Below are positions 1 to 64,000 of a DNA stretch of 64,000 bases, piece by piece. A model generated the notes under the pieces. The model did not search any database. It was not told the origin of the DNA and saw nothing but the letters and a program-made list of their open reading frames with translations. Numbering within the stretch: position 1 is the first letter of the stretch; each line of letters opens with the position of its first letter. This DNA comes from Echinicola marina (lineage in GTDB: Bacteria; Bacteroidota; Bacteroidia; Cytophagales; Cyclobacteriaceae): assembly GCF_020463795.1 (NCBI RefSeq), contig NZ_CP080025.1:5287001-5351000 (forward strand), in the 5' to 3' direction. Made by a program: the position numbers and the translations under genes.

Positions 1-200
1 CCGCTAAAACCACTGTTAGAAGAAAGAATAATAGTACGCAATTGGGAAAATTGGGATTCCAAAAAATTTACTGATTCATCAGTGCTAGCATTATCAGCTA
101 TAATAATCTCAAAACTGCTGTTTTGAATAATAACGGGAAGGAATTTTTCCAACATTTCCTTCCCATTATAGTTCAGTATGACAATGGCCGCCTTTTTCAT
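1..200 (-). CDS. Family 2 glycosyltransferase, N-terminal part (runs off the window)
   Basis: Reverse-strand reading begins at an ATG at 200 and stays open to the window edge, giving about 66 residues that start MKKAAIVILNYNGKEMLEKF. The hydrophobic first strand followed by NYNG, and the later ADNASTDESV stretch, are the UDP-sugar-binding start of GT-A fold, family 2 transferases (the usual NGxxxL and DNxSxDxS motifs). Such enzymes add sugars to cell-surface glycans from nucleotide sugars on the cytoplasmic face. The start codon shares one base with the stop of the upstream YbaB gene (TAATG), so the two are probably translationally coupled. Acceptor and donor cannot be told from this fragment. 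Confidence 0.85.
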   Translation of the reverse strand, partial: MKKAAIVILNYNGKEMLEKFLPVIIQNSSFEIIIADNASTDESVNFLESQFSQLRTIILSSNSGFS

Positions 201-532
201 TAAACCATATTGCCAAAATCCATTCCTGGAATATTTGGCATCATGCCTTCTGTCGCCTTTTTCATTTCCTCTTTGATTTGTATCTCAATACTTTCATAGG
301 CTTTATTAGTGGCTGCAACAATCAAATCCTTCAACATATCCTTATCATCAGGTGTAAAAAGGCTATCATCAATGATTATGTCCACTACTTTTCTGTGGCC
401 ATTTACTATTACCTTAACCATTCCTGCTCCTGCTTCTCCCTCGGCAGTAAGATGAACTAACTCGGCCTGCTTTTCCTTAATCTTGGCCTGAGCTTCCTTC
501 ACCTTATTCATGATATTCATAAAGTCAAACAT
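200..532 (-). CDS. YbaB/EbfC family nucleoid-associated protein
   Basis: A 110-residue protein, the usual family size. It has the N-terminal MFDFMNIMNKVKEAQAKIKE helix, a central GxGMVKVIVNGHRKVVDIIID strand region, and a helical, Met-rich C-terminus (GMMPNIPGM). YbaB proteins are small dimers that bind DNA and coat the nucleoid; in many bacteria they sit beside recR/dnaX, but here the next gene is a glycosyltransferase, so the usual neighbourhood is lost. The stop overlaps the next ATG by one base. A TATATTTG box lies 25 bases upstream of the start. Family assignment is firm; the regulon is unknown. Confidence 0.92.
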   Translation of the reverse strand: MFDFMNIMNKVKEAQAKIKEKQAELVHLTAEGEAGAGMVKVIVNGHRKVVDIIIDDSLFTPDDKDMLKDLIVAATNKAYESIEIQIKEEMKKATEGMMPNIPGMDFGNMV

Positions 533-556
533 ATCTCAACTAATTATTTTTAGACC

Positions 557-564
557 CAAATATA
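557..564 (-). promoter_or_regulatory. Candidate -7 box for the YbaB-GT2 operon
   Basis: Reverse strand reads TATATTTG, an exact match to the Bacteroidota -7 consensus TAnnTTTG, 25 bases before the YbaB ATG. No TTTG is found at the ideal 19-base spacing upstream, so only half the promoter is supported. Confidence 0.45.
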
Positions 565-1000
565 AACTATTTGCGAGAACTATTCGAGACAATGAAAAGC
601 TAAAACCACCAACTCCTTCAGCATGCCATATAACCCTATTCCATATTCTCTTCATAAATAAAAGATTATCACCTATTAAACAAATTCCCCCTTCACCTTC
701 TAACCATTACACCTTCTGAACAAAATTTCATAAAATTGAATAGAACCTTCCTTTTAAATGCATGCCTTGTATTTCTCAAAACATCTGTGTATAATCCATG
801 TCTTCTGTAAGAAACACTTAAATGGTTTGGATTCAATGGTCCAATTGATTATAAAGAAAAGGGACCATTCACAAAAGTCTTTTCTGAAAAACACTCTTGA
901 TAAATTGTCCCATAATACCAAAACAGGACTGTCCCAGAATCCCTCCCTCCACTGAGGTAACGGCTATCACAGTATCAGACAGCCACCAAAAAATACAATC
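565..1000. other. Intergenic region between YbaB and hisS
   Basis: About 440 AT-rich bases with no convincing gene. Short plus-strand frames exist but have no family resemblance and biased, Ser/Lys/Ile-rich composition. No strong hairpin with a T-run was seen after the hisS stop. Confidence 0.5.
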
Positions 1001-2374
1001 TTATTTTTCCTTAATCGCAAGAATGGCCTCTTCCAGACTAAGCATTCTTTGCTCCCCTGTGGCCAGATCCTTCAAGGCCACCTTATTTTGGGCAATCTCT
1101 TCTGATCCGATCATCACGACAAACGGAATCTGCTTTTTATCAGCATAATTGAATTGCTTTTTCACTTTGGCATAATCAGGATAAATCTCTGTCGCTATTT
1201 CAACTTTTCTTAGCTGATTTAAAACATTCAAACCGTAATTCCTGCCCTCTTCATCAAAATAACCTATCATCACAGCGGTAGACTGCATTTGATCCTCTGG
1301 AAATAAGCCCAACTCCTCCAATACATCATAAATCCTATCCACTCCAAAAGAAAATCCAACCCCAGAAACTCCTTCAAGGCCAAAGACTCCTGTGAGGTTA
1401 TCATATCTTCCACCTCCACTAATGGAGCCAATGGAAACATTGTTTACCTTAACTTCAAATATCGCTCCTGTATAATAAGAAAGGCCTCTGGCCAATACCA
1501 CATCTAGCTCCACATGACTTTCATCCTCACCTAAATGCTTCAAAATTTCGAGCACTGACTCTAATTCCTCCACTCCTTTCAAACCCTCCTGACTAGAAGT
1601 CAAAAAAGATTTTAAAAATGATAGCATCTCTTCGTTGTCTCCTTTAAGATGAATGATCGGAGCCAATTTAGCCACAGCATCATCGGTAAAACCTCTTTGC
1701 TGCAATTCTTCCTGAACCTTTTCCCAGCCAATTTTATCCAATTTATCAATAGCAACACACAATTCTGCCTCTTTTCCTGGCTCACCGATCACCTCAGAAA
1801 TTCCAGTCAAAACTTTACGGTTATTGACCTTGATATCATAATCGCTAAGCTTCAATTGGGCCAAAACCCGTCTGATCATCAAAAGAATTTCAGCCTCACA
1901 AATCAAGCTATCCGTACCGACCACATCGGCATCACATTGGTAAAACTCCCTATACCTCCCCTTCTGCGGCCTGTCTGCCCTCCAAACTGGCTGAATTTGG
2001 AATCTTTTAAATGGAAATGTCAACTCATTGCGATTCATCACCACATACCTGGCAAAAGGAACGGTCAAATCATACCTCAGCCCTTTTTCTGCCACCTTTG
2101 GCAATACATGACCAGTACCTTTTTCCAAATCTTCCTCTTTTACCTTCTTCAAAAAGTCCCCACTATTCAATATCTTAAACAACAATTGGTCACCTTCATC
2201 ACCATACTTACCTGTCAATACAGATAGATTCTCCATAGATGGGGTTTCGAGTTGTTGATAGCCAAATAGTTTGAAGGTAGCCTTGATGGTATCAAGAATA
2301 TAGTTTCTTCTTGCCATTTGTGTAGGCCCAAAATCTCTCGTTCCTTTTGGTAAAGTTGGTTTCTGGATGCTCAT
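1001..2374 (-). CDS. hisS: Histidine--tRNA ligase
   Basis: Charges tRNA-His with histidine using ATP. The 457-residue protein starts MSIQKPTLPKGTRDFGP, the standard HisRS N-terminus. Class II motif 2 is visible as VWRADRPQKGRYREFYQCD (about residues 130-148), the histidine-specific GLSYYTGAIFEV motif lies near 294-306, and motif 3 (GFSFGVDRIYDVL) near 337-350. An in-frame TTG 39 bases upstream would extend the protein, but that extension runs through a TACCTTTG promoter box, so the ATG at 2374 is the better start. The gene stands alone between noncoding gaps. Confidence 0.97.
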   Translation of the reverse strand: MSIQKPTLPKGTRDFGPTQMARRNYILDTIKATFKLFGYQQLETPSMENLSVLTGKYGDEGDQLLFKILNSGDFLKKVKEEDLEKGTGHVLPKVAEKGLRYDLTVPFARYVVMNRNELTFPFKRFQIQPVWRADRPQKGRYREFYQCDADVVGTDSLICEAEILLMIRRVLAQLKLSDYDIKVNNRKVLTGISEVIGEPGKEAELCVAIDKLDKIGWEKVQEELQQRGFTDDAVAKLAPIIHLKGDNEEMLSFLKSFLTSSQEGLKGVEELESVLEILKHLGEDESHVELDVVLARGLSYYTGAIFEVKVNNVSIGSISGGGRYDNLTGVFGLEGVSGVGFSFGVDRIYDVLEELGLFPEDQMQSTAVMIGYFDEEGRNYGLNVLNQLRKVEIATEIYPDYAKVKKQFNYADKKQIPFVVMIGSEEIAQNKVALKDLATGEQRMLSLEEAILAIKEK

Positions 2375-2391
2375 GAATGCTAAATTTTGCC

Positions 2392-2399
2392 CAAAGGTA
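2392..2399 (-). promoter_or_regulatory. Candidate -7 box for hisS
   Basis: Reverse strand TACCTTTG fits TAnnTTTG and lies 17 bases before the chosen ATG. It would give a short leader and argues against the longer upstream TTG start. The -33 TTTG is not clear. Confidence 0.5.
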
Positions 2400-2662
2400 A
2401 AAAATCTATCCAATTAAGAGAAAAAATTATCTCACCTGAAAACCCACCTTATTATACTTTCTTTCCTGAAACATGAAGTGAAAGCCTTGACCAAACAATC
2501 ATCTGAAACATATACCCAATATTCAAAAAGTTAAAAAGCGGCCAGACAAAAAAGGCCGTACACCTTTTTATAGCGTACGACCTAACTTTTGATGTCCTCA
2601 ACATTTTTCAATCAATTACAAAATGTAAAATTTTTACATAAAACGAATTTTCAACCTTTAGA

Positions 2663-2875
2663 TCACAATAATAACACACTTCTGATCCCTTCAGCTAGCT
2701 TCTGACCTAGTGAAGCAACCTCTTCATTCCCCATAGCTTCTTTCTCTATGGATTTTAATGAAGTCTTTCTTCTAATGATTTCCCAAACGTTGTCTTTGGC
2801 TTCTCTTTCACTTCCCGCTTCAGTATGAATCTGAAACTCAATATCATTAATCTCAATTTTAATCAAGTATTTCAT
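2663..2875 (-). CDS. Small conserved-looking hypothetical protein (70 aa)
   Basis: A 70-residue acidic/basic mixed protein starting MKYLIKIEINDIEFQIHTEA, with two short beta strands followed by a helix (SEREAKDNVWEIIRRKTSL) and a second amphipathic helix ending in VLLL. Codon use resembles its neighbours and it starts with ATG, so it is probably real. I do not recognise the family. It is monocistronic, with a 290-base gap to hisS and a long noncoding region upstream. Confidence 0.55.
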   Translation of the reverse strand: MKYLIKIEINDIEFQIHTEAGSEREAKDNVWEIIRRKTSLKSIEKEAMGNEEVASLGQKLAEGIRSVLLL

Positions 2876-3497
2876 GACTACAGGTGTTTAATTACCCTAA
2901 AACAAAAACAGTCGCATTTTTTACACTTTCGTGTCTCCTACCGGCCACCCCGGCACCTAAATAACAGTAAAAATAATTATTTTTGTATTTTAAAACTACT
3001 ATTATGTAGTTTGTAAATATATACAATAATTATTTAATTCCCATAGCTTCTCATTTTTTCCTTCAATTATGGGACATTATACTTATCCGATTATACGATT
3101 TAAACATATAATTGGATTACTTTCTGTAAACAAACTGTTCCAAAAACTGTACCAATAACATTCAAAGGCCTCATTAAATACCAGTTTATCAAGCAAATCC
3201 TGACTTCATCATCTCTCTATTTGTCTAGCTATCTAGGTAATTTTAAAGTTTTTGTACTGTTACAACTATTCTAGTCGGTTCCCCTTCTATTTCAATTAAA
3301 GGAGCTCTTTTAATTCCGATGAGTAAAGACAATAATTGATCCTGAAAAATGGTTGAGATGCAATTGCTCACTTAAGTTAAAAAGTATGGATGATGGTCTT
3401 TCTTAATTGAAACCGGCTTTATTGCAAACAATAAGTTTTTAAATCCTTGATTCAACAAACTTTACATTCTCTTAATTATAATACCAAATATTCTTTG
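2876..3497. other. Long intergenic region upstream of typA
   Basis: About 620 AT-rich bases between divergently transcribed genes. No ORF, tRNA or clear hairpin was supported. The only signal is the typA -7 box at its right edge. Confidence 0.5.
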
Positions 3498-3505
3498 TAC
3501 TTTTG
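3498..3505 (+). promoter_or_regulatory. Candidate -7 box for typA
   Basis: TACTTTTG matches TAnnTTTG and ends 21 bases before the ATG at 3527. An alternative TTG start at 3503 lies inside this box, which makes that longer protein unlikely. Confidence 0.5.
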
Positions 3506-3526
3506 CAACTTAATTTAATTCTTACC

Positions 3527-5332
3527 ATGCAGAATATTCGTAACATCGCGATTATCGCACACGTTGACCACGGCAAAACTACACTCGTGGATAAAATCAT
3601 TCACGCGTCTAAAATCTTCCGTGAAAACCAGCAGTTTGATGACTTGATCCTAGATAATAACGACTTGGAAAGAGAAAGAGGAATCACCATTCTATCCAAG
3701 AACGTATCAGTTAGATATAAAGATACCAAAATCAACATTATCGATACTCCAGGTCACGCCGACTTTGGTGGTGAAGTGGAACGTGTGTTGAAAATGGCTG
3801 ATGGGGTAATCCTATTGGTAGATGCTTTTGAAGGGCCAATGCCTCAAACCCGTTTTGTATTGAGCAAAGCTTTGGACCTTGGCCTTACCCCTATTGTAGT
3901 GGTAAACAAAGTAGATAAGCCCAACTGTCGTCCTGACGAGGTACATGAAGCCGTATTTGACTTGATGTTCAACTTGGATGCCACTGAAGAGCAGTTGGAT
4001 TTCGTAACCATGTATGGTTCTGCTAAGAACAACTGGATGGGACCTGATTGGAAAGAACAAACAGATTCTATCCTTCCACTATTGGATGCCATCATTGAGC
4101 ATATACCTGCTCCTCAGATCGAAGAAGGAACTCCTCAGATGCAAATTACTTCTTTGGATTATTCCAACTTTGTGGGAAGAATAGCCATTGGTAGAGTAAA
4201 GAGAGGTACTTTGAAAGAAAACGCACAAGTTTCCCTTTGCAAAGCCGATGGATCTATCAAAAAAGTAAGAATCAAAGAACTTCATGTATTTGAAGGACTA
4301 GGTAAAAATAAAGTTCAGGAAGTTAATGCAGGAGATATCTGTGCCATCACAGGTATTGAAGATTTCGAAATCGGTGATACCATTGCTGATCTTGAAAACC
4401 CAGAACCACTTCCAAGAATTTCGATCGATGAGCCAACTATGAACATGCTCTTTACGATCAACAACTCTCCATTCTTCGGTAAAGAAGGTAAATTTGTAAC
4501 TTCTCGTCACTTAAGGGACCGTCTTTTCAAAGAAATGGAAAAGAACCTTGCCCTTAAAGTTCAAACTACTGATAACGAAGATAAATTCATCGTTTTCGGA
4601 CGTGGTATTCTTCACTTGTCAGTATTGATCGAAACTATGAGAAGGGAAGGATATGAATTACAAGTAGGACAGCCTCAGGTAATTTATAAAGAAATCGACG
4701 GAGTAAAACACGAGCCAATCGAATCATTGGTTGTGGATGTACCTGAGACTACTGCTGGGAAGGTAATCGAATTGGCTACTCAACGTAAAGGTGAACTTTT
4801 GGTGATGGAGCCAAAAGGAGATCTTCAGCACTTGGAATTCCAAATCCCTTCAAGAGGCTTGATCGGATTGAGAAACAATGTACTTACTGCTACCCAAGGT
4901 GAAGCGATCATGAATCACAGATTTATCGCTTATGAACCATTCAAAGGCCCGATTCCTGGAAGAACTAATGGTTCTTTGATCTCTATGGAATCTGGTCCAA
5001 CTACTGCTTATGCAATTGATAAATTGCAGGATAGAGGGGTATTCTTTGTGGATCCAGGAGAAGAAATCTACGGTGGCCAGGTGATTGGAGAACATTCCAG
5101 AGACAATGATATCGTGGTAAACGTACAAAAAGGCAAGAAATTGACCAATATGCGTGCTTCTGGTTCAGACGATAACTCTAAAATTGCTCCAGCTAAGAAA
5201 TTCTCTTTGGAAGAATCCATGGAATATATCCAAAAGGATGAGTACTTGGAGATCACTCCTAAGAGCATGAGAATGAGAAAAATCTACCTTGACGAAGGTG
5301 AAAGAAACAGAATGGCGAAAAAAGATGCTTAA
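3527..5332 (+). CDS. typA: Ribosome-associated translational GTPase TypA/BipA
   Basis: A 601-residue translational GTPase of the EF-G/LepA group that binds ribosomes and is linked to stress adaptation and late 50S assembly. GTPase motifs are intact: G1 AHVDHGKTT (residues 11-19), RGITI switch region, G3 DTPGHAD (about 72), G4 NKVDKP (about 126). Domain II and the EF-G-like domain V follow, and the C-terminus carries the BipA-specific region with RNRMAKK at the end. Length is normal for the family. The ATG at 3527 is preferred to an upstream TTG that would overlap the promoter. A bidirectional terminator follows. Confidence 0.97.
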   Translation: MQNIRNIAIIAHVDHGKTTLVDKIIHASKIFRENQQFDDLILDNNDLERERGITILSKNVSVRYKDTKINIIDTPGHADFGGEVERVLKMADGVILLVDAFEGPMPQTRFVLSKALDLGLTPIVVVNKVDKPNCRPDEVHEAVFDLMFNLDATEEQLDFVTMYGSAKNNWMGPDWKEQTDSILPLLDAIIEHIPAPQIEEGTPQMQITSLDYSNFVGRIAIGRVKRGTLKENAQVSLCKADGSIKKVRIKELHVFEGLGKNKVQEVNAGDICAITGIEDFEIGDTIADLENPEPLPRISIDEPTMNMLFTINNSPFFGKEGKFVTSRHLRDRLFKEMEKNLALKVQTTDNEDKFIVFGRGILHLSVLIETMRREGYELQVGQPQVIYKEIDGVKHEPIESLVVDVPETTAGKVIELATQRKGELLVMEPKGDLQHLEFQIPSRGLIGLRNNVLTATQGEAIMNHRFIAYEPFKGPIPGRTNGSLISMESGPTTAYAIDKLQDRGVFFVDPGEEIYGGQVIGEHSRDNDIVVNVQKGKKLTNMRASGSDDNSKIAPAKKFSLEESMEYIQKDEYLEITPKSMRMRKIYLDEGERNRMAKKDA

Positions 5333-5360
5333 TTAGCAGCACAGCCACTCTTAATATAAT

Positions 5361-5394
5361 AAAAGCCTGTTTAAGTTAAATTAAACAGGCTTTT
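5361..5394. terminator. Bidirectional rho-independent terminator
   Basis: A 14-bp stem AAAAGCCTGTTTAA with a 6-base loop and its exact complement, flanked by A-run and T-run, lying between the convergent typA and lipoprotein genes. It can serve both strands. Confidence 0.9.
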
Positions 5395-5399
5395 TTCAT

Positions 5400-5840
5400 T
5401 CATTTTTTCTCAAAATAGTAAATTGGTCCATCAGCCATATTTGGACAACTTTTGAAAAGTTCACCTTGATGTGTCAACACAAACTCTTCTTTATCCTCAC
5501 TGCAAAGCCAGGCCCTATTCACTTCAGTAGTATAATCCAAGGTTATGTAGACCTGTGCCATACTTGAATCTCCCATCTCAGCCTCTTTGTAGGTATAGTT
5601 ACCACTAATCTGAAAGCTTTCGTCTTTTCCTTCACGTTTTTTCACAAAAGAACCATCCTTATTGAAAACATACGTTTCAAAATAGTCAAGTTCTTCTGCA
5701 GACAACTCTCCTGACCAGCCACTATTTGCTTTGCTAAGCTCCCACTCTCCACGAATAGCAGCAGCTGGTTCAAACTCCTCTTCTTTACAACTCGAAAAGA
5801 ACAAAACTAAAATCACATAAGGCAAAAACAGCTTTTTCAT
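5400..5840 (-). CDS. Lipocalin-like secreted lipoprotein
   Basis: About 146 residues. The N-terminus MKKLFLPYVILVLFFSSCKE is a lipoprotein signal with cysteine after FFSS, so the mature protein should be lipid-anchored. The body (RGEWELSKANSGW, then alternating strands with a TYVFNKDGSFVKKR segment and NYTY) fits the small lipocalin-like beta-barrel families common as Bacteroidota lipoproteins. The next gene upstream on the same strand encodes a diverged paralogue with the same layout. Of two adjacent Met codons I use the second. Ligand and role are unknown. Confidence 0.7.
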   Translation of the reverse strand: MKKLFLPYVILVLFFSSCKEEEFEPAAAIRGEWELSKANSGWSGELSAEELDYFETYVFNKDGSFVKKREGKDESFQISGNYTYKEAEMGDSSMAQVYITLDYTTEVNRAWLCSEDKEEFVLTHQGELFKSCPNMADGPIYYFEKK

Positions 5841-6035
5841 CATCTATAAATTAAGACCTCTATTTAATTCATTTATATACAAGTAATGGCACCAGAATGT
5901 GTTTCCATAAAAAACGCTTACACAAAAATATCAGAATTAATTACTTAAACCTGTCTACCGCTTTTAGGTAAATCTGTGTAATCCGTGAGAAATAAGATTA
6001 CTGGTGTAAAAACAGATAATTATATAATTCTAATA

Positions 6036-6515
6036 TCATTTTTTCTTCTCGTAATACATGAAAAGCCCATCACATGGTGCCCAGCTGATATTAGCCAGTT
6101 GTCCTTCTTTTGAGATATATAGCGATTCTTTCTCTATATCCTGGCTAGTACAATTATAAGCTATGTCATCACCACCTGTAAAGGAAAGCACCACAACCCC
6201 AACATATTCTTCTTCAAACTCCTCAGTAACCTCTTTTATCACATAAGTACCTGTTGCCTCAGCATGAAAACCCTCATAATCCACAGTTTTTATAAAAGTA
6301 CCTTCATTGGTAAAAGTATAGATATCTTTTCGGTTTAACTCCTCAGGCTCAGGGGAATCTTCCACTTTAAAGCCCCCACTTACTTCTACCAACTCCCAAT
6401 CTCCAGTAACGAAAGATATACTGGGGTCAATAATAATTTCCGGATCTTCCCCTACTTCAGAGCAAGCAAAAATCGAGGAACAAAACAAAAAACTTATCAA
6501 AAATAGATTTCTCAT
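6036..6515 (-). CDS. Lipocalin-like secreted lipoprotein, paralogue of the adjacent gene
   Basis: A 159-residue protein with a signal ending LFCSSIFACSE (lipobox before Cys18). It shares with its downstream neighbour the pattern GDWELVEVSGG, YTFTNEGTFIKT, ATGTYVI and a late cysteine pair region (YNCTSQ, APCDGLFMYYEKK). Both proteins end in an aromatic-rich YYFEKK/YYEKKK strand. This supports an old tandem duplication. Separated from the neighbour by about 190 noncoding bases, so the two may be transcribed separately. Function not recognised beyond the fold guess. Confidence 0.7.
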   Translation of the reverse strand: MRNLFLISFLFCSSIFACSEVGEDPEIIIDPSISFVTGDWELVEVSGGFKVEDSPEPEELNRKDIYTFTNEGTFIKTVDYEGFHAEATGTYVIKEVTEEFEEEYVGVVVLSFTGGDDIAYNCTSQDIEKESLYISKEGQLANISWAPCDGLFMYYEKKK

Positions 6516-6583
6516 AATAATAAATTGGTTTTATAAACCTATACGGAATACAAGATCACTATGTCTCAAAAAACATAAAAAAA

Positions 6584-6609
6584 TAAGGGCAACCATTTGA
6601 TTGCCCTTA
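6584..6609 (-). terminator. Rho-independent terminator of icd
   Basis: Perfect 9-bp stem TAAGGGCAA / TTGCCCTTA with an 8-base loop; on the reverse strand it is followed by a run of T. It lies just after the icd stop. Confidence 0.85.
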
Positions 6610-6627
6610 ATTATGAATATTCAATCT

Positions 6628-8091
6628 TTATTCTCCCTGTGCAAGCGAGAAACCTAATTCCCCATCAAAGGTGTAAAGGTTCTCAATTTTAATAAAGTCA
6701 AAACCAAGCGCCTCAACCTGCTTCAAAACCTCTAATACTTGTGCATGAGTAATGGTGCTTTGGTCAGCATTAAAGAACCTCACCCTCCAATGGTCAGAAC
6801 AGAAAGTTTCTTTCATTCCATCAGGATAAACCTTCACCCCTCTGTTAGTAATCAACTGCATCTTCAGCCCATCAGCATCCACTGACCTTAATTTATCACC
6901 AATCACATTGGCATCCCTATCGTTTTCTTTCCAGTCGATAAATACATCCAAGCCGATTAAGTCTTTAACACATGGCTTTCTTTCTGTCAACTTGATCGCC
7001 CCCATATTATCATCGCCATCCTCACTTTTCTTGAAAGAAGCAGGAGTCATATTCTCAGGTTTTTGCCCTAATCTTTCGATCACTGACTGAGCAAACTCTT
7101 GGGTACCGACCAATTTAGAAGAAACTCCTTCTTGGTAAATATCTCCAGTATGAATTCCATCCTCTAGAGTTTTCATCCAGGCATTGCTGATCAATGCCGC
7201 CACTTCAGGTTGGCCGATATGCACCAGCATCATGATGGCGCCATTTAATAATCCTGAAGGGTTGGCAATATCCTGTCCGGCAATATCAGGAGCAGAACCG
7301 TGGATAGCCTCAAACATGGCCACATCCTCACCCACATTGGAAGAACCTCCCAAACCTACAGAACCTGTAATTTGAGCGGCTACATCAGAAATAATATCTC
7401 CATAAAGATTCAAAGTAACAATCACATCAAACATCTCTGGTTTATCAGCAATCAGGGCTGTACCGATATCAATGATCTTATGATCCGCCTCAATGTCCGG
7501 ATACTCTTTGGCCACCTCATTAAACACCTTATGGAAAAGACCATCGGCCAACTTCATAATATTGTCCTTGGTCATGCAGGTTACCTTTTTCCTGTTGTTT
7601 TTCTTGGCGTATTCAAAGGCATAACGAATGATTTTCTCTGAACCAGGTCTGGAAATCAATTTCAAACACTGATAAACTTCATCCGTCTGTCTATGCTCAA
7701 TTCCTGCATATAGATCCTCTTCGTTTTCACGAATAATCACCATATCAGTCTTAGGAAAGTGCGTGTGTATGTAGGGAGAAAACGCCTTACAAGGCCTCAC
7801 ATTAGCATAAAGTCCTAATGTCTTTCTTGTAGTCACATTCAAACTCTTAAACCCTCCTCCTTGCGGAGTGGTGATAGGTGCCTTCAAAAACACCTTAGAC
7901 GCTCTTAGGGAATCCCAAGCTTTTGGTTCTATACCTGAGCTGATTCCTTTAAGATAGACTTGCTCTCCAATCTCAATGACGTCAGTTTCGATATCTGCTC
8001 CAGCTGCTTCCAAAATCCCCAGCGTGGCTTTCATGATTTCTGGACCGATTCCATCTCCGTAAGCTACGGTTATTTTTCTTTTGGATGACAT
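6628..8091 (-). CDS. icd: NADP-dependent isocitrate dehydrogenase
   Basis: Oxidative decarboxylation of isocitrate to 2-oxoglutarate in the TCA cycle. The 487-residue protein begins with the YGDGIGPEI nucleotide-binding motif of the isocitrate/isopropylmalate dehydrogenase family. It has the substrate-site RENEEDLYAGIEHR segment (about 120-133), MTKDNIMK, and the ASP-rich metal-site LNLYGDIISDVAAQ, plus GSAPDIAGQDIANP near the C-terminal half. The length is greater than the 415-residue E. coli type and fits the form with a C-terminal extension (about residues 340-487) found in Rickettsia- and Thermus-like enzymes. NADP rather than NAD preference is inferred from that grouping. A TATTTTTG box lies about 40 bases upstream. 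Confidence 0.93.
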   Translation of the reverse strand: MSSKRKITVAYGDGIGPEIMKATLGILEAAGADIETDVIEIGEQVYLKGISSGIEPKAWDSLRASKVFLKAPITTPQGGGFKSLNVTTRKTLGLYANVRPCKAFSPYIHTHFPKTDMVIIRENEEDLYAGIEHRQTDEVYQCLKLISRPGSEKIIRYAFEYAKKNNRKKVTCMTKDNIMKLADGLFHKVFNEVAKEYPDIEADHKIIDIGTALIADKPEMFDVIVTLNLYGDIISDVAAQITGSVGLGGSSNVGEDVAMFEAIHGSAPDIAGQDIANPSGLLNGAIMMLVHIGQPEVAALISNAWMKTLEDGIHTGDIYQEGVSSKLVGTQEFAQSVIERLGQKPENMTPASFKKSEDGDDNMGAIKLTERKPCVKDLIGLDVFIDWKENDRDANVIGDKLRSVDADGLKMQLITNRGVKVYPDGMKETFCSDHWRVRFFNADQSTITHAQVLEVLKQVEALGFDFIKIENLYTFDGELGFSLAQGE

Positions 8092-8131
8092 ACGTAATAT
8101 TATTATAGATTTGAGGTTTCAAAATGTGTTA

Positions 8132-8139
8132 CAAAAATA
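8132..8139 (-). promoter_or_regulatory. Candidate -7 box for icd
   Basis: Reverse strand TATTTTTG fits TAnnTTTG about 40 bases upstream of the icd ATG. No TTTG at the ideal spacing was found. Confidence 0.35.
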
Positions 8140-8268
8140 TAAAATTTTGTCAGACCTGTTTGATAATAAAATGACTATTTCAAATAAAAAGCCAAATGAA
8201 TTATTGAATTTCAATCCTCAGGATATCAGGCACAAGCTATCATACGGATTCATTTTTGTTAGGTTTAC

Positions 8269-8299
8269 TTTGTCTTTGCTACACCACCTCGTATATTTG
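8269..8299 (+). promoter_or_regulatory. Bacteroidota-type promoter of the crotonase gene
   Basis: TTTG at 8269-8272, exactly 19 bases, then TATATTTG at 8292-8299. This is a full match to the TTTG-N19-TAnnTTTG consensus used by the Bacteroidota primary sigma factor. The ATG follows 23 bases later. Confidence 0.8.
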
Positions 8300-8322
8300 G
8301 ATTCAAACATAGGTTTTAAAGC

Positions 8323-9108
8323 ATGGCTGAAACTACCAATATTCTTTCCGAAAATAAGGATGGCATCTTATACCTCACCATCAATCGCGAAACAAAACTC
8401 AATGCAATCAATTTTGAAACGCTTGAGGAGCTGAAAAATATCTTCAATGAAGTAAGCGATAACAAATCCATCAGGGCGGTAATCCTTACTGGAGCTGGGG
8501 AAAAGGCCTTTGTTGCAGGTGCGGACATTACCGAAATCGCCGAACTGAACGAGTTAAATGCCAGGAAATTTTCTGAAAACGGGCAAGAAGTTTACAGCTT
8601 GATCGAATCTTGCCATAAACCAGTAATAGCCGTGGTCAATGGTTTTGCCCTGGGCGGTGGATGTGAACTGGCCATGGCCTGTCACATGCGCATCGCTTCT
8701 GCCAATGCTAAATTTGGCCAACCAGAAGTCAACTTGGGAATTATCCCTGGATATGGCGGCACCCAAAGACTTACTTTCCTGATCGGAAGAGGAAAAGCCA
8801 ATGAACTTTTGATGACTGGTGATATGATTGGAGCAGAAGAAGCCAAAGCATTGGGCTTGGTAAACTATGTCACCAGCAATAAAGATGAGGCCATTCAAAA
8901 AGCAGAAGAAATCCTTCAAAAAATCATGACCAAAGCCCCCTTGGCCTTAGGTATGATAGTGGATTGCGTCAATGCAGTCTACTCCAATAATGAAGATGGC
9001 TACCTTATCGAAGCCAATAGCTTTGCCAGATGTGTAAAATCCGAAGACTATAATGAAGGTACCAGCGCCTTTCTGGAAAAAAGAAAACCCAACTTTAAAG
9101 GAGAATAA
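8323..9108 (+). CDS. Enoyl-CoA hydratase/isomerase family protein (crotonase)
   Basis: A 261-residue crotonase, normal single-domain length. The two oxyanion-hole segments are AFVAGADI (about residues 62-69) and ALGGGCELAMACH (about 109-121). Both glutamates used by true hydratases are present, in GGGCE and in FGQPEVNLG. That favours 2-enoyl-CoA hydratase activity (fatty acid or butanoate degradation) over decarboxylase or isomerase members, though substrate chain length is unknown. It has a full consensus promoter and is followed after 22 bases by a flippase gene with which it is unlikely to share a pathway. Confidence 0.9.
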   Translation: MAETTNILSENKDGILYLTINRETKLNAINFETLEELKNIFNEVSDNKSIRAVILTGAGEKAFVAGADITEIAELNELNARKFSENGQEVYSLIESCHKPVIAVVNGFALGGGCELAMACHMRIASANAKFGQPEVNLGIIPGYGGTQRLTFLIGRGKANELLMTGDMIGAEEAKALGLVNYVTSNKDEAIQKAEEILQKIMTKAPLALGMIVDCVNAVYSNNEDGYLIEANSFARCVKSEDYNEGTSAFLEKRKPNFKGE

Positions 9109-9130
9109 GCAAACACTTTGCTGCTAATCC

Positions 9131-10645
9131 ATGAGCAATCTCAAAAAACTCGCGGGACAAACCGCCATTTACGGGATAAGTAGCATTCTTGGTAGGGTCA
9201 TTAATTTCCTTCTTCTCCCGCTTTATATAGGTTACCTTTCCAAGGAGGATTTAGGCTCTTTCACCTCCATTTATGCTTTTATCGCATTCTTCAATATTAT
9301 TTTCACCTATGGAATGGAAACCACTTTTTTTCGGTTTTCTACTGGTAAAGGATTGAATACGCAGACAGTCTACAATAATGCCCAATCCCTGATCCTTACC
9401 ACCTCACTATCACTTGGCGCCCTCTTATACCTTTCAGCAGAGCCCATTAGCCTTTGGATGAACTATCCGGGCAAGGCTTATTTGTTCAAGTGGACTGCCT
9501 TAATATTGACCATTGACGCCATATTGGCCATTCCATATGCCAAATTAAGGGTTGAAAATAAATCCATAAAGTTTGCCCTGACCAAGATGTTGAACATCCT
9601 GCTCAATGTAGGCTTCAATATTTTGTTCATTGTAATATTCTTCCATATTCACCGTGGAGATTATCTACTCTTTTTACAGCCTTGGGTTGATGCCATTTAC
9701 CATCCGGATTGGGGAGTTGATTATATTTTATTATCTAATTTACTGGCCAATGCCTTGATCATTCCAGTTCTTTTCTTCCTTTCTGGTAAATTCAGCTGGA
9801 GCCTAGAAAAAAGCATACTAGGTCCCATGTGGCATTATGCCCTTCCCCTACTATTTATGGGCTTGGCTGGAGTCACCAATGAAGTATTTTCCAGATTTCT
9901 ATTTGAATACCTCTTACCTGAAAACTTTTACCCTGGACTAAGCGCCAGAGAGGCAGGAGGTATTTTTGGAGCCAATTTTAAACTGGCCATCTTTATGAAC
10001 TTGATCATTCAAGCTTTTAAATACGCTGCAGAACCTTTTTTCTTCTCTCAAAGTGAAGATAAAAACAGCCCTCAGCTCTATGCCACCGTCATGCACTGGT
10101 TCATCATATTTTGCGCCACCTTGATGATTTTGGTGGCGGTAAACCTCAATATCATCTCCCCAATAATCCTTGGTAATAAAGGTTATCAGACGGCCACCAA
10201 TATTGTTCCGATGTTATTGATGGGATACCTGATGCTTGGAGTCTATTTTAACCTAAGCATTTGGTTTAAAATTACCGACAAAACCATTTACAGCTTTTAT
10301 ATTACTTTTACAGGTGCCATCGTCACGATTTTAGTAATCATATTATTTGTGCCCAAACTAGGCTACACCGGAGCAGCCATGAGCACCTTGGCTACTTACC
10401 TGTTGATGTCTATCATGTGTTATGTGCTTGGGCAAAAGCATTATCCTATACCTTATAAAACCGTCAAGGACTCCTTCTATTTGCTGATTGCTTTTATTGC
10501 ATCCTATGCTGGCTTTTATATTGAACTGGATGCTCCCGTACTTACATTTTTATGTAGAAACTCGCTTCCTATTGTCTTTTTGCTGATTGTGTTTCTTTTA
10601 GAGAAAAAGGAAATCAATCAATTGAAAAAAAGGCTCATCAAATAG
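9131..10645 (+). CDS. Polysaccharide biosynthesis flippase (Wzx/MATE-like)
   Basis: A 504-residue inner-membrane protein with about 12-14 hydrophobic segments. The N-terminus KKLAGQTAIYGISSILGRVINFLLLPLYIG (first segment) with TYGMETTFFRFST is typical of the oligosaccharide flippase (MOP superfamily) group that moves lipid-linked sugars across the membrane. A polar re-entrant stretch between residues about 180 and 200 and a basic C-terminus (KKEINQLKKRLIK) fit the family. No glycosyltransferases adjoin it, so the glycan it exports cannot be named. It lies 22 bases after the crotonase gene and may be cotranscribed. Confidence 0.88.
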   Translation: MSNLKKLAGQTAIYGISSILGRVINFLLLPLYIGYLSKEDLGSFTSIYAFIAFFNIIFTYGMETTFFRFSTGKGLNTQTVYNNAQSLILTTSLSLGALLYLSAEPISLWMNYPGKAYLFKWTALILTIDAILAIPYAKLRVENKSIKFALTKMLNILLNVGFNILFIVIFFHIHRGDYLLFLQPWVDAIYHPDWGVDYILLSNLLANALIIPVLFFLSGKFSWSLEKSILGPMWHYALPLLFMGLAGVTNEVFSRFLFEYLLPENFYPGLSAREAGGIFGANFKLAIFMNLIIQAFKYAAEPFFFSQSEDKNSPQLYATVMHWFIIFCATLMILVAVNLNIISPIILGNKGYQTATNIVPMLLMGYLMLGVYFNLSIWFKITDKTIYSFYITFTGAIVTILVIILFVPKLGYTGAAMSTLATYLLMSIMCYVLGQKHYPIPYKTVKDSFYLLIAFIASYAGFYIELDAPVLTFLCRNSLPIVFLLIVFLLEKKEINQLKKRLIK

Positions 10646-10667
10646 GAGCCGGGCAAACACCACCTAT

Positions 10668-12080
10668 TTAATCCTTAAACTTCTTATTGGTAAATTTTGG
10701 TCTTCCAGTTAATTTCAACGTTTCTATAATATAAGCTGTGGCAGCCTTATCAGCCACCCATTCTTCACGGGACGCAAAACTGTCTTCACTTTTATCCAAA
10801 TAAGTATGGCCATCATCAAACCTGTTTTGCATTTCCAGCACCACCCTTCCTTGCTGCAAAACCCATTCTGAAGCTTGTGCCCTCACCCTGCTATCACCTG
10901 AATAGGCGGCCACAGTACTATTAAAAGAGACAAAATTCATTCTTCTCCCTTCTCCCCAGTCAGTGCCTAGTGGGTAAAAGATATCTCCAGAGCCCGAGCG
11001 GTAAATCGTCCCTCCAGGAGCCTTTACCACGCCTCCCTTTATACTATCTCCTTTATGAAACTCCAATTCTGTTAATGCCCGAAAAACCAAATCCATATTT
11101 CTTTTCATTGACTTAGGTGTCTTTTCTTGAGCCAACCAAAAAAACTTGATGGCATTAAACTCAAAAGGAGAAGTCATATAATCTGGATGAATGAAGTGAT
11201 GGTTCACGACTGTACCATCCTCATTGATATTGCTTCCTACCAACCAGTTATTTAGTGGTATTCCATTATATTTTTCATTTGAATCCAGATCACTAGGAAC
11301 TGAGAGCGCGTTGAGATTCAGGAAAATTGTCTTCTTCATCCATTCAGACTGTTTGGGATGCTCTGGCATCATGGCACAGGCAACTGTAAGGATGAGACTA
11401 TCCCAGGCATTTTCTTCAGCACCTGTATCTCCCGGACTGGCAATTTCACCTGTCCGGTCTTGATAAACCTTTATACCGGCCATACCTTTGTTTTTCATCA
11501 CCCAATCACATTCGTTATAAATCATCGCCATCACTTCCATACGAGTTTGATGATCCAACTTATCCCACATCATCCAAGCTGCAAAACTGCTATAACCAGC
11601 CCATAAGGCGGACTGCCATTTTCTTCCCCACCCGTCTTTTGAATTGGCTAGATGACTATGGACCAAGCTGCGGATCAATTGTATGGTTTTGGCTGTAGCC
11701 ACTTTGGGCGACACCCCAGTGACATCACTATCATACAGTCCCATCCTCAAGGATACGGCCAAGGACTCTGCCTCTGCTGCTACAGGACGTATTTTATGCT
11801 CCGAAGTACCTTTTAAATCCAAAAACTCCCCAATTGGAGTTCCAGAAAAACCGCGTAGGTCCCACCATGAGCTGAGGGCATATTTATTTGCATTGAGCAA
11901 AATTTTCCCCACCAATATTTGTTGTGGCGATGTTTTTGGATAGTCTTCAAAACGTGTCCAATCAATACATTCGACCCAATTCACCCCTTCTTCGACACTT
12001 ATATGCTGTCGACCTAGAGCATCCTGTCCCTTAGTCCAAAAGGCCACTGAGCAAAGCATAAACAAAATAAAACTTCTCAA
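10668..12080 (-). CDS. Secreted helical protein, possibly an (alpha/alpha)-toroid polysaccharide-active enzyme
   Basis: A 470-residue protein with a short signal peptide (MRSFILFMLCSVAFWTKGQ). It is mostly helical and Trp-rich, with repeated helix pairs containing WW, WGRKWQSALWAGYSSF and GAEENAWDS, then a DGTVVNHHFIHPDY segment. The ALSSWWDLRG start and the later Asn/His/Tyr-rich region resemble the helical toroid of polysaccharide lyases and glycosidases, but I cannot assign a family. It stands alone, convergent with the flippase gene. A surface glycan or cell-wall role is only a guess. Confidence 0.55.
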   Translation of the reverse strand: MRSFILFMLCSVAFWTKGQDALGRQHISVEEGVNWVECIDWTRFEDYPKTSPQQILVGKILLNANKYALSSWWDLRGFSGTPIGEFLDLKGTSEHKIRPVAAEAESLAVSLRMGLYDSDVTGVSPKVATAKTIQLIRSLVHSHLANSKDGWGRKWQSALWAGYSSFAAWMMWDKLDHQTRMEVMAMIYNECDWVMKNKGMAGIKVYQDRTGEIASPGDTGAEENAWDSLILTVACAMMPEHPKQSEWMKKTIFLNLNALSVPSDLDSNEKYNGIPLNNWLVGSNINEDGTVVNHHFIHPDYMTSPFEFNAIKFFWLAQEKTPKSMKRNMDLVFRALTELEFHKGDSIKGGVVKAPGGTIYRSGSGDIFYPLGTDWGEGRRMNFVSFNSTVAAYSGDSRVRAQASEWVLQQGRVVLEMQNRFDDGHTYLDKSEDSFASREEWVADKAATAYIIETLKLTGRPKFTNKKFKD

Positions 12081-12385
12081 TTCAAATATAATCAGTACAA
12101 TCTGAAAGATAAATAATAAAGTATGTCAACAAATTCAAACTTAAGGCAAATGTACTAATTCCCCCATCATAATACTTTGTCAGTATAAAATTCTCATTCT
12201 TCAGGCTATTCATATTTGGGGCTTTCATTTCTAAGTTCATGCCCCCGGTCACCTCTCCCAATTAAGATCCTTTCCACTCTGATATAAAAACCATGGATTA
12301 TATTCAAAAGGCTAACGGAATCAGATATAAAAAGCTATTTCCTATTTTTAAGCTAGACCATTCCCTCAAAATAAAAATAACCCCC
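12081..12385. other. Intergenic region between divergent genes
   Basis: About 300 AT-rich bases between the divergent secreted-protein and dut genes. No ORF or structure was supported apart from the dut -7 box at its edge. Confidence 0.5.
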
Positions 12386-12393
12386 TATCTTTG
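12386..12393 (+). promoter_or_regulatory. Candidate -7 box for dut
   Basis: TATCTTTG matches TAnnTTTG and sits 24 bases before the dut ATG. The -33 element is not evident. Confidence 0.5.
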
Positions 12394-12417
12394 ACTTTAT
12401 TTAAAATTCAAAATTCC

Positions 12418-12852
12418 ATGAAAGTAAAAGTAATCAATCAATCAAAACACCCACTACCAGCATACCAGACAGCTTTATCTGCCGGTTTGGATTTAAGGGC
12501 CAATCTTGAGAAAAACATTCTCCTAGAGCCTTTGGAAAGGATATTGGTAGGAACTGGCCTGTACATGGAATTGCCAGCAGGTTTTGAGGCTCAAATCAGG
12601 CCTAGAAGTGGCTTGGCCTATAAGCATGGCCTTACCGTCCTGAACAGCCCAGGCACAATAGATGCTGATTACCGAGGAGAAATAAAAGTGTTACTCGTCA
12701 ACCTGTCCAAAGAAACCTTTGAAATCAAAGATGGCGAAAGAATTGCACAAATGGTAGTAACCAAGCATGAACAGATTCAATGGCAAGAAGCAGGAGACCT
12801 TTCTGAAACAGAAAGAGGCGCTGGCGGATATGGCAGTACAGGAAAGTCCTGA
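12418..12852 (+). CDS. dut: Deoxyuridine 5'-triphosphate nucleotidohydrolase (dUTPase)
   Basis: Hydrolyses dUTP to dUMP and pyrophosphate, keeping uracil out of DNA and feeding dTMP synthesis. The 144-residue protein has the trimeric dUTPase motifs in order: AGLDLRA (motif 1), RPRSGLA (motif 2), [15 protein letters not shown] (motif 3), ERIAQMVV (motif 4) and the C-terminal GAGGYGSTG glycine-rich arm (motif 5). All are intact. An in-frame TTG 27 bases upstream overlaps the promoter box, so the ATG at 12418 is used. It precedes the envelope gene run after 114 bases. Confidence 0.97.
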
Positions 12853-12966
12853 TATTGATCATTTTACTTCCGGGACTATTAGTTGGTGAACCAAAAAGGC
12901 ATTAAGTTTGTAAAATTCTAGGAAAGGACTTAATCCCGTTCTAGACCAATTTGACTTATTCAAAGC

Positions 12967-14715
12967 ATGAGTTTTAAAAGCATACACAAATATATCTTTC
13001 CATTTACTGTTTTACTGTTCACGACCTTCATTGCCAATGAATCATTTGCACAAAAATCAGGTTCGCGTAAAAGTAAAAAACAACAAAAAAAAGAAGCCAT
13101 GGCGGATCGCCTTTTTATAGAAGGTGAAAAGCACATGATGTTGGAGGATTTTGAAAAAGCTTATTTTTATTTTGGCAAGGCACATGAACTAAATCCTGAT
13201 GCAGGAGCCATCAATTTCAAATTGGCTGAAATCCTCTCCAGAGCAAACCAAAATGAAGATGCCCTGGAATATGGGCAAAAAGCCATAGCAGCTGACCCTG
13301 ACAATAAATACTACCATTTGTTGGTTGCAGAAGTTTACACCAAACAAAACCAACCTGACAAAGCCGCTGAAATCCTAAAATCGCTTATTGAAAACTCCGA
13401 TAAAAACCAACAATATATCCTTGAATTAGCCTCTATCTATCTAGGCACTCAGCAATATGACAAAGCACTTAAGGCCTTAGATGAAGCAGAGGAATATTAT
13501 GGTGTACTCGAACAACTCTCCGTCCAAAAACAAAGGATTTACCTCAGCAAGAATGATTTGGAATCAGCCGTAAAGGAAGGCGAAAAACTCATCGAAGCCA
13601 ATCCCGGCAATTCACGGTTTGTATTGGCATTAGTTGAGATGTTATTCAACAATAACAGGACAGACCAAGCCTTGGAGGTCGTCACAAAATCACTGGAAGA
13701 TTACCCTAACCAGGGAGATCTCAATTTGGCCTCTTATACCCTATTGAAGAAAAAAGGGGAAATCAAAGCAGCACATGCCCAACTTTATAAAGGATTTAGC
13801 AATCCTGACCTAGAAGGCAGCGTCAAAGCCCAAACATACGCAGACATCATACAACAAGACCTCAAAACACCTGAGCGGGAAGCCTTACTGGACAGCTTGG
13901 GACAGCTCATGGTTTCAAGAAACCCAAATGAAGCTGAAGTATACGCTATATTGGGAGATAGGGCGCTATTTGACCAAAATAATGACCAAGCCCTTTCTCA
14001 CTATCAAAAATCCATCAGCCTAAACCAAAACGATCCAAAAGTCTTGCAAAGCATCATTAGTTTAATGTTTGAACTGGGCAAGGACTTTGGAGAAATTGAA
14101 AAATATACCACCATTGGTGTGGAGGTATTCGAAGACAAGCCTGAATTCTGGTTTTTCCATGGCACTACCAAATTGGCCCTCAATAAACACAAAGAAGCGG
14201 AACAATCTTTGCTTAAAAGTCAAGAGTTGAACAAGGGACTGAACAGCCAACTGGACCTTATGATCATGGGCCAATTAGGAGACACTTACCATGCCCTGGA
14301 CAAAAATGAAAAGGCTTATGCAGCCTATGACAGCATCTTGAAACAAACACCAAATGATGAGCATGTGTTGAACAATTATGCTTATTTTCTCTCTCTGGAG
14401 AAAAAAGACCTCCCCAAAGCCTATAACATGTCCAATAAATTGGTAAAACAATTCCCTGATAATGCTACCTATTTAGATACCCATGCCTGGGTCCTGTTCC
14501 AAATGGAAAATTACGAACAAGCAAAAATCTTTATGGAGCGGGCATTGGACAATGAAGTAGAACCTAGTGGCGTTATGTTGGAGCATTATGGGGATATTCT
14601 TTATCATCTGGGAGAAAAGAACGAAGCATTGAAATATTGGAAGAAGGCCCTCAGCTTAAACGATATCAGCGAAGTATTGAACAAAAAAATCAAGGACATA
14701 AAATACTATGAGTAA
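12967..14715 (+). CDS. Secreted tetratricopeptide-repeat protein
   Basis: 582 residues with an N-terminal signal peptide (hydrophobic to about residue 29, ending SFAQK), a basic linker, then at least ten TPR units. Examples are EKAYFYFGKAHELNPDAG, EDALEYGQKAIAADPDN and the last at KNEALKYWKKALSLN. TPR arrays bind partner proteins; in Bacteroidota such periplasmic proteins often support outer-membrane assembly or secretion. The stop overlaps the next start by 8 bases, and the next two genes encode a DUF4292 lipoprotein and an EnvC-like factor. The three therefore form one envelope operon. Specific partner unknown. Confidence 0.85.
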   Translation: MSFKSIHKYIFPFTVLLFTTFIANESFAQKSGSRKSKKQQKKEAMADRLFIEGEKHMMLEDFEKAYFYFGKAHELNPDAGAINFKLAEILSRANQNEDALEYGQKAIAADPDNKYYHLLVAEVYTKQNQPDKAAEILKSLIENSDKNQQYILELASIYLGTQQYDKALKALDEAEEYYGVLEQLSVQKQRIYLSKNDLESAVKEGEKLIEANPGNSRFVLALVEMLFNNNRTDQALEVVTKSLEDYPNQGDLNLASYTLLKKKGEIKAAHAQLYKGFSNPDLEGSVKAQTYADIIQQDLKTPEREALLDSLGQLMVSRNPNEAEVYAILGDRALFDQNNDQALSHYQKSISLNQNDPKVLQSIISLMFELGKDFGEIEKYTTIGVEVFEDKPEFWFFHGTTKLALNKHKEAEQSLLKSQELNKGLNSQLDLMIMGQLGDTYHALDKNEKAYAAYDSILKQTPNDEHVLNNYAYFLSLEKKDLPKAYNMSNKLVKQFPDNATYLDTHAWVLFQMENYEQAKIFMERALDNEVEPSGVMLEHYGDILYHLGEKNEALKYWKKALSLNDISEVLNKKIKDIKYYE

Positions 14716-15448
14716 ATACTTTTTACTAAGCCTTATTGCTGCACTAGTTCTTTTAGCAGGTTGCGCCAGAAAAACCAACCTTTTCACCTCCGATGAAACC
14801 ATGAAGGAGTTTAGCCCCTCCTATTTTGAATTCAATTACCTCAGTGCCAAGGCAAGGGTAGTTTTGGAGGAACAAAACGGCAAAACCACTAGAGGCACCC
14901 TTAACCTAAGGGCAAAAAAGGATAGTATTATTTGGTTCAGTGTAAGCCCCGGCTTGGGCATTGAAGCAGTCAGGGGAGTCATCACCACTGAATCCATCAA
15001 AATCAAAGATCGCATTAACGGGCAGGACATTGACCTGAGCTATGATCAATTCCAAAACACCTATGGATTGAGGATTTCTCTAAATCTATTTCAAAACATC
15101 CTTTTTGCCAATATCCCCAATAAAGTAAGCTACAGGGACAGGCTCGTGCGTGTAGGCAAGACCTTTGAACTTAGGCAAAGAAGAGATGATATTATTTATG
15201 AATCGGTCATCGGTGCCCAGCATGGAAAAGTAGAAAAACTAAATACTTCCTCCCGTTACCACAAAGGAAAACTTACTGCGGTCTACCCTGAATTTGAGGA
15301 CTTAGAAGGCCAACCTTTTGCCAATAAAATCCTCATCACTATGCTGATCCAACAACAATCTAACAACCCTCAGTCTACCCTGGTCAATATGGAAGTCAAC
15401 AAAGTGGACCTTAGTAACACACCCATTTCATTCCCCTATAATTTTTAA
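14708..15448 (+). CDS. DUF4292 family lipoprotein
   Basis: 246 residues; signal with lipobox LVLLAGCARK, so probably outer-membrane anchored. The body has the DUF4292 pattern: FNYLSAKARVVLE, TLNLRAKKDSIIWFSVSPGLGIEAVRG, then ISLNLFQNILF. It resembles the LolA/LolB-like half-barrel fold used in lipoprotein carriage, and DUF4292 genes usually follow a TPR gene and precede an M23/EnvC gene in Bacteroidota, as here. It overlaps the TPR gene by 8 bases and is 3 bases from the next gene. A role in lipoprotein or envelope maturation is inference. Confidence 0.82.
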   Translation: MSKYFLLSLIAALVLLAGCARKTNLFTSDETMKEFSPSYFEFNYLSAKARVVLEEQNGKTTRGTLNLRAKKDSIIWFSVSPGLGIEAVRGVITTESIKIKDRINGQDIDLSYDQFQNTYGLRISLNLFQNILFANIPNKVSYRDRLVRVGKTFELRQRRDDIIYESVIGAQHGKVEKLNTSSRYHKGKLTAVYPEFEDLEGQPFANKILITMLIQQQSNNPQSTLVNMEVNKVDLSNTPISFPYNF

Positions 15449-15451
15449 GCT

Positions 15452-16702
15452 ATGAAGCGCAGTTTTCATCTGTTCATAATTTCATTCACTGCTTTTTTGT
15501 TTTTGCTGGGGCCGGCAGAACTTCAAGCCCAAACCAAGAAAACCCGAGCCCAGCTTGAAAAAGAAAAAGCAGAAGTTCAGCAGAGATTAAAAGAGTTTGA
15601 TGAAATCCTAAAAAAGACTTCTGCCAGGAAAAAGAACACCATCGGTGAACTAAATCTAGTCAATAAACAGTTAGAAACCAGGGTTAACTTCATCAAAACC
15701 TTAAACACTGAGGTAATATTACTCAATAGAGAGATCAAAGAAACTGAGGGTATGATCGGGTCTTTGGAAAATGATTTAAAGACATTGAAAGAGGAATATG
15801 CCCAGATGATTTATGTATCCTCAAAACTCAATAGAGGTGTAACAGTCCTTTCCTTTATCTTCAGTTCTGAAAACTTCAAACAGTTCTATATGCGACTGAG
15901 GTATCTCAAGCAATACAGTGATGCCAGAGAAAAGCAGGTAGACCAGATCCTCAAAGTCAGTGCTGATTTACAAGTACAAAAAGAAGAACTACAATCCAAA
16001 AAAGGCCAAAAAGAAGATGCTCTTAACGAAGAGCAAAGTCAAAAAGCAGAGTTGGATAAACTCAGGAAAGAACAACAAAGCATTGTCAATTCATTGGCAG
16101 CAAAAGAAAAAGAAATTCGCGAGGATATTGCCAAAACTAAAAAGCAACAGGAAGAGCTAAATAATTTGATCAGAAAGGTGATCGAAGAGGAAATCAGACG
16201 AGCAGAAGCAGAAGCCAAGAAAGCCAATACAACTACCAAAAAGTCAGCTGGCAGCAGCATGCCAATGACGCCAGAAGCCGCAGCATTGTCGAGTTCTTTT
16301 GCCGAAAACAGGGGAAAACTTCCTTGGCCAGTAGCCAAAGGCTTTATTTCTAAGTCTTATGGTAAACACGCCCACCCTACCCTGAAGGATATCATGATCG
16401 CCAATGACGGGGTAGACATTCAAACCAGCCCCAATGAAAGCGTCAGGGCAGTGTTTGATGGAGTGGTCACCAAAATCTCTACGGTCCCTGGCATGGGCGG
16501 AACCATCATTATCCGTCACGGCGAATATTATACCATGTATAGTCGCTTAAAGACCATTGCTGTAAAATCAGGAGAAACAGTGAAAGCAAATGACAAAATT
16601 GGGGAAGTTTCCACAGGCAACAATGGGGTTTCAGAAGTCCATTTTCAAACTTGGAAAGGACTAAAAGTAATGAATCCTTCCATTTGGTTAACGGGGAAAT
16701 AA
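15452..16702 (+). CDS. EnvC-like murein hydrolase activator with degenerate M23 domain
   Basis: 416 residues: signal peptide (ending ELQAQTK), a long coiled coil rich in Lys/Glu (about 25-260), an Ala/Thr/Ser linker, and a C-terminal LytM/M23 fold (about 300-412). The usual zinc ligands are changed: HxxxD is replaced in ANDGVDI, the YxHL position reads YSRL, and HxH reads SEVHFQ with one His. The domain is therefore probably not a peptidase. It fits EnvC-type activators that switch on cell-wall amidases during division. It is the last gene of the TPR-DUF4292-EnvC operon. Confidence 0.88.
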   Translation: MKRSFHLFIISFTAFLFLLGPAELQAQTKKTRAQLEKEKAEVQQRLKEFDEILKKTSARKKNTIGELNLVNKQLETRVNFIKTLNTEVILLNREIKETEGMIGSLENDLKTLKEEYAQMIYVSSKLNRGVTVLSFIFSSENFKQFYMRLRYLKQYSDAREKQVDQILKVSADLQVQKEELQSKKGQKEDALNEEQSQKAELDKLRKEQQSIVNSLAAKEKEIREDIAKTKKQQEELNNLIRKVIEEEIRRAEAEAKKANTTTKKSAGSSMPMTPEAAALSSSFAENRGKLPWPVAKGFISKSYGKHAHPTLKDIMIANDGVDIQTSPNESVRAVFDGVVTKISTVPGMGGTIIIRHGEYYTMYSRLKTIAVKSGETVKANDKIGEVSTGNNGVSEVHFQTWKGLKVMNPSIWLTGK

Positions 16703-16772
16703 GTATTTATCCTATAATATGAGTATCTTTACAAAAAAGATTACGAAAATATAAATAACTGTGCATTATTCC

Positions 16773-16803
16773 TTTGTGATAGTAAGTCACAATTATATCT
16801 TTG
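16773..16803 (+). promoter_or_regulatory. Bacteroidota-type promoter of tatA
   Basis: TTTG at 16773-16776, 19 bases, TATCTTTG at 16796-16803. Full consensus match; the tatA ATG follows about 30 bases downstream. Confidence 0.82.
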
Positions 16804-16834
16804 TAACGATTTAAAAAACTAAAATTCGCTTATC

Positions 16835-17041
16835 ATGACTACATTGGGTTTCATACAAAATATAGGAGGCGGTTCCTTGGTGGTAATTATCCTAGTGATC
16901 ATCCTTCTTTTCGGAGCTAAAAGAATCCCTGAATTAGCAAAAGGATTGGGCAGAGGCATCAAAGAATTCAAAGATGCTACCAAAGAGATTCAGGATGATA
17001 TCGAGGAAGGAATCAAAGGAGACAGTAAGAAGAAAAGCTAA
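16835..17041 (+). CDS. tatA: Sec-independent twin-arginine translocase subunit TatA/E
   Basis: 68 residues: a short periplasmic N-terminus, one membrane helix ([20 protein letters not shown], with the FGxxRIPEL hinge), an amphipathic helix ([18 protein letters not shown]) and a charged tail. This is the normal layout of the pore-forming Tat subunit that moves folded proteins across the inner membrane. tatC is not in the window. It has its own full consensus promoter and is followed after 12 bases by gatA, an arrangement that probably makes a two-gene transcript. Confidence 0.93.
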
Positions 17042-17053
17042 ATATTATCACCA

Positions 17054-18484
17054 TTGGAAAAATTCCATTCTTTCGACGAAATAAAAATATCGCTTGAAAA
17101 TAAGGAAACTGACTGTAAAGCGATAGTCAATTATTATCTCAAAAACATTCAGACGAAGGCGCACTTAAACGCCTTCGTTGAAGTTTATGAGCAATCTGCT
17201 TTAGAACAGGCAGAAAAAGTAGATCAAAAAATCCAAAGTGGCACTGCAGGAAAACTGGCTGGAATGGTAATAGGCATCAAGGATGTGCTTTGCTATGCAG
17301 ACCATGAAGTCAATGCTTCCAGTAAAATCCTAGAAGGCTTCCAATCCCAATTTACTGCTACAGCAGTACAAAAGCTCATCGATGAAGATGCCATCATTAT
17401 TGGCAGACTCAACTGTGACGAATTTGGTATGGGCTCTTCCAATGAAAACACCGTTCATGGAAATGTACTCAATGCCCTCGATGAAGAGCGTGTTCCTGGA
17501 GGTTCTTCAGGAGGTTCGGCCGTTGCTGTGCAAGCGAACCTTTGCACCACTTCTCTGGGTACAGATACAGGTGGATCCGTCAGACAGCCAGCTGCATTTA
17601 CCGGATTGGTGGGTATTAAGCCTACCTATTCCAGGGTTTCCAGATATGGCTTGATCGCCTATGCATCTTCCTTTGATACTATTGGCGTTTTCTCTACCAA
17701 TGTAAAGGACAATGCCCTTGTCATGGAAGTCATAGCAGGCCATGATGACAACGACAGCACAGTCTCCAGAAAAGAAGTCCCTTCATATAGCCAACAGCTG
17801 GATTTGAAAAAACCAGTTAAAGTTGCTTATTTGAAAGAGACCATTGAATCTGAAGCCTTACAGTCAGAGATCAAAGAACACACCCTTGATGTACTCAATA
17901 AGCTAAAAGAAGAAGGTCATCATGTGGAAGAAGTGGATTTCCCACTGCTCGAATATGTATTGCCTACTTATTATATCCTGACCACTGCCGAAGCTAGCTC
18001 AAACCTTTCTAGATTTGATGGCGTAAAATATGGTTACAGGACTCCTAATGCCCATAACCTGGAAAGCATGTATAAGCTAACCAGATCCGAAGGTTTTGGA
18101 GAAGAAGTAAAGAGAAGGATCATGCTTGGAACTTTCGTGTTAAGTGCCAGTTATTATGACGCTTACTTTACTAAAGCGCAAAAAGTCAGAAGGTTAATCA
18201 AAGAGTTCACTGAAGATCTTTTGAATAAATTTGATTATATTGTTATGCCAACCACTCCGTCTACTGCGTTTAAGTTTGGAGAGCATAGTGATGATCCAGT
18301 GGCCATGTACTTGGAAGATTTGTACACTGTTCAAGCCTCAGTATCTGGTGTTCCTGCCATCTCCATCCCTAACGGAACGGATGATCAGGGCCTACCGATT
18401 GGTTTGCAGATCATAACCAACTCTTTCAAGGAATCAGAGCTGTACGCTTTCGCGGATTACTTAACTAAAATTAAAAAACTATAA
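17054..18484 (+). CDS. gatA: Asp-tRNA(Asn)/Glu-tRNA(Gln) amidotransferase subunit A
   Basis: 476-residue amidase-signature protein that releases ammonia from glutamine for tRNA-dependent Asn/Gln synthesis. The Ser-cisSer-Lys triad is intact: Lys in GIKDVL (about residue 76), cis-Ser in GGSSGGSAVAV (about 150), nucleophile Ser in GTDTGGSVRQPA (about 175). The only usable start is TTG at 17054, because the tatA stop lies in the same frame 15 bases upstream. gatB and gatC are not in the window, as is common when gat genes are scattered. Confidence 0.94.
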   Translation: MEKFHSFDEIKISLENKETDCKAIVNYYLKNIQTKAHLNAFVEVYEQSALEQAEKVDQKIQSGTAGKLAGMVIGIKDVLCYADHEVNASSKILEGFQSQFTATAVQKLIDEDAIIIGRLNCDEFGMGSSNENTVHGNVLNALDEERVPGGSSGGSAVAVQANLCTTSLGTDTGGSVRQPAAFTGLVGIKPTYSRVSRYGLIAYASSFDTIGVFSTNVKDNALVMEVIAGHDDNDSTVSRKEVPSYSQQLDLKKPVKVAYLKETIESEALQSEIKEHTLDVLNKLKEEGHHVEEVDFPLLEYVLPTYYILTTAEASSNLSRFDGVKYGYRTPNAHNLESMYKLTRSEGFGEEVKRRIMLGTFVLSASYYDAYFTKAQKVRRLIKEFTEDLLNKFDYIVMPTTPSTAFKFGEHSDDPVAMYLEDLYTVQASVSGVPAISIPNGTDDQGLPIGLQIITNSFKESELYAFADYLTKIKKL

Positions 18485-18491
18485 ATACCAT

Positions 18492-19895
18492 ATGACCATG
18501 AGAAACTGGAAATTATATACACTCTTATCGCTGTTGATAAACTGTGTCGTGATTACCATAGCTCAAGGTCAACAGGAAGATGGTTTCATTGAAGCTGATG
18601 ATAAGGCCTTCATAGCACCGGTCTATGATTACGAATTCATTCCTGATTTCACCTATGATGAAGTCAATGAAAGGGTTCGGAAAATGGATACGGGAATGCC
18701 TTTCGAGCTGAATGAAACCATCTTTGCTTTTATCAACTATTTTACGGTAAGGAACAGGGAATATTCTAAGATGACCTTGGCACGCAAGGAAATTTATTTC
18801 CCATTATTTGAAGAAGCCCTCAAACGTCATGATATGCCAGAAGAAATCAAGTATCTGGCGATCATAGAATCCGGACTAAATCCAAAAGCAAAGTCCAGGG
18901 TAGGCGCTATGGGACTTTGGCAGTTTATGCCCGCTACCGGCAGGGTATATGACCTCAATGTCACTAGGGATATTGATGAAAGGATGGACCCAGAAATGGC
19001 CACCGAAGCAGCCTGTAAATACTTGAAAGCCCTACACAGGATGTTTGGCAACTGGGAATTGGCGCTTGCAGCTTATAACTGTGGCCCTGGAAATGTACGA
19101 AAGGCCATTAGAAGGTCTGGAGGAAAGCAAACCTTCTGGGGAATTTATAATAGGCTACCAAGAGAGACCAGGGGTTACATCCCTCAGTTTCAAGCCATCA
19201 TGTATGTTTTCAAGTATGCCGATGAACACAACCTTATCCTTGAAGACGGCTCCTTCCCTGTAGCACATGAAAAAGTTCACTTTAATGCAGAAATGGACCT
19301 TGAAGAACTCGCTGAAGTGTCCGGTGTTTGTTTGGAAGATCTCCAATTTCTAAACCCATCAATCATTAAAAACAAGGTCCCCCATGCACAAAAACATATT
19401 GCACTAAGGGTCCCAAAAAACCAGGCCAACTATTTAGTGGAGAACAAAGGCTGGATTATAGATTCACTTAACATTAGGGAAGAAAGATTATTGGCAAGTT
19501 TGGCAGAGGAAAAACCAGAAGAAGAAGTAGCTGAAAAACTGATCTATAAAGTAAAAAGAGGAGATGCTTTAGGCAGGATTGCCAATAGATATGGCACTTC
19601 AGTTTCCGACCTTAAAGCTTGGAACGGCCTCTATTCCAATAATATAAAAATCGGCCAACAACTGACCATCTATCAAAACCCTAAAGCCTTCAACCAACAA
19701 ATCGCGGAAAGCAACCAAGCCAAGCAGGATGCTACACGACTGTCGGGAAATCCAAAAACTTATACAGTACAGCCAGGAGATTCTTTATGGTTAATCGCCC
19801 GTAAATTAGAGGGCGTAAGCATCGAAGAAATCAAAAGGCTAAATAAGCTCAACAACAATAAGATCAAACCAGGACAAAAATTGATTATTGGCTAG
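18492..19895 (+). CDS. MltD-like membrane-bound lytic transglycosylase with LysM domains
   Basis: 467 residues: signal peptide (to about residue 26), an SLT/GEWL-type transglycosylase domain (about 105-235) with the catalytic Glu in AIIESGLNPKA, the GLWQFMP motif and AAYNCGPGNV, then two LysM peptidoglycan-binding repeats (about 350-395, KVKRGDALGRIANRYG, and 424-467, TVQPGDSLWLIARKL). It cuts the glycan strand to give 1,6-anhydro ends, allowing wall growth or insertion of envelope machines. It lies 8 bases after gatA. Two ATG codons are two residues apart; the first is used. Confidence 0.92.
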   Translation: MTMRNWKLYTLLSLLINCVVITIAQGQQEDGFIEADDKAFIAPVYDYEFIPDFTYDEVNERVRKMDTGMPFELNETIFAFINYFTVRNREYSKMTLARKEIYFPLFEEALKRHDMPEEIKYLAIIESGLNPKAKSRVGAMGLWQFMPATGRVYDLNVTRDIDERMDPEMATEAACKYLKALHRMFGNWELALAAYNCGPGNVRKAIRRSGGKQTFWGIYNRLPRETRGYIPQFQAIMYVFKYADEHNLILEDGSFPVAHEKVHFNAEMDLEELAEVSGVCLEDLQFLNPSIIKNKVPHAQKHIALRVPKNQANYLVENKGWIIDSLNIREERLLASLAEEKPEEEVAEKLIYKVKRGDALGRIANRYGTSVSDLKAWNGLYSNNIKIGQQLTIYQNPKAFNQQIAESNQAKQDATRLSGNPKTYTVQPGDSLWLIARKLEGVSIEEIKRLNKLNNNKIKPGQKLIIG

Positions 19896-19985
19896 AAGGC
19901 TTATAACTAATTTTTTAATAATAGCTTTTTCGCTCTCACATATTTTTATAAATTGTAATCAGTCCTTAACCAAATCATTCAAAAA

Positions 19986-21080
19986 ATGCCTACGAAAAGA
20001 ATATTAATATTAGCCTCAGCTCTACTATTTATCGCCCTTATTTCCAGTTGTGACGACCTTAAGAGTGAATCAGGAAGTAACAAACCCAAAGCTCGAGGAG
20101 GACATGGAGAAATACTACTGGTCATCGACTCCCTAAAATACAAGGGGCCTTTAAAGGATGCCTTGGAAAATGTATTCGAGGAAGACATCAAAGGATTGGT
20201 AAGGGAAGAAAGCATTTTTGATATTAGGAAAGTTGATCCTAGGACCATGACCAGGATTCTAAAGATGGCCTTTAATATAGTATATGTCACCACCTTTGAT
20301 GACAATAAACCGGGCAGCAGAATGATCAACGCGCAGTTCAGTCCGCAGTCCAAGGAAAAGGCCATGGAAGATGAATCACTATTCATGATAAGGAATGAGG
20401 ATGAATTTGCCCAAGGCCAAGAGGTAATCTATTTATTTGGAAACACTGAAGAAGAATTAGTCAGAAATCTTCAGAAAAACAAAGGTAAATTACAAAACCT
20501 ATTTGAAGTAAGAGAAAGAAACAGACTGAGCACTGCTATCTTGAATCGCAGAAATGGGGCCGCAGAACAAAAAGCCAAAGAGAAATTCAACCTTGATCTG
20601 TCTATCCCAGCCTCCTATCAATTCGTTAAGGAAGAAGATAATTTCATGTGGCTGAGACAACCTACCCCCAATACCCAAAGAGCAGATATCAGCCTCTTTT
20701 TTTATGAAACAGACTATACTTCAGAAGAGCAAGTATTCCCTGAAAATATCATTCCATTCCGCGATCAAATTTTGAAAGACAGAATTTTTGGTGATCCTGA
20801 CAAACCTAATTCTTATCTTAAAACTGAAACAACCATCATTCCTTCCTTTAGGGATATCAAAGTCGATGGAAAGTACGCCCTAGAAATTCGAGGACAATGG
20901 AGAACCAATAATATTAGCATGGGAGGCTCATTTCTTTCTTATATTGTAGTGGACCAAAAAAGAGGAAAACTATACTATATGGAAGGCTTCCTCTATTATC
21001 CAAATGAAACCCACAAATCAGCCTTGAGGGAAATAGAGACCATACTATTGGCCACTAAATTCCCGGAAGCTGCTCAATAA
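19986..21080 (+). CDS. DUF4837 family lipoprotein
   Basis: 364 residues with lipobox ALISSCDDL. The order of segments (HGEILLVIDSLKYKG, then KVDPRTMTRILKMAFNIVYVTTF, QVIYLFGNTEEELVRNLQKN, and the C-terminal RGQWRTNNISMGGSFLSYIVV) is that of the DUF4837 family, confined to Bacteroidota. No activity is known to me. It is between the MltD-like gene and maeB, with 90 bases upstream that contain no clear promoter, so it may belong to the same transcription unit. Confidence 0.82.
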   Translation: MPTKRILILASALLFIALISSCDDLKSESGSNKPKARGGHGEILLVIDSLKYKGPLKDALENVFEEDIKGLVREESIFDIRKVDPRTMTRILKMAFNIVYVTTFDDNKPGSRMINAQFSPQSKEKAMEDESLFMIRNEDEFAQGQEVIYLFGNTEEELVRNLQKNKGKLQNLFEVRERNRLSTAILNRRNGAAEQKAKEKFNLDLSIPASYQFVKEEDNFMWLRQPTPNTQRADISLFFYETDYTSEEQVFPENIIPFRDQILKDRIFGDPDKPNSYLKTETTIIPSFRDIKVDGKYALEIRGQWRTNNISMGGSFLSYIVVDQKRGKLYYMEGFLYYPNETHKSALREIETILLATKFPEAAQ

Positions 21081-21102
21081 TAAATCCAACATATAGCTTA
21101 GC

Positions 21103-23376
21103 ATGGCGATAAAAATCAGAAAAGAAGACGCACTTGGGTATCATAGCCAAGGTAGTCCGGGAAAAATCGAAGTAGTTCCCACCAAACCTTTATCTAGCCA
21201 GATGGACCTGGCGCTAGCTTACTCTCCAGGTGTAGCTGAACCCTGTTTAGAAATTGCCGCTCAAAAGGAAAATGTCTATAAATACACCGCTAAGGGCAAT
21301 TTGGTAGCTGTAATTTCCAATGGAACTGCTGTCCTCGGCCTTGGGGATATTGGACCTGAAGCAGGTAAACCAGTAATGGAAGGGAAAGGAGTACTTTTTA
21401 AAAAATTTGCCGGTATCGATGTTTTCGACATTGAAATTGATGAAAAAGACCCAAAAAACCTTATCCAGATCATTAAATCATTAGAGCCTACTTTTGGCGG
21501 GGTAAATCTGGAAGATATCAAAGCTCCTGAATGTTTTGAAATAGAGCAAGCCCTTAAAAAAGAAATGAAAATCCCAGTCATGCACGATGACCAGCATGGC
21601 ACGGCTATTATTTCCGGTGCGGCACTGCTCAATGCCCTGGAAATTGTCGACAAGAAAATTGAAGATATTAAGCTTGTCGTCCTGGGGGCTGGAGCAGCGG
21701 CCATTTCATGTACAAGATTTTACGTATCCCTAGGGGTAAAAAAGGAAAATCTGGTCATGGTCGATAAAGACGGGGTGATTACTGTAGACAGAGAAGACCT
21801 AGATGATATTAGAAGAGAATTTGCTTATGCAGGTAATGACCTTCACAATCTTGCCGATGTTATGAAAGGCGCTGATGTATTTCTAGGGCTTTCTGCCGGA
21901 AATATAGTTTCCCCAGAACATATCAAATTAATGGCCGAAAACCCCATTGTATTTGCCTTGGCCAACCCTAATCCTGAAATCGCCTATGACCTAGCAACTT
22001 CTACCAGAGAAGATTTGATCATGGCAACAGGTAGATCTGATTATCCCAATCAGGTAAATAATGTTTTGGGCTTTCCCTATATTTTCCGGGGTGCCTTGGA
22101 TGTAAGGGCCACAGGAATCAATGAAGAAATGAAATTGGCCACGGCCCATGCCATTGCAAAATTGGCCAAGGAGCCCGTACCAGATATTGTCAATAAAGCC
22201 TATGGAGATGACCAGCTGGGATTTGGAAGAAAATACCTCATTCCCAAACCTCTGGACCCAAGACTGATCACAACCATTGCCCCTGCCGTGGCCAAAGCTG
22301 CCATGGACACCGGTGTTGCCCAAAACCCTATTACGGATTGGGAAGCCTATGAACTGGAACTACAGGAAAGAATCGGCATTGACCAGCGATTGATGTCCAG
22401 GGTAATTTCCAGAGCCAAGAAGAATCCAAAACGTGTGGTGTTTGCTGAAGCGGACAACCGTAAAATCCTTAAAGCTGCTCAGCTTATTATTGATGAAAAA
22501 ATTGGTGAACCAATACTCCTTGGTAACCGGGAAACCATCATGAAGCTGATCGAAGAAAATTCTCTGGAACTGGACAATGTTTCCATTATTGATCCATTTG
22601 AAGATCCTGAAAGATTGGAACGCTATGGAAAAATCCTATATGATAAGCGTAAGCGTAAAGGCTTAACGCCCTTTGAAGGCCAAAAACTAATGCGGGACCG
22701 GAATTACTTCGGAGCCATGATGGTGGAGCTTGGCGAAGCAGATGCCTTAATTTCAGGTTTGACCAAGGATTACCCAAAGACTATCCTTCCTGCCCTTCAC
22801 GTAATAGGCGTGAAAAAGGATGTCGACCGTGTAGCGGGGATGTATATTATGAATTCTGACAAAGGACCTTTCTTCTTTGCTGACACGACAGTAAACGTCA
22901 ACCCTACTGTGGATCAAATGGTAGAAATCATCGGGTTGACTGCTGATGCTGTACGGTTCTTTGATTTGGAACCAAGGGTAGCAGTACTCTCCTACTCCAA
23001 TTTTGGCTCAGCAAAAGGTAATACGCCAACTAAAACGGCTTTGGCTACTGCCAAGGCAAAAGCTAAATTCCCTGACTTGGTCATTGAAGGGGAAATGCAG
23101 GGCAATGTGGCATTAAGTGAAGAAATCCAACAGGAAAATTATCCTTTCAGCGCCCTAGCAAGCAAAAAAGCCAATACTTTGATCTTTCCTAACTTGAGCT
23201 CTGGAAACATTGCCTATAAACTGGTAGCAGGAATTGGCAATGCAGAAGCTATCGGCCCAATTCTTTTGGGAATGAACAAACCAGTGCATATCTTACAGCT
23301 GGGCAGTTCTATTAGGGAAATTGTCAATATGGTTGCCATTGCAGTGGTGGATGCCCAAAGTCACGAAAAAGTATGA
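21103..23376 (+). CDS. maeB: NADP-dependent malic enzyme fused to phosphotransacetylase-like domain
   Basis: 757 residues, the length of MaeB. The N-terminal half (about 1-430) decarboxylates malate to pyruvate with NADP: it has SPGVAEPC, the divalent-metal and substrate region HDDQHGTAII, and the dinucleotide motif VVLGAGAAAIS. The C-terminal half (about 435-757) resembles phosphate acetyltransferase (MELGEADALISG, NLSSGNIAYKL) and in MaeB proteins is regarded as a regulatory, non-catalytic module that senses acetyl-CoA. It shares 4 bases with ruvA (ATGA), so the two are coupled. Confidence 0.95.
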   Translation: MAIKIRKEDALGYHSQGSPGKIEVVPTKPLSSQMDLALAYSPGVAEPCLEIAAQKENVYKYTAKGNLVAVISNGTAVLGLGDIGPEAGKPVMEGKGVLFKKFAGIDVFDIEIDEKDPKNLIQIIKSLEPTFGGVNLEDIKAPECFEIEQALKKEMKIPVMHDDQHGTAIISGAALLNALEIVDKKIEDIKLVVLGAGAAAISCTRFYVSLGVKKENLVMVDKDGVITVDREDLDDIRREFAYAGNDLHNLADVMKGADVFLGLSAGNIVSPEHIKLMAENPIVFALANPNPEIAYDLATSTREDLIMATGRSDYPNQVNNVLGFPYIFRGALDVRATGINEEMKLATAHAIAKLAKEPVPDIVNKAYGDDQLGFGRKYLIPKPLDPRLITTIAPAVAKAAMDTGVAQNPITDWEAYELELQERIGIDQRLMSRVISRAKKNPKRVVFAEADNRKILKAAQLIIDEKIGEPILLGNRETIMKLIEENSLELDNVSIIDPFEDPERLERYGKILYDKRKRKGLTPFEGQKLMRDRNYFGAMMVELGEADALISGLTKDYPKTILPALHVIGVKKDVDRVAGMYIMNSDKGPFFFADTTVNVNPTVDQMVEIIGLTADAVRFFDLEPRVAVLSYSNFGSAKGNTPTKTALATAKAKAKFPDLVIEGEMQGNVALSEEIQQENYPFSALASKKANTLIFPNLSSGNIAYKLVAGIGNAEAIGPILLGMNKPVHILQLGSSIREIVNMVAIAVVDAQSHEKV

Positions 23377-23972
23377 TAGATTATTTAAAAGGAAAACTAG
23401 TTACCAAAGACCCCACCTATGTGGTCATTGATATTAACGGGATAGGTTATCATGTCAAAATATCCTTGAACACCTATTCTCAGATAAAAGATGAGGAGCA
23501 GATAATGCTCCTCACTCATTTGCATATCAAAGAAGATGCCCATACCCTTTTTGGCTTTAAAGAAGAGCAGGAAAAAAAACTTTTTTTGCTATTAATTTCC
23601 ATCAGTGGAGTAGGTCCCAATACAGGATTGATGATTTTATCCTCATTAAATGTGGAAGAGTTGGGCACAGCTATTCTCCATGATGACCACAAAACCATTC
23701 AAAGGGTTAAAGGTGTCGGAGCCAAAACGGCCCAAAGGATTGTGTTGGAACTTAAGGATAAAATCCAAAAAGAAGGCATAGAAACCTCCGCTGCCATTAC
23801 TGCTGGCTTTGTCCAACCAAACCATGCCATCAAAGAAGAAGCTTTACAGGCTCTTTTAACCTTGGGCTTCACCAAGGCTGTAGCAGAAAAAAATATCAAT
23901 ACAATTTTGAAAAAAAGCGGCAAAGAAATTTCTTTGGAAGAATTAATTAAAGCATCTTTAAGGTCAACTTAA
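23373..23972 (+). CDS. ruvA: Holliday junction branch migration complex subunit RuvA
   Basis: 199 residues. The OB-fold N-terminus (MIDYLKGKLVTKDPTYVVID) is followed by two helix-hairpin-helix motifs (SGVGPNTGLMILS and VKGVGAKTAQRIVLELKDKI) and a C-terminal domain III (EEALQALLTLGF) that contacts RuvB. RuvA tetramers bind four-way junctions and guide RuvB-driven branch migration. Start and maeB stop overlap by 4 bases; sprA follows after 11 bases, an arrangement seen in other Bacteroidota. Confidence 0.95.
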   Translation: MIDYLKGKLVTKDPTYVVIDINGIGYHVKISLNTYSQIKDEEQIMLLTHLHIKEDAHTLFGFKEEQEKKLFLLLISISGVGPNTGLMILSSLNVEELGTAILHDDHKTIQRVKGVGAKTAQRIVLELKDKIQKEGIETSAAITAGFVQPNHAIKEEALQALLTLGFTKAVAEKNINTILKKSGKEISLEELIKASLRST

Positions 23973-23983
23973 TTTATTCAAGT

Positions 23984-26900
23984 TTGACTACAGTGAGACA
24001 TTACTTTTTCTCAACCAATAAGCTATATCACTTTTATACAACAATTACCTTGTTGTTAACGGCGATTTTCTTGTTTTCTAACGAGACAACCGCTCAAAAT
24101 GTCGTTCAGGATACTGTACCCAATTTGGTCGATTCCCTAGACAAAAGAAGGACTTTGCCTTCCTTCTTGCTCTGGGATAATTTTGAGACCAATCCGCTAT
24201 TTCCAAATCAAACACCATTCCAAAATCGTCAGTCCCCCTTTTACCAGACGGGACCAACACAGGAACAGGTGGAAGTACAAATGGACTCTACAATCCATTA
24301 TAAAGTCTATGATGAATTGGATTCCACAGATATTGCCCCAGGCTATTATTTTGATTTTGAAGAATTTTCAAAGATCCAAGAACTACGCATGCGTCAGGAA
24401 TACTGGAGGAACAGGTCCAGAGGTATGTATGGAGAAAGTGCCGTCAGTGGAAGAGGACTGATCCCCCCCATCACCATGAGCCCAACCTTTGACAGGCTCT
24501 TTGGAGGGAGTGAAATCAACATTACCCCTACCGGATATGTCAATCTTGACTTTGGCGGGATTTTCAGAAGGATAGATAACCCCTCCATCCCCATCAGGCA
24601 GCAGCAAAATGGTGGTTTCAACTTTGACCAGCAGATACAGATGAGCGTCAATGGTAGCCTTGGACAAAAAATGCAGATCAATGCCAATTTTGACAGCAAT
24701 AATTCCTTTGACTTTGAAAATCAGTTAAAAGTCGAATACAGGGGCTTCGAGGAAGATATTGTCAAAAGTATAGAAATCGGGAATGTAAGCATGCCCGTCC
24801 AAAACAGCCTAATACAAGGAGCACAGAACCTTTTCGGAGTCAAAACCCAATTGCAGTTTGGCAAACTGTTCATGACTTCTGTCGCCTCCACCCAAAGAGG
24901 ACGAAGAGATGAAATCGTCATCGAGGGCGGTGGTCAAGGTAGACCTTTTGAAATTAGGGCCTCTGAATATGATGATAACCGCCACTTCTTTTTGGCCCAT
25001 TTCTTTAGGGAAAACTATGAAAGATGGCTAAGAGGCTTACCTCAAATCCTCTCTGGTGTAAATGTCACCCGCGTGGAAGTTTATATCATGAACAGGGCCA
25101 ACAATACGGAAACCTTAAGGAATTTTGTAGCCTTTATGGACCTGGGAGAAGGCCAGAGGATCTATAAACCTGAAAATCCCAATATAGGATCAGGTGTACC
25201 TGGTAGTCCTGCCAGCAATGATGCCAACCAACTTTTCAAAACCCTGACCTCAAACCCATCCTTCAGGCCTTATGACAATGCTTCCACTGCCATAGAAAAC
25301 GACCTTAACCTCGTGAAGGGAACTGATTTCTCCCAAGTCAATGGTGCCAGAAAACTTGCTGAAAACGAATATACCTTCCATAAGGAATTAGGCTACTTAA
25401 GCCTAAACAGAAAATTACAAAATGATGAGGTAGTCGCGGTATCCTTTGAATACACTTATAATGGACAGTCTTACAAAGTGGGTGAAATGTCTGAAGACTA
25501 CCAAAACAGGGATGAATCGGATGTTTTATTTCTGAAATTATTGCGCCCCGCAAGGATCAACGTCAATGTCCCTACCTGGGATTTGATGATGAAAAACATC
25601 TATAATTTCAATGCCAACCAAATCCAACAAAGTGGCTTCCAATTACAGGTGATCTACCGGGATGACCGAACCGGACTGGATAACCCTAGCCTATTGGAAG
25701 GAGAGCAGGTAAAGGATGTGCCTTTGATCAGGCTGATGAAATTGGATAACCTGAACCCTCAAAATGACCCTCAGCCAGATGGCAATTTTGATTTTGTACC
25801 AGGCCTGACCATTCTCCCCGAAAAGGGCATGTTGATTTTCCCTGTTCTGGAACCATTCGGACAGACCCTCAGTGAGAATTTCCTTCCCAACGAAGAAAGC
25901 CTCAAGAATAAATTTGTATATGACACCCTGTACCGCACCACCAAAGCGGATGCGGAATTGGTCACTAGACTGAACAAATACTATTTAAAAGGCAGTTTGA
26001 CTGCTGGATCTTCTTCAGAAATCATGCTGCCAGGTCTGAATATTTCCGAAGGCTCTGTTTTGGTAAGGGCCGGCAATATTCCATTAACTGAGGGCGTCGA
26101 CTACACGGTGGATTATAATATTGGCAGGGTGGTCATTATTAATGAAGGTATACTTTCATCCGGTAAACGTATATCCATTAGTTTCGAAAAAGCGGACCTT
26201 GTTTCCTTCCAGACAAGAAGCTTATTGGGCACCCGTTTTGACTATTTGTTCAATGATAAATTCAATATCGGAGGAACCTTTCTGTATTTAAATGAAAGAC
26301 CCAATATCACTAGGATCAGCACAGGAAGTGAAACCATTAAAAATAGCCTTTGGGGACTGGATATGAATTATAGTGATGAGTCCAGGTGGTTGACCAAACT
26401 GGCCGATGCGCTACCTTTTACAGACACCAAGGAAAAGTCCCTGATCACCTTTAATGGTGAATTTGCCCAACTGATCCCTGGCACCTCCAATGAAGTAAAT
26501 GGAGAAGGTGCCTCGTATATTGATGATTTTGAAACGGCCGTCACACCTTTTAGCCTAGGCGGTTCCTCCCAAAACTGGAACCTTTCTGCCACTCCCCGTA
26601 CCGAGAATGACCGCTTTGACCTAAGCATGCAGACTGAAGACCGTTTGGGCAATACCTACCGAAGAGCCCGCTTAGCTTGGTACAATATCGACAATGTATT
26701 CTATCGGGAAAGTGGCCAAGGTGTCCCCGGAAACATCAATTCAGAAGACCGACAAAACCATTATGTCAGAAGGGTCATTCCTCAGGAAATATTCCCGCAA
26801 AGAGACAGGGATGTGATTGTCACGCCGGAACCGCTATTTGAGTTGGCCTATTTTCCTCACGAAAGAGGGATGTACAATTATAACCCTAATTTGGATCGGC

Positions 26901-29900
26901 GGGGACTTCTTACCAATCCAGAAGAGAATTATGGCGGGATTACCCGTGCCATCACCTCTGATGTAGATTTTGACAGAACCAATATTGAATACATTGAATT
27001 TTGGCTGATGGATCCCTTTATCTCTGGAGAAAACGGCCGCGTGCTAGATGGAATTTTCAATGAAAACAATACTACAGGTGGTAAACTGATGATTAACCTT
27101 GGAGAAATCTCCGAGGATGTGATGAAAGACAGCAGACATGCTTTTGAAAATGGCCTTCCTGCTGATGGTGACCCTGCAGCGACCACTGAAAATGAATGGG
27201 GCCGTGTAACCAGCCAGCAGTACCTTACACCTGGTTTTGACAATTCCCCAGAAGCACGTCCCAACCAAGATGTAGGCCTGGATGGTCTCAGCAGTGAAGA
27301 CGAAGTGGACTATTTTGCCGACCGTTTCCTCAGCCGTCTCAATGTGGACCCGGACGTCTATGCCGAAATTGAAGCAGACCCTTCTGCAGACAAATTCCAA
27401 TATTATTTGGGTGATGAACTGGACCAAAATGACGTAAAAATCTTGGAAAGGTATAAACGGTTCAATGGGCTGGAAAATAATACGCCTATCAACACCAATT
27501 CTAATTTGGCCTATACCCCTTCTGGCTCCAACAAACCGGACAATGAAGACCTGAACAATGACAATACCATCAATGAAATAGAAAATTACTATGAATACGA
27601 GGTAGACCTTCGCCCAGGTCAATTGGTGGTAGGCCAAAACAATATTGTGGACAAGGTGACCCATAATGAAAATGGTGATGAAGTCAACTGGTACCTGTTC
27701 CGAATTCCTGTTCGCCAACCTGACAATGTCCAGGGGGACATTACAGGTTTCAAGTCCATGCGTTTTATCAGAACCTACCTGACAGATTTCGAACAGCCCG
27801 TGGTATTAAGAATGGCCAAGTTCCAAATGGTAGGAAGCCAATGGAGAACCTTCCAGGAATCCCTTTACGAAAGGGGGCTTTTTGAGGTGCCAGAACCTGA
27901 TGTTTCCAATCTCACAGTGGGCGTGGTAAATATTGAAGAAAACAGCCAGGGAGGCCCTAACCAAAGCCCTTACGTACTTCCTCCAGGCATCATCAGAGAC
28001 AGGGACAATACCTCTACTGTAGAAAGAAGACTGAATGAGCAATCTTTACGTTTATGTATTGATAATCTTCAGGCCAGGGATGCCAGGGCCGTATTTAAAA
28101 ATGTCAACTTGGATCTGGTCCAATATGGCCGCTTAAAGATGTTCTTCCATGCAGACAGCGAAGATGCTGAAGATGGGGAATTAAGTGCTTTCTTAAGATT
28201 AGGCACGGACTATACAGATAACTATTATGAAATAGAAGTTCCACTGCACATCACCCCCACTGGCACCCGGGATCCTCAGCAAATTTGGCCTGAGTTGAAT
28301 GAAATCAATATTGGCATTGATGAAATTGTAGGGGTAAAATCAGAAAGGGACAATAGCCAATCCCCACAAAATCTGCCTTATACTGCCCAAGTCAGACAGT
28401 ATAAGGTCACGGTTGTGGGACGACCTGAATTAAACTATGTCCAAGGCTTGATGATCGGAGTAAGAAACCCTTCTTCTACAGGTGGGGCCAGTAAATCCAT
28501 CTGTGTATGGGCCAATGAATTGCGTGTAGTCGACTTCAACAAATCTTCTGGCTGGGCTGCCAATGCAAGATTAAACGCACAAATTGCAGATGTGGCCACC
28601 ATCTCTTCTACCATCAGGCACAATACATTTGGTTTTGGAGGATTGGAAACCAGATTATCCCAGAGATCCAGGGAATCCAGCACCCAATATGACATTTCTG
28701 CCAATGTGCAGGTAGACCGCTTATTACCAGAGGCATTGAGCGTTAGCATACCCATGTATGTCAGCATGGAAAATGCAACTACAAAGCCTCAGTATGACCC
28801 CTTGAACCCTGATGTTCCTTTTGAACTGGCCCTATCCAAATTCAGGACAGATGCTGAAAGGGAAGCCTATAAAGACTTGGTGCTTGACCAAGTAAAAAGA
28901 AGAAATATCAGCTTTACCAATGTGCGTAAAATCAAAGGAGAGGACAATGAAAAAAACAAAATTTATGACCTCTCCAATTTCTCCTTTTCATATGCCTATG
29001 GCTTGGTAAAACAAAGTAATATCAATACCCAGGATTATACTTTTGAAACCTATAAAGGAAATATCGCCTATAGTTATGCTCCTGAACCTGTACTCATAGA
29101 ACCTTTTAAAGGCTCAGAAAAAATAAGCAGTCCTTACCTGCAATTGATCAAGGACTTCAATATAAACTTGGCCCCGACATTGATGACGGCTAGAATTGAC
29201 ATGGACAGGCGGTTTATGCGTACACAGTATAGAAATGATCAGCTTACCACTGAAAATGTGGCGCCATTATTCCAAAAAAGCTATTATATCAATCGCTTTT
29301 ATAGCCTCAATTGGGACCTGACCAATAACCTATCCTTTGACTATACGGCAAGGGTAAACGCATTGGTGGACGAACCAGAAGGAGATCTGGACACAGAGGC
29401 CAAAAGGGATTCTGTACGGCATAACCTGAGGAATTTTGGCAGGACCACTAATTATAACCATTCCTTAGTGGCCAATTATCATATCCCAACCGAAAAAGTA
29501 CCTATTCTTGATTGGATCAGCACTGATTTCCGCTACGAGGCGACATACAGCTGGATGACAGGATCCATAGGACAAAAAGACACCCTGGGGAATGTCATTC
29601 AAAACACTAGGGACCGAACCTTTACAGGTAAATTGGACATGATAAAACTGTACAATAAGGTCACCAAGCTCCGGGTACTCAACACCCCCAAAAGGCCATC
29701 CATTCCTGGACAGAAACAGCCTCAGGACACCATTAATACAGATGGTTTCTTAAATGGTTTTCTGAAGTTTGCCATGATGCTTAAAGAAGTCTCTGGTCGC
29801 TACAGCATTACAGAAGGTACTTTCCTACCCGGTTATATGGAAAATACCAGCTTATTTGGATTGGACAGGAGCTTTATGAATCCAGGCTTGGGCTTTATTT

Positions 29901-31111
29901 TCGGTAGCCAAAATGCTGATATTCGATACGATTTGGCCAACCAAGGACTCTTGGCTCCTAGTACAGAGCTGACGCAAACTTTCCGTCAAAACCAGGTCAA
30001 AGACCTTAGGTTGAATGCAATTTTGGAGCCTATTAAGGATTTACGCATCACCTTGGATTTACGAAAACGGGAAACGGGGCAATATGCTGAAATATTTAGG
30101 CGCAACAGTGAATTAGAAGAGGAATATGCTTCCATCAACCCTAACCGCCTTGGAGCCTATAGCATTAGCTATAATATCATTAAAACGGCCTTTGCAAAAA
30201 ATGATGATCAGAACAACTCCCCATTATTCAGCAATTTTGAGGATTACAGACCCATCATCAAGTCAAGGCTAGAGACTTTGAACCCAGGAGGAGAATATAA
30301 TCTCAATGGGCAAGATGTCCTGGTGCCTTCCTTCTTAGCGGCATACTCGGGTAAGTCTGCAGAAGAGATCGACCTCAATCCTTTCCCTAAATTCCCGCTG
30401 CCCAATTGGAGATTGGAATACAGAGGCCTTTCCAGGTTACCTTTGTTCCAAGAACATTTTAGTTCCATTAACCTTACGCATAATTACACTTCTGCCTATG
30501 ATGTAAGTAATTTCTCCAATTCATTATTGTACCAATCGGGCCTTGAATTATACAATAGCCTGCAACATTACCCCATGGCCAGCATAACGGATGAATTTGG
30601 CAGTTATATTCCAGTTTATATTTTCAACCAGGTGGTCATTTCCGAGCGGTTTGCACCATTGATTGGCATAGACTTACTGACCAAAAGCAGAATGAACATT
30701 TCTTTTGAATACAACACGGAAAGGAATATCGGACTGAACTTCTCCAATGCGCAGGTAACAGAACAAAGCAGTCATGATTTTAGATTTGACCTAGGATACA
30801 CCAAATCAGGAGTAAAAATCCCTTTCAAAATACAAGGCCAACAGGAAGTATTGAACAACGACCTGGAAATCCGGGTCAGTACCAGTATTGTGGATACACA
30901 GACCCTGCAGAGAAAGATTGAAGAAGGCAGCACCATTACCAACGGTAACCTCAATCTACAGATTAGACCTACGATTGGATATATCATTAACCAGAATCTC
31001 AAAGTTTCACTTTACTTTGACCGCACCGTCAATGATCCCAAAATCACCACAGCCTATAGAAGAAGTTCCACTGCTTTTGGCGGACAATTACGATTTAATT
31101 TAGGCCAATAG
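23984..31111 (+). CDS. sprA: Cell surface protein SprA, type IX secretion outer-membrane translocon
   Basis: 2,375 residues, matching the giant SprA barrel. The N-terminus (about residues 20-38) is a signal peptide ending TTAQN. Duplicated gliding-motility SprA modules are visible in the N-terminal half (LDFGGIFRR, GTFLYLNERPNITRIS, then FNGEFAQLIPGTSNEVNGEG and YIDDFE). The rest is beta-rich, ending in the aromatic-bounded LRFNLGQ strand expected of an outer-membrane barrel. SprA is the channel through which T9SS cargo, including gliding adhesins, leaves the cell. The start is a TTG at 23984, or a GTG nine bases later; no early ATG exists. It follows ruvA by 11 bases and is probably in the maeB-ruvA transcript. 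Confidence 0.95.
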   Translation: MTTVRHYFFSTNKLYHFYTTITLLLTAIFLFSNETTAQNVVQDTVPNLVDSLDKRRTLPSFLLWDNFETNPLFPNQTPFQNRQSPFYQTGPTQEQVEVQMDSTIHYKVYDELDSTDIAPGYYFDFEEFSKIQELRMRQEYWRNRSRGMYGESAVSGRGLIPPITMSPTFDRLFGGSEINITPTGYVNLDFGGIFRRIDNPSIPIRQQQNGGFNFDQQIQMSVNGSLGQKMQINANFDSNNSFDFENQLKVEYRGFEEDIVKSIEIGNVSMPVQNSLIQGAQNLFGVKTQLQFGKLFMTSVASTQRGRRDEIVIEGGGQGRPFEIRASEYDDNRHFFLAHFFRENYERWLRGLPQILSGVNVTRVEVYIMNRANNTETLRNFVAFMDLGEGQRIYKPENPNIGSGVPGSPASNDANQLFKTLTSNPSFRPYDNASTAIENDLNLVKGTDFSQVNGARKLAENEYTFHKELGYLSLNRKLQNDEVVAVSFEYTYNGQSYKVGEMSEDYQNRDESDVLFLKLLRPARINVNVPTWDLMMKNIYNFNANQIQQSGFQLQVIYRDDRTGLDNPSLLEGEQVKDVPLIRLMKLDNLNPQNDPQPDGNFDFVPGLTILPEKGMLIFPVLEPFGQTLSENFLPNEESLKNKFVYDTLYRTTKADAELVTRLNKYYLKGSLTAGSSSEIMLPGLNISEGSVLVRAGNIPLTEGVDYTVDYNIGRVVIINEGILSSGKRISISFEKADLVSFQTRSLLGTRFDYLFNDKFNIGGTFLYLNERPNITRISTGSETIKNSLWGLDMNYSDESRWLTKLADALPFTDTKEKSLITFNGEFAQLIPGTSNEVNGEGASYIDDFETAVTPFSLGGSSQNWNLSATPRTENDRFDLSMQTEDRLGNTYRRARLAWYNIDNVFYRESGQGVPGNINSEDRQNHYVRRVIPQEIFPQRDRDVIVTPEPLFELAYFPHERGMYNYNPNLDRRGLLTNPEENYGGITRAITSDVDFDRTNIEYIEFWLMDPFISGENGRVLDGIFNENNTTGGKLMINLGEISEDVMKDSRHAFENGLPADGDPAATTENEWGRVTSQQYLTPGFDNSPEARPNQDVGLDGLSSEDEVDYFADRFLSRLNVDPDVYAEIEADPSADKFQYYLGDELDQNDVKILERYKRFNGLENNTPINTNSNLAYTPSGSNKPDNEDLNNDNTINEIENYYEYEVDLRPGQLVVGQNNIVDKVTHNENGDEVNWYLFRIPVRQPDNVQGDITGFKSMRFIRTYLTDFEQPVVLRMAKFQMVGSQWRTFQESLYERGLFEVPEPDVSNLTVGVVNIEENSQGGPNQSPYVLPPGIIRDRDNTSTVERRLNEQSLRLCIDNLQARDARAVFKNVNLDLVQYGRLKMFFHADSEDAEDGELSAFLRLGTDYTDNYYEIEVPLHITPTGTRDPQQIWPELNEINIGIDEIVGVKSERDNSQSPQNLPYTAQVRQYKVTVVGRPELNYVQGLMIGVRNPSSTGGASKSICVWANELRVVDFNKSSGWAANARLNAQIADVATISSTIRHNTFGFGGLETRLSQRSRESSTQYDISANVQVDRLLPEALSVSIPMYVSMENATTKPQYDPLNPDVPFELALSKFRTDAEREAYKDLVLDQVKRRNISFTNVRKIKGEDNEKNKIYDLSNFSFSYAYGLVKQSNINTQDYTFETYKGNIAYSYAPEPVLIEPFKGSEKISSPYLQLIKDFNINLAPTLMTARIDMDRRFMRTQYRNDQLTTENVAPLFQKSYYINRFYSLNWDLTNNLSFDYTARVNALVDEPEGDLDTEAKRDSVRHNLRNFGRTTNYNHSLVANYHIPTEKVPILDWISTDFRYEATYSWMTGSIGQKDTLGNVIQNTRDRTFTGKLDMIKLYNKVTKLRVLNTPKRPSIPGQKQPQDTINTDGFLNGFLKFAMMLKEVSGRYSITEGTFLPGYMENTSLFGLDRSFMNPGLGFIFGSQNADIRYDLANQGLLAPSTELTQTFRQNQVKDLRLNAILEPIKDLRITLDLRKRETGQYAEIFRRNSELEEEYASINPNRLGAYSISYNIIKTAFAKNDDQNNSPLFSNFEDYRPIIKSRLETLNPGGEYNLNGQDVLVPSFLAAYSGKSAEEIDLNPFPKFPLPNWRLEYRGLSRLPLFQEHFSSINLTHNYTSAYDVSNFSNSLLYQSGLELYNSLQHYPMASITDEFGSYIPVYIFNQVVISERFAPLIGIDLLTKSRMNISFEYNTERNIGLNFSNAQVTEQSSHDFRFDLGYTKSGVKIPFKIQGQQEVLNNDLEIRVSTSIVDTQTLQRKIEEGSTITNGNLNLQIRPTIGYIINQNLKVSLYFDRTVNDPKITTAYRRSSTAFGGQLRFNLGQ

Positions 31112-31135
31112 GTTTTATCATTTGGGGAAAGCTTG

Positions 31136-31143
31136 TATTTTTG
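31136..31143 (+). promoter_or_regulatory. Candidate -7 box for gcvH
   Basis: TATTTTTG matches TAnnTTTG, 26 bases before the gcvH ATG. A TTTT rather than TTTG sits at the ideal -33 position. Confidence 0.5.
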
Positions 31144-31169
31144 GCTTTGATTAATCCTAAATATAGAAT

Positions 31170-31547
31170 ATGAATTTCCCAAAAGAATTAAAGTACACAA
31201 AAGACCACGAATGGGTTAAAATCGAAGGTGACACAGCTACTATCGGCGTAACTGAATTTGCCCAAAGAGAATTGGGTGACATCGTTTATGTAGAAGTAGA
31301 AACTGTCGGTGAAACTATCGAGGCCGGAGAAGTGTTTGGTACAGTAGAAGCAGTAAAGACTGTTTCTGACTTATTTATGCCATTGGAAGGAGAAATTATC
31401 GAATTCAATGAAGAATTGGAAGGATCTCCTGAGTTGGTCAACGAATCTCCTTATGAAGAGGGATGGATGATCAAAGTGAAGTTTGAAAACGAATTGCCTT
31501 CTGACTTGCTTTCAGCTGAAGAATACGCTGAATTGGTAGGTGAATAA
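31170..31547 (+). CDS. gcvH: Glycine cleavage system H protein
   Basis: 125 residues, standard for the lipoyl-carrying shuttle protein of glycine cleavage, which passes the aminomethyl group between the P, T and L proteins. The lipoylated lysine is in [12 protein letters not shown], and [19 protein letters not shown] and the C-terminal EGWMIKVK strand are all present. P and T genes are not near. The stop overlaps the next start (GTG) by 8 bases. Confidence 0.96.
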
Positions 31548-31932
31548 AGAAAATTACTTTAGCGATCGCTTGCTACCCGCTTTGCTATGGTTGGTGATGT
31601 TATTATTACTGATCATGTCCCCAGGGGATCAATTACCAGAAGGCCCAAAAATACCAGGACTGGACAAAATCATCCATTTCAGCTTATTTGCAGGCCTCTT
31701 ATTCTTATGGAATAGGGCAATAATGGACAAGGATGAATCCCTACCAACTAAAAGATTTATCACTAATCACTTAGTTTTGGGTATCATTTTTGCTATATTA
31801 GCAGAAGAGATGCAACAATTGGCTCCTAATAGGAGCTTTGACCTTACGGACATTGTGGCTAATCTTACAGGAAGCTTAATCGGTACCCTTTGTTTTTATA
31901 TTTTATACAAGAAGAAAAGTAAGCTTGTATAA
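31540..31932 (+). CDS. VanZ-like family membrane protein
   Basis: 130 residues with four predicted membrane segments ([62 protein letters not shown]). The [12 protein letters not shown] and [18 protein letters not shown] motifs are those of VanZ-like proteins. Apart from teicoplanin resistance in one member, function is unknown for most. The start is a GTG overlapping gcvH by 8 bases, so it is translationally coupled to it, as in related genomes. Confidence 0.85.
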
Positions 31933-32005
31933 ATAAAAATAAATGGTTAGAATTGTTATCGCTAAAATAGAGCAAGAATTATTAACCTTTATATGAGTAT
32001 TAACT

Positions 32006-32680
32006 ATGGAAGCTAAAAAGACACCAAAAGCTGATTTGACCAAAAAGTCAGGCATGTTCCTGAACCTAGGTCTATTGATCAGCGTTGGTCTTACGCTGTT
32101 TGCTTTCGAGTACAAGTCTTATGAATCAGGAGAACTGATGGACTTGGGAACAGTGGAAGACGATTTCGAGGAACTATTGGATATTCCGATTACGGAACAG
32201 CCACCTCCACCGCCTCCACCAGTAGAGCAGCCTATCATCGAGGAAATCCCTGATGAAGTTGAGATTGAAGAAAAGATCGAAGTTAACTTTGACGTGGACG
32301 TTCAGGAAGAAACTGTCATCAAAGAGGTAGTTATTGCTGATGCCCCTGTTGAGGAAAAAGCTGATGAGATTTTCGATGTGGTGGAAACCATGCCTACCCC
32401 TCCAGGTGGAATGGAAGGTTGGAACAAATACTTGAGCAAAAACCTGAAGTATCCAACTCAGGCCAGAAGAATGGGAATCGAAGGTACAGTATATGTGGTT
32501 TTCGTAGTTAACACTGATGGATCTATCCAAGATGTTGGTATCTTGAGAGGAATCGGCGGTGGTTGCGACGAAGAAGCCATGAGAGTAGTTAAAAACGCCC
32601 CTGCTTGGGAACCTGGTAAACAAAGAGGTAGACCAGTAAGGGTAAAAATGAGACTACCTATCCGATTCAAATTGAGCTAA
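32006..32680 (+). CDS. TonB-family energy transducer (copy 1)
   Basis: 224 residues: short cytoplasmic N-terminus, one membrane helix (MFLNLGLLISVGLTLFAFEY), a proline-rich linker (QPPPPPPPVEQP) and Glu/Val-rich spacer, then the TonB C-terminal domain (about 138-224) with YPTQARRMGIEGTVYVVFVV and GGGCDEEAMRVVKNAPAWEPG. It passes proton-motive energy from ExbBD to outer-membrane receptors; the box it contacts would be in SusC-like proteins. A strong terminator follows. A paralogue lies 830 bases downstream. Confidence 0.9.
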   Translation: MEAKKTPKADLTKKSGMFLNLGLLISVGLTLFAFEYKSYESGELMDLGTVEDDFEELLDIPITEQPPPPPPPVEQPIIEEIPDEVEIEEKIEVNFDVDVQEETVIKEVVIADAPVEEKADEIFDVVETMPTPPGGMEGWNKYLSKNLKYPTQARRMGIEGTVYVVFVVNTDGSIQDVGILRGIGGGCDEEAMRVVKNAPAWEPGKQRGRPVRVKMRLPIRFKLS

Positions 32681-32704
32681 TCGGTATTTAAAGATATAAT
32701 TTTG

Positions 32705-32733
32705 AAAGACTGCCATTGCTGGCAGTCTTTTTT
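32705..32733 (+). terminator. Rho-independent terminator after TonB copy 1
   Basis: Ten-bp perfect stem AAAGACTGCC / GGCAGTCTTT, six-base loop, followed by a run of T. Confidence 0.92.
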
Positions 32734-33508
32734 TTGCCCTCATTTCTCCTATTGACTTTCCTCTGTTCCGACCAAGCCGAAAAGCTGGGGGAAAACAGTC
32801 TATTTTAGCTTTGATATGCGCTGTTTATTAACCACAGAGGGATAAAGATGAATACGGATATGCTTAATTTATAATACATCTACTTTTCTTTTAAAACAGC
32901 TCCCCCAGAAATATGGCTTGATCCGATAAATACATTAACATATCTATTGCGACCTAAAGAAAGCTTTTTCTAATTTTTATAAATGAAAAGTTGGTTTTTC
33001 ACAGTTTTTCTTGTTGATCTAAATGCCCCTTTATGCTGGACTTTAGAGCATCCCATTTTTGGGAAAATTCAAGGTAGTGCTAAGAAAATGGCTTAGCTCA
33101 TACACTAGCCTACTTGGATTCACTACCTTTTAGCCTCCAGCCTATATCTGAAAATTAAATAGGGGAAACGTCTTAATGGCGGAAATCCTATATTCCATTT
33201 CAAAAGGCCTACCAACTTCCTAGAACCATCATGACGATCAAGTTTCTCTTTACTTTTTCATCGACAGAAAAAGTAAACCTTTCCTCTCCCATTACGAATA
33301 AATATTGATAAATTATTTTAAAACTATTTACTTAGTTTTTCAACTAATTATTTCTATATTAGTAATATCTTATTGAGCAAAAGACTGCGCAAAGCTTACC
33401 CGGGTACTTGCAGGTCTGGTTTCATATCTGAGTAGCGTAAATCACTTAGAACAATGGGATCAGTATGCACCTTCATTATAAGTTCATTTACCATCATAAA
33501 GCATTACC
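32734..33508. other. Long intergenic region between the two TonB genes
   Basis: About 770 bases with no supported ORF, RNA or repeat. Its length contrasts with the tight packing on either side, and it may hold remains of a gene lost after duplication, but I see no recognisable coding remnant. Confidence 0.45.
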
Positions 33509-34186
33509 ATGGAAGCAAAGAAAACTCCCCAAGCAGACCTAAGAGGGAAATATGGATTGTTTTTCAATATAGGTCTATTGATAAGTGTGGCACTAATATT
33601 GGCCGCCTTTGAATTCAAATCCTATCAAAAGGTCAATTCCTTGGAACTTAAGACCGAGTCTGATAGTTTTGACAAAATTTTGGATATTCCCATCACGGTT
33701 CATGAGCCTCCTCTCCCCCAAAAAGTGGAGCAACCCAAAATCGAGGAAGTCCCCGATGAAGAAGAGATCATGGACAAGATCGATGAAGTATTTGATATCA
33801 ATCTACCCGAAGAAGTCAAGATCCCCGAATATATAATCAATGAAGCGCCACCAGTGGAGGAAAATGCAGAGGAAATATTCGAAGTGGTGGAAACCATGCC
33901 CACCCCACCTGGCGGCTTAGAAGGCTGGGCCAAATATTTGAACAAGCACCTCAAATATCCCACACAGGCCAGACGCATGGGCATAGGTGGTACCGTTTAC
34001 CTCTATTTCGTAGTAAACACAGACGGCTCCATCCAAGACATTACCGTAGCCAGAGGCATTGGAGCAGGCTGTGATGCAGAAGCAGTTCGGGTACTCCAAA
34101 ACGCCCCAAAATGGACCCCAGGAAAACAAAGGGGCAAGCCCGTAAGGGTAAAAATGGCCCTACCTATCAAGTTTCAGTTGCAATAA
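33509..34186 (+). CDS. TonB-family energy transducer (copy 2)
   Basis: 225 residues, same architecture as copy 1: nearly identical first ten residues (MEAKKTPQAD), one membrane helix, EPPLPQKVEQPKIEEVPDEEE spacer split by fewer prolines, and C-terminal TonB domain with MPTPPGGLEGWAKYL and YPTQARRMGIGGTVYLYFVV. The C-terminal domain is far better conserved between the copies than the linker, which lacks the polyproline run. This suggests the two serve different receptors or motor complexes. Monocistronic, upstream of ssrA. Confidence 0.9.
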   Translation: MEAKKTPQADLRGKYGLFFNIGLLISVALILAAFEFKSYQKVNSLELKTESDSFDKILDIPITVHEPPLPQKVEQPKIEEVPDEEEIMDKIDEVFDINLPEEVKIPEYIINEAPPVEENAEEIFEVVETMPTPPGGLEGWAKYLNKHLKYPTQARRMGIGGTVYLYFVVNTDGSIQDITVARGIGAGCDAEAVRVLQNAPKWTPGKQRGKPVRVKMALPIKFQLQ

Positions 34187-34301
34187 AAATTATGTGGATT
34201 AAATGGGGTAGCCGTGTGGCTGCCCTGTTTTATTTTAAATGGAATATTAATTCCCTTTAATGGGAACGAATTTTGTGTTACTTTTGTCATCCTTGAAATA
34301 T

Positions 34302-34708
34302 GGGGCTGACCGGTTTTGACAGTAGGTGTAAGGACTGGGCTCGCATGTCGGGTGGAGCATGTACGTCCGTGAATAATTCATGCGATCTATAATTGGCGAA
34401 TCTAATTACGCCATGGCTGCCTAATCAAACCCAATAGGGATTGATACTGCTTAAAGGGTTGAGCCCGCCGAGGCGGATTCCCCGGCCACATCCCGCAGCT
34501 CTCTGACTTGGCGGAGCTGATCCTGGGGTGTCGACTTGCCAGGTCTAGCATTGGAGATGCTATTAATCCCTTGCGAAATTCAAATAGCTAAGCCCAAAGG
34601 TAGCTGTGTCATCCAGCAGCCCTGGGACGAAAACCCAACAGGTGACTAAACATGTAGACGGTACGGTGTTTCCCTATCTGGACCAGGGTTCGACTCCCTG
34701 CAGCTCCA
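34302..34708 (+). ncRNA. ssrA: Transfer-messenger RNA (tmRNA)
   Basis: Rescues ribosomes stalled on broken mRNA. The 5' end GGGGCTGACC pairs with the 3' CAGCTCC of the tRNA-like half, which also has the T-arm sequence GGTTCGACTCC. The tag frame runs from 34395 to 34424 and encodes G-E-S-N-Y-A-M-A-A then TAA, a normal Bacteroidota-type tag ending in the AA recognised by ClpXP. The terminal CCA is not encoded: the base after the discriminator A is followed by AA. Length about 407 bases. The accessory region starts just 3' of it. Confidence 0.93.
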
Positions 34709-34718
34709 CAACACAAAA

Positions 34719-34746
34719 ACGAGGTGAAAATTCACCTCGTTTTTTA
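34719..34746 (+). terminator. Rho-independent terminator of ssrA
   Basis: Nine-bp perfect stem ACGAGGTGA / TCACCTCGT with a four-base loop and a T-run, 11 bases after the tmRNA 3' end. Confidence 0.92.
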
Positions 34747-34996
34747 TTTAAAAAACAAAAACATATAAATAAAACTCTATTTTACCATAGTATAACGTTT
34801 ACATCCTTATAATTTCACGAGCCTCTGCCAATTTATACCAAAAACAATTTACTAACAATATCATTCAAAAAACGAACTACTTTTTAAAAGTTCGACCAAT
34901 CCCTTCAGCTTAGCTGAAGAGAGTCGAACCACATGTAAATTTCACTTTTTAAATGTTTTTTTCCACATCAATTGACATTTATATCAAAAGAAAAAA

Positions 34997-37900
34997 CTAA
35001 ACCAACCGTTCTTCCAATTGCCCCTTCCAAAGGATATATCCCTTTCTTGGATCCGAATAGTCATGATTTAACCTACTGAACATTTCCGGGGAGCTTTCTA
35101 TAAAGGCTTGTCTTCCCTTATCTTTTATATTCTGAAGGTCCGATTCTACCTCATTCAGTCTTTTTCCAAGCAGGGATTGGGAAATTCCTCCTCCATTAAC
35201 CATGATTTCCGTGTGCCAAATATAGGTAGCCTCTTCCGTATCCAAGGTTTCTAAAATGATATGGTGAAATTTCTTACCTTTTAATAGAAAGACGAATGAG
35301 AAAGGTTTTAATATAAACCTTATTTTTAACAATGAACCTTCGTGTTTTGATGCCAAGTACCTCAATTGTCTGAAATGCCTGTACTTTTCATCTCCAATTA
35401 GATTATTGATCAATTGCTCTTCTGTAAAATGAGAGGCGGGGAATTGATCAGCTCTTCTTAAACCTTCAAGATCAGAAGTAGATCTATTGTCATTTTGATG
35501 ATTTGGATCATTTTTAATTTCATCGATGGCAAACTGAAACCTGACACTTTCAATGGTATCTTGATTAATCTTTCCCAAGTCTTCAGATTCAGCTTTTTGA
35601 GCCACTAACATTCCATTTTCAAATTCAACAAAAATCTCCACATTGGCATACTTCATTTTTAGTGACTTGGAGAAGTATGGTTTTAATACTTCCAACTCGG
35701 GACGGACGTATTCATTTTCCAGTTCAAATTCAATTTCTGTATTGAGTTCTTTGACGGGATAATTAAAGGCAATGCTGCCATACCTGAAATCCAATTTGTC
35801 CAGTGCAATTTTAACCGTCTTGTCGATGGTGACAGCACTCATTTCTCCAGGTTCGCTTAGATCCATAAACAAGTGGGCTTCTTTCTTAAGTTTTCTATAA
35901 TAGGTGTTCCTCTTCAAAAACAAACGGTCAAGATAATCAACCAAATAATCCCGATAATCATATATCACAGGGGCCAGTTCGGAGCGCTGTACCCTCCCTA
36001 TATATTGGATAAGTTTGCCCTTGAAAGAAAAAGGATAGACCAAAAACAGCCTTGAAATGTTTTGCAAATCCACACCTTCCCCCATCAACTGTCCGGTAGT
36101 AATCAAGACCTGGAAATCTCCTCTGGATATCTGACCCCATTTCTCTTTGCGGCTACGTTCATTATCTTCCCCACTCAAAGTGATTACTTCAAAAATCCCT
36201 TTCAAATAGTAGTTTAATGTAGCGATATGCTCTCTTCTTTCTGTAATAACCACTACACCTCCCCCTTCATTCACCTCTTTTATTACATCTTTGATGATGA
36301 GCTGATTTCTGGCTGAATCTTTCACCAAAATCTTTGAAAGTGTCTCAAAACTATCAGTTTTTGGATTGAACGGTACTTGCAAGGCGGTCTTCCTCACTTT
36401 CACCGTTGCAGGCCGGTAGTTTTTGATTTCCTTGGGATCAATACTGGCAATTACATCACCCAGATAAATAAAAATGAGCCTCCCGTCATTTCCCTTTCTA
36501 AATGGTGTCGCCGTCAGCCCATACAGGTAGAAAGTAGAGAGCTTAGACAAGCTGTTTCGAAAACTCTCTGCTGATATGTGGTGGCATTCATCAATTATGA
36601 TCGTACCGAATGCATCATAATATTCACTTGATTCAGGTTTGTCCAAAAACTTGGCCAGACTTTGGAACATTGCGACGGTTATTTTTTCACCGATTTTAGC
36701 ACGCCCTTGTCCAATTCTTCCTATCTCAGCCTTCCTCAATCCCATAAAAGACTGGATCCTTTCCAGCCATTGCTCCATAAGTTGTTTCCGATGGACGATA
36801 ATAAGTGTCGGTTGTTTCTTATTGGCTATTATCTGTAAACCTATTATTGTCTTTCCTGTGCCCGGAGGGGCCACAATAATCCCAAATTGCTTCTTTTCCG
36901 CTGCATAGACTGCTTTCTCCTGATGTTCCCTTAGTTCAAAAGTGGTGTTAAAGGAGATTTTCGGTTGTAGTTTTCTTTCATCTTTAAATTCAAACGGAAT
37001 GTTTTGGGCTGTACAAAACCTCACCAGCTTCCCCATAATACCCCTGGGGATGACAACCTTATTTTCGGTTTCATCAATCAAACGGAAATGAGATGGTGTA
37101 CCATGGGTGCTTCGTCCAACCTTCTTCTTTACGAAATAGGCTGAATTGGAAAAATTCAGTTCTTCCTTTAAAAAATCAGTTAGCTCTGTTGTAATTGCAG
37201 ACTTATTGAGTCGAATATTGTTACTCAGTTTGATCAACAGCTTCTTTGAAGTATTGAAATCTGAGGGGCTTGATCCATGGTCGACCAATGTTAATTGGTC
37301 ATATAAGGCATCTAATCGGTCCACTGAAATCTTTTTGACGGATTTCAGGAAAGTCCACTGGTCCTGATATGGTTCCATATTATCATTCAGGAAACCACCA
37401 TTTCCTTTCTCCAAAACGGCTTGGTTTAGCGGAAGCGCAATTAAATTCCCTAGCCCTTTCCCGGATAGATAATCCTGATTTGGAAACAGCCGGTCAAAAC
37501 TGGAAAATTTGTCAAATTCAGAAATTGATCGGGATTCTTTTAGAAGACAAATAAGTATCTTTCTGCTTTTTCTCGCAGGATAAGAATTATCGAAAAATAT
37601 CCAAACATGTCCTCCATTCCCGGACCTTGATCTTTCAAGATATGAAGGAATGTTTTTGGATTTACACAGCTCCATTACTTTTTTGCACTCCCCTTCCCAA
37701 TTTTTCCCATCAAAATCAGCAGCAATAAACCATGAAGTATTGTCCTGTAAAAGCGGGTAAATCCCGATTTGTTGTTCCCCGTTAAGGTGTTTCTGTATTT
37801 CAATGTCTGTTAGCGGGATATAGGTTTTGTCCTTATAGGTTTTGAATGTACCACCATTAAGTTTATGTCTCCGATACATGTAAGGATCATAATGGTATGC

Positions 37901-38050
37901 GGGCATATATCCGCCCTTGGCTCCCTTATCCCAACGAACAGCGAAAACATCTGACCTCCCCTTAAAGAGCCCATTGAATATTATCAGTTTATCTGATTCT
38001 GAATAAGTGATTTCAACATTCCCCATAAACTTCTCTGATAACCTTTTCAT
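34997..38050 (-). CDS. TOTE-type primase-like domain fused to DEAD/DEAH helicase
   Basis: About 1,017 residues from the ATG at 38050 (a TTG 42 bases upstream and an ATG 24 bases downstream are alternatives). The N-terminal third has an archaeo-eukaryotic primase-like region: WFIAADFDGKNWEGE gives the DxD metal site, and ERSRSGNGGHVWIFF is the following conserved strand. This is the arrangement seen in the AEP domain of TOTE conflict proteins. Then comes an SF2 helicase: Walker A APPGTGKT (about residue 390-397), DEAH-like IIIDECHH (about 480), TATPFRK, and late motif QYIGRVQRSE. The last 250 residues are unassigned. The family is linked to nucleic-acid conflict or defence. The gene is the first one beyond ssrA. 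Confidence 0.82.
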   Translation of the reverse strand: MKRLSEKFMGNVEITYSESDKLIIFNGLFKGRSDVFAVRWDKGAKGGYMPAYHYDPYMYRRHKLNGGTFKTYKDKTYIPLTDIEIQKHLNGEQQIGIYPLLQDNTSWFIAADFDGKNWEGECKKVMELCKSKNIPSYLERSRSGNGGHVWIFFDNSYPARKSRKILICLLKESRSISEFDKFSSFDRLFPNQDYLSGKGLGNLIALPLNQAVLEKGNGGFLNDNMEPYQDQWTFLKSVKKISVDRLDALYDQLTLVDHGSSPSDFNTSKKLLIKLSNNIRLNKSAITTELTDFLKEELNFSNSAYFVKKKVGRSTHGTPSHFRLIDETENKVVIPRGIMGKLVRFCTAQNIPFEFKDERKLQPKISFNTTFELREHQEKAVYAAEKKQFGIIVAPPGTGKTIIGLQIIANKKQPTLIIVHRKQLMEQWLERIQSFMGLRKAEIGRIGQGRAKIGEKITVAMFQSLAKFLDKPESSEYYDAFGTIIIDECHHISAESFRNSLSKLSTFYLYGLTATPFRKGNDGRLIFIYLGDVIASIDPKEIKNYRPATVKVRKTALQVPFNPKTDSFETLSKILVKDSARNQLIIKDVIKEVNEGGGVVVITERREHIATLNYYLKGIFEVITLSGEDNERSRKEKWGQISRGDFQVLITTGQLMGEGVDLQNISRLFLVYPFSFKGKLIQYIGRVQRSELAPVIYDYRDYLVDYLDRLFLKRNTYYRKLKKEAHLFMDLSEPGEMSAVTIDKTVKIALDKLDFRYGSIAFNYPVKELNTEIEFELENEYVRPELEVLKPYFSKSLKMKYANVEIFVEFENGMLVAQKAESEDLGKINQDTIESVRFQFAIDEIKNDPNHQNDNRSTSDLEGLRRADQFPASHFTEEQLINNLIGDEKYRHFRQLRYLASKHEGSLLKIRFILKPFSFVFLLKGKKFHHIILETLDTEEATYIWHTEIMVNGGGISQSLLGKRLNEVESDLQNIKDKGRQAFIESSPEMFSRLNHDYSDPRKGYILWKGQLEERLV

Positions 38051-38202
38051 TTTGCCAATCACTTCAAAAATATTACATAATATAGATTTCAAGTGAGATA
38101 GTAAGTTAAGAAATCAAGATTGCTTTATTATTCTTTAAGCTTTTGGTTAATTTGCCTATCTATGTCCATTCAAAAAGTCCCACACAACTATCACAATAGA
38201 AC

Positions 38203-39596
38203 CATGGTGTCATCAATTCCAACAATGCTTAATTGATCATTCACTCCAATGATCAGTTTGCCGCCACTTGTGTTTGAGAAAGCCACTATTGTTTTAGCGA
38301 TACTTTCATTTTTTGGAAGGCTTTCTTTTAATTCGAGCGTTTTACTTTCTCCTTGTTGAATTTGATCGTTTAAGGGCATGTTATTTGAAATACAGGATAA
38401 GATCGCATCGATTATTTCTGACAGTTGTTTCCCTGGGATTATTCCTGATATTTACAGTGTAAACATAGACAACAAACTTGTCTTGGTTATTGAAGTCGTA
38501 CGGGGAAACCAAAAACCTTATTACCTAAAAAACAAAGGTTGGGAAGAAGGATGCTATATTAGAATTGGTGCTACCAACCGTCTTGCAGATCCTACTACAA
38601 TTGCAGAGCTTGAACGTCAAAAACATCATATAAGCTATGATGAGGAAGTATATTACGATCTTGAACTCAATAAACTTGACTTGTCCCCTCTACTTGATAA
38701 ATTCAAACAAGCTGGTAAACCCTTAAATAGTGAGAAGCTAGAAAACCTAAAGCTGATAAAAACCTCCAATGACAAAATATATCCTTCAAATGCCTTGATG
38801 ATTATTTTAGGAAAATTCCCTCACTGTACTATTAAATGCGCCCGGTTTAAGGGAACTACCATGGAGACTTTTATTGATAAGAAGGAGTATAGTGGGGATA
38901 TTTTTACAGCTCTTGAAAACACCCAAAATTTTGTATTGAACCATATCAACCTCCAAGCCGAAATAAAAGGGCTATACAGGGAAGACAAATATGAAATTCC
39001 CATGGTCGCCCTAAGGGAGGCTTTGGTCAATGCGATTATTCATCGGGACTATGTCAACCAAGGCAGGGATATCAAAGTGGGTATTTTTGATGACATTGTA
39101 AATATTGTATCGCCTGGTAGCTTGCCCAATAATATAACCATGGATGATATTTTTAATGGTCGCAGTGAAGTTCGCAACAGAGTATTCGCAAATGTATTTA
39201 AGGAGCTAGGTTTGATCGAGCAATGGGGAAGTGGAATTAACAGGATCATCAACACTTGTAAAAGCTATGGGCTTCAGTCCCCAACAATCCAAGAGAAGAA
39301 TGACTATTTTGACATTGAATTTATTCGACCACGGGTAACTTCATCCTCCCAGAATAGTAGTATTGAGCAAGACCAATCAATAAGACATTATTACGAACGA
39401 TTACGAACGATTAGAGAAAGAAAAACAGACCATCCTTTTATACTTACTTGAAAAAGGAAAAATCTCAAGGAAAGAGGCTACAATCCTATTGGACTTAAAA
39501 AACACAAAAACTTACGAAATTCTCACTGAAATGGTAGACCAAGATTTTATCAAAAAACAGGGAAAAGGGAGAGCCACTTATTATATGCTTAGATGA
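38203..39596 (+). pseudogene. AlbA_2-domain / winged-helix regulator gene, broken by an inversion and a 10-bp duplication
   Basis: The first 58 codons (MPLNDQIQQGESKTLELKES to GIDDTM) lie on the reverse strand at 38379-38205, while the rest of the same protein reads forward from 38378. Both edges of the flipped 170-bp piece are CATG (38203-38206 and 38377-38380). Turning it back gives one open frame through GIDDTM-LFEIQDKIASI, as expected for the AlbA_2 (divergent AAA_4) family with its GKLIIGVND motif. A second lesion is the direct repeat TTACGAACGA twice at 39391-39410, which shifts the frame; with one copy the frame continues to a winged-helix end (EKGKISRKEATILLDL) and stops at 39596. Function was probably transcriptional regulation. 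Confidence 0.85.
39391..39410 (+). repeat. 10-bp tandem duplication causing a frameshift
   Basis: TTACGAACGA occurs twice head to tail. One copy restores the reading frame of the AlbA_2-type gene (RHYYERLEKEKQTILLYLL). Confidence 0.9.
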
Positions 39597-39990
39597 CTAC
39601 CCTAATTTTGATCACCCATTCTGATCTCATATATCCGCCAAAAGCCCTAAATCCTCCACTAAATAGTTCGAATTTGCTCTTACCCCCAACTTAACCCATT
39701 TATAACCAATTGACTTACAACTGATTGCAAGGGTTTTTATTTTTCTAGTCACAAATAAGTCACAAAGTTTATTTTTCTTTTAAAAAATTTTTCTCGCCTC
39801 TATAATTTTACTCAAAATTCCCCAATTTCTTCCCATCATATTCTCAAAAATCCAACTTATTTGAATTGTACATTTCCTATTTTGACACTAAAATTCTTGG
39901 CCATTTTTCGAATGAATAAACCTCAAATTCCCACACTAAATCCCTCTATATTTATTGTACTTTTTTAACATTGACACTTCCTCTAAAATA
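39597..39990. other. AT-rich gap between two accessory genes
   Basis: About 400 bases, strongly AT-rich, with no ORF or repeat that I can support. Confidence 0.45.
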
Positions 39991-39991
39991 A

Positions 39992-40015
39992 AAAGACAGC
40001 CTTTTAGCTGTCTTT
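39992..40015 (-). terminator. Terminator of the DUF6169-like gene
   Basis: Nine-bp stem AAAGACAGC / GCTGTCTTT, six-base loop; the reverse strand continues into a T-rich run. Confidence 0.8.
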
Positions 40016-40048
40016 CATCCTTACTTTTTACAAATAAATACACTAATA

Positions 40049-40552
40049 CTATTCCAATTTAGAAGCTTCAAACTCTTCCATATTTGATTCAGCAAATTCC
40101 TTCAACTCTTCAAGATGAGGGTTTACTTTTTGAGTAACAATTGAAATATAGATTGTAATAAAGTATCCTTCACCTTCATTTAAAAGAGTAAAATCTAGTT
40201 TCTCAAACTTATCCAAAGAGCATTCCTCATACCATTTATTAAATAACTTTTTTCTAAAGTGCTCCTTTCTGTCAACACTATCACAGATAAAAATTATTGA
40301 ATTTCTTTTATCTTCATTAAAAAGCTCTTCAAGAAATTTAACTATGGTATCACAAATTTTAGGATCAAATCCATTCTGCTCTCTTGTTCTATTTTCTTTG
40401 GGCAGAACAGAAAAAAATGAGAAATCATATAAAAAATCTCCGTATGGTGGAGTCAAAGATGATTTTTCCAATAAAATAACATAGGGTATTCCTTTGTCCG
40501 TAACAAAAGAATACCCTTGTTCTGATTTTTCTATTTTATAAAGGCTTGACAA
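40049..40552 (-). CDS. DUF6169-like protein
   Basis: 167 residues beginning at a TTG (MSSLYKIEKSEQGYSFVTDK). It has a strand-rich first half with YDFSFF, then FDPKICDTIVKFLEELFNED and a FICDSVDRKEHFRKKLFNKWYE segment, ending with an acidic tail. This matches my memory of the DUF6169 family, widespread and patchy in Bacteroidota, with no known activity. The start overlaps by 17 bases the end of a 53-residue ORF, a spacing typical of coupled small modules. Terminator follows. No obvious membrane segment. Confidence 0.65.
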   Translation of the reverse strand: MSSLYKIEKSEQGYSFVTDKGIPYVILLEKSSLTPPYGDFLYDFSFFSVLPKENRTREQNGFDPKICDTIVKFLEELFNEDKRNSIIFICDSVDRKEHFRKKLFNKWYEECSLDKFEKLDFTLLNEGEGYFITIYISIVTQKVNPHLEELKEFAESNMEEFEASKLE

Positions 40553-40697
40553 ACTTAATGTTTCTTTTTTCTTCGAGTTCTTTTAAATCTTTTCCCTCTC
40601 GAATATAAGAAACAATTGCTTTTTTATCTTCGACTCTTTTTTGAATGTAATCGAAAATTTTTGCGTTCTTTTCGGTTTTAACGATTACTTTTTCCAT
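40536..40697 (-). CDS. Small 53-residue protein upstream of and overlapping the DUF6169-like gene
   Basis: Starts at ATG 40697 and encodes MEKVIVKTEKNAKIFDYIQK and then a charged helical protein ending KRNIKFVKPL. It is very Lys/Glu-rich (predicted coiled helix) and resembles small antitoxin-like or partner proteins. The downstream TTG start lies inside its last codons, so translation is probably coupled. The pair has the shape of a toxin-antitoxin or immunity module, but no toxin fold is recognised. Confidence 0.6.
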   Translation of the reverse strand: MEKVIVKTEKNAKIFDYIQKRVEDKKAIVSYIREGKDLKELEEKRNIKFVKPL

Positions 40698-40980
40698 TGT
40701 GATTTACAATTTACTGGTTTTTCTGATAGCTAGTTTTTTAAACTACTGACCACCAACACTTTCATCAAGAAAAGTGCCACTCTTTTAATCTACAAATATA
40801 CCACCTATATTTGTTTTGTTTAAACAATTTATAAATCTTTTTATAAAATAACGAGTTAAAACTTAAAAAATAGCCCCATAAAACACAAATTTCATCCCCT
40901 TAAAATTCAGGTTTTATAGTGTTAAAAAAGGGTTTTTAGCTAAAATAAGAAAGATAATTCACTATTATTTTGAAACCCAT

Positions 40981-42940
40981 TCACCTCCAAACCACATTCT
41001 TCAACTTACTTGCAATTACAAACCAAGCTGTACTGGCAATACTTTTATAATTGGAAATCTCATAAGTCTCATCCCTTAAGACTGCATACCTATAACTCCC
41101 ATCCTCTTCTTCAAACAACTTAAGATCACTCATTATTTGATTGTATCTACTGTAATCCCTAGCTCTCCAATAAGCGAGGGCAACACCAAAGCTTCCTTCA
41201 AACCAAACTGTATCTACAGCACTTGGATAGCCCCATTAATCCGAATAAGGTATAGCCTTTTGCACCTGTTTCTACATCCTCAACATAATAATACTGCTCT
41301 AACCTAACCAAAAGGTTTTGACCTCTCCTAGCCTCACCAGAAGCAGCCAAAAACAAATATCCCCAACTGTTACAATCAAGGGCATCAGCAGTATCTTTCG
41401 TATTGGTCTGAGCATCACTTATACCTTGGTAAAACCTCTGGTTTGCCTCATCCCAAAGCTCATTTAGCATAAGGTTCTTAACTGTATTGGCTTTATGCTT
41501 ATAAACAGAATCCTTCAACACCTTTCCTGCCTGCTTAAGGGCAAAATAGCAATCAATGCAATGTTCTGTACTTATCCAACCAATGGAATAATTAGGATTG
41601 AACTCCTCTCCTTCATACCTCCCACTTCCTCCTGTAGGCAATCCTACTGGATTATTCTCTAAGGAAGCTATGTAATTAAGGGTATTAGAAATAGCTGTTA
41701 CCAACTCACTCCTATTTTCAGGGCTTCTTCTGTATTCCAAATAGAAACCCAAAGCATAAGCCACCCAAGCAATAGCCCCTACTCTAAAATAAGCATCATT
41801 GTATTGATAGTTTGGACTTGAATGGTTTGCACCAAAAGGAAAAGCACCATTGAGAAATTGAGCTACCAAGATTCCTTTTACAATCTTATCAGCCAATTCA
41901 AACTCCTTTAAACCAGTTGCACTTAATAAACTCAAAGCAGCATCATATAAATAGTTTCTATCCACAAAAGGAGAATTATAAACATCTTCCTCTTCAGGTG
42001 GTATTTCATAGCCTCTAGGTAAATCAGCTTTAATTGGTGTTTCCGCTAAATAGGTATCATCACTAGGTCTATAAAGCTTGTATTTAATCAAGCCTTCATT
42101 ATAGGTATAATCATAGCTAAACTGATTATTAAACGGAGCTAATATTTCAGCTTCTTTATAATCGGTATCAGTAGTTACAAACTTATGAATCTCCAAGTCT
42201 ATCCATTTATCAATTGTATTACCATCATTTACCCAAGTAGAAACCACAAAAGTATTGACCACATCATAAAGCTCTAAAACAATAATCCCACTCTGTAAGC
42301 TGCTATCAATGGTAAAAGAACCATCACTTAATACATTAACCGTCTGAATTAGATAATCAATATCAGACCTCCTATAATACCTTATTTAATGGGTTCCTGT
42401 CCCTACAGTTTGACCTACTACATTTCCAGTAATTTCACCTTTCCAAGCATTTGTTAAAGCCCCATAAGAAGGACTTGTAATTTCTATATATCCATTCAAC
42501 TCACTGTGATTGGCATTGATTCACTAATAAGCTTCCTTTATCAATTCTGCAGTTATCAATAAACCTTTCAGGAGCTGCAATATTGGTATAGTTGTTTTTG
42601 GTCTGGTACTGCTTTTTAAACTCCCTGACCTTATAAAGCTCATGCCTCCTTCATAAAAGGAATAATAGCCATACTGCTCAACCTTCAACTCAATCCAACT
42701 GCTTCCTAAATCAGTCACAGTAAAAAATAAAAACACATTTCCACCACTCGGATAAGGGCCACCACTGTCTATTTGGTTATTAATTTGAAACTGTCCATTC
42801 TGCTTATCAGGGTCTTTATCAAAAGGTGAAGATTCTATGATTACGTGCCTAAGATTATCAGGGACATCATCAATATTGATTCTGTTGCCTTCATTATCTG
42901 TAGCATAAAAATTATTTCTACCATCATCAATGGCCAACAT
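40981..42940 (-). pseudogene. Decayed surface protein with glycosidase-like helical domain
   Basis: One former gene, now in pieces. Read on the reverse strand from 42940: a beta-rich start (MLAIDDGRNNFYATDN), a frameshift near 42640 (GGMSF versus the expected ELYKVREFKKQYQTKNN), a 4-base insertion near 42510, an in-frame TAA at 42386-42388 where the neighbouring residues TGTH-IRYYRRSD join, and a shift in a GGGG run at 41231-41234. Between these lies a long helical region (42262-41198) with NYLYDAALSLLSATG, QFLNGAFPFGANHSS and GWISTEHCIDCYFALKQ, like an (alpha/alpha)6 glycosidase. The corrected last frame ends ASKLKNVVWR. The 5' end is missing, joined to a wecA fragment. Confidence 0.8.
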
Positions 42941-42949
42941 ATGGCAACA

Positions 42950-43037
42950 AATTTCTTTTGGACATTAACCTGATCACTATGGGAATACTAATCAAGGTTA
43001 TGATAAACGAAGCCAGTATGACAAAAATAATATCCAT
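42950..43037 (-). pseudogene. 5' fragment of a wecA-like gene (second copy)
   Basis: Reverse strand begins ATG at 43037: MDIIFVILASFIITLISIPI and continues VIRLMSKRNLL, almost identical to the start of the wecA-like gene at 63597. After about 29 codons homology stops and the sequence runs into the decayed surface-protein gene. The fragment cannot be functional. Confidence 0.85.
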
Positions 43038-43096
43038 CTAAACAATTAATTTCATGCAAATTATCCTTTAATATAACATAAAGCAAAAGCCCCGCC
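42961..43096 (+). repeat. Direct repeat, left copy (5' end of wecA-like gene plus upstream hairpin half)
   Basis: Matches 63521-63661 base for base over most of its length in the same orientation, with a few substitutions and one short indel after the shared AACAATTAA. It carries the wecA-like start region and the leader, and ends in GCCCCGCC, the first arm of the hairpin found complete at the right copy. Confidence 0.88.
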
Positions 43097-43103
43097 GTTT
43101 TAA

Positions 43104-43328
43104 ATAAAAAACCTTCCTTAAAAAAAAAAGCCACCTCAAATAAATGAGATGGCTTTTAATAATTAATGGCATTTGGCATTTGGCCTTAAGCTTTCGCCCT
43201 TCCTTCTTTCGGCTTACTTCTTTCAGCCTGGAGCCTTAGGCCTTATACTTTCGGCTTTAGACTTACTTCTTTCAGCCTTAGACCTTGAGCTTTAAGCTTT
43301 TCACTTTCGGCCTTAGACCTTCAGCTTT
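43104..43328. repeat. Hairpin plus degenerate CTTTCGGCCTTAGACC repeat tract
   Basis: Starts with a terminator-like hairpin (AGCCACCTCA / TGAGATGGCT, 43129-43154) that on the reverse strand is followed by a T-run, then about 170 bases of imperfect tandem words related to TTTCGGCCTTAGACCTT. The same two modules occur at about 58297-58410 and 62330-62440. Here it follows the last gene of the four-gene cassette and probably ends its transcript. Confidence 0.75.
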
Positions 43329-43565
43329 TCACACTCCATGATCTTCCTCATTTTTCAAAGCGGAAGTTTCGGATACCGTCAGCTGACTTATACTACTTAT
43401 CAATACTCCAGCTATAAACAGATAATCTGGCAGACTACCTAAAACCTTCATCGGTATACCATAGAGTGTAACAGCAGTAGCCACTATTGCCGCTCCCACT
43501 TCCTGCATCCTTTTAAAGAATGGTGGTGTAGGAGCCTTCAACCTTCTTATTATTTCCTTTTTCAT
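43329..43565 (-). CDS. Small membrane protein of the four-gene cassette (78 aa)
   Basis: Basic N-terminus (MKKEIIRRLKAPTPPFFKRM) followed by two hydrophobic helices (VGAAIVATAVTLYGI and YLFIAGVLISSISQL). This is the layout of small holins or phage-associated membrane proteins. It ends the operon 44990-43329, 27 bases after the preceding gene. Family not recognised; a holin-like role is inference from size, topology and company. Confidence 0.65.
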   Translation of the reverse strand: MKKEIIRRLKAPTPPFFKRMQEVGAAIVATAVTLYGIPMKVLGSLPDYLFIAGVLISSISQLTVSETSALKNEEDHGV

Positions 43566-43592
43566 AGATTATATTTAAATATTAGAAAACAA

Positions 43593-43814
43593 TTATTTAC
43601 CCGACACAAAACGGGAACCAGACTCCTCCAGCCCCATTACCTTTAGTAACCTGACCAAATCCACTTTGATAAAGCCCACTTCTGACTTTAGTTGATGCAT
43701 AGCTGCCTGAACAGCCCTGAAATCCCTGTGAAGATAGTGCAGGAAATAAGCGATGATGGAAAGGAGGGCTGATACCAGCCCTCCTAGCCCTACCAAATAG
43801 ATGCTTCCGTCCAT
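43593..43814 (-). CDS. Small membrane protein with coiled helix (73 aa)
   Basis: MDGSIYLVGLGGLVSALLSI starts a single or hairpin membrane segment, followed by a soluble amphipathic helix (HRDFRAVQAAMHQLKSEVGF) ending VSGK. Its start overlaps the end of the DUF5675 gene by 25 bases, a compression usual in phage and phage-derived operons. The sequence resembles accessory lysis or signal-anchor proteins, but I cannot name a family. Confidence 0.62.
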   Translation of the reverse strand: MDGSIYLVGLGGLVSALLSIIAYFLHYLHRDFRAVQAAMHQLKSEVGFIKVDLVRLLKVMGLEESGSRFVSGK

Positions 43815-44239
43815 GATCCCTCACCCATACACAAATTGAGGCCTTCATTTACATCACTATAAATTTCCAATAATACCTCATCTTCTGATTGGAATAATTC
43901 ATGGAGCCTGTCCCTAAGCTTTAGAAAAGCAAGTCTGGAAAAACTTCCCTTCCCCTCTTTTTCTATGCCGCTTACCGGACAGATATAATTGGATGGCACC
44001 TCTTCCTTCTTTAATGGAGAAAACTGGCTCACTAGCTTACCTTTCAGCTTGCATATGCCATAACTCCACCCGCCCATTTCTTCATAAAGGAGACCAAGTC
44101 GGTATATCCCTTCAGCAATACACGGTAAGGATGGGTGGGCCCTACTGGCCTCCAAAACCTGGCAAATTGACTTCCCTTGAAGGGAAATTTCACCATGGGT
44201 GGCCGTAGGCCAGTAACTCCGTTTCAATAAAAGCTTCAT
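43790..44239 (-). CDS. DUF5675 family protein
   Basis: 149 residues: MKLLLKRSYWPTATHGEISL, then CQVLEASR, AEGIYRLGLLYEEMGGWSYGI, and PVSGIEKEGKGSFSRLAFLKLRDRL. This pattern of T.G.L followed by a CYTLE-like strand and later I.H.G is the DUF5675 arrangement, found in phage or phage-derived lysis regions. It begins five bases after the stop of the 248-residue gene and overlaps the next gene, so it belongs to a compact operon. Biochemical role unknown; a wall-directed enzyme is possible. Confidence 0.68.
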   Translation of the reverse strand: MKLLLKRSYWPTATHGEISLQGKSICQVLEASRAHPSLPCIAEGIYRLGLLYEEMGGWSYGICKLKGKLVSQFSPLKKEEVPSNYICPVSGIEKEGKGSFSRLAFLKLRDRLHELFQSEDEVLLEIYSDVNEGLNLCMGEGSWTEASIW

Positions 44240-44243
44240 GGCA

Positions 44244-44990
44244 TTATACCACTTCGGTCAACAAAATCGAAGCAGCATTATGCGCTCCATTATTCAATGG
44301 ATACTCCTGCCCGTTGACCTCTTGGATAAACTCCACCCCTAGGACATATGCCTTATGGGATTCCGTTAAGCCTGATTTGTCCACACTCAGGGACAATCCC
44401 GTTACTGGATCTCCTACTGGAAGTAATCCAGAATCAACAGAAAAGGAGGATCTTTCCTTGCCGGTCAAATCCAAGCTCACCCCAGAGGCAAAGATTTTAA
44501 AATGTGTAGTGCCCTCAGGAATCATCAGATGGTCTGCAGGATTAAAATCTGAAAAACCCACCTCTAAAGATGCCGCAGCATCCGTCATGGAAAACTCCAT
44601 GTACAGCGTAGATGCCAACCTGGTCCTTCCGTTGATTTCAAGTCCGGTCAGCAAACTCCAATCCCCTTCAGTTACTTTACGGTCACCCCGCTTATTGACC
44701 GGATCAGTCTTTAAAATTTTCAGCATGGCACTGTAAATCCGATTATAAAGCCTGGAATCGCTGGCTTTCAACATCACATCCCTGAAAGTATCCTTTAGGA
44801 ATTTGGCCCCATCTGCTGCGGTGGCAAATTCCCTAAGGTTCTCTCGGGTACGTGCATACTTGGGATCACTCATGATCCGCGATTTGCTTACTCCACCTTT
44901 GGCACGGGCAAAATACCCATCCTTGGTCTTATAAAAAGACAGCGCTCCCACTGCCCCATTTAGCGTAATAATACTTGTTTGTTTAGCCAT
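44244..44990 (-). CDS. First gene of the four-gene cassette, unrecognised 248-aa protein
   Basis: Starts MAKQTSIITLNGAVGALSFY and continues KTKDGYFARAKGGVSKSRI, then TRENLREFATAADGAKFLKD and a basic, helical stretch (RIYSAMLKILKTDPVNKRGD). The second half is strand-rich and Ser/Gly-rich, without signal peptide or membrane segment. The N-terminus looks like a structural or nucleic-acid-binding protein of a phage-like element. It is first in the cassette, so its level sets that of the others. I do not recognise the family, and it may define an undescribed system. Confidence 0.62.
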   Translation of the reverse strand: MAKQTSIITLNGAVGALSFYKTKDGYFARAKGGVSKSRIMSDPKYARTRENLREFATAADGAKFLKDTFRDVMLKASDSRLYNRIYSAMLKILKTDPVNKRGDRKVTEGDWSLLTGLEINGRTRLASTLYMEFSMTDAAASLEVGFSDFNPADHLMIPEGTTHFKIFASGVSLDLTGKERSSFSVDSGLLPVGDPVTGLSLSVDKSGLTESHKAYVLGVEFIQEVNGQEYPLNNGAHNAASILLTEVV

Positions 44991-45116
44991 TTCATTGACG
45001 TTTTTAAGTTAAACATACCCGATATTGCCCCTTTCAAACCAGTATTTCAAATGAACATGCGCATCCTGCGTATTCTTCGCTTTTACCCCTTCCCCGCACC
45101 CCGATTCCCGCAAAAT

Positions 45117-45200
45117 CCGTCATTGCAAAGGATCCGCCCTGTCTGACGGCTATGCCCGGAGGGCAGGCAATCCCGTCTACCGAAGAGGAGATGGCTTCAC
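45117..45200. repeat. REP-like dispersed repeat (copy A)
   Basis: Begins CCGTCATTGC, continues through a GC-rich palindromic core and ends near GGCAATCCCGTCTACCGAAG. Four other copies of this pattern lie in the accessory region. Confidence 0.75.
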
Positions 45201-45721
45201 TGAGCTACCATTAACAGTGACGTGAATCAAAGTCACTCGCCGCGGCGAGAGGATCTCTTTTCCTAATCGTTACTGGAAGAAATGCTTTCCCGATAATCGG
45301 GACAGGCTCTATCGTCAGCATGACATCGATTTTAAGCGCACGTTATACAACCCTTTTATATTTGAGAAAATGTTGGTTTCTCGCAGTGACGTACCCCCTC
45401 TTTCTTCTTTACTCCGATCCTGATACTTAAATCTTGATACTACATACCCCGTACCTCCGACTCAATCCCCACGACAATACTCCCTACTTGATACTAAGTA
45501 CTAGCTACTCAATACTAGATACTCCCTACTTCTCTAGTACATACCTTGGGGATACCTTGGGGATACGTTCCCTTTTCGCTATTTTCCAAGAAATCATGGT
45601 ATTTTTCTAAGACACTCCACAAGACTAAAAAATCCCCTCCACTTCCTTCCCTCTCCGCTCTTCAATTCCTCATTTTACATTCTTCATTTCTCATTCTGTC
45701 TCCGGTCTACCATCTCATGTC
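45201..45721. other. Repeat-rich noncoding stretch
   Basis: Contains degenerate words TACTAGCTACTCAATACTAGA (45490-45530) and an 11-bp tandem pair ATACCTTGGGG at about 45541-45563. Plus-strand ORFs here are low-complexity and judged spurious. Confidence 0.5.
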
Positions 45722-45922
45722 TCAATCTATATACTCCATCACCTTCTCTTCGGGAATTCCACTAAATGATGAAAACTCTGAAACAGTAATATATTGCTCT
45801 GGCCCCTTATTGAGCAAGCGCCTGATCTTGGCAATTACCTCTTGGGCATGACGAATACTCCTTCCAGTGAGCAACTGGATATCCTTGGGATAAATCACAC
45901 ATCGTTTCTTTTTACGGAACAT
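45722..45922 (-). CDS. Small basic protein with helix-turn-helix-like start (66 aa)
   Basis: MFRKKKRCVIYPKDIQLLTG, then RSIRHAQEVIAKIRRLLNKG and a C-terminal helix pair (VSEFSSFSGIPEEKVMEYID). Such short basic proteins, with a helix-turn-helix-like spacing, recur in Bacteroidota accessory regions. No family is recognised. It is followed on the same strand by a repeat-rich gap and lies 126 bases downstream of the Crp-like gene's stop; a link between them is not shown. Confidence 0.5.
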   Translation of the reverse strand: MFRKKKRCVIYPKDIQLLTGRSIRHAQEVIAKIRRLLNKGPEQYITVSEFSSFSGIPEEKVMEYID

Positions 45923-46047
45923 GCTGTTTCATTTTATCCATGCCTTTTAGTACTTGGAGATTGAATCTTTTCCTTGCAATAATATGCTGCCCAATCGGAA
46001 AAATCACCCCTTGAAAAATGGAGTATACGCTTAGTTATATTAAGTGA

Positions 46048-47598
46048 TTATGATGATACTTTGCTTTTGTTCCTGTTACTCACCAATACCTTCCCGTACC
46101 ACTCCACCCATCCGCCTACCTGGGCTTCCACCAATAGCAAAAAATCCTTTATTTTTTCTGTATCTTTTGGTCTTAATCCCATAAAAATTTCAGTCTTTAT
46201 TATTTTCATGGAATCCAGTACACTATGGTAATCATCCCATAATGACGACAAGGCCTCCTGCTTATTGGTTTGATGTATACGGGACAATAAATTCACCAGA
46301 TTATGGGGCAGATCCCAAAAGTCATCTGTTTCAGTTACCAGAATCTCATTGGACAAGGACACTAACCTGACAGCTTTCAACATGTATTTTTCAAGGCCTT
46401 CATGATAGCTATTAAGTACTTGCCATTGCTTACCTGCCACCCATTTCAGTAATTGCATACATAGAAGACCTTCTGAAAAAGATTGCCTTAATGACTGGAA
46501 TAAAACCAAATCAGTCTTATCCACATATTCAGTACTTTTCACCTTCCAACCACGCTCTTCTATATAACCTTCTACCAGTTGTCTTATCTCTGCCCAAACC
46601 TCAGCATCCATCTTTTGAAATGCTTCTTCAACCAAATCTTTCATGGCAGAATAGTAGGCCATCAACCGGGGAATAGGAGATTGGAAATCTTTCCCGCTGA
46701 TAGCACAATGGAGTCCTTTTCTTATTTTTTTCCAATAAATTCGTCCATCTCCGGAGGGTATTTGATACATGTATACATCTATGGAGGTAAGCAACATGAT
46801 CAGCTTTGCGGACCAGATAATCTTCTCCTGATCTCCCCGGGGAAAAAGGAAGGATACCATATATGCCAAATTCATCCTTTCTACCACTCGACTACTGTTA
46901 GCATCTACGAAAACAGAAAAAAAGCTACCCCAACTGCTCATAGATTGTTGTATTGCCACCCTATTACTATTTCTCATCAAGCGGAAACCTAAAATATTCA
47001 TCATCGTTTGATGAATCCTTAACTCTTTATTACCTCTAAGTTCATCATAACGTGAAATGGTCTTGGCAGATACGCCCACCAATTCTGCAAAGCGGTTCTT
47101 GGTAAGCCTGGGTTCCAGTTCTGCATGGGCCCCTCGTATGATCGAAATAGCACGCCCATATGGAATACCGTTCAAGCTGTTCCAAAAATCATCTTCTTTC
47201 TCAAATGCTGCATATAACTTCTCATATAACACCTTGAAATCCGGCATATCCCCTAAGATATTTTTTATTTCTGCAACCGGAACACTGGCTATCATGGTTT
47301 TTTCCAATGCCTCTATCGAAAATGGACTCATTTTATCCAGCTGGTAATTACTCCTGTCCAACACCAAACCGGGAGAAGAAAAAACCTTTTTCAATTTCCC
47401 ATGTAAGCTCATCCCGGCCATCCCCTTCATAACCAACAAAATATACATATCCTTCCTTCTTTCACTCCTGATCACCTCCATTTTTCGATAGGAATGGAAG
47501 GATATAAAATCCTGTACCAACAAATACCTTTCCCATGCGATCCACTGAAATGGATCAAGCATACTTTTTAGATCTCTCAAATAAGTGACTTTTTTCAT
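46048..47598 (-). CDS. Crp-like cyclic-nucleotide-fold regulator with a long C-terminal domain
   Basis: 516 residues. The first ~130 resemble the jelly-roll sensory domain of the Crp/Fnr group (SFHSYRKMEVIRSERRKDMYILLVMKG), and residues about 165-200 carry a helix-turn-helix (KNRFAELVGVSAKTISRYDEL). Unlike ordinary Crp proteins (about 200-230 aa), another ~300 mostly helical residues follow (Trp-rich, no membrane segment), which I cannot assign. It is divergent from the MauE gene with a 343-base shared region that contains the palindrome GGACAATGTCC at 47801. A regulator of the locus to its right is a reasonable inference. Confidence 0.68.
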   Translation of the reverse strand: MKKVTYLRDLKSMLDPFQWIAWERYLLVQDFISFHSYRKMEVIRSERRKDMYILLVMKGMAGMSLHGKLKKVFSSPGLVLDRSNYQLDKMSPFSIEALEKTMIASVPVAEIKNILGDMPDFKVLYEKLYAAFEKEDDFWNSLNGIPYGRAISIIRGAHAELEPRLTKNRFAELVGVSAKTISRYDELRGNKELRIHQTMMNILGFRLMRNSNRVAIQQSMSSWGSFFSVFVDANSSRVVERMNLAYMVSFLFPRGDQEKIIWSAKLIMLLTSIDVYMYQIPSGDGRIYWKKIRKGLHCAISGKDFQSPIPRLMAYYSAMKDLVEEAFQKMDAEVWAEIRQLVEGYIEERGWKVKSTEYVDKTDLVLFQSLRQSFSEGLLCMQLLKWVAGKQWQVLNSYHEGLEKYMLKAVRLVSLSNEILVTETDDFWDLPHNLVNLLSRIHQTNKQEALSSLWDDYHSVLDSMKIIKTEIFMGLRPKDTEKIKDFLLLVEAQVGGWVEWYGKVLVSNRNKSKVSS

Positions 47599-47941
47599 AT
47601 CCGTATTTTATTTCAAACAATAGCACCATCCCGGCCTTGCTTCCGGTCGTAGGTAAAAATCTATCCAAAAAACGCTGGAAAACTTCTTTACTTTCCCCCT
47701 ATATGATGGCTTCAGCCCCCTTGCTTATACTAAATCTAAATGATAACCTTAAATCATGTCAAGTTTTTCAACTATAAATTAAAAAAAGAATCATTTTTTC
47801 GGACAATGTCCATAATCGTATAAGACATTTCAATATTAAACACCCAACTATTTGACATTTAACTTATTACAAAATAAACTTTGATAAAAACATTAAAAAT
47901 ACAAACAACAAAATAGAAGATTTTCCCATTTGTACACCATC
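47599..47941. promoter_or_regulatory. Divergent promoter region between the regulator and MauE genes
   Basis: AT-rich 343 bases with the short palindrome GGACA-A-TGTCC at 47801-47811 and a second half-like site further right (AAGACATTTC). No exact TAnnTTTG box was found. It is the natural place for an operator of the Crp-like protein. Confidence 0.4.
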
Positions 47942-48346
47942 ATGAACTTAACCATTCGCCATATCATCAACTCTATTTTCATATTATTATGGACCTATAC
48001 AGGTCTGGAAAAGCTCATTAACTGGGATACCACTTATAACGCTTTCCATAACCAACCTTTTCCTTCCAAGCTGGCCGAAATTCTGGTCTATTCCATTCCT
48101 GTTACGGAACTGCTATTGGTACTGATATTACTTATTCCCCAAAGCAGGAAACCGGGACTTCTTCTATCTACCTTATTGATGACCGTATTTACCACATACA
48201 TTGGTTTGGTATGGATGGGCGCCTTCCCCAGAGTCCCCTGCACTTGTGCCGGATTTATCGAGTCCATGTCTTGGGAAGGACATTTTCTGTTTAACATGGC
48301 ATTGATAGTATTGGGGGTAGTTGGAGTATTGAGATCTGAGTCTTGA
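47942..48346 (+). CDS. MauE/DoxX family membrane protein
   Basis: 134 residues, four membrane segments (INSIFILLWTYTGLEKL; IPVTELLLVLILLIPQ; GLLLSTLLMTVFTTYIG; LFNMALIVLGVVGVL) and a two-cysteine loop RVPCTCAGFIESM between segments 3 and 4. This fits MauE/DoxX proteins that pass electrons for disulfide bond formation, with the CxC pair outside. The TlpA-like protein of the same locus could be its redox partner. The ATG at 47942 is taken; an upstream TTG is less likely. Confidence 0.8.
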   Translation: MNLTIRHIINSIFILLWTYTGLEKLINWDTTYNAFHNQPFPSKLAEILVYSIPVTELLLVLILLIPQSRKPGLLLSTLLMTVFTTYIGLVWMGAFPRVPCTCAGFIESMSWEGHFLFNMALIVLGVVGVLRSES

Positions 48347-49363
48347 ATCGTGAGTCTTGAGATTCTGGAAAATAGTTGAGTCTGGAGGCTCAAGTTTAAT
48401 CGTCCCGCAGTACAACTGACGGGACAACGGAGTGAGAAATAGTTTTGCTACTTTGCCACTTACCCCGAAGGGGTAAAATCTACGTAGACGAAATCGCTAA
48501 GGCAAATCCACACGACCCTGAAGGGGTCGAACAAAGTCCCATAAAGGAAACTGCATGGATATAGGTAGGCATGAGTATTGAGAGTCTGGAGACTCAATCT
48601 TAATCGTCCCGCAGCTCAGCTAATGAGACAACGGAGAGATGGGACAACAGCGCCTAACATTTAGAGAATGTAACAAACAGGATGTCAATTGTAAAAAAAA
48701 GGCTCCCCGACGGGGAGCAATTTAGAAAGCCCCGGGCAAGCCTGTGCCGACCGGGGTAAAAGGAACACAAAGGTTCATGGCATTAGCAGTCAAAACAGAT
48801 TGCAGCGAATTCCCTTTTCCGCTAATGCCGAAGACCGTTAATGGTGGATTTCAAAACATGTCATCTCTAGGCATCACAGGATCTCTTCCAGTAACATAAT
48901 ACCTGAGAAGTCGAATCGTAACCGTCATTGCCTGCCTGCAGCAGGTAGGCGAAGGATCCGCCACAGCGGAGACTGCGGCAATCCCGTCCTTCGAAGGTGA
49001 GATTGACCTTCACCGTGGCATGTGTCCTCACAGTCCAACTCAATAAATGTAAATTAGTCCGGTCTGTGGGAACACAGACCGCGGGGAAGAGACATAACTT
49101 GAAAAAAAATAGTTGAGTCAGAGACTCAAATTTAATCGTCCCGCAGCTCAGCTGACGGGACAACGGAGTTACTGGCATCATTGCGGATAATCAAAAAACA
49201 TAATATAAAAACACTGCCCGATTCCATGGAGCCGGTATACTAGGTGGAATCAGTACAGGCTTCTGGCAGTAGCAGGAGAATGCCGAAAATCCTGAAAAAG
49301 AGTAGGCAAAAAGCAACCATAAACGTTAAGGGATTTTGATCGTTAAAAATCCCATTTTCAAAC
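48347..49363. repeat. Repeat-filled kilobase between MauE and DUF6520 genes
   Basis: Contains three copies of the palindromic unit AATCGTCCCGCAGCTCAGCTGACGGGAC (about 48378-48433, 48582-48638, 49113-49170), a REP-like copy B (48922-49012), and a GC-rich hairpin GGCTCCCC-GA-CGGGGAGC at about 48700 with an A-run before it. Frames here are judged spurious. Confidence 0.75.
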
Positions 49364-49636
49364 ATGAAAAAGCTAATAAAGAATATGCCACTGCTGGCCT
49401 TTGTGCTCGCGGCGGCAAGTGCACTGGCATTCAATATGCCTCAGGCAAATGAACCGACTAAAGTATTCACTTGGAATGACCAGACCATGGAATATGATGA
49501 GATTACCCATCTTGAAATTGGAGAGGATTATGTTTGCAACCCCTCTTCTGAAGAATGCAGGGTGGAATTCTCAAACGATAATCCAGATACTGGCGTCAAG
49601 AATGTATTGACCAATGGGGAATTTACAGAGCTTTAG
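49364..49636 (+). CDS. DUF6520 family secreted peptide-like protein
   Basis: 90 residues with a signal peptide (MKKLIKNMPLLAFVLAAASA) followed by a short mature part with a cysteine pair (DYVCNPSSEECRVEF) and an acidic tail. The pattern fits DUF6520, small exported proteins of Bacteroidota. The two cysteines four-to-six residues apart in the mature part fit a disulfide, which the nearby MauE and TlpA proteins could handle. It ends against a bidirectional terminator shared with SusD. Confidence 0.72.
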   Translation: MKKLIKNMPLLAFVLAAASALAFNMPQANEPTKVFTWNDQTMEYDEITHLEIGEDYVCNPSSEECRVEFSNDNPDTGVKNVLTNGEFTEL

Positions 49637-49659
49637 CCTAAAGAATTAAGTATTAAGGT

Positions 49660-49688
49660 AAAGCCAAGGGAAAGTTTCCCTTGGCTTT
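49660..49688. terminator. Bidirectional terminator between DUF6520 and SusD genes
   Basis: Near-perfect 13-bp stem AAAGCCAAGGGAA / TTCCCTTGGCTTT with a tiny loop, between convergent stops. Confidence 0.85.
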
Positions 49689-49698
49689 CTATGCTAGC

Positions 49699-51063
49699 TC
49701 ACCGTGGGTTTTGTTTTACCCCACTTCTTCTTATTTCATCATCAGGAATCGGAAAAACATATTTTAGATCATTGGGCGCTAGGCTGATCACTTCCCCATT
49801 CATTTCTCTAAATAATGTCTCCTTTAAATCCACTTCTTTATTTAACCTCCTCAAATCAGTCCATCGCGTACCTCTACCCACCAGTTCTTTACGCCGTTCC
49901 TCTAAAATGGCCTCAAATAGTTCTTTATCCTCCAAAGAGGAATAATCTGGCAAGGCTTCAGGGATATAACGCTTATTCAGTAAATCCATCAGCAAGGATA
50001 ATGCACCTGTCCTATTCCCTTTTCTCACCATGCATTCCGCTGCTGTCAATAGGACTTCTGGCACCGTAATACCGGAAAACCAAACATAATTTCCGGAATA
50101 GCTTCCTACTAACCGGTATCTTCCATCATCGGTGACATCAAAAAAGGCCTTTTTGCGAAGATCACCTTCTTTATACTGATCTATTAATTCCGGAGAAATG
50201 CTCACTTCGGAATTGGTCATAAATGAATAGGTCAATGAGGTACTATGAAAAATCACCTCTTCATTGAAAACATCAAATGGCCTTCGTTCATCCACATCAA
50301 TATAGTTATAATCCATTATATCGGATTTCAGGGCCAAAGCTGATAGGGCATTTTCTAGGGCAAGATCAAAGTCCCCCATTTCTAAAAACACCTTGGACAA
50401 AAGCGAAAGTGCAGCCACTTGCGTAGGCCTTGTGGGAATGGCAACAGAAAGGGGTAGTAACTCCTTTGCTTTCACCAAATCCCCAATCACCTTATTATAG
50501 GATTCCTGCAAGCTTGCCCTTGAAGGCGATTCATTGACATCCGGAGAATCCTTTAAGATAATTCCTAGGGTATCTATTCTGGAGGCCTGATCATACGCAG
50601 GCGCATATACTTGCAAAAGTTGATAGTAGGCAATTGCCCTCAGGAACAAGGCACTTCCTTTTATTTCATTATACTGGGATGTTTCAGCACCCTTATAATC
50701 CCTTAGTTGTTCCAAAACCACATTGGCATAAAAGACCTGTTCATAGGTATAATTCCAATCATAATTAGGCATTCCCTCATAAACCTCATCAGCCCATAGA
50801 TAGGCATTTCTCTCTACAGGCTGACTAAGGTTCAACAGCCCTTCATCAGTAATAACAAAGTCATCTGCTGCTATCTGTGGGATACAGGGGCTAGTATTAA
50901 ACAGCTGGACACTATTATCAAGTAATGCCTGCATATCCTCCAATGTATTGGGGACTACTATATCCTTATTGGGCTTCTCCTCTAAAAAGGATTCGCATGA
51001 AGTCAATAAATGAATGATGCTGATGATCATGATGCTGAGTATGGGGTTGATTTTATGTTTCAT
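49699..51063 (-). CDS. RagB/SusD family nutrient uptake lipoprotein
   Basis: 454 residues, lipoprotein signal (SIIHLLTSCESFLEE; lipid on Cys23). The N-terminal EKPNKDIVVPNTLEDMQALL, the TPR-like helices (QYNEIKGSALFLRAIAYYQL) and C-terminal LFEAILEERRKELVGRGTRW motif are SusD hallmarks; the last is the family signature. SusD caps SusC and delivers glycans or peptides into it. Unusually its SusC partner is 940 bases upstream, separated by repeats rather than adjacent. Substrate unknown. Confidence 0.92.
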   Translation of the reverse strand: MKHKINPILSIMIISIIHLLTSCESFLEEKPNKDIVVPNTLEDMQALLDNSVQLFNTSPCIPQIAADDFVITDEGLLNLSQPVERNAYLWADEVYEGMPNYDWNYTYEQVFYANVVLEQLRDYKGAETSQYNEIKGSALFLRAIAYYQLLQVYAPAYDQASRIDTLGIILKDSPDVNESPSRASLQESYNKVIGDLVKAKELLPLSVAIPTRPTQVAALSLLSKVFLEMGDFDLALENALSALALKSDIMDYNYIDVDERRPFDVFNEEVIFHSTSLTYSFMTNSEVSISPELIDQYKEGDLRKKAFFDVTDDGRYRLVGSYSGNYVWFSGITVPEVLLTAAECMVRKGNRTGALSLLMDLLNKRYIPEALPDYSSLEDKELFEAILEERRKELVGRGTRWTDLRRLNKEVDLKETLFREMNGEVISLAPNDLKYVFPIPDDEIRRSGVKQNPR

Positions 51064-52002
51064 ATTTATAGTATTTTGTCGTTAGTATTGAGCCTGCCTG
51101 GCGTCAGACAGGTCTTGAGACTTGTTTTCGGTAGCGAGGTCGTATCATATCCGTCATTGCTTCTCCCGGTGAGCCGGGAGAAGCAATCTCGTATTTTCCC
51201 CTTCCTCCTGCCCTACAGGCTGGCTACTCGCTAAAAACAGTCACCGACTGCTTTCTTTACGCTTGTCCCTCCCCTAAATCCCTCCCGAATCAAGTTCGGG
51301 ACAGGCTCTGTGGGGGACTTCTTGATATCGTAACCAAAATCGGTTCTTCCCCCTTCAGGGGGAGGTTAGGTGGGGGGAAATTCTTTCTTCTTTGCTCTTT
51401 TCTCTTTTTTCCAACTTGCTACTGCCATCTAGCTACTTGCTACTAAAAAGAGTCCCCGTTTCCCGTCTGGAAACATTTCCCGCTGTTTATTAAGATGATG
51501 CATGATCACATATGAAGAAAGTACGCGGTAAGGGACTCGGTTTAGATGTTAGACATAAGACGCTAGATAAAAGACTTGTTCACGGCAGCGAGTTCATTTG
51601 GTCTCCGTCATTGCGAAGGAGGACGGGAGTACGACTGTGGCAATCTCGTTTTCTAAAAAGGAGACTGCCACGTCGCTAGCTCCTCGCCTGCCTTTGCCGT
51701 CAGGCAGGCAGTGACAGAAGCTGTGACAATCCCGTACATCGAAGATGAGATTGCCTACCTGAGGCAGGTAAACTTCACTTCGATTCTCTTCGTTCGTATG
51801 ACGGAGAAACAGATATTCTCATCTCCGAAATCAATCTTTCCTCCTTCTTCTTTGCTCTTTATTCTTTTCTCTATAATTCTTACTACTATCATCTAGCTAC
51901 TTACTACTCAATTTAAGCTCCGCCCACCAAGATTCGCCTTTAATAATCAATCCGGTTTAAATTAAACATGAATACGGCGGACGGAGCTATGTCTTTAATG
52001 TG
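51064..52002. repeat. Repeat-filled gap between SusC and SusD genes
   Basis: Holds REP-like copies C (51151-51196, with CTCCCGGTGAGCCGGGAG) and D (51605-51780), an arm of the long inverted repeat (51203-51262) and the CTTGATATCGTAACC / CCCTTCAGGGGG module. No gene seen. SusC-SusD pairs are normally almost adjacent, so this spacer is abnormal. Confidence 0.75.
51216..51250 (+). repeat. Inverted repeat, left arm
   Basis: 35 bases whose exact reverse complement is at 57146-57180; similarity, with mismatches, extends to about 60 bases. The two arms bracket the SusC and TlpA genes. Confidence 0.9.
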
Positions 52003-55000
52003 CTAGAAGTCTATCTTCACGCCCAAGGCCATACTCCTCAATGGCTTGGCGGTCCTGAAATCTGGATCCAAGGGATCATCCTTCGCGGCTTTCCAGAGTA
52101 CACCCAGGTTATTGATATAGGAATAAATCTCTACCCGCCTGAAGGGTAGCTTTTTGACCATGCTATTGTCCATGGTATAGGCCAATCGAATATCCTGCAA
52201 GCGGATATGATCCCCTTTTTCTATCAATACAGCACTGTTTCTATAGAATAAATCCCTATAAGCATCCCTGCTTTCCGGCATGGAAGGCACCTGGGTCAGC
52301 ATTTCATCACCGGGGCTTTGCCAGCGCTTGGAAAAATCCCCATGCCCCCCTTCTCCACTTAGTACAGTCCCATAAACCACGGAATTTCTTCGGTAATAAT
52401 ACCCTGCCCGAAATACCGTATTAAATGACAGCGACAGCCCTTTCCATAAAAAGGTATTCCTGATAGAACCAAAATATCGGGGCCTGGCCGGACCATGGTA
52501 ATTAATATTTTCTATCGTGGCACTGTTCACGATTTCCCTATACTCTGTACTGGGCTCACCATCCACATAGCCCATAGGATCACCAGTATCCGGATCCAGT
52601 CCTGCCCAGTCATAACTATAGATGCCAAATAATGGCCGGCCACTCAGGGGAAAATATTCCCCTCCACTCCCACTGCTTCCGAAGTTCAGGTAATCACTTA
52701 CCGTGGCCTTTAGCTCATAATCCGTCACTTTTTCCGACACATGGCTTAGGAGCAGGGAGCTTCTCCACTGTATGGCCTTATCCAAATTCAGCGTATGCAA
52801 CTCGAAATCAAAACCTTTGGTTTGGGTATTGGCATTATTTCCTTTGAATTGCACGATACCAGAAGAGGGAGCATAAGGGCTCAGCCCTATCAAGTCAAGG
52901 CCGCTCTTGGTATAATATTCCAATACCGCCGATAGTCGGCCTTCCCATAATTCTAGGTCCATACCTAAATTCATCATTCGGATGCGTTCCCACCGAAGTT
53001 CCTCATTGGGGGGATTGATGATACGGGCATAAGGGTAGCCACTGACATAGGAAGTGCCCATCATCCTTGCCGTGGTCAAGGCAGAAAGGGATTTGTCGAT
53101 ATTGCCATTATAGCCATAGGTGGCCCTTAATTTCATAAATGATCCGCCCCCATTTCCATAAAAATCCTCTTCACTGATGATCCAGGCCAAACCAGTGGAC
53201 CATAACGGGACACTTTTTTGATTAGTGGCCACCCCAAAAAGGTTAGAAGCATCCCTTCTGGCACTTGCGGTCAGCATATATTTTTTCCGGTAGGTATATC
53301 CTGCATTGACATACCCCGATACAAAACGGTCTACCGTCCCCGACTGGCCTTCGGCATTGATGATCCTACCGGTCAGGGCTGGTCGATAAAACCGGGGAAA
53401 CCGACTGATATAATCTACAGGCTGACTGGTGCCCAACTGATCATTATAACCGTAAAACCTGGTACTATATCCTGCTCCTTGGTTATCCCTGACCTCTCCT
53501 CCTATAAGCAGGTTAATGGCATGGCCTCCTTGCCATTCTTGCTTCCAGGTCAACTGCCCTCGAAGGGTATGGCTGGCCATCTGGGCATTCCTGATATCCA
53601 AGATCCCTCCTTTGGGTACAGGATAAGTGAGGTTCCCCTCATCATCGATCTGGGTATAGGTATTGACCATATTGCGGACAAAATAGGATTCCACCGGATA
53701 GTGTATATTCCTCTCGACCCTGTTTTCCCAATATTGGTACTGTAAGGAAGCATGGAGGCCTTTGAATACCTTATAATCCAATCCCAGATTGAATCGTATA
53801 TCGTTGCTTTCTTCCAGATCATTCATTAGCCCCCTATCCTTGAGGGGCACAAATGTCCAATCCACTAAGCCCATTCCCTCCAGGCCATCAATATACCCAT
53901 CCCTAAAATTGCGGGTAGTCCTTAAGGGTCTGCCGTTTTCATCAGCCAGACTGGCATAGGGGTAAATGTCCTGATTACTTTCAAACTCCAGGGAGGCCAT
54001 TCCCTCATTTCGGAGCCTTTCCCTGTACTTGCTCAGGTAAATGCCTACACTCGCTTTTAACTTGTTCTTAAGAAGGTGATGCTCGCTTTTGGCAGACAGG
54101 GTGATTCTCCTGTCCTTATTTCCTATGAGCGATTGCCGGTTTTCATCCCATCCCATGCTCAAATAATAATTTTGGTGCTTGCTTCCACCACGGACATTGA
54201 GGGCATACTGCTGGTTAATGGCCCTCTGGTAATAGTATTTACCCACATCATGGCGCACATCATGGCTACCAAGATCAGAAAGCACATCTTCCAATTCCCC
54301 CTCGGAAATCTCTCCATCACGATTCTTGATCATCCACTCTACAGCAGGTGTCAGCGGTACTTGGTTGGGGCTGCTCTCACTGGAATTATAAAATCCTCGA
54401 TCAAAGAGCATTCGCTCTACATCTATAAATTCTTCTGGGCTCATTGTAGGCCTGTAAAACAAATCCGCCGGTTCCTTAATGGTAATATTTGAATTGAGGG
54501 AAACGGTGGGTGCTTGGTCCCTACTGCCCTTTTTGGTGGTGATGACAATGACTCCATTTCCTGTCCTGGCCCCCCAGATGGATGCGGCGGCAGCATCACG
54601 AAGTACCGAAATGCTCTCCACATCATTGGGATTGATCCCTTCCAACGACCCATCATAGGGGAAATTATCCAAAATGATCAAGGGACTGGTATCGGACATC
54701 AAGGTACTCCTCCCCCTGATACTAATGGGTTCCCGGGCTTCATTGCCGTTTCTGTTAAAAACCAAACCCGGGGTAATGCCATCCAACCTATCGAGAATGG
54801 AAGTACTCACCCTGCGATTGAGCAGTTCTTCATCCACTTGCACAAATGATCCGGTCACCCTTTCCTTGGGCAGTTCCTGATAACCTGTGGAAACCACCTC
54901 CACCCCCTGCATACTAAAATCCGATGGCTGTAATCCTACTTTTAGTGTCCTTTCCAGGGGCACGGTTACCAGTTCTTCCTTTTTGGTATAGCCTAGAAAG

Positions 55001-55221
55001 CTGAAGACAAGCGCATAATCCCCAGGGGCAAGCTCTAGGGAGAAGTTTCCCGAATGATCGGTAACCGTTCCCACCGCAGTTCCTTTGATAAGGACCGTTC
55101 CTCCTGAGATGGGCTCATGGCTAGCAGCATCGTACAGCTCCCCTCTCAAGGTATGCTCCTGCGCCTCTAATGTCCCCATACAGACGAAAATCACGTATAT
55201 TCCTGTAAAAAATCTTTTCAT
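52003..55221 (-). CDS. SusC/RagA family TonB-linked outer-membrane protein
   Basis: 1,072 residues: signal peptide, a CarboxypepD_reg-like domain (about 22-105, TLRGELYDAASHEPISGGTV, DYALVFSFLGY), a plug (about 115-235, with the GVEVVSTGYQELPKERVTGS motif, SIRGRSTL and the SusC signature RDAAAASIWGARTGNGVIVI), then a long beta barrel ending VALGVKIDF. It imports oligomers or peptides in concert with SusD and a TonB protein, such as those at 32-34 kb. Its partner SusD is on the same strand but not adjacent. Confidence 0.95.
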   Translation of the reverse strand: MKRFFTGIYVIFVCMGTLEAQEHTLRGELYDAASHEPISGGTVLIKGTAVGTVTDHSGNFSLELAPGDYALVFSFLGYTKKEELVTVPLERTLKVGLQPSDFSMQGVEVVSTGYQELPKERVTGSFVQVDEELLNRRVSTSILDRLDGITPGLVFNRNGNEAREPISIRGRSTLMSDTSPLIILDNFPYDGSLEGINPNDVESISVLRDAAAASIWGARTGNGVIVITTKKGSRDQAPTVSLNSNITIKEPADLFYRPTMSPEEFIDVERMLFDRGFYNSSESSPNQVPLTPAVEWMIKNRDGEISEGELEDVLSDLGSHDVRHDVGKYYYQRAINQQYALNVRGGSKHQNYYLSMGWDENRQSLIGNKDRRITLSAKSEHHLLKNKLKASVGIYLSKYRERLRNEGMASLEFESNQDIYPYASLADENGRPLRTTRNFRDGYIDGLEGMGLVDWTFVPLKDRGLMNDLEESNDIRFNLGLDYKVFKGLHASLQYQYWENRVERNIHYPVESYFVRNMVNTYTQIDDEGNLTYPVPKGGILDIRNAQMASHTLRGQLTWKQEWQGGHAINLLIGGEVRDNQGAGYSTRFYGYNDQLGTSQPVDYISRFPRFYRPALTGRIINAEGQSGTVDRFVSGYVNAGYTYRKKYMLTASARRDASNLFGVATNQKSVPLWSTGLAWIISEEDFYGNGGGSFMKLRATYGYNGNIDKSLSALTTARMMGTSYVSGYPYARIINPPNEELRWERIRMMNLGMDLELWEGRLSAVLEYYTKSGLDLIGLSPYAPSSGIVQFKGNNANTQTKGFDFELHTLNLDKAIQWRSSLLLSHVSEKVTDYELKATVSDYLNFGSSGSGGEYFPLSGRPLFGIYSYDWAGLDPDTGDPMGYVDGEPSTEYREIVNSATIENINYHGPARPRYFGSIRNTFLWKGLSLSFNTVFRAGYYYRRNSVVYGTVLSGEGGHGDFSKRWQSPGDEMLTQVPSMPESRDAYRDLFYRNSAVLIEKGDHIRLQDIRLAYTMDNSMVKKLPFRRVEIYSYINNLGVLWKAAKDDPLDPDFRTAKPLRSMALGVKIDF

Positions 55222-55246
55222 GATTGATATATTTTAGAATAAATGA

Positions 55247-56602
55247 TCAGTCCTGATGCTTTCGGATCACCAATACCTCTATCGGTACCTCCACCTCTTT
55301 GAGGACTAATCCCTTTGCCTCCAAGGCCTTTTTTAATTCCTCTACCTTTCCCAAGCTGCATTCTATATCCAGTGCTATGGAATAGTCCATTCCTGTCCTG
55401 TCCACTATAGGTCTAGGCGACTTTTGGTAGAAATAGGCATTCAGCTGCAGTACAAAGCGGTCCAGTGGATAACCCTTCATGCTCAGGCCATATGGCTTGA
55501 AGTCAAAGGATTTCTCCGTGGAGCCATACCTGGGCAGTGCTTGGTCTTTTAGCATAATGGCATAGACAGGGCGCTCGCGCACTTCGATCTGGGCGCTGTA
55601 CTGCGGGAAATAACGCCTTAAATCTTCCTGCATAAGCTCAAATTTCCTCCCTAACATCGATGGTGGCAGTACCAGCTCATAGCCATAGACATTTCCCTCG
55701 GCCATCCAGGCCAGATAATCCGCCCCGCTCAGGTCAGTATTGAAGCGACTCCTATCCACTCCTTCATAGATGATCCTGTTTTTTCCAAAATAGAGATTGG
55801 GGTCTCCTGCATAAAAAGCAATCCTGTAGAGCTTCTCCAATACGGTATTGGTAAAAAAGATGCGGCCACCATGGCTATCCTTAAACTCCACCATCCTTCC
55901 CGGCAATCCAGGAATATATCCCGTAAGGGCAGATTGGAAAAGCAGATTTTTATCCTCAATCTGAGCATTACCCCCAATGAAAAGCTGCTCGTCAAAAAAC
56001 TCGTTTTCTTTATCCGCTTTCAATTGGAATTCCTGCGTTTTATCCTCCACCAGGGCCTGGATCTTTTTCCGTGTGATATTTTCCCCACCGGTGATGGCGG
56101 ATACCATCCCTTCCCTACCAATGATCACATAATGCGGCAAAGTCTTATGGGGAAACATATTCCTTAGTAGCTTATCCGATACCGCTATGGGCATGGATAT
56201 TCCCTTTAGACTAGACAGCTTATCAAATAACTTATTTACCTTCTCCTGATCCTGATAGGTCACCGGAAGGACCATAAGGTCTTCCTCAAATTCCTGCTGT
56301 AGACTGTCTAGCTTCGGAAAGCCCTTCACACAAGGCGCACACCAAGTGGCCCAGAAGTCCAGGATCAGGAGTTTGCCCCGGTAATCGGAGAGCTGCACTT
56401 TCCCTTCGGGATGGTTGAGGACATTTTCGATCAGCAGGTCGGGTAATTGGTCCCCTACTTTAAGTTCGCTTAGCTGTGAGGGAGCGGCATTACTCACGGC
56501 CGCTCCTCCAGTAAAGGTGTCAGCAACTTTCGTCTGTGGAAATAAATCACTTCCAAAAAGGCATAAGTATGCCAGGAAGCATGTGAATGTTGTTTTTTTC
56601 AT
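55247..56602 (-). CDS. TlpA-like thioredoxin-fold protein with C-terminal DUF3738 domain
   Basis: 451 residues from the ATG at 56602 (a longer start is possible but less likely, because the signal MKKTTFTCFLAYLCLFGS begins there). Domain 1 (about 45-190) is a TlpA/ResA-like redoxin: LNHPEGKVQLSDYRGKLLIL, the active site WATWCAPC (about residue 85-89) and FPHKTLPHYVIIG. Domain 2 (about 225-451) has the TIGR03435/DUF3738 pattern (PIVDRTGMDYSIALDI, LEAKGLVLKEVEVPIEVLVI). Its gene lies 26 bases upstream of susC and on the same strand. A periplasmic or outer-membrane redox role in the same locus is likely. Confidence 0.82.
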   Translation of the reverse strand: MKKTTFTCFLAYLCLFGSDLFPQTKVADTFTGGAAVSNAAPSQLSELKVGDQLPDLLIENVLNHPEGKVQLSDYRGKLLILDFWATWCAPCVKGFPKLDSLQQEFEEDLMVLPVTYQDQEKVNKLFDKLSSLKGISMPIAVSDKLLRNMFPHKTLPHYVIIGREGMVSAITGGENITRKKIQALVEDKTQEFQLKADKENEFFDEQLFIGGNAQIEDKNLLFQSALTGYIPGLPGRMVEFKDSHGGRIFFTNTVLEKLYRIAFYAGDPNLYFGKNRIIYEGVDRSRFNTDLSGADYLAWMAEGNVYGYELVLPPSMLGRKFELMQEDLRRYFPQYSAQIEVRERPVYAIMLKDQALPRYGSTEKSFDFKPYGLSMKGYPLDRFVLQLNAYFYQKSPRPIVDRTGMDYSIALDIECSLGKVEELKKALEAKGLVLKEVEVPIEVLVIRKHQD

Positions 56603-56638
56603 GCTTAAAATGCAGTTGTGTAGAAAGTATTGGGACAA

Positions 56639-57710
56639 GACTCGGAGTCTTGTCAGATACTAGTAGCAAGAGCCAAGATTAAAGACTGGTTTACGTAGGC
56701 AAGAACGTCTAATTCTCCGTCATTGCGATCCCGGTGAGCCGGGAGAAGCAATCCCGCCTTCCGAAGCCTTTAATTCCCCTTTCCCTTTTTATTCCCCTAC
56801 TTTTTCCCATTGCCGGAAAAAGTAGCAAAAAGGTCTAGGCCGGTGGAGCTGTTTTACCTTTGTGCCATTTATTCATACGATGAAGATGGCGTTAATCCCA
56901 AAGGTATTTTGTGTCGCTGTCTACGGGCTAAAAAGAAGTGGATCTAGCCGAGGGCTAGCTAACTTCTTTTTTTAACGCCCTCCGACAACTCCACAAAACC
57001 AACAGCTCCAAGGGCCGGAACTTGGATTACGATCCGAAAACGAAATAGTCTCGTAATCACCCCTAGCCCCCCTTAAAGGGGACTTCTTGATCTCATAATC
57101 GAAATCCATTCCTCACCCTTCAGGGAGGAATGAGCGTTTATAAAACAGTCGGTGACTGTTTTTAGCGAGTAGCCAGCCTGAAGCGCAGGAGGTGGGGGTA
57201 AATTACTGTCTTAGAGTATATAAGTCTCCCCGTCCAATACGTACTCCAAAGCTTTCGGCCTTCGCCTTTCGACTTTTAGCTTCCTTCCTTCTACAATTGT
57301 TAAGAAATCATTTAATTACCCCAGTGCTTATAAAGCCCCAGGCCAGGCTGCCCTACCAGACGTCCCTTCCGGAGCGGGACGAATGCAGCCTACGAATTGC
57401 GATAAAAGTTTTAAAGTCAAGAAATCACTCAGGATTTCTGATAATCTTTTCGTAAATGAAGTTTGGGTTCGTATTCATTTTATTAGGTATAGATTATGAT
57501 TAAATAAAAACCCTCAAGCTTTATTACTTATCTGCAACAAAGAACTAACAATGAATCAAATATATAAAAATCAATTCAATAAACAATCTATTAAACATAT
57601 TTTTATTTCCATTAGTATTATTTATAAATCTATTAGACATATTATAATGACAATTAAGATAAAATCAAATTGATATATTTGTCTTTTTAGGTATAGATTT
57701 GATTTAATAA
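56639..57710. repeat. Repeat-filled kilobase beyond the TlpA gene
   Basis: Carries REP-like copy E (56717-56765), the right inverted-repeat arm (57135-57195), a module shared with the SusC-SusD gap (GGGACTTCTTGAT, CCCTTCAGGG; about 57079-57130), a hairpin AGAAGT...ACTTCTTTTTTT near 56933-56974 and a GCTTTCGGCCTT tract at about 57247-57280. ORFs here are judged spurious. Confidence 0.7.
57146..57180 (-). repeat. Inverted repeat, right arm
   Basis: Exact reverse complement of 51216-51250. Confidence 0.9.
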
Positions 57711-57944
57711 ATGTCCATTTCAAAAAATTATAATTGCATAAAATCTGTTTTAGCAACAAAAGGAAAAACTCAAAAATGGTTATCAGAAGAGCTCAGAATA
57801 AATGTTAACACGGTATCCTCATGGTGTAGGAACACCAAACAACCTAAATATGAGAACTTGTATGAAATAGCTTTAATTTTAGGTGTTGAAATGGGAGACT
57901 TGTTGACCAAAATAAAAGACTTAAGAGATATTTCCGCCAAGTAA
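57711..57944 (+). CDS. XRE-family helix-turn-helix transcriptional regulator
   Basis: 77 residues, essentially a single HTH_3 domain: YNCIKSVLATKGKTQKWLSE, then INVNTVSSWCRNTKQPKYEN (recognition helix) and LYEIALILGVEMGDLL. Such stand-alone Cro/C1-type proteins usually repress their own promoter or a neighbour's. TATATTTG and TAGATTTG boxes occur 37 and 17 bases upstream. No paired toxin is next to it; the nearest is the RelE-like pair 680 bases on. Confidence 0.85.
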   Translation: MSISKNYNCIKSVLATKGKTQKWLSEELRINVNTVSSWCRNTKQPKYENLYEIALILGVEMGDLLTKIKDLRDISAK

Positions 57945-58620
57945 CAGAGAAACGGCCGCTAGGTGTAGTCTGTGACTACGCCTTCCTATCCTTGGAATTT
58001 GTAATTACAGTAAATGTGGACTTTTTCAGATATGGGTGATGCATATCGTTCTGATAGTTACTGGTAGAGACATCAATGACCAAGAAATGCCTTATTGTCT
58101 GGCTTTTCAGGTTTTGTATGGGTATTTTTTTTTACAAGTAAGGATTACAGAGTTATTATTTTGAATAAACTGATCTGTAGTAAAAAGGACTTATCGAGTA
58201 AATTATTAGCAGGATATTACAGCATTTTTATTTTAGCCATTGCAAATGGACTATTGACGCAAAGGATTTTATTTGAGAAATATAAAATTAAACAGCACAA
58301 AAAAGCCACCACAAATTAATGAGATGGCTTATAATTATTTATAGCATTCGGCATTTGGCCTTAAGCTTTCGCCCTTCCTTCGCCCTTCCTTCTTCCTGCC
58401 TTAGACATTTCCCCTCATCTTATCCTAAAATTTGGTGTACTTTGATTTTTGAATATATTTGTATAATCTGAACTCCTAATCAAAGTCAAGAGGTTAAAGG
58501 AAACTAAAGACATAATATGAAGCGATCCTTATTAGTAATCACTTCTGCTTTCTCACTGAGAACATAATATAGAACTTTAAATATTCCCACTGCGTTATCC
58601 CGATAAAATCAAGAAAAAAA
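57945..58620. repeat. Intergenic region with shared repeat modules
   Basis: Contains a CTATCCTTGGAATTTGTAATTAC unit (about 57987-58010) whose variant recurs at about 59245, a GTAGTCTGTGACTAC palindrome at about 57964, and the hairpin + CTTTCG tract at 58297-58410. A 74-codon frame here is not convincing. Confidence 0.6.
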
Positions 58621-58827
58621 ATGAAAATATTGTTGGATATAAAAGACGATAAGGCAGCCTTTATTATGGAACTACTCAATAATTTCAAGTTCGTAAAGGC
58701 CAAACCACTTACCCCATACAAAGCTGAAGTACTAGAAGGATTAAAAGAAGCTATTGAAGAAGTGAATCTTATTAAAACCAATAAGATAAAAGCACAACCT
58801 CTTGACAAGTTTCTTGATGAGCTATAA
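58621..58827 (+). CDS. Antitoxin of a RelE/ParE-type module
   Basis: 68 residues, helix-rich and charged: MKILLDIKDDKAAFIMELLN, then LTPYKAEVLEGLKEAIEEVNL and an acidic-basic C-terminal tail. The position just upstream of a RelE-like toxin and the 11-base overlap mark it as the antitoxin, which would bind the toxin by the C-terminal segment and its own promoter by the N-terminal part. No DNA-binding fold is firmly recognised. Confidence 0.78.
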   Translation: MKILLDIKDDKAAFIMELLNNFKFVKAKPLTPYKAEVLEGLKEAIEEVNLIKTNKIKAQPLDKFLDEL

Positions 58828-59143
58828 AGTGGATACGGTTACAGCTTTCCGAAAAGCTGTTAAAAAACTCATTAAAAAATATCCATCCCTTAAAAACGAA
58901 TTGGCAGAACTTGGAAAGCAGCTTTCCAATAATCCTACTACAGGTACTTCTCTTGGAAATAATTGTTACAAAATCCGAATGGCTATCGCTTCCAAAGGAA
59001 AAGTCAAGTCTGGTGGGGCCAGAATAATTACCCATTTTTATGTGGCTGACAATACTGTTTTTCTTCTTTCCATTTACGACAAGTCAGATCAAGAAAATAT
59101 TTCAGACAATCAAATCAAAGAACTACTGAAACTCATTCAATAA
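58817..59143 (+). CDS. RelE/ParE-superfamily toxin
   Basis: 108 residues from the ATG at 58817: MSYKVDTVTAFRKAVKKLIK, then YPSLKNELAELGKQLSNNPT, NNCYKIRMAIASKGKVKSGG, ARIITHFYVADNTVFLLSIYDK. These elements (TxxFxKxxKxLxKKYP, GNxxYKIRxAI, GGxRIIxY) are those of RelE/HigB-like mRNA-cleaving or ParE-like toxins. Start overlaps the antitoxin stop by 11 bases. Which of the subfamilies it belongs to is not decided here. Confidence 0.85.
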   Translation: MSYKVDTVTAFRKAVKKLIKKYPSLKNELAELGKQLSNNPTTGTSLGNNCYKIRMAIASKGKVKSGGARIITHFYVADNTVFLLSIYDKSDQENISDNQIKELLKLIQ

Positions 59144-59807
59144 GATAGGGAATGGTAATGTAATCACGCTGATTAGCGTCTAGATTGCGACTACATCCCT
59201 CTAGCCCTCCCACGCCTGGGTGGAGTATGCCACTCCACCCTACTATCCTTGGAATTTATAATTCCAGTTACGAAAAACTTCATCTCAGAAGACCTCGTCA
59301 AAGCCGAAGATTTTTTTGTTTTAGGGAAGTCTTCACTAATGCATAAAGCGGGTTTAATTCTTTTAGAAAAAGTACTATAATAGGCCAAAGGAAGATGGTT
59401 ATTTATTCAGATCTATCTTGACCACTTGTTCCAATAATATTGATTAATCTTTATTATGTATATCCGCAATTGCACCAGTAAAAGTTAAAAGCGAATCGAA
59501 ATGTTCGTTTTAATTAAAATATCAACTCCTTCGGTCTTCAGTCTTCAAACTCCCGACCACTTAAGCAAAGGATTTAAGGTTACTGGCATCATTGCGGATA
59601 ATCAGAATCTTTATTCAAGGACTAGTCAAATTTAAACTGTTATTTGAAAAACTGGCTTTTTTTGACGATTTTAAAAGTAGAATAAGGATCCTAAGATAAG
59701 AAAAGATGATTAGGCTTTTGAAACCTAGGGGCTGTTGTATTTTTGAATAGGGTGATTTTTAAGGATAATAATAAAAGTTTGACTGTTTCACTTAAACTAT
59801 TGGTACT
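59144..59807. other. Intergenic region with repeat modules and a short coding remnant
   Basis: Carries CTATCCTTGGAATTTATAATT (about 59242), a GTCTAGATTGCGACTAC unit (59178), TTACTGGCATCATTGCGGAT (59580-59599, also at 49168), and about 36 forward codons that read TKNFISEDLVKAEDFFVLGK before a stop, probably the tail of a lost gene. Confidence 0.5.
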
Positions 59808-60473
59808 ATGATAAATAGAGAATATTTTTCAATATATGAGATTGAAGAGGCATCCCTTTTGGATTTTTTTCTGGAGATATTGGAAGCCAGAAAAGTAACT
59901 TTATTAGGGCAAGAAGAAATGGAACTCCCGAGTAGTTTCTCTTACCAACTGGTACACCTGGCCTGGATGCTGCACAGTGGAAAGCTCCGGCTAGACACCA
60001 GCAAAGCAATATGGGAGGTACGCTCCAATATCGGAGAAGAGCTACCTTTTGGAGGATATCAAAAGCTGGTCAAGGAGACGTCTTACCCATCTTTGTTTGA
60101 GCTGATATGGCATTTGAAGCTCTGTTGGTTTGACACCTCCCTGATGTTTGGTTATAGTTTTGATTTGGATTCTAGCTGGTATCATAAACGGCTTTTCCCT
60201 TTTGGCTCTGTGTACCAGCATACCCGGGACCGGACCCTGATCAGTAAGGAGAAGGATGAGTATTGGCTGATCAGGCATCATGCGAGCGGATATATGAACA
60301 AAAAGGTAAGCTATATCCAAGATGATAAAGTACGGTATTTCCACCCGAAGTCAAAGGAACTACGGGCCCTCAGGAAAGGAAAACCTGTTAGAAGAAGAAA
60401 GACCTGCAGACCTGATGATCTGGAAGATTATGATCTGTTCATTACGGCATTTAAACGGTTGAAGATGAATTGA
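59808..60473 (+). CDS. Orphan protein of unknown function (221 aa)
   Basis: MINREYFSIYEIEEASLLDF starts a largely helical, aromatic-rich protein with LVHLAWMLHSGKLRLDTSKA, FELIWHLKLCWFDTSLMFGY and a basic end (RKGKPVRRRKTCRPDDLEDY). The LVHLAWMLHSG segment recalls RteC-like regulators of conjugative transposons, but the match is weak and length and remainder do not convince me. No signal peptide. No partner genes are adjacent. Function unknown. Confidence 0.55.
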   Translation: MINREYFSIYEIEEASLLDFFLEILEARKVTLLGQEEMELPSSFSYQLVHLAWMLHSGKLRLDTSKAIWEVRSNIGEELPFGGYQKLVKETSYPSLFELIWHLKLCWFDTSLMFGYSFDLDSSWYHKRLFPFGSVYQHTRDRTLISKEKDEYWLIRHHASGYMNKKVSYIQDDKVRYFHPKSKELRALRKGKPVRRRKTCRPDDLEDYDLFITAFKRLKMN

Positions 60474-60833
60474 CCAGTGAGAGTAATGAGTGTAGAACCT
60501 ACTTCTAAACCTTCACCAAAACCTCCCTCCTATTCCTAAGGTCCAAAAATTGTGGGTGCTTATTTGAAGGATTCGAGGAAGTGGTAGGGATGGTTTATTA
60601 GAGAGGAAATTTTACTCTTGAGTGTAATTAGGCAACAAATAACATTTTTATTGGGAAATCTATCACTTCTACATCTTAAACTAAAAAAATAATTTCATTT
60701 CTATAATTTAGAGAAAATATTAACTTTACTATTTCTTATACGCAGAGAACAATTCCTCTACTTTAATATCTAAAATAGTAAATTAATTTTTCAAAAAAAT
60801 ATCCCTTCTTTTCCATTCAATTCAATATAAACC
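60474..60833. other. Intergenic region with a dispersed 50-bp unit
   Basis: The stretch ACTTATTTGAAGGATT-like GCTTATTTGAAGGATTCGAG with GGAAGTGG (60552-60600) recurs with changes at 62257-62307. No gene seen in the remaining AT-rich DNA. Confidence 0.5.
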
Positions 60834-62099
60834 ATGAATTATTGCATAAAATCAATTGGAACACCTTGTATTCTTTCATTATTTTTATTTTCCTGTGAAG
60901 GAGAAATAGGACCCAATGGTCTTAGTAGCCTAACAAATATCACAGATGAAAAAGCAGGGACAAATTGCGAAACAGGAGGTTTAAAAATTGAAACTGGATT
61001 AGATTCTGATTCAAATGGACTATTAGACCAAAATGAAGTTTTGAATGTAAATTATGTTTGTAACGGCTCCAATGGTTTATCCAGTTTAACTAGGTTTTCT
61101 CCAGAACTTCCTGGCTCAAATTGTGAAAATGGAGGAATTGTAATAAGTTCTGGAATAGATTTGAATAAAGATGGAGTGTTAGGTGATGAGGAAGTTACGA
61201 CTTCATCATTCGTATGTAATGGAATAAATGGCCAAAACGGGTTAATCAATTCAACAAGCGAACCTCCAAGCGAAATATGTAAATTCGGTGGCATAAAAAT
61301 CAATTCTGGTATTGACACTAATGGAGATAATATTCTTGATGAGACTGAAATCACCTCAAGCGCCCTAGTTTGCAACGGAAATGACGGAAAAAACAGCCTT
61401 TCTAAAGTTAATATTGTACCCAAAGGTGAAAGATGTGAAAATGGAGGTTTAAAATTCAGCTCAGGAATTGACTCAAATAATAATGGCGTTCTTGATGAAA
61501 TTGAAATTGAATCAACATCCTACACTTGTAATGGCTTGGATGGGAACTTAAGTTTAATCAATATTTCAGATCAAAGTAAGGGAGATAAGTGTGAAAATGG
61601 GGGGATAAAGATAGAATCAGGTATAGACATTAATAATAACTACCAACTTGACCAAAGTGAAATCCTTGTAACTAAATATGTTTGTCATGGATCAAGCGGA
61701 ATAATTAATGAAGAAATTCAAATCAAATTATCCAATGGGATAGGGACTGCTATGAATACAAGTAGCTCTACACCTACCCTTGTTCCACTTACTACCTATC
61801 TCGACTTAAACAATTATCCAAATGTTGACTCTGTCGTCTTTGTTTCAGATCCATGGGTTGCTGAAACTAATAATTACGCGAGCTTAGAGCTTTATAATAT
61901 TACAGATGCTGAAATAGTTACTGAAAGCATGATTAGAAGTAATAAGTTGTATAGTGGAAGAACACAAATCAAAACAGGCAACATTTTTACTCATATACCT
62001 CAAAAATCAATTCAACTAGGGCTTAGGTTTAGATCTGAAATAGATGGATCCTATGCTGCTAGTGGAATTCCTTATTTATACTTGTATAGAAAAAAATAA
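60834..62099 (+). CDS. DUF7151-repeat surface lipoprotein
   Basis: 421 residues, lipoprotein signal (SLFLFSCEGEIG; lipid on Cys20). It then has five similar units of about 50 residues, each reading C-x-x-GG-x-x-I-x-x-G-I-D-x-x-x-N-G-x-L-D-x-x-E and ending VCNG (for example GLDSDSNGLLDQNEV, GIDTNGDNILDETEI). The D-x-N-x-(N/D)-G-x-L-D-x-x-E core resembles calcium-binding loops and DUF7151. The two cysteines per unit are probably paired. A C-terminal 140-residue beta domain follows (VPLTTYLDLNNYPN to YLYLYRKK). Probably surface-exposed, calcium-stabilised. A terminator follows. Confidence 0.78.
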   Translation: MNYCIKSIGTPCILSLFLFSCEGEIGPNGLSSLTNITDEKAGTNCETGGLKIETGLDSDSNGLLDQNEVLNVNYVCNGSNGLSSLTRFSPELPGSNCENGGIVISSGIDLNKDGVLGDEEVTTSSFVCNGINGQNGLINSTSEPPSEICKFGGIKINSGIDTNGDNILDETEITSSALVCNGNDGKNSLSKVNIVPKGERCENGGLKFSSGIDSNNNGVLDEIEIESTSYTCNGLDGNLSLINISDQSKGDKCENGGIKIESGIDINNNYQLDQSEILVTKYVCHGSSGIINEEIQIKLSNGIGTAMNTSSSTPTLVPLTTYLDLNNYPNVDSVVFVSDPWVAETNNYASLELYNITDAEIVTESMIRSNKLYSGRTQIKTGNIFTHIPQKSIQLGLRFRSEIDGSYAASGIPYLYLYRKK

Positions 62100-62129
62100 G
62101 CTCAAATAATCCATATTATACTTAAAAAT

Positions 62130-62160
62130 AAAGAAGCCAATTTATTGAGATGGCTTCTTT
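62130..62160 (+). terminator. Terminator of the DUF7151 gene
   Basis: Ten-bp perfect stem AAAGAAGCCA / TGGCTTCTTT with an 11-base loop and following T-rich run. Confidence 0.85.
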
Positions 62161-62329
62161 ATTTTTCCCTCGACCTTCAGCATTATGTTTACAACTATTT
62201 CTCGTTTACACTTTCCTGAAGCAGCACTCCTTTTCCTGATGTTCATAGATTGGATTGAGGGTACTTATTTGAAGGATTGGTGGAAGTGGCCATGAAGGCT
62301 TATTAGGGTTAAGGATTTAAAAGAATATA

Positions 62330-62440
62330 GCAAAAAAAACCACCTCAAATAAATGAGATGGCTTTGTGATTATTTATATCTTTTGGCCTTAGACCTTAGT
62401 CTTTCGGCTTTTGGCATTTCACTTTCGTCCTTAGGAATTG
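62330..62440. repeat. Hairpin plus CTTTCGGCTTT repeat tract (third copy)
   Basis: ACCACCTCAAATAAATGAGATGG hairpin-like core then TTTTGGCCTTAGACCTTAGTC words. On the reverse strand it follows the wecA-like stop and can end its transcript. Confidence 0.7.
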
Positions 62441-62446
62441 CAAAAA

Positions 62447-63597
62447 CTAATATTCCTTAATCTTCTCTCTCTCCCAATTCTGCTCCTTAACAGGTTCTGG
62501 AAATCTATAAGTCGATTTTGAAAGTACCCTAGGTGAACTCAGTACCTTAGCCCTTACCTTTCTTAGGGTAACCACATTGATTACACTTCCCAAACTTATG
62601 GCCAAGATGGAAACAACTGGAAACATAATCCAATCATTTAAATCTTTACAAACAATCATCAAGGCCAAAAACAATAATTTAAGTCCCCCTAACATCATAG
62701 CCACTTGATCATGACGATTCCCCATCCGCATTAAGAAATGATGGATATGTGATTTGTCGGGGCTAAATGGTGAATGTCCCCTTCGTATCCTGCGTACAAA
62801 TACTCTTAAGGTATCATAACAACAAATCACCATCATTACGAGCCCAGTAGTGATAGGAGCATCAAACCTAAATAGTGAATTATTACTATTCATTAATTCT
62901 CCATTCGCATAAATAAAATAAAAGGCCATCGTAGCAATAAATAATCCTAATGGCAATGACCCTGTATCCCCCATAAATATTTTAGCAGGATGCCAGTTAT
63001 AAAACAAAAAACCGATGATGGCAGCACTTAAGGATAAACAGAGCAAGGATGGAATATAAAAGCCAGTCAGTCCAAACCAAATAGACATAAACCCTGTCGA
63101 TATAAGTCCCAAAATCCCCGCAAGACCATCTAATCCATCTATTAAGTTATAAGCATTGGTAAGTCCTACCAACATAAAAAGACTCAAACTATAACTTATC
63201 CAAATGGGTAGTTCTTCCACTCCTAAAAAACCATAAAAACTATGAATTCTAAAATCTCCCAATATCACCACTAAGAAAAATGCCATTAACTGGCCAATTA
63301 ATTTTTGCATGGCAGACAAATCTTTCATATCATCCCATAAACCAATGGAAAATAACATCCCCATACTCACCAAAACGTAGGAAAAATTCCCCAACTCACC
63401 AAAAGAAAAAATCACTATCACACCAGAAATAAATCCCAAAATAATGCCTACCCCCCCATTGATGGAACAGATATTTTATGAATTTTCCGTCCTCCAGGTT
63501 GATCTAGCATATTACTTTTTGACATTAACCTGATCACCAAAGGAATACTAATCATGGTTATGATAAACGAAGCTAATATGACAAAAATAATATCCAT
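62447..63597 (-). pseudogene. WecA/MraY-like undecaprenyl-phosphate sugar-1-phosphate transferase, frameshifted at a G tract
   Basis: An integral membrane enzyme that loads the first sugar-phosphate onto undecaprenyl phosphate. From ATG 63597 the frame reads MDIIFVILASFIITMISIPL to DQPGGRKIHKISVPSMGG and then hits TAG at 63450, because the tract is seven Gs (63451-63457, reverse strand). With eight Gs it continues as VGIILGFISGVI and stays open for 330 more residues to 62447. Those carry the family's conserved NAYNLIDGLDGL (D-D active-site segment), GFLFYNWHPAKIFMGDTGSL and HIHHFLMR motifs. Full restored length is about 383 residues. It may be a real mutation, slippage switch, or sequence error. 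Confidence 0.85.
63451..63457 (-). repeat. Homopolymer tract of seven G (reverse strand)
   Basis: Exact run of seven C on the forward strand at the point where the wecA-like reading frame breaks. Confidence 0.95.
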
Positions 63598-63661
63598 CTA
63601 AACAATTAAATAAATTCCATGCAAATTATCCTTTAATATAACATAAAGCAAAAGCCCCGCC
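63521..63661 (+). repeat. Direct repeat, right copy
   Basis: Counterpart of 42961-43096 in the same orientation, spanning the start region and leader of the wecA-like gene and the first arm of the GCCCCGC-GCAGGGC hairpin. Confidence 0.88.
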
Positions 63662-63678
63662 ATTTTTTATAGCAGGGC
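63649..63678 (-). terminator. Hairpin after glmS
   Basis: AAAGCCCCGCC followed by TTTTTATA and GCAGGGC forms a seven-pair stem with one mismatch, between the glmS stop and the wecA-like leader. Only the first arm survives in the left direct-repeat copy. Confidence 0.55.
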
Positions 63679-63709
63679 CGATATATATACAAATTGCAAT
63701 ACCCTTTTC

Positions 63710-64000
63710 TTACTCCACCGTCACAGATTTTGCCAAATTCCTTGGTTGGTCTACATTACAGCCCCGCATCACTGCAATATGGTAAGAAAGCTGCTGCAAA
63801 GGAATCACAGAAATCAAGGGGACAAAGGCTTCGTGAGCTCTAGGGATTTCAATGACATGATCGGCCATTTTTCTCACAGTTTCATCGCCTTCTGTCACTA
63901 CGGCAATGATCTTCCCTTTCCTCGCTTTAACCTCTTGGATATTGCTGACCACTTTCTCATATGAGCTATCCTGTGTAGCAATGAAAACAACCGGCATTTC
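63710..64000 (-). CDS. glmS: Glutamine--fructose-6-phosphate aminotransferase, C-terminal part
   Basis: Reverse-strand frame is open to the window edge and ends [19 protein letters not shown] at 63710. That [13 protein letters not shown] end, with the sugar-isomerase (SIS) stretch before it ([20 protein letters not shown], then [19 protein letters not shown]), is diagnostic for GlmS. The enzyme makes glucosamine-6-phosphate for peptidoglycan and lipid A. About 95 residues of roughly 610 are in the window. It is immediately upstream of the wecA-like gene on the same strand, which makes sense because both feed cell-surface polymer synthesis. Confidence 0.94.

Follow-up and report, generated by a model that had tools for sequence, protein, structure and literature searches.

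A candidate peptide-recognition locus in Echinicola marina combines an exchangeable DUF6520-SusCD-TlpA cassette with a constant Crp-terpene synthase and MauE part

What might a SusC-SusD importer do beside thiol-redox proteins and a small exported protein with two cysteines, where no glycan-degrading enzyme is encoded? We addressed this question for a locus of Echinicola marina lying in a 64,000-nucleotide stretch of contig NZ_CP080025.1 (the window). A first-pass annotation had listed six genes there and had read them as a thiol-redox system for making, exchanging or recapturing a disulfide-bearing peptide, rather than for glycan use. Open reading frame positions and Pfam matches confirmed the six genes at 46048-56602, with the coordinates given before (Table 1). 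We likewise found no Pfam match to a glycan enzyme, whether in the six core genes or in those neighbouring genes of the window that were scanned, as the annotation had said of glycosidases.

Table 1. Features of the locus, in coordinates of the window
Feature	Coordinates	Strand	Evidence
Frequent Crp-side neighbours, outside the core: DUF5675 (43790-44239) and 248-aa protein (44244-44990)	43790..44990	-	91% DNA identity to E. salinicaeni
Crp-like regulator fused to class I terpene-synthase-like domain, 516 aa	46048..47598	-	PF19086, relatives and AlphaFold model
Terpene-synthase-like domain, residues 206-516, metal motifs lost	46051..46983	-	Motif alignment; dN/dS
Crp part, cNMP-binding-type domain and helix-turn-helix, residues 1-205	46984..47598	-	Alignment to relatives with Pfam matches
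MauE/DoxX-like membrane thiol protein with CxC	47930..48346	+	PF07291, 2.3e-30
DUF6520 small protein with signal peptide, 90 aa, Cys58 and Cys65	49364..49636	+	PF20130, 1.9e-8
DUF6520 signal peptide, constant block, end set by eye	49364..49432	+	Block comparisons
DUF6520 mature part, exchangeable block	49433..49633	+	Block comparisons
SusD/RagB-type lipoprotein, exchangeable block	49699..51063	-	SusD-like_3 PF14322, 2.6e-32; PF07980, 4.2e-15
SusC/RagA TonB-dependent transporter, exchangeable block	52003..55221	-	TIGR04056, 3.3e-147; Plug, 1.3e-13
TlpA: signal peptide, thioredoxin domain (CAPC), variable C-terminal domain, DUF3738-like in relatives	55247..56602	-	Pfam and relatives

By signature, SusC and the neighbouring SusD lipoprotein constitute a predicted SusCD transporter. 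MauE, with a probable ATG start at 47942, scored 106 bits against PF07291 (cut-off 27), and an alignment placed CxC in 70 of 72 MauE proteins; one of the two misses (locus L044) carries the motif outside the aligned stretch. DUF6520, for which no paper was found in the literature library searched, scored 35.0 bits against PF20130 (cut-off 25.4). The cysteine pair noticed in the window copy proved general, with two cysteines in the mature part of all 72 proteins. Its signal is of the Sec type only, and therefore the protein may never leave the periplasm.

TlpA had been described as a thioredoxin fused to DUF3738. That domain was detected in the E. arenosa relative (5.7e-5) but not in the window's own TlpA, and it fell just below the cut-off in the TlpA of locus L055 (2.3e-4). 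CxxC is present in 44/57 TlpA proteins; the other 13 have CxxS and thus lack the second active-site cysteine, and GCxxC is the motif of a second TlpA type. The N-terminal part is constant and the C-terminal part variable between loci L151 and L152, and by eye also between the window and E. arenosa. An AlphaFold model of TlpA built from two sequences had a pLDDT of 36.

The annotation's "large Crp-like regulator" is Crp-like judging from its relatives, but it owes its extra size to a terpene synthase domain, matched by PF19086 at residues 306-455 (3.8e-6; 27.2 bits, cut-off 23.7). The Crp N terminus of the window copy had no Pfam match; in the relatives at L044, L049 and L058, cNMP_binding scored above its cut-off and helix-turn-helix models below theirs. 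The AlphaFold model of the regulator (mean pLDDT 55.7) is reliable over most of residues 245-500 only and is not confident over the Crp part. When its C-terminal half was compared with the PDB, the matches were mostly sesquiterpene synthases (probability 1.00, TM(target) up to 0.71). Profile match and model together predict a class I alpha-helical terpene synthase fold for the window domain. Such domains are closely tied to the locus: of the 24 places matching PF19086 in 148 genomes of the family, 22 lie inside it, fused to Crp (as in many loci) or adjoining it.

Both metal motifs are intact in 35 of the 45 terpene synthase domains from these loci, as might be expected if the locus were a terpenoid biosynthesis cluster that incidentally carries a SusCD importer. 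We regard this as highly improbable: inspection of the neighbours, by eye for most clusters, turned up no other recurrent biosynthetic enzyme, Crp stands without the synthase at 11 of 72 loci, and the window's clade of eight keeps the locus despite having lost both motifs. The window copy has IDVYM in place of DDxxD and NEILVTETD in place of NDLxSxxKE. Across five pairs of this clade, with dS saturated in some, dN/dS was 0.10-0.35 for the motif-less domain and 0.14-0.29 for the Crp part. The domain looks to be under purifying selection and is a probable pseudoenzyme.

We surveyed DUF6520 neighbourhoods for repeated co-occurrence, the check that the annotation had proposed, and the association recurred. 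In a draw of 36 DUF6520 neighbourhoods across the phylum, 31 contained MauE, SusC and SusD, and the remaining five contained none of the three. Gene order was fixed across the 72 loci holding DUF6520 and MauE: TlpA, SusC and SusD are read toward MauE and DUF6520, with SusD convergent to DUF6520 (71/71), and Crp diverges from MauE (53/53). The unit is present in several copies per genome. Neither MauE, DUF6520, Crp, the terpene synthase nor TlpA was found in 20 control stretches taken at fixed coordinates; other SusC or SusD genes were present in some of them, and a fragment of DUF5675 in one. As a comparison set, we picked 12 further SusD places by hand from the SusD list. Nine lacked all five of these partners, L227 and L229 had TlpA as sole partner, and L226 was a DUF6520 locus with TlpA and without MauE or Crp. 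The co-occurrence of DUF6520, MauE, SusC and SusD is thus far beyond chance. Outside the family, Crp occurred at one of 31 places (L190) and the terpene synthase at none; both are therefore dispensable for the peptide-SusCD part.

Comparison of loci divided the unit into two linkage blocks. The first holds the signal peptide of DUF6520 together with Crp and MauE, the second mature DUF6520, SusD, SusC and TlpA. Loci L138 and L140 are nearly identical in the first block (Crp 95%, terpene synthase 98%, MauE 92%, signal 100%) and diverged in the second (mature part 38%, SusD 45%, SusC 52%, TlpA 31%). L138 and L158 have the opposite pattern, with 94% identity in the mature part, SusD and SusC and 93% in TlpA, against 51% in Crp, 53% in the terpene synthase and 69% in MauE. 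The border runs inside the DUF6520 gene: in four locus pairs, DNA identity was 88-98% over the first 60 bases and 50-63% over the next 60. These sequence comparisons show that the second block is exchanged as a single cassette and that the crossover lies near the junction of signal and mature part; in some pairs the exchanged part includes the whole of TlpA.

Nearest-relative agreement was consistent with this division. Among 45 loci (49 minus four near-duplicates), the mature part shared its nearest relative with SusD in 27, with TlpA in 24 and with SusC in 21, as against five with MauE, six with Crp and six with its own signal peptide. Within the constant block, agreement was 20 for Crp and MauE, 17 for signal and MauE, and 12 for Crp and signal. 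For TlpA, agreement with Crp, with the signal and with MauE reached 10-11 of the 45, roughly double the figures for SusD and SusC. In a larger set of 53 loci (57 minus the same four), agreement was 26 for mature part and SusD, 20 for signal and MauE and six for signal and SusD, and the respective Mantel correlations were 0.61, 0.49 and 0.14. In the same set the mature part also retained some correlation with the constant block (Mantel r of 0.31 with MauE and 0.27 with the signal). Restricting the comparison to the 1320 pairs that are similar in neither block left the linkage pattern in place (mature-SusD 0.39, mature-MauE 0.24, signal-MauE 0.38, signal-SusD 0.03). Simple protein distances gave a weak and not decisive signal of coevolution: across 43 loci, mature DUF6520 correlated weakly with every partner (rho 0.06-0.15), with partial p values of 0.04 for SusC, 0.02 for TlpA, 0.27 for SusD, 0.15 for MauE and 0.08 for Crp. 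Nearest-relative agreement, Mantel tests and breakpoint mapping gave a clearer one.

Highly different cassettes between similar flanks could also arise if SusC and SusD were phage or bacteriocin targets swapped for escape, with DUF6520 and the TlpA domain carried along as partners. Passages of one report describe shufflon-type inversions that vary SusC/SusD genes in Bacteroides fragilis (PMC4747536). We rejected recombinase-driven inversion of this kind here, as the cassette ends have no long inverted repeats (longest exact inverted match 13 nt, median 9). That observation also speaks against receptor escape, which moreover does not readily explain why a crossover should fall within the DUF6520 gene or why the TlpA domain, which is periplasmic, should be exchanged; we judge it improbable.

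Many copies of the locus adjoin mobile-element genes. The unit might accordingly be cargo used by a conjugative element, or by its host, for mate recognition or exclusion of relatives. RteC, TraG/TraI-type, relaxase or coupling-protein genes occur in 38 of 97 stretches and in none of 20 controls, and in genomes G003 and G010 the sole RteC gene adjoins the Crp-terpene synthase gene. However, 59 of the 97 stretches, a set that includes a few lacking the locus, have no such genes, and the window is among the 59. The window's genome has four RteC genes, and not one adjoins a copy of the unit; the closest lies some 11 kb away from the DUF6520 gene at L060. A coupling-protein gene also stands at L227, which lacks DUF6520. 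A conjugative function therefore seems very improbable. Plasmid records had no match to the regulator, MauE or DUF6520; SusC matched 132 of them, all below 60% identity and at about 25% among the ten listed. The 248-aa neighbour protein had no Pfam or PHROG match and no match in phages.

We found no palindrome common to the Crp-MauE region and the region upstream of TlpA. The former showed no excess of palindromes over shuffled sequence (6 loci for the best one, against a maximum of 6 for shuffles), and a shared operator was rejected. Upstream of TlpA, some palindromes absent from the Crp-MauE region, A/G-rich ones and GGCAT-N4-ATGCC, were found at 7-8 loci against at most two for shuffles; these may be terminators or reflect common descent.

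The locus looks like an undescribed peptide-recognition system. Our main reading, at a probability of roughly 0.45, is a two-part peptide-specificity system in which an exchangeable peptide/SusCD cassette with thiol-redox handling works with a constant regulator, MauE and export signal. The constant part would comprise the Crp-type regulator with its fused or adjacent terpene synthase, MauE and the DUF6520 signal, and the exchangeable part mature DUF6520, SusD, SusC and the TlpA recognition domain. DUF6520 would be exported, have its two cysteines paired by MauE and be handled in the periplasm by TlpA. Since the exchanged parts would have to fit one another, SusCD-TlpA would recognise mature DUF6520 or a complex containing it, and SusCD may bind or recapture DUF6520 from the same or kin cells, in the manner of pherotypes in peptide signalling. 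The Crp-terpene synthase protein would control the divergent promoters, with the product or substrate of an intact synthase (a terpene or prenyl diphosphate) as likely cue, and the dead domain of the window copy may be retained as sensor, scaffold or dimerisation part. The first-pass reading is supported in part: the grouping and the thiol residues stand, and the peptide-importer pairing fits better because the mature part is inherited with SusD, SusC and TlpA; that reading had overlooked the terpene synthase domain, the swapping of cassettes and the mobile-element genes beside many copies.

Co-exchange is equally compatible with DUF6520 being a ligand or a structural subunit. RagAB of Porphyromonas gingivalis is a SusCD-type peptide importer whose alleles are exchanged horizontally, according to parts of one report (PMC11817032). 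The present locus resembles it in its horizontally exchanged SusC/SusD-type pair, with putative peptide import. Unlike RagAB, it exchanges a TlpA domain and a small protein with a cysteine pair along with SusC and SusD, and its constant block contains MauE and the Crp-terpene synthase regulator. In a comparable nutritional role, SusCD would import foreign disulfide-bearing peptides or proteins for reduction by TlpA and MauE, and mature DUF6520 would be a matched subunit or chaperone of SusC-SusD-TlpA. Core genes that include two thiol proteins and no glycosidase agree with such uptake, as does a peptidase gene (Met-zincin or S9) 3' of SusD in both non-family loci scanned. We nevertheless find it somewhat unlikely: the core of the family version lacks a peptidase gene, the terpene synthase is left unexplained, and nothing in this account has the signal peptide stay with MauE while the mature part alone is exchanged.

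The pairing of a conserved leader and variable peptide with a co-varying receptor is described, in sections of one source, for the pneumococcal pherotype systems CSP-ComD and BIP-BlpH (PMC7595303). Here too the leader is constant and the mature peptide variable, and SusD, SusC and TlpA are inherited with it as a receptor would be. Unlike those systems, the signal is of the Sec type, the peptide has a cysteine pair, SusCD and TlpA replace the two-component receptor, and signalling is putative. A further reading, Gram-negative self-recognition, is in our view doubtful. An exported disulfide peptide would be taken up by its matched SusCD-TlpA, types would be swapped among relatives as one cassette, and the transcription factor-terpene synthase fusion would respond to an isoprenoid or terpene; for the window clade the controlling molecule would be a ligand of the dead domain.

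The locus shares the SusC-SusD pair with polysaccharide utilisation loci but differs in its Crp regulator, conserved cysteine-pair peptide, MauE and core genes free of glycan enzymes. In the mau cluster, MauD is the thioredoxin-like partner of MauE, and a DoxX-like MauE with a thioredoxin-like partner is found here as well; unlike in that cluster, the core genes include no methylamine dehydrogenase, and the thioredoxin partner is exchanged in part along with SusCD. Family 2 encapsulin operons combine terpene cyclase cargo with cNMP-binding shell proteins, as portions of one paper describe (PMC8346489). They also place a terpene cyclase next to a cNMP-binding-fold protein, but here that protein is a Crp-like regulator, in many loci fused to the synthase, and no shell gene was noticed.

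DUF6520 thus gains a partner set and a testable role. A Crp-like regulator was found joined to terpene synthases, which in one clade have probably become pseudoenzymes. Ligand-like and receptor-like parts are exchanged together, with the border at the signal peptide, and this exchange makes the recognition target of glycosidase-free SusCD loci testable by comparing cognate with non-cognate cassettes.

All six genes named in the first-pass annotation are present in the window (see the table). Parts of repeat families occupy the two intergenic gaps of the locus, where no convincing gene was apparent on inspection. Some stretches of these gaps are more conserved between copies than the genes are. 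Relatives of the window's regulator occur in Echinicola salinicaeni (63% identity) and Echinicola arenosa (40%).

Features of the window, with the locus genes and neighboring DNA
Feature	Position	Strand	Remark
Open reading frame	23984-31111		2375 aa
tmRNA	34302-34709
TOTE-type primase-helicase	34997-38092		segment after tmRNA
Schlafen/AlbA_2 gene	38378-39451		segment after tmRNA
Tail-fiber-like protein	41198-42262		segment after tmRNA
DUF5675 and 248-aa protein	43790-44990		recurrent at many loci, on the side with Crp
GGCAATCCCGTC-type repeat family	45166, 48977, 51639, 51725, 56747		within locus gaps and beyond
Crp-like regulator	46048-47598	-
MauE	47930-48346	+
Gap	48347-49363		pieces of repeat families
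DUF6520	49364-49636	+
SusD	49699-51063	-
Gap	51064-52002		pieces of repeat families
SusC	52003-55221	-
TlpA	55247-56602	-
Small gene, then RelE-type toxin gene (PF06296)	58621-59143		probably a toxin-antitoxin pair
Protein with five DUF7151 stretches	60834-62099		421 aa

The locus is real and recurrent. Profiles built from the first loci returned 72 stretches with both DUF6520 and MauE. MauE lies upstream of DUF6520 on the same strand in 72/72, SusD is convergent in 71/71, SusC shares the orientation of SusD in all 70 stretches that have both, TlpA points the same way as SusC in 57/57, Crp is transcribed divergently in 53/53, and wherever a terpene synthase domain is present (42/42) it is on the side of Crp; all seven parts are present in 38 of the 72. 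One genome (G158) carries six DUF6520-MauE loci (L130, L144, L145, and L221 to L223). Seven DUF6520 loci occur in the window's genome, of which L051 and L060 lack MauE.

Because these 72 loci were partly selected through matches to the Crp-terpene synthase protein, the fair test is a draw across the phylum led by DUF6520. Among 345 genomes, 28 had matches, at 42 places, and every one of the 36 places that lie in other genomes than the window's was fetched. The first-pass annotation had proposed surveying DUF6520 neighborhoods for co-occurrence, and the survey bore this out, with MauE, SusC, and SusD found at 31/36 places; all three were absent at 5/36 (L171, L181, and L192 to L194). Five of the 36 places came from the Cyclobacteriaceae and 31 from outside the family, where Crp was detected only at L190 and the terpene synthase nowhere. 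Five of these outside loci were listed gene by gene. In four (L159, L164, L166, and L182), a gene of 780 to 890 aa follows SusD, and an unannotated part of ~350 aa is fused to, or adjoins, MauE; scanning two of these post-SusD genes identified a Met-zincin in L159 and an S9 peptidase in L164. The fifth, L190, has a TlpA-type gene instead.

MauE, DUF6520, TlpA, Crp, and the terpene synthase were found in none of 20 fixed-coordinate control stretches. At 12 further SusD places, hand-picked from the list of SusD matches, nine lacked all five of these components, two had TlpA only, and the remaining one, the DUF6520 locus L226, has TlpA but lacks MauE and Crp. The window's genome has 72 SusD matches; five of its six MauE matches fall in DUF6520 loci, and the sixth falls in a 369-aa frame.

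Individual copies show further features. Two loci of the window's genome (L059 and L147, at 0.62 and 5.44 Mb) are 100% identical in DUF6520, MauE, Crp, and SusD, 96% in SusC, and 98% in TlpA. A 3.1-kb contig of G019 (L050, 1-3096) has three DUF6520-like genes by profile and an extra fragment by Pfam, and in L055 a DUF6520 match (8235-8510) is followed by a similar small open reading frame (9849-10133). L053 and L060 adjoin genes that resemble, by eye only, an ECF sigma factor and FecR, and in L060 a GntR-type protein (PF00392) is encoded close to DUF6520.

The additional half of the oversized Crp-like regulator matches PF19086, the terpene synthase family 2 C-terminal domain (Pfam, 3.8e-6); the fused relative L048 does so at 1.2e-31. 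L049 encodes Crp (189 aa) and then a terpene synthase (314 aa, 5.8e-26) as separate genes. PF19086 was undetected in four Echinicola copies (L044 to L047), which nonetheless align over their full length. An AlphaFold model of the regulator, built from three sequences and confident in the C-terminal half only, has mostly sesquiterpene synthases as its PDB matches, at probability 1.00 (e.g., T-muurolol, cucumene, germacradien-4-ol, and pentalenene synthases). The terpene synthase and the locus belong together: across 148 family genomes, PF19086 matched at 24 places, spread over 18 genomes, and inspection of all 24 neighborhoods placed locus components next to the domain in 22. The exceptions are a 6.4-kb contig with no other locus component on it (G012) and a place with no locus component nearby (G121).

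Both metal motifs, DDxxD and NDLxSxxKE (NSE), are kept in 35 of 45 terpene synthase sequences from the loci and are gone from the window's copy and seven further Echinicola copies. Of the other two sequences, L049 retains NSE together with part of the first motif, and L150 is fragmentary. A tree of 44 sequences places all 18 that are encoded separately from Crp on one side of a single branch (100/99) and groups the eight that lost both motifs (100/100) at the end of a long stem (2.16), with a program warning of long branches. Pairwise dN/dS of these dead domains is 0.10 to 0.35, versus 0.14 to 0.29 for the Crp part in the same five pairs (dS is saturated in some), and exceeds it in two of the five (L046/L047 and L044/L046). 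By these ratios, selection probably maintains the dead domain, though perhaps in a somewhat relaxed form.

Conjugation genes (RteC, TraG/TraI-type, relaxase, and coupling protein) were found in 38/97 stretches versus 0/20 controls. Another 19 of the 97, including the window, have instead the 248-aa protein or DUF5675, of which the 20 controls held one DUF5675 fragment. The window's genome has three copies of the 248-aa gene, each at, or within ~9 kb of, such a locus. The window is 89% identical to E. salinicaeni until 7 bases beyond the tmRNA, where the alignment breaks, to resume from 43236; this loss of identity suggests an integration hotspot at 34302-43236. Identity to E. salinicaeni is 91% in the DUF5675/248-aa part versus just 74% in Crp-terpene synthase and MauE.

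Comparison of close relatives shows the locus to be a mosaic. L138, which is from the window's genome, and L140 are alike in Crp (95%), terpene synthase (98%), MauE (92%), and the signal peptide of DUF6520 (100%) and unlike in mature DUF6520 (38%), SusD (45%), SusC (52%), and TlpA (31%). L138 and L158 show the opposite pattern, with mature DUF6520, SusD, and SusC at 94% and TlpA at 93%, and Crp, terpene synthase, and MauE at 51, 53, and 69%. L151/L152 and L153/L155 are patterned like the former pair and L130/L187 like the latter; the remaining pairs in this comparison are alike, or unlike, in both blocks.

One border falls within DUF6520 itself. DNA identity is 88 to 98% over its first 60 bases and 50 to 63% over the next 60 in L138/L140, L151/L152, L153/L155, and L044/L047, and aligned blocks stop near bases 79, 80, 95, and 70, respectively, of the called frame (the start called in L153 probably lies about 9 codons too far upstream). 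The reverse holds in L130/L187, with ~40% upstream, 88% over the first 60 bases, and 93 to 100% over the next ~1,000. At the far border of L151/L152, identity returns inside TlpA, toward its N terminus: residues 1 to 160 (signal and thioredoxin domain) are 70 to 98% identical per 40-residue step and the rest 25 to 38%; by eye, TlpA of the window and of E. arenosa show the same contrast. In L153/L155 and L044/L047, identity is regained close to the start of TlpA or upstream of it, and the far border of L138/L140 lies beyond the stretch compared.

A first coevolution test on plain distances was weak. We then compared nearest relatives among 45 loci with all needed genes, after dropping four near-duplicates (a 53-locus version was also run). 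The nearest relative by mature DUF6520 was the same as by SusD in 27/45, TlpA in 24/45, and SusC in 21/45, and as by MauE in 5/45, Crp in 6/45, and its own signal peptide in 6/45. Agreement was 20 for Crp with MauE, 17 for signal peptide with MauE, 12 for Crp with signal peptide, and 10 to 11 for TlpA with Crp, MauE, and signal peptide. The correlation pattern persists among 1,320 pairs alike in neither block, where mature DUF6520 and MauE correlate at 0.24. Mature DUF6520 goes with SusD in all 12 pairs that are alike in MauE and unlike in SusD and in all 4 with the opposite pattern (16/16), although these pairs are not independent because several share loci.

Full-text literature searches, whose coverage left out most subscription papers, found no mention of DUF6520 and, among the matches listed, no description of this unit. 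Its parts are known families and its arrangement is centered on SusCD. Mature DUF6520 has two cysteines in 72/72 loci, MauE has CxC in 70/72 by alignment, and TlpA has CxxC in 44/57 and CxxS in the other 13, a set of cysteines that fits thiol handling. Given that parts needing a mutual fit are exchanged together and parts serving any cassette stay, mature DUF6520, SusD, SusC, and the TlpA C-terminal domain seem to form one specificity set. MauE, the Crp-terpene synthase pair, and the signal peptide seem generic, as does the TlpA thioredoxin domain in L151/L152. DUF6520 may act either as a ligand or as a subunit. To the ligand reading, in a pherotype-like manner, we give a probability of roughly 45% in its broad form; its boldest form we consider rather unlikely.
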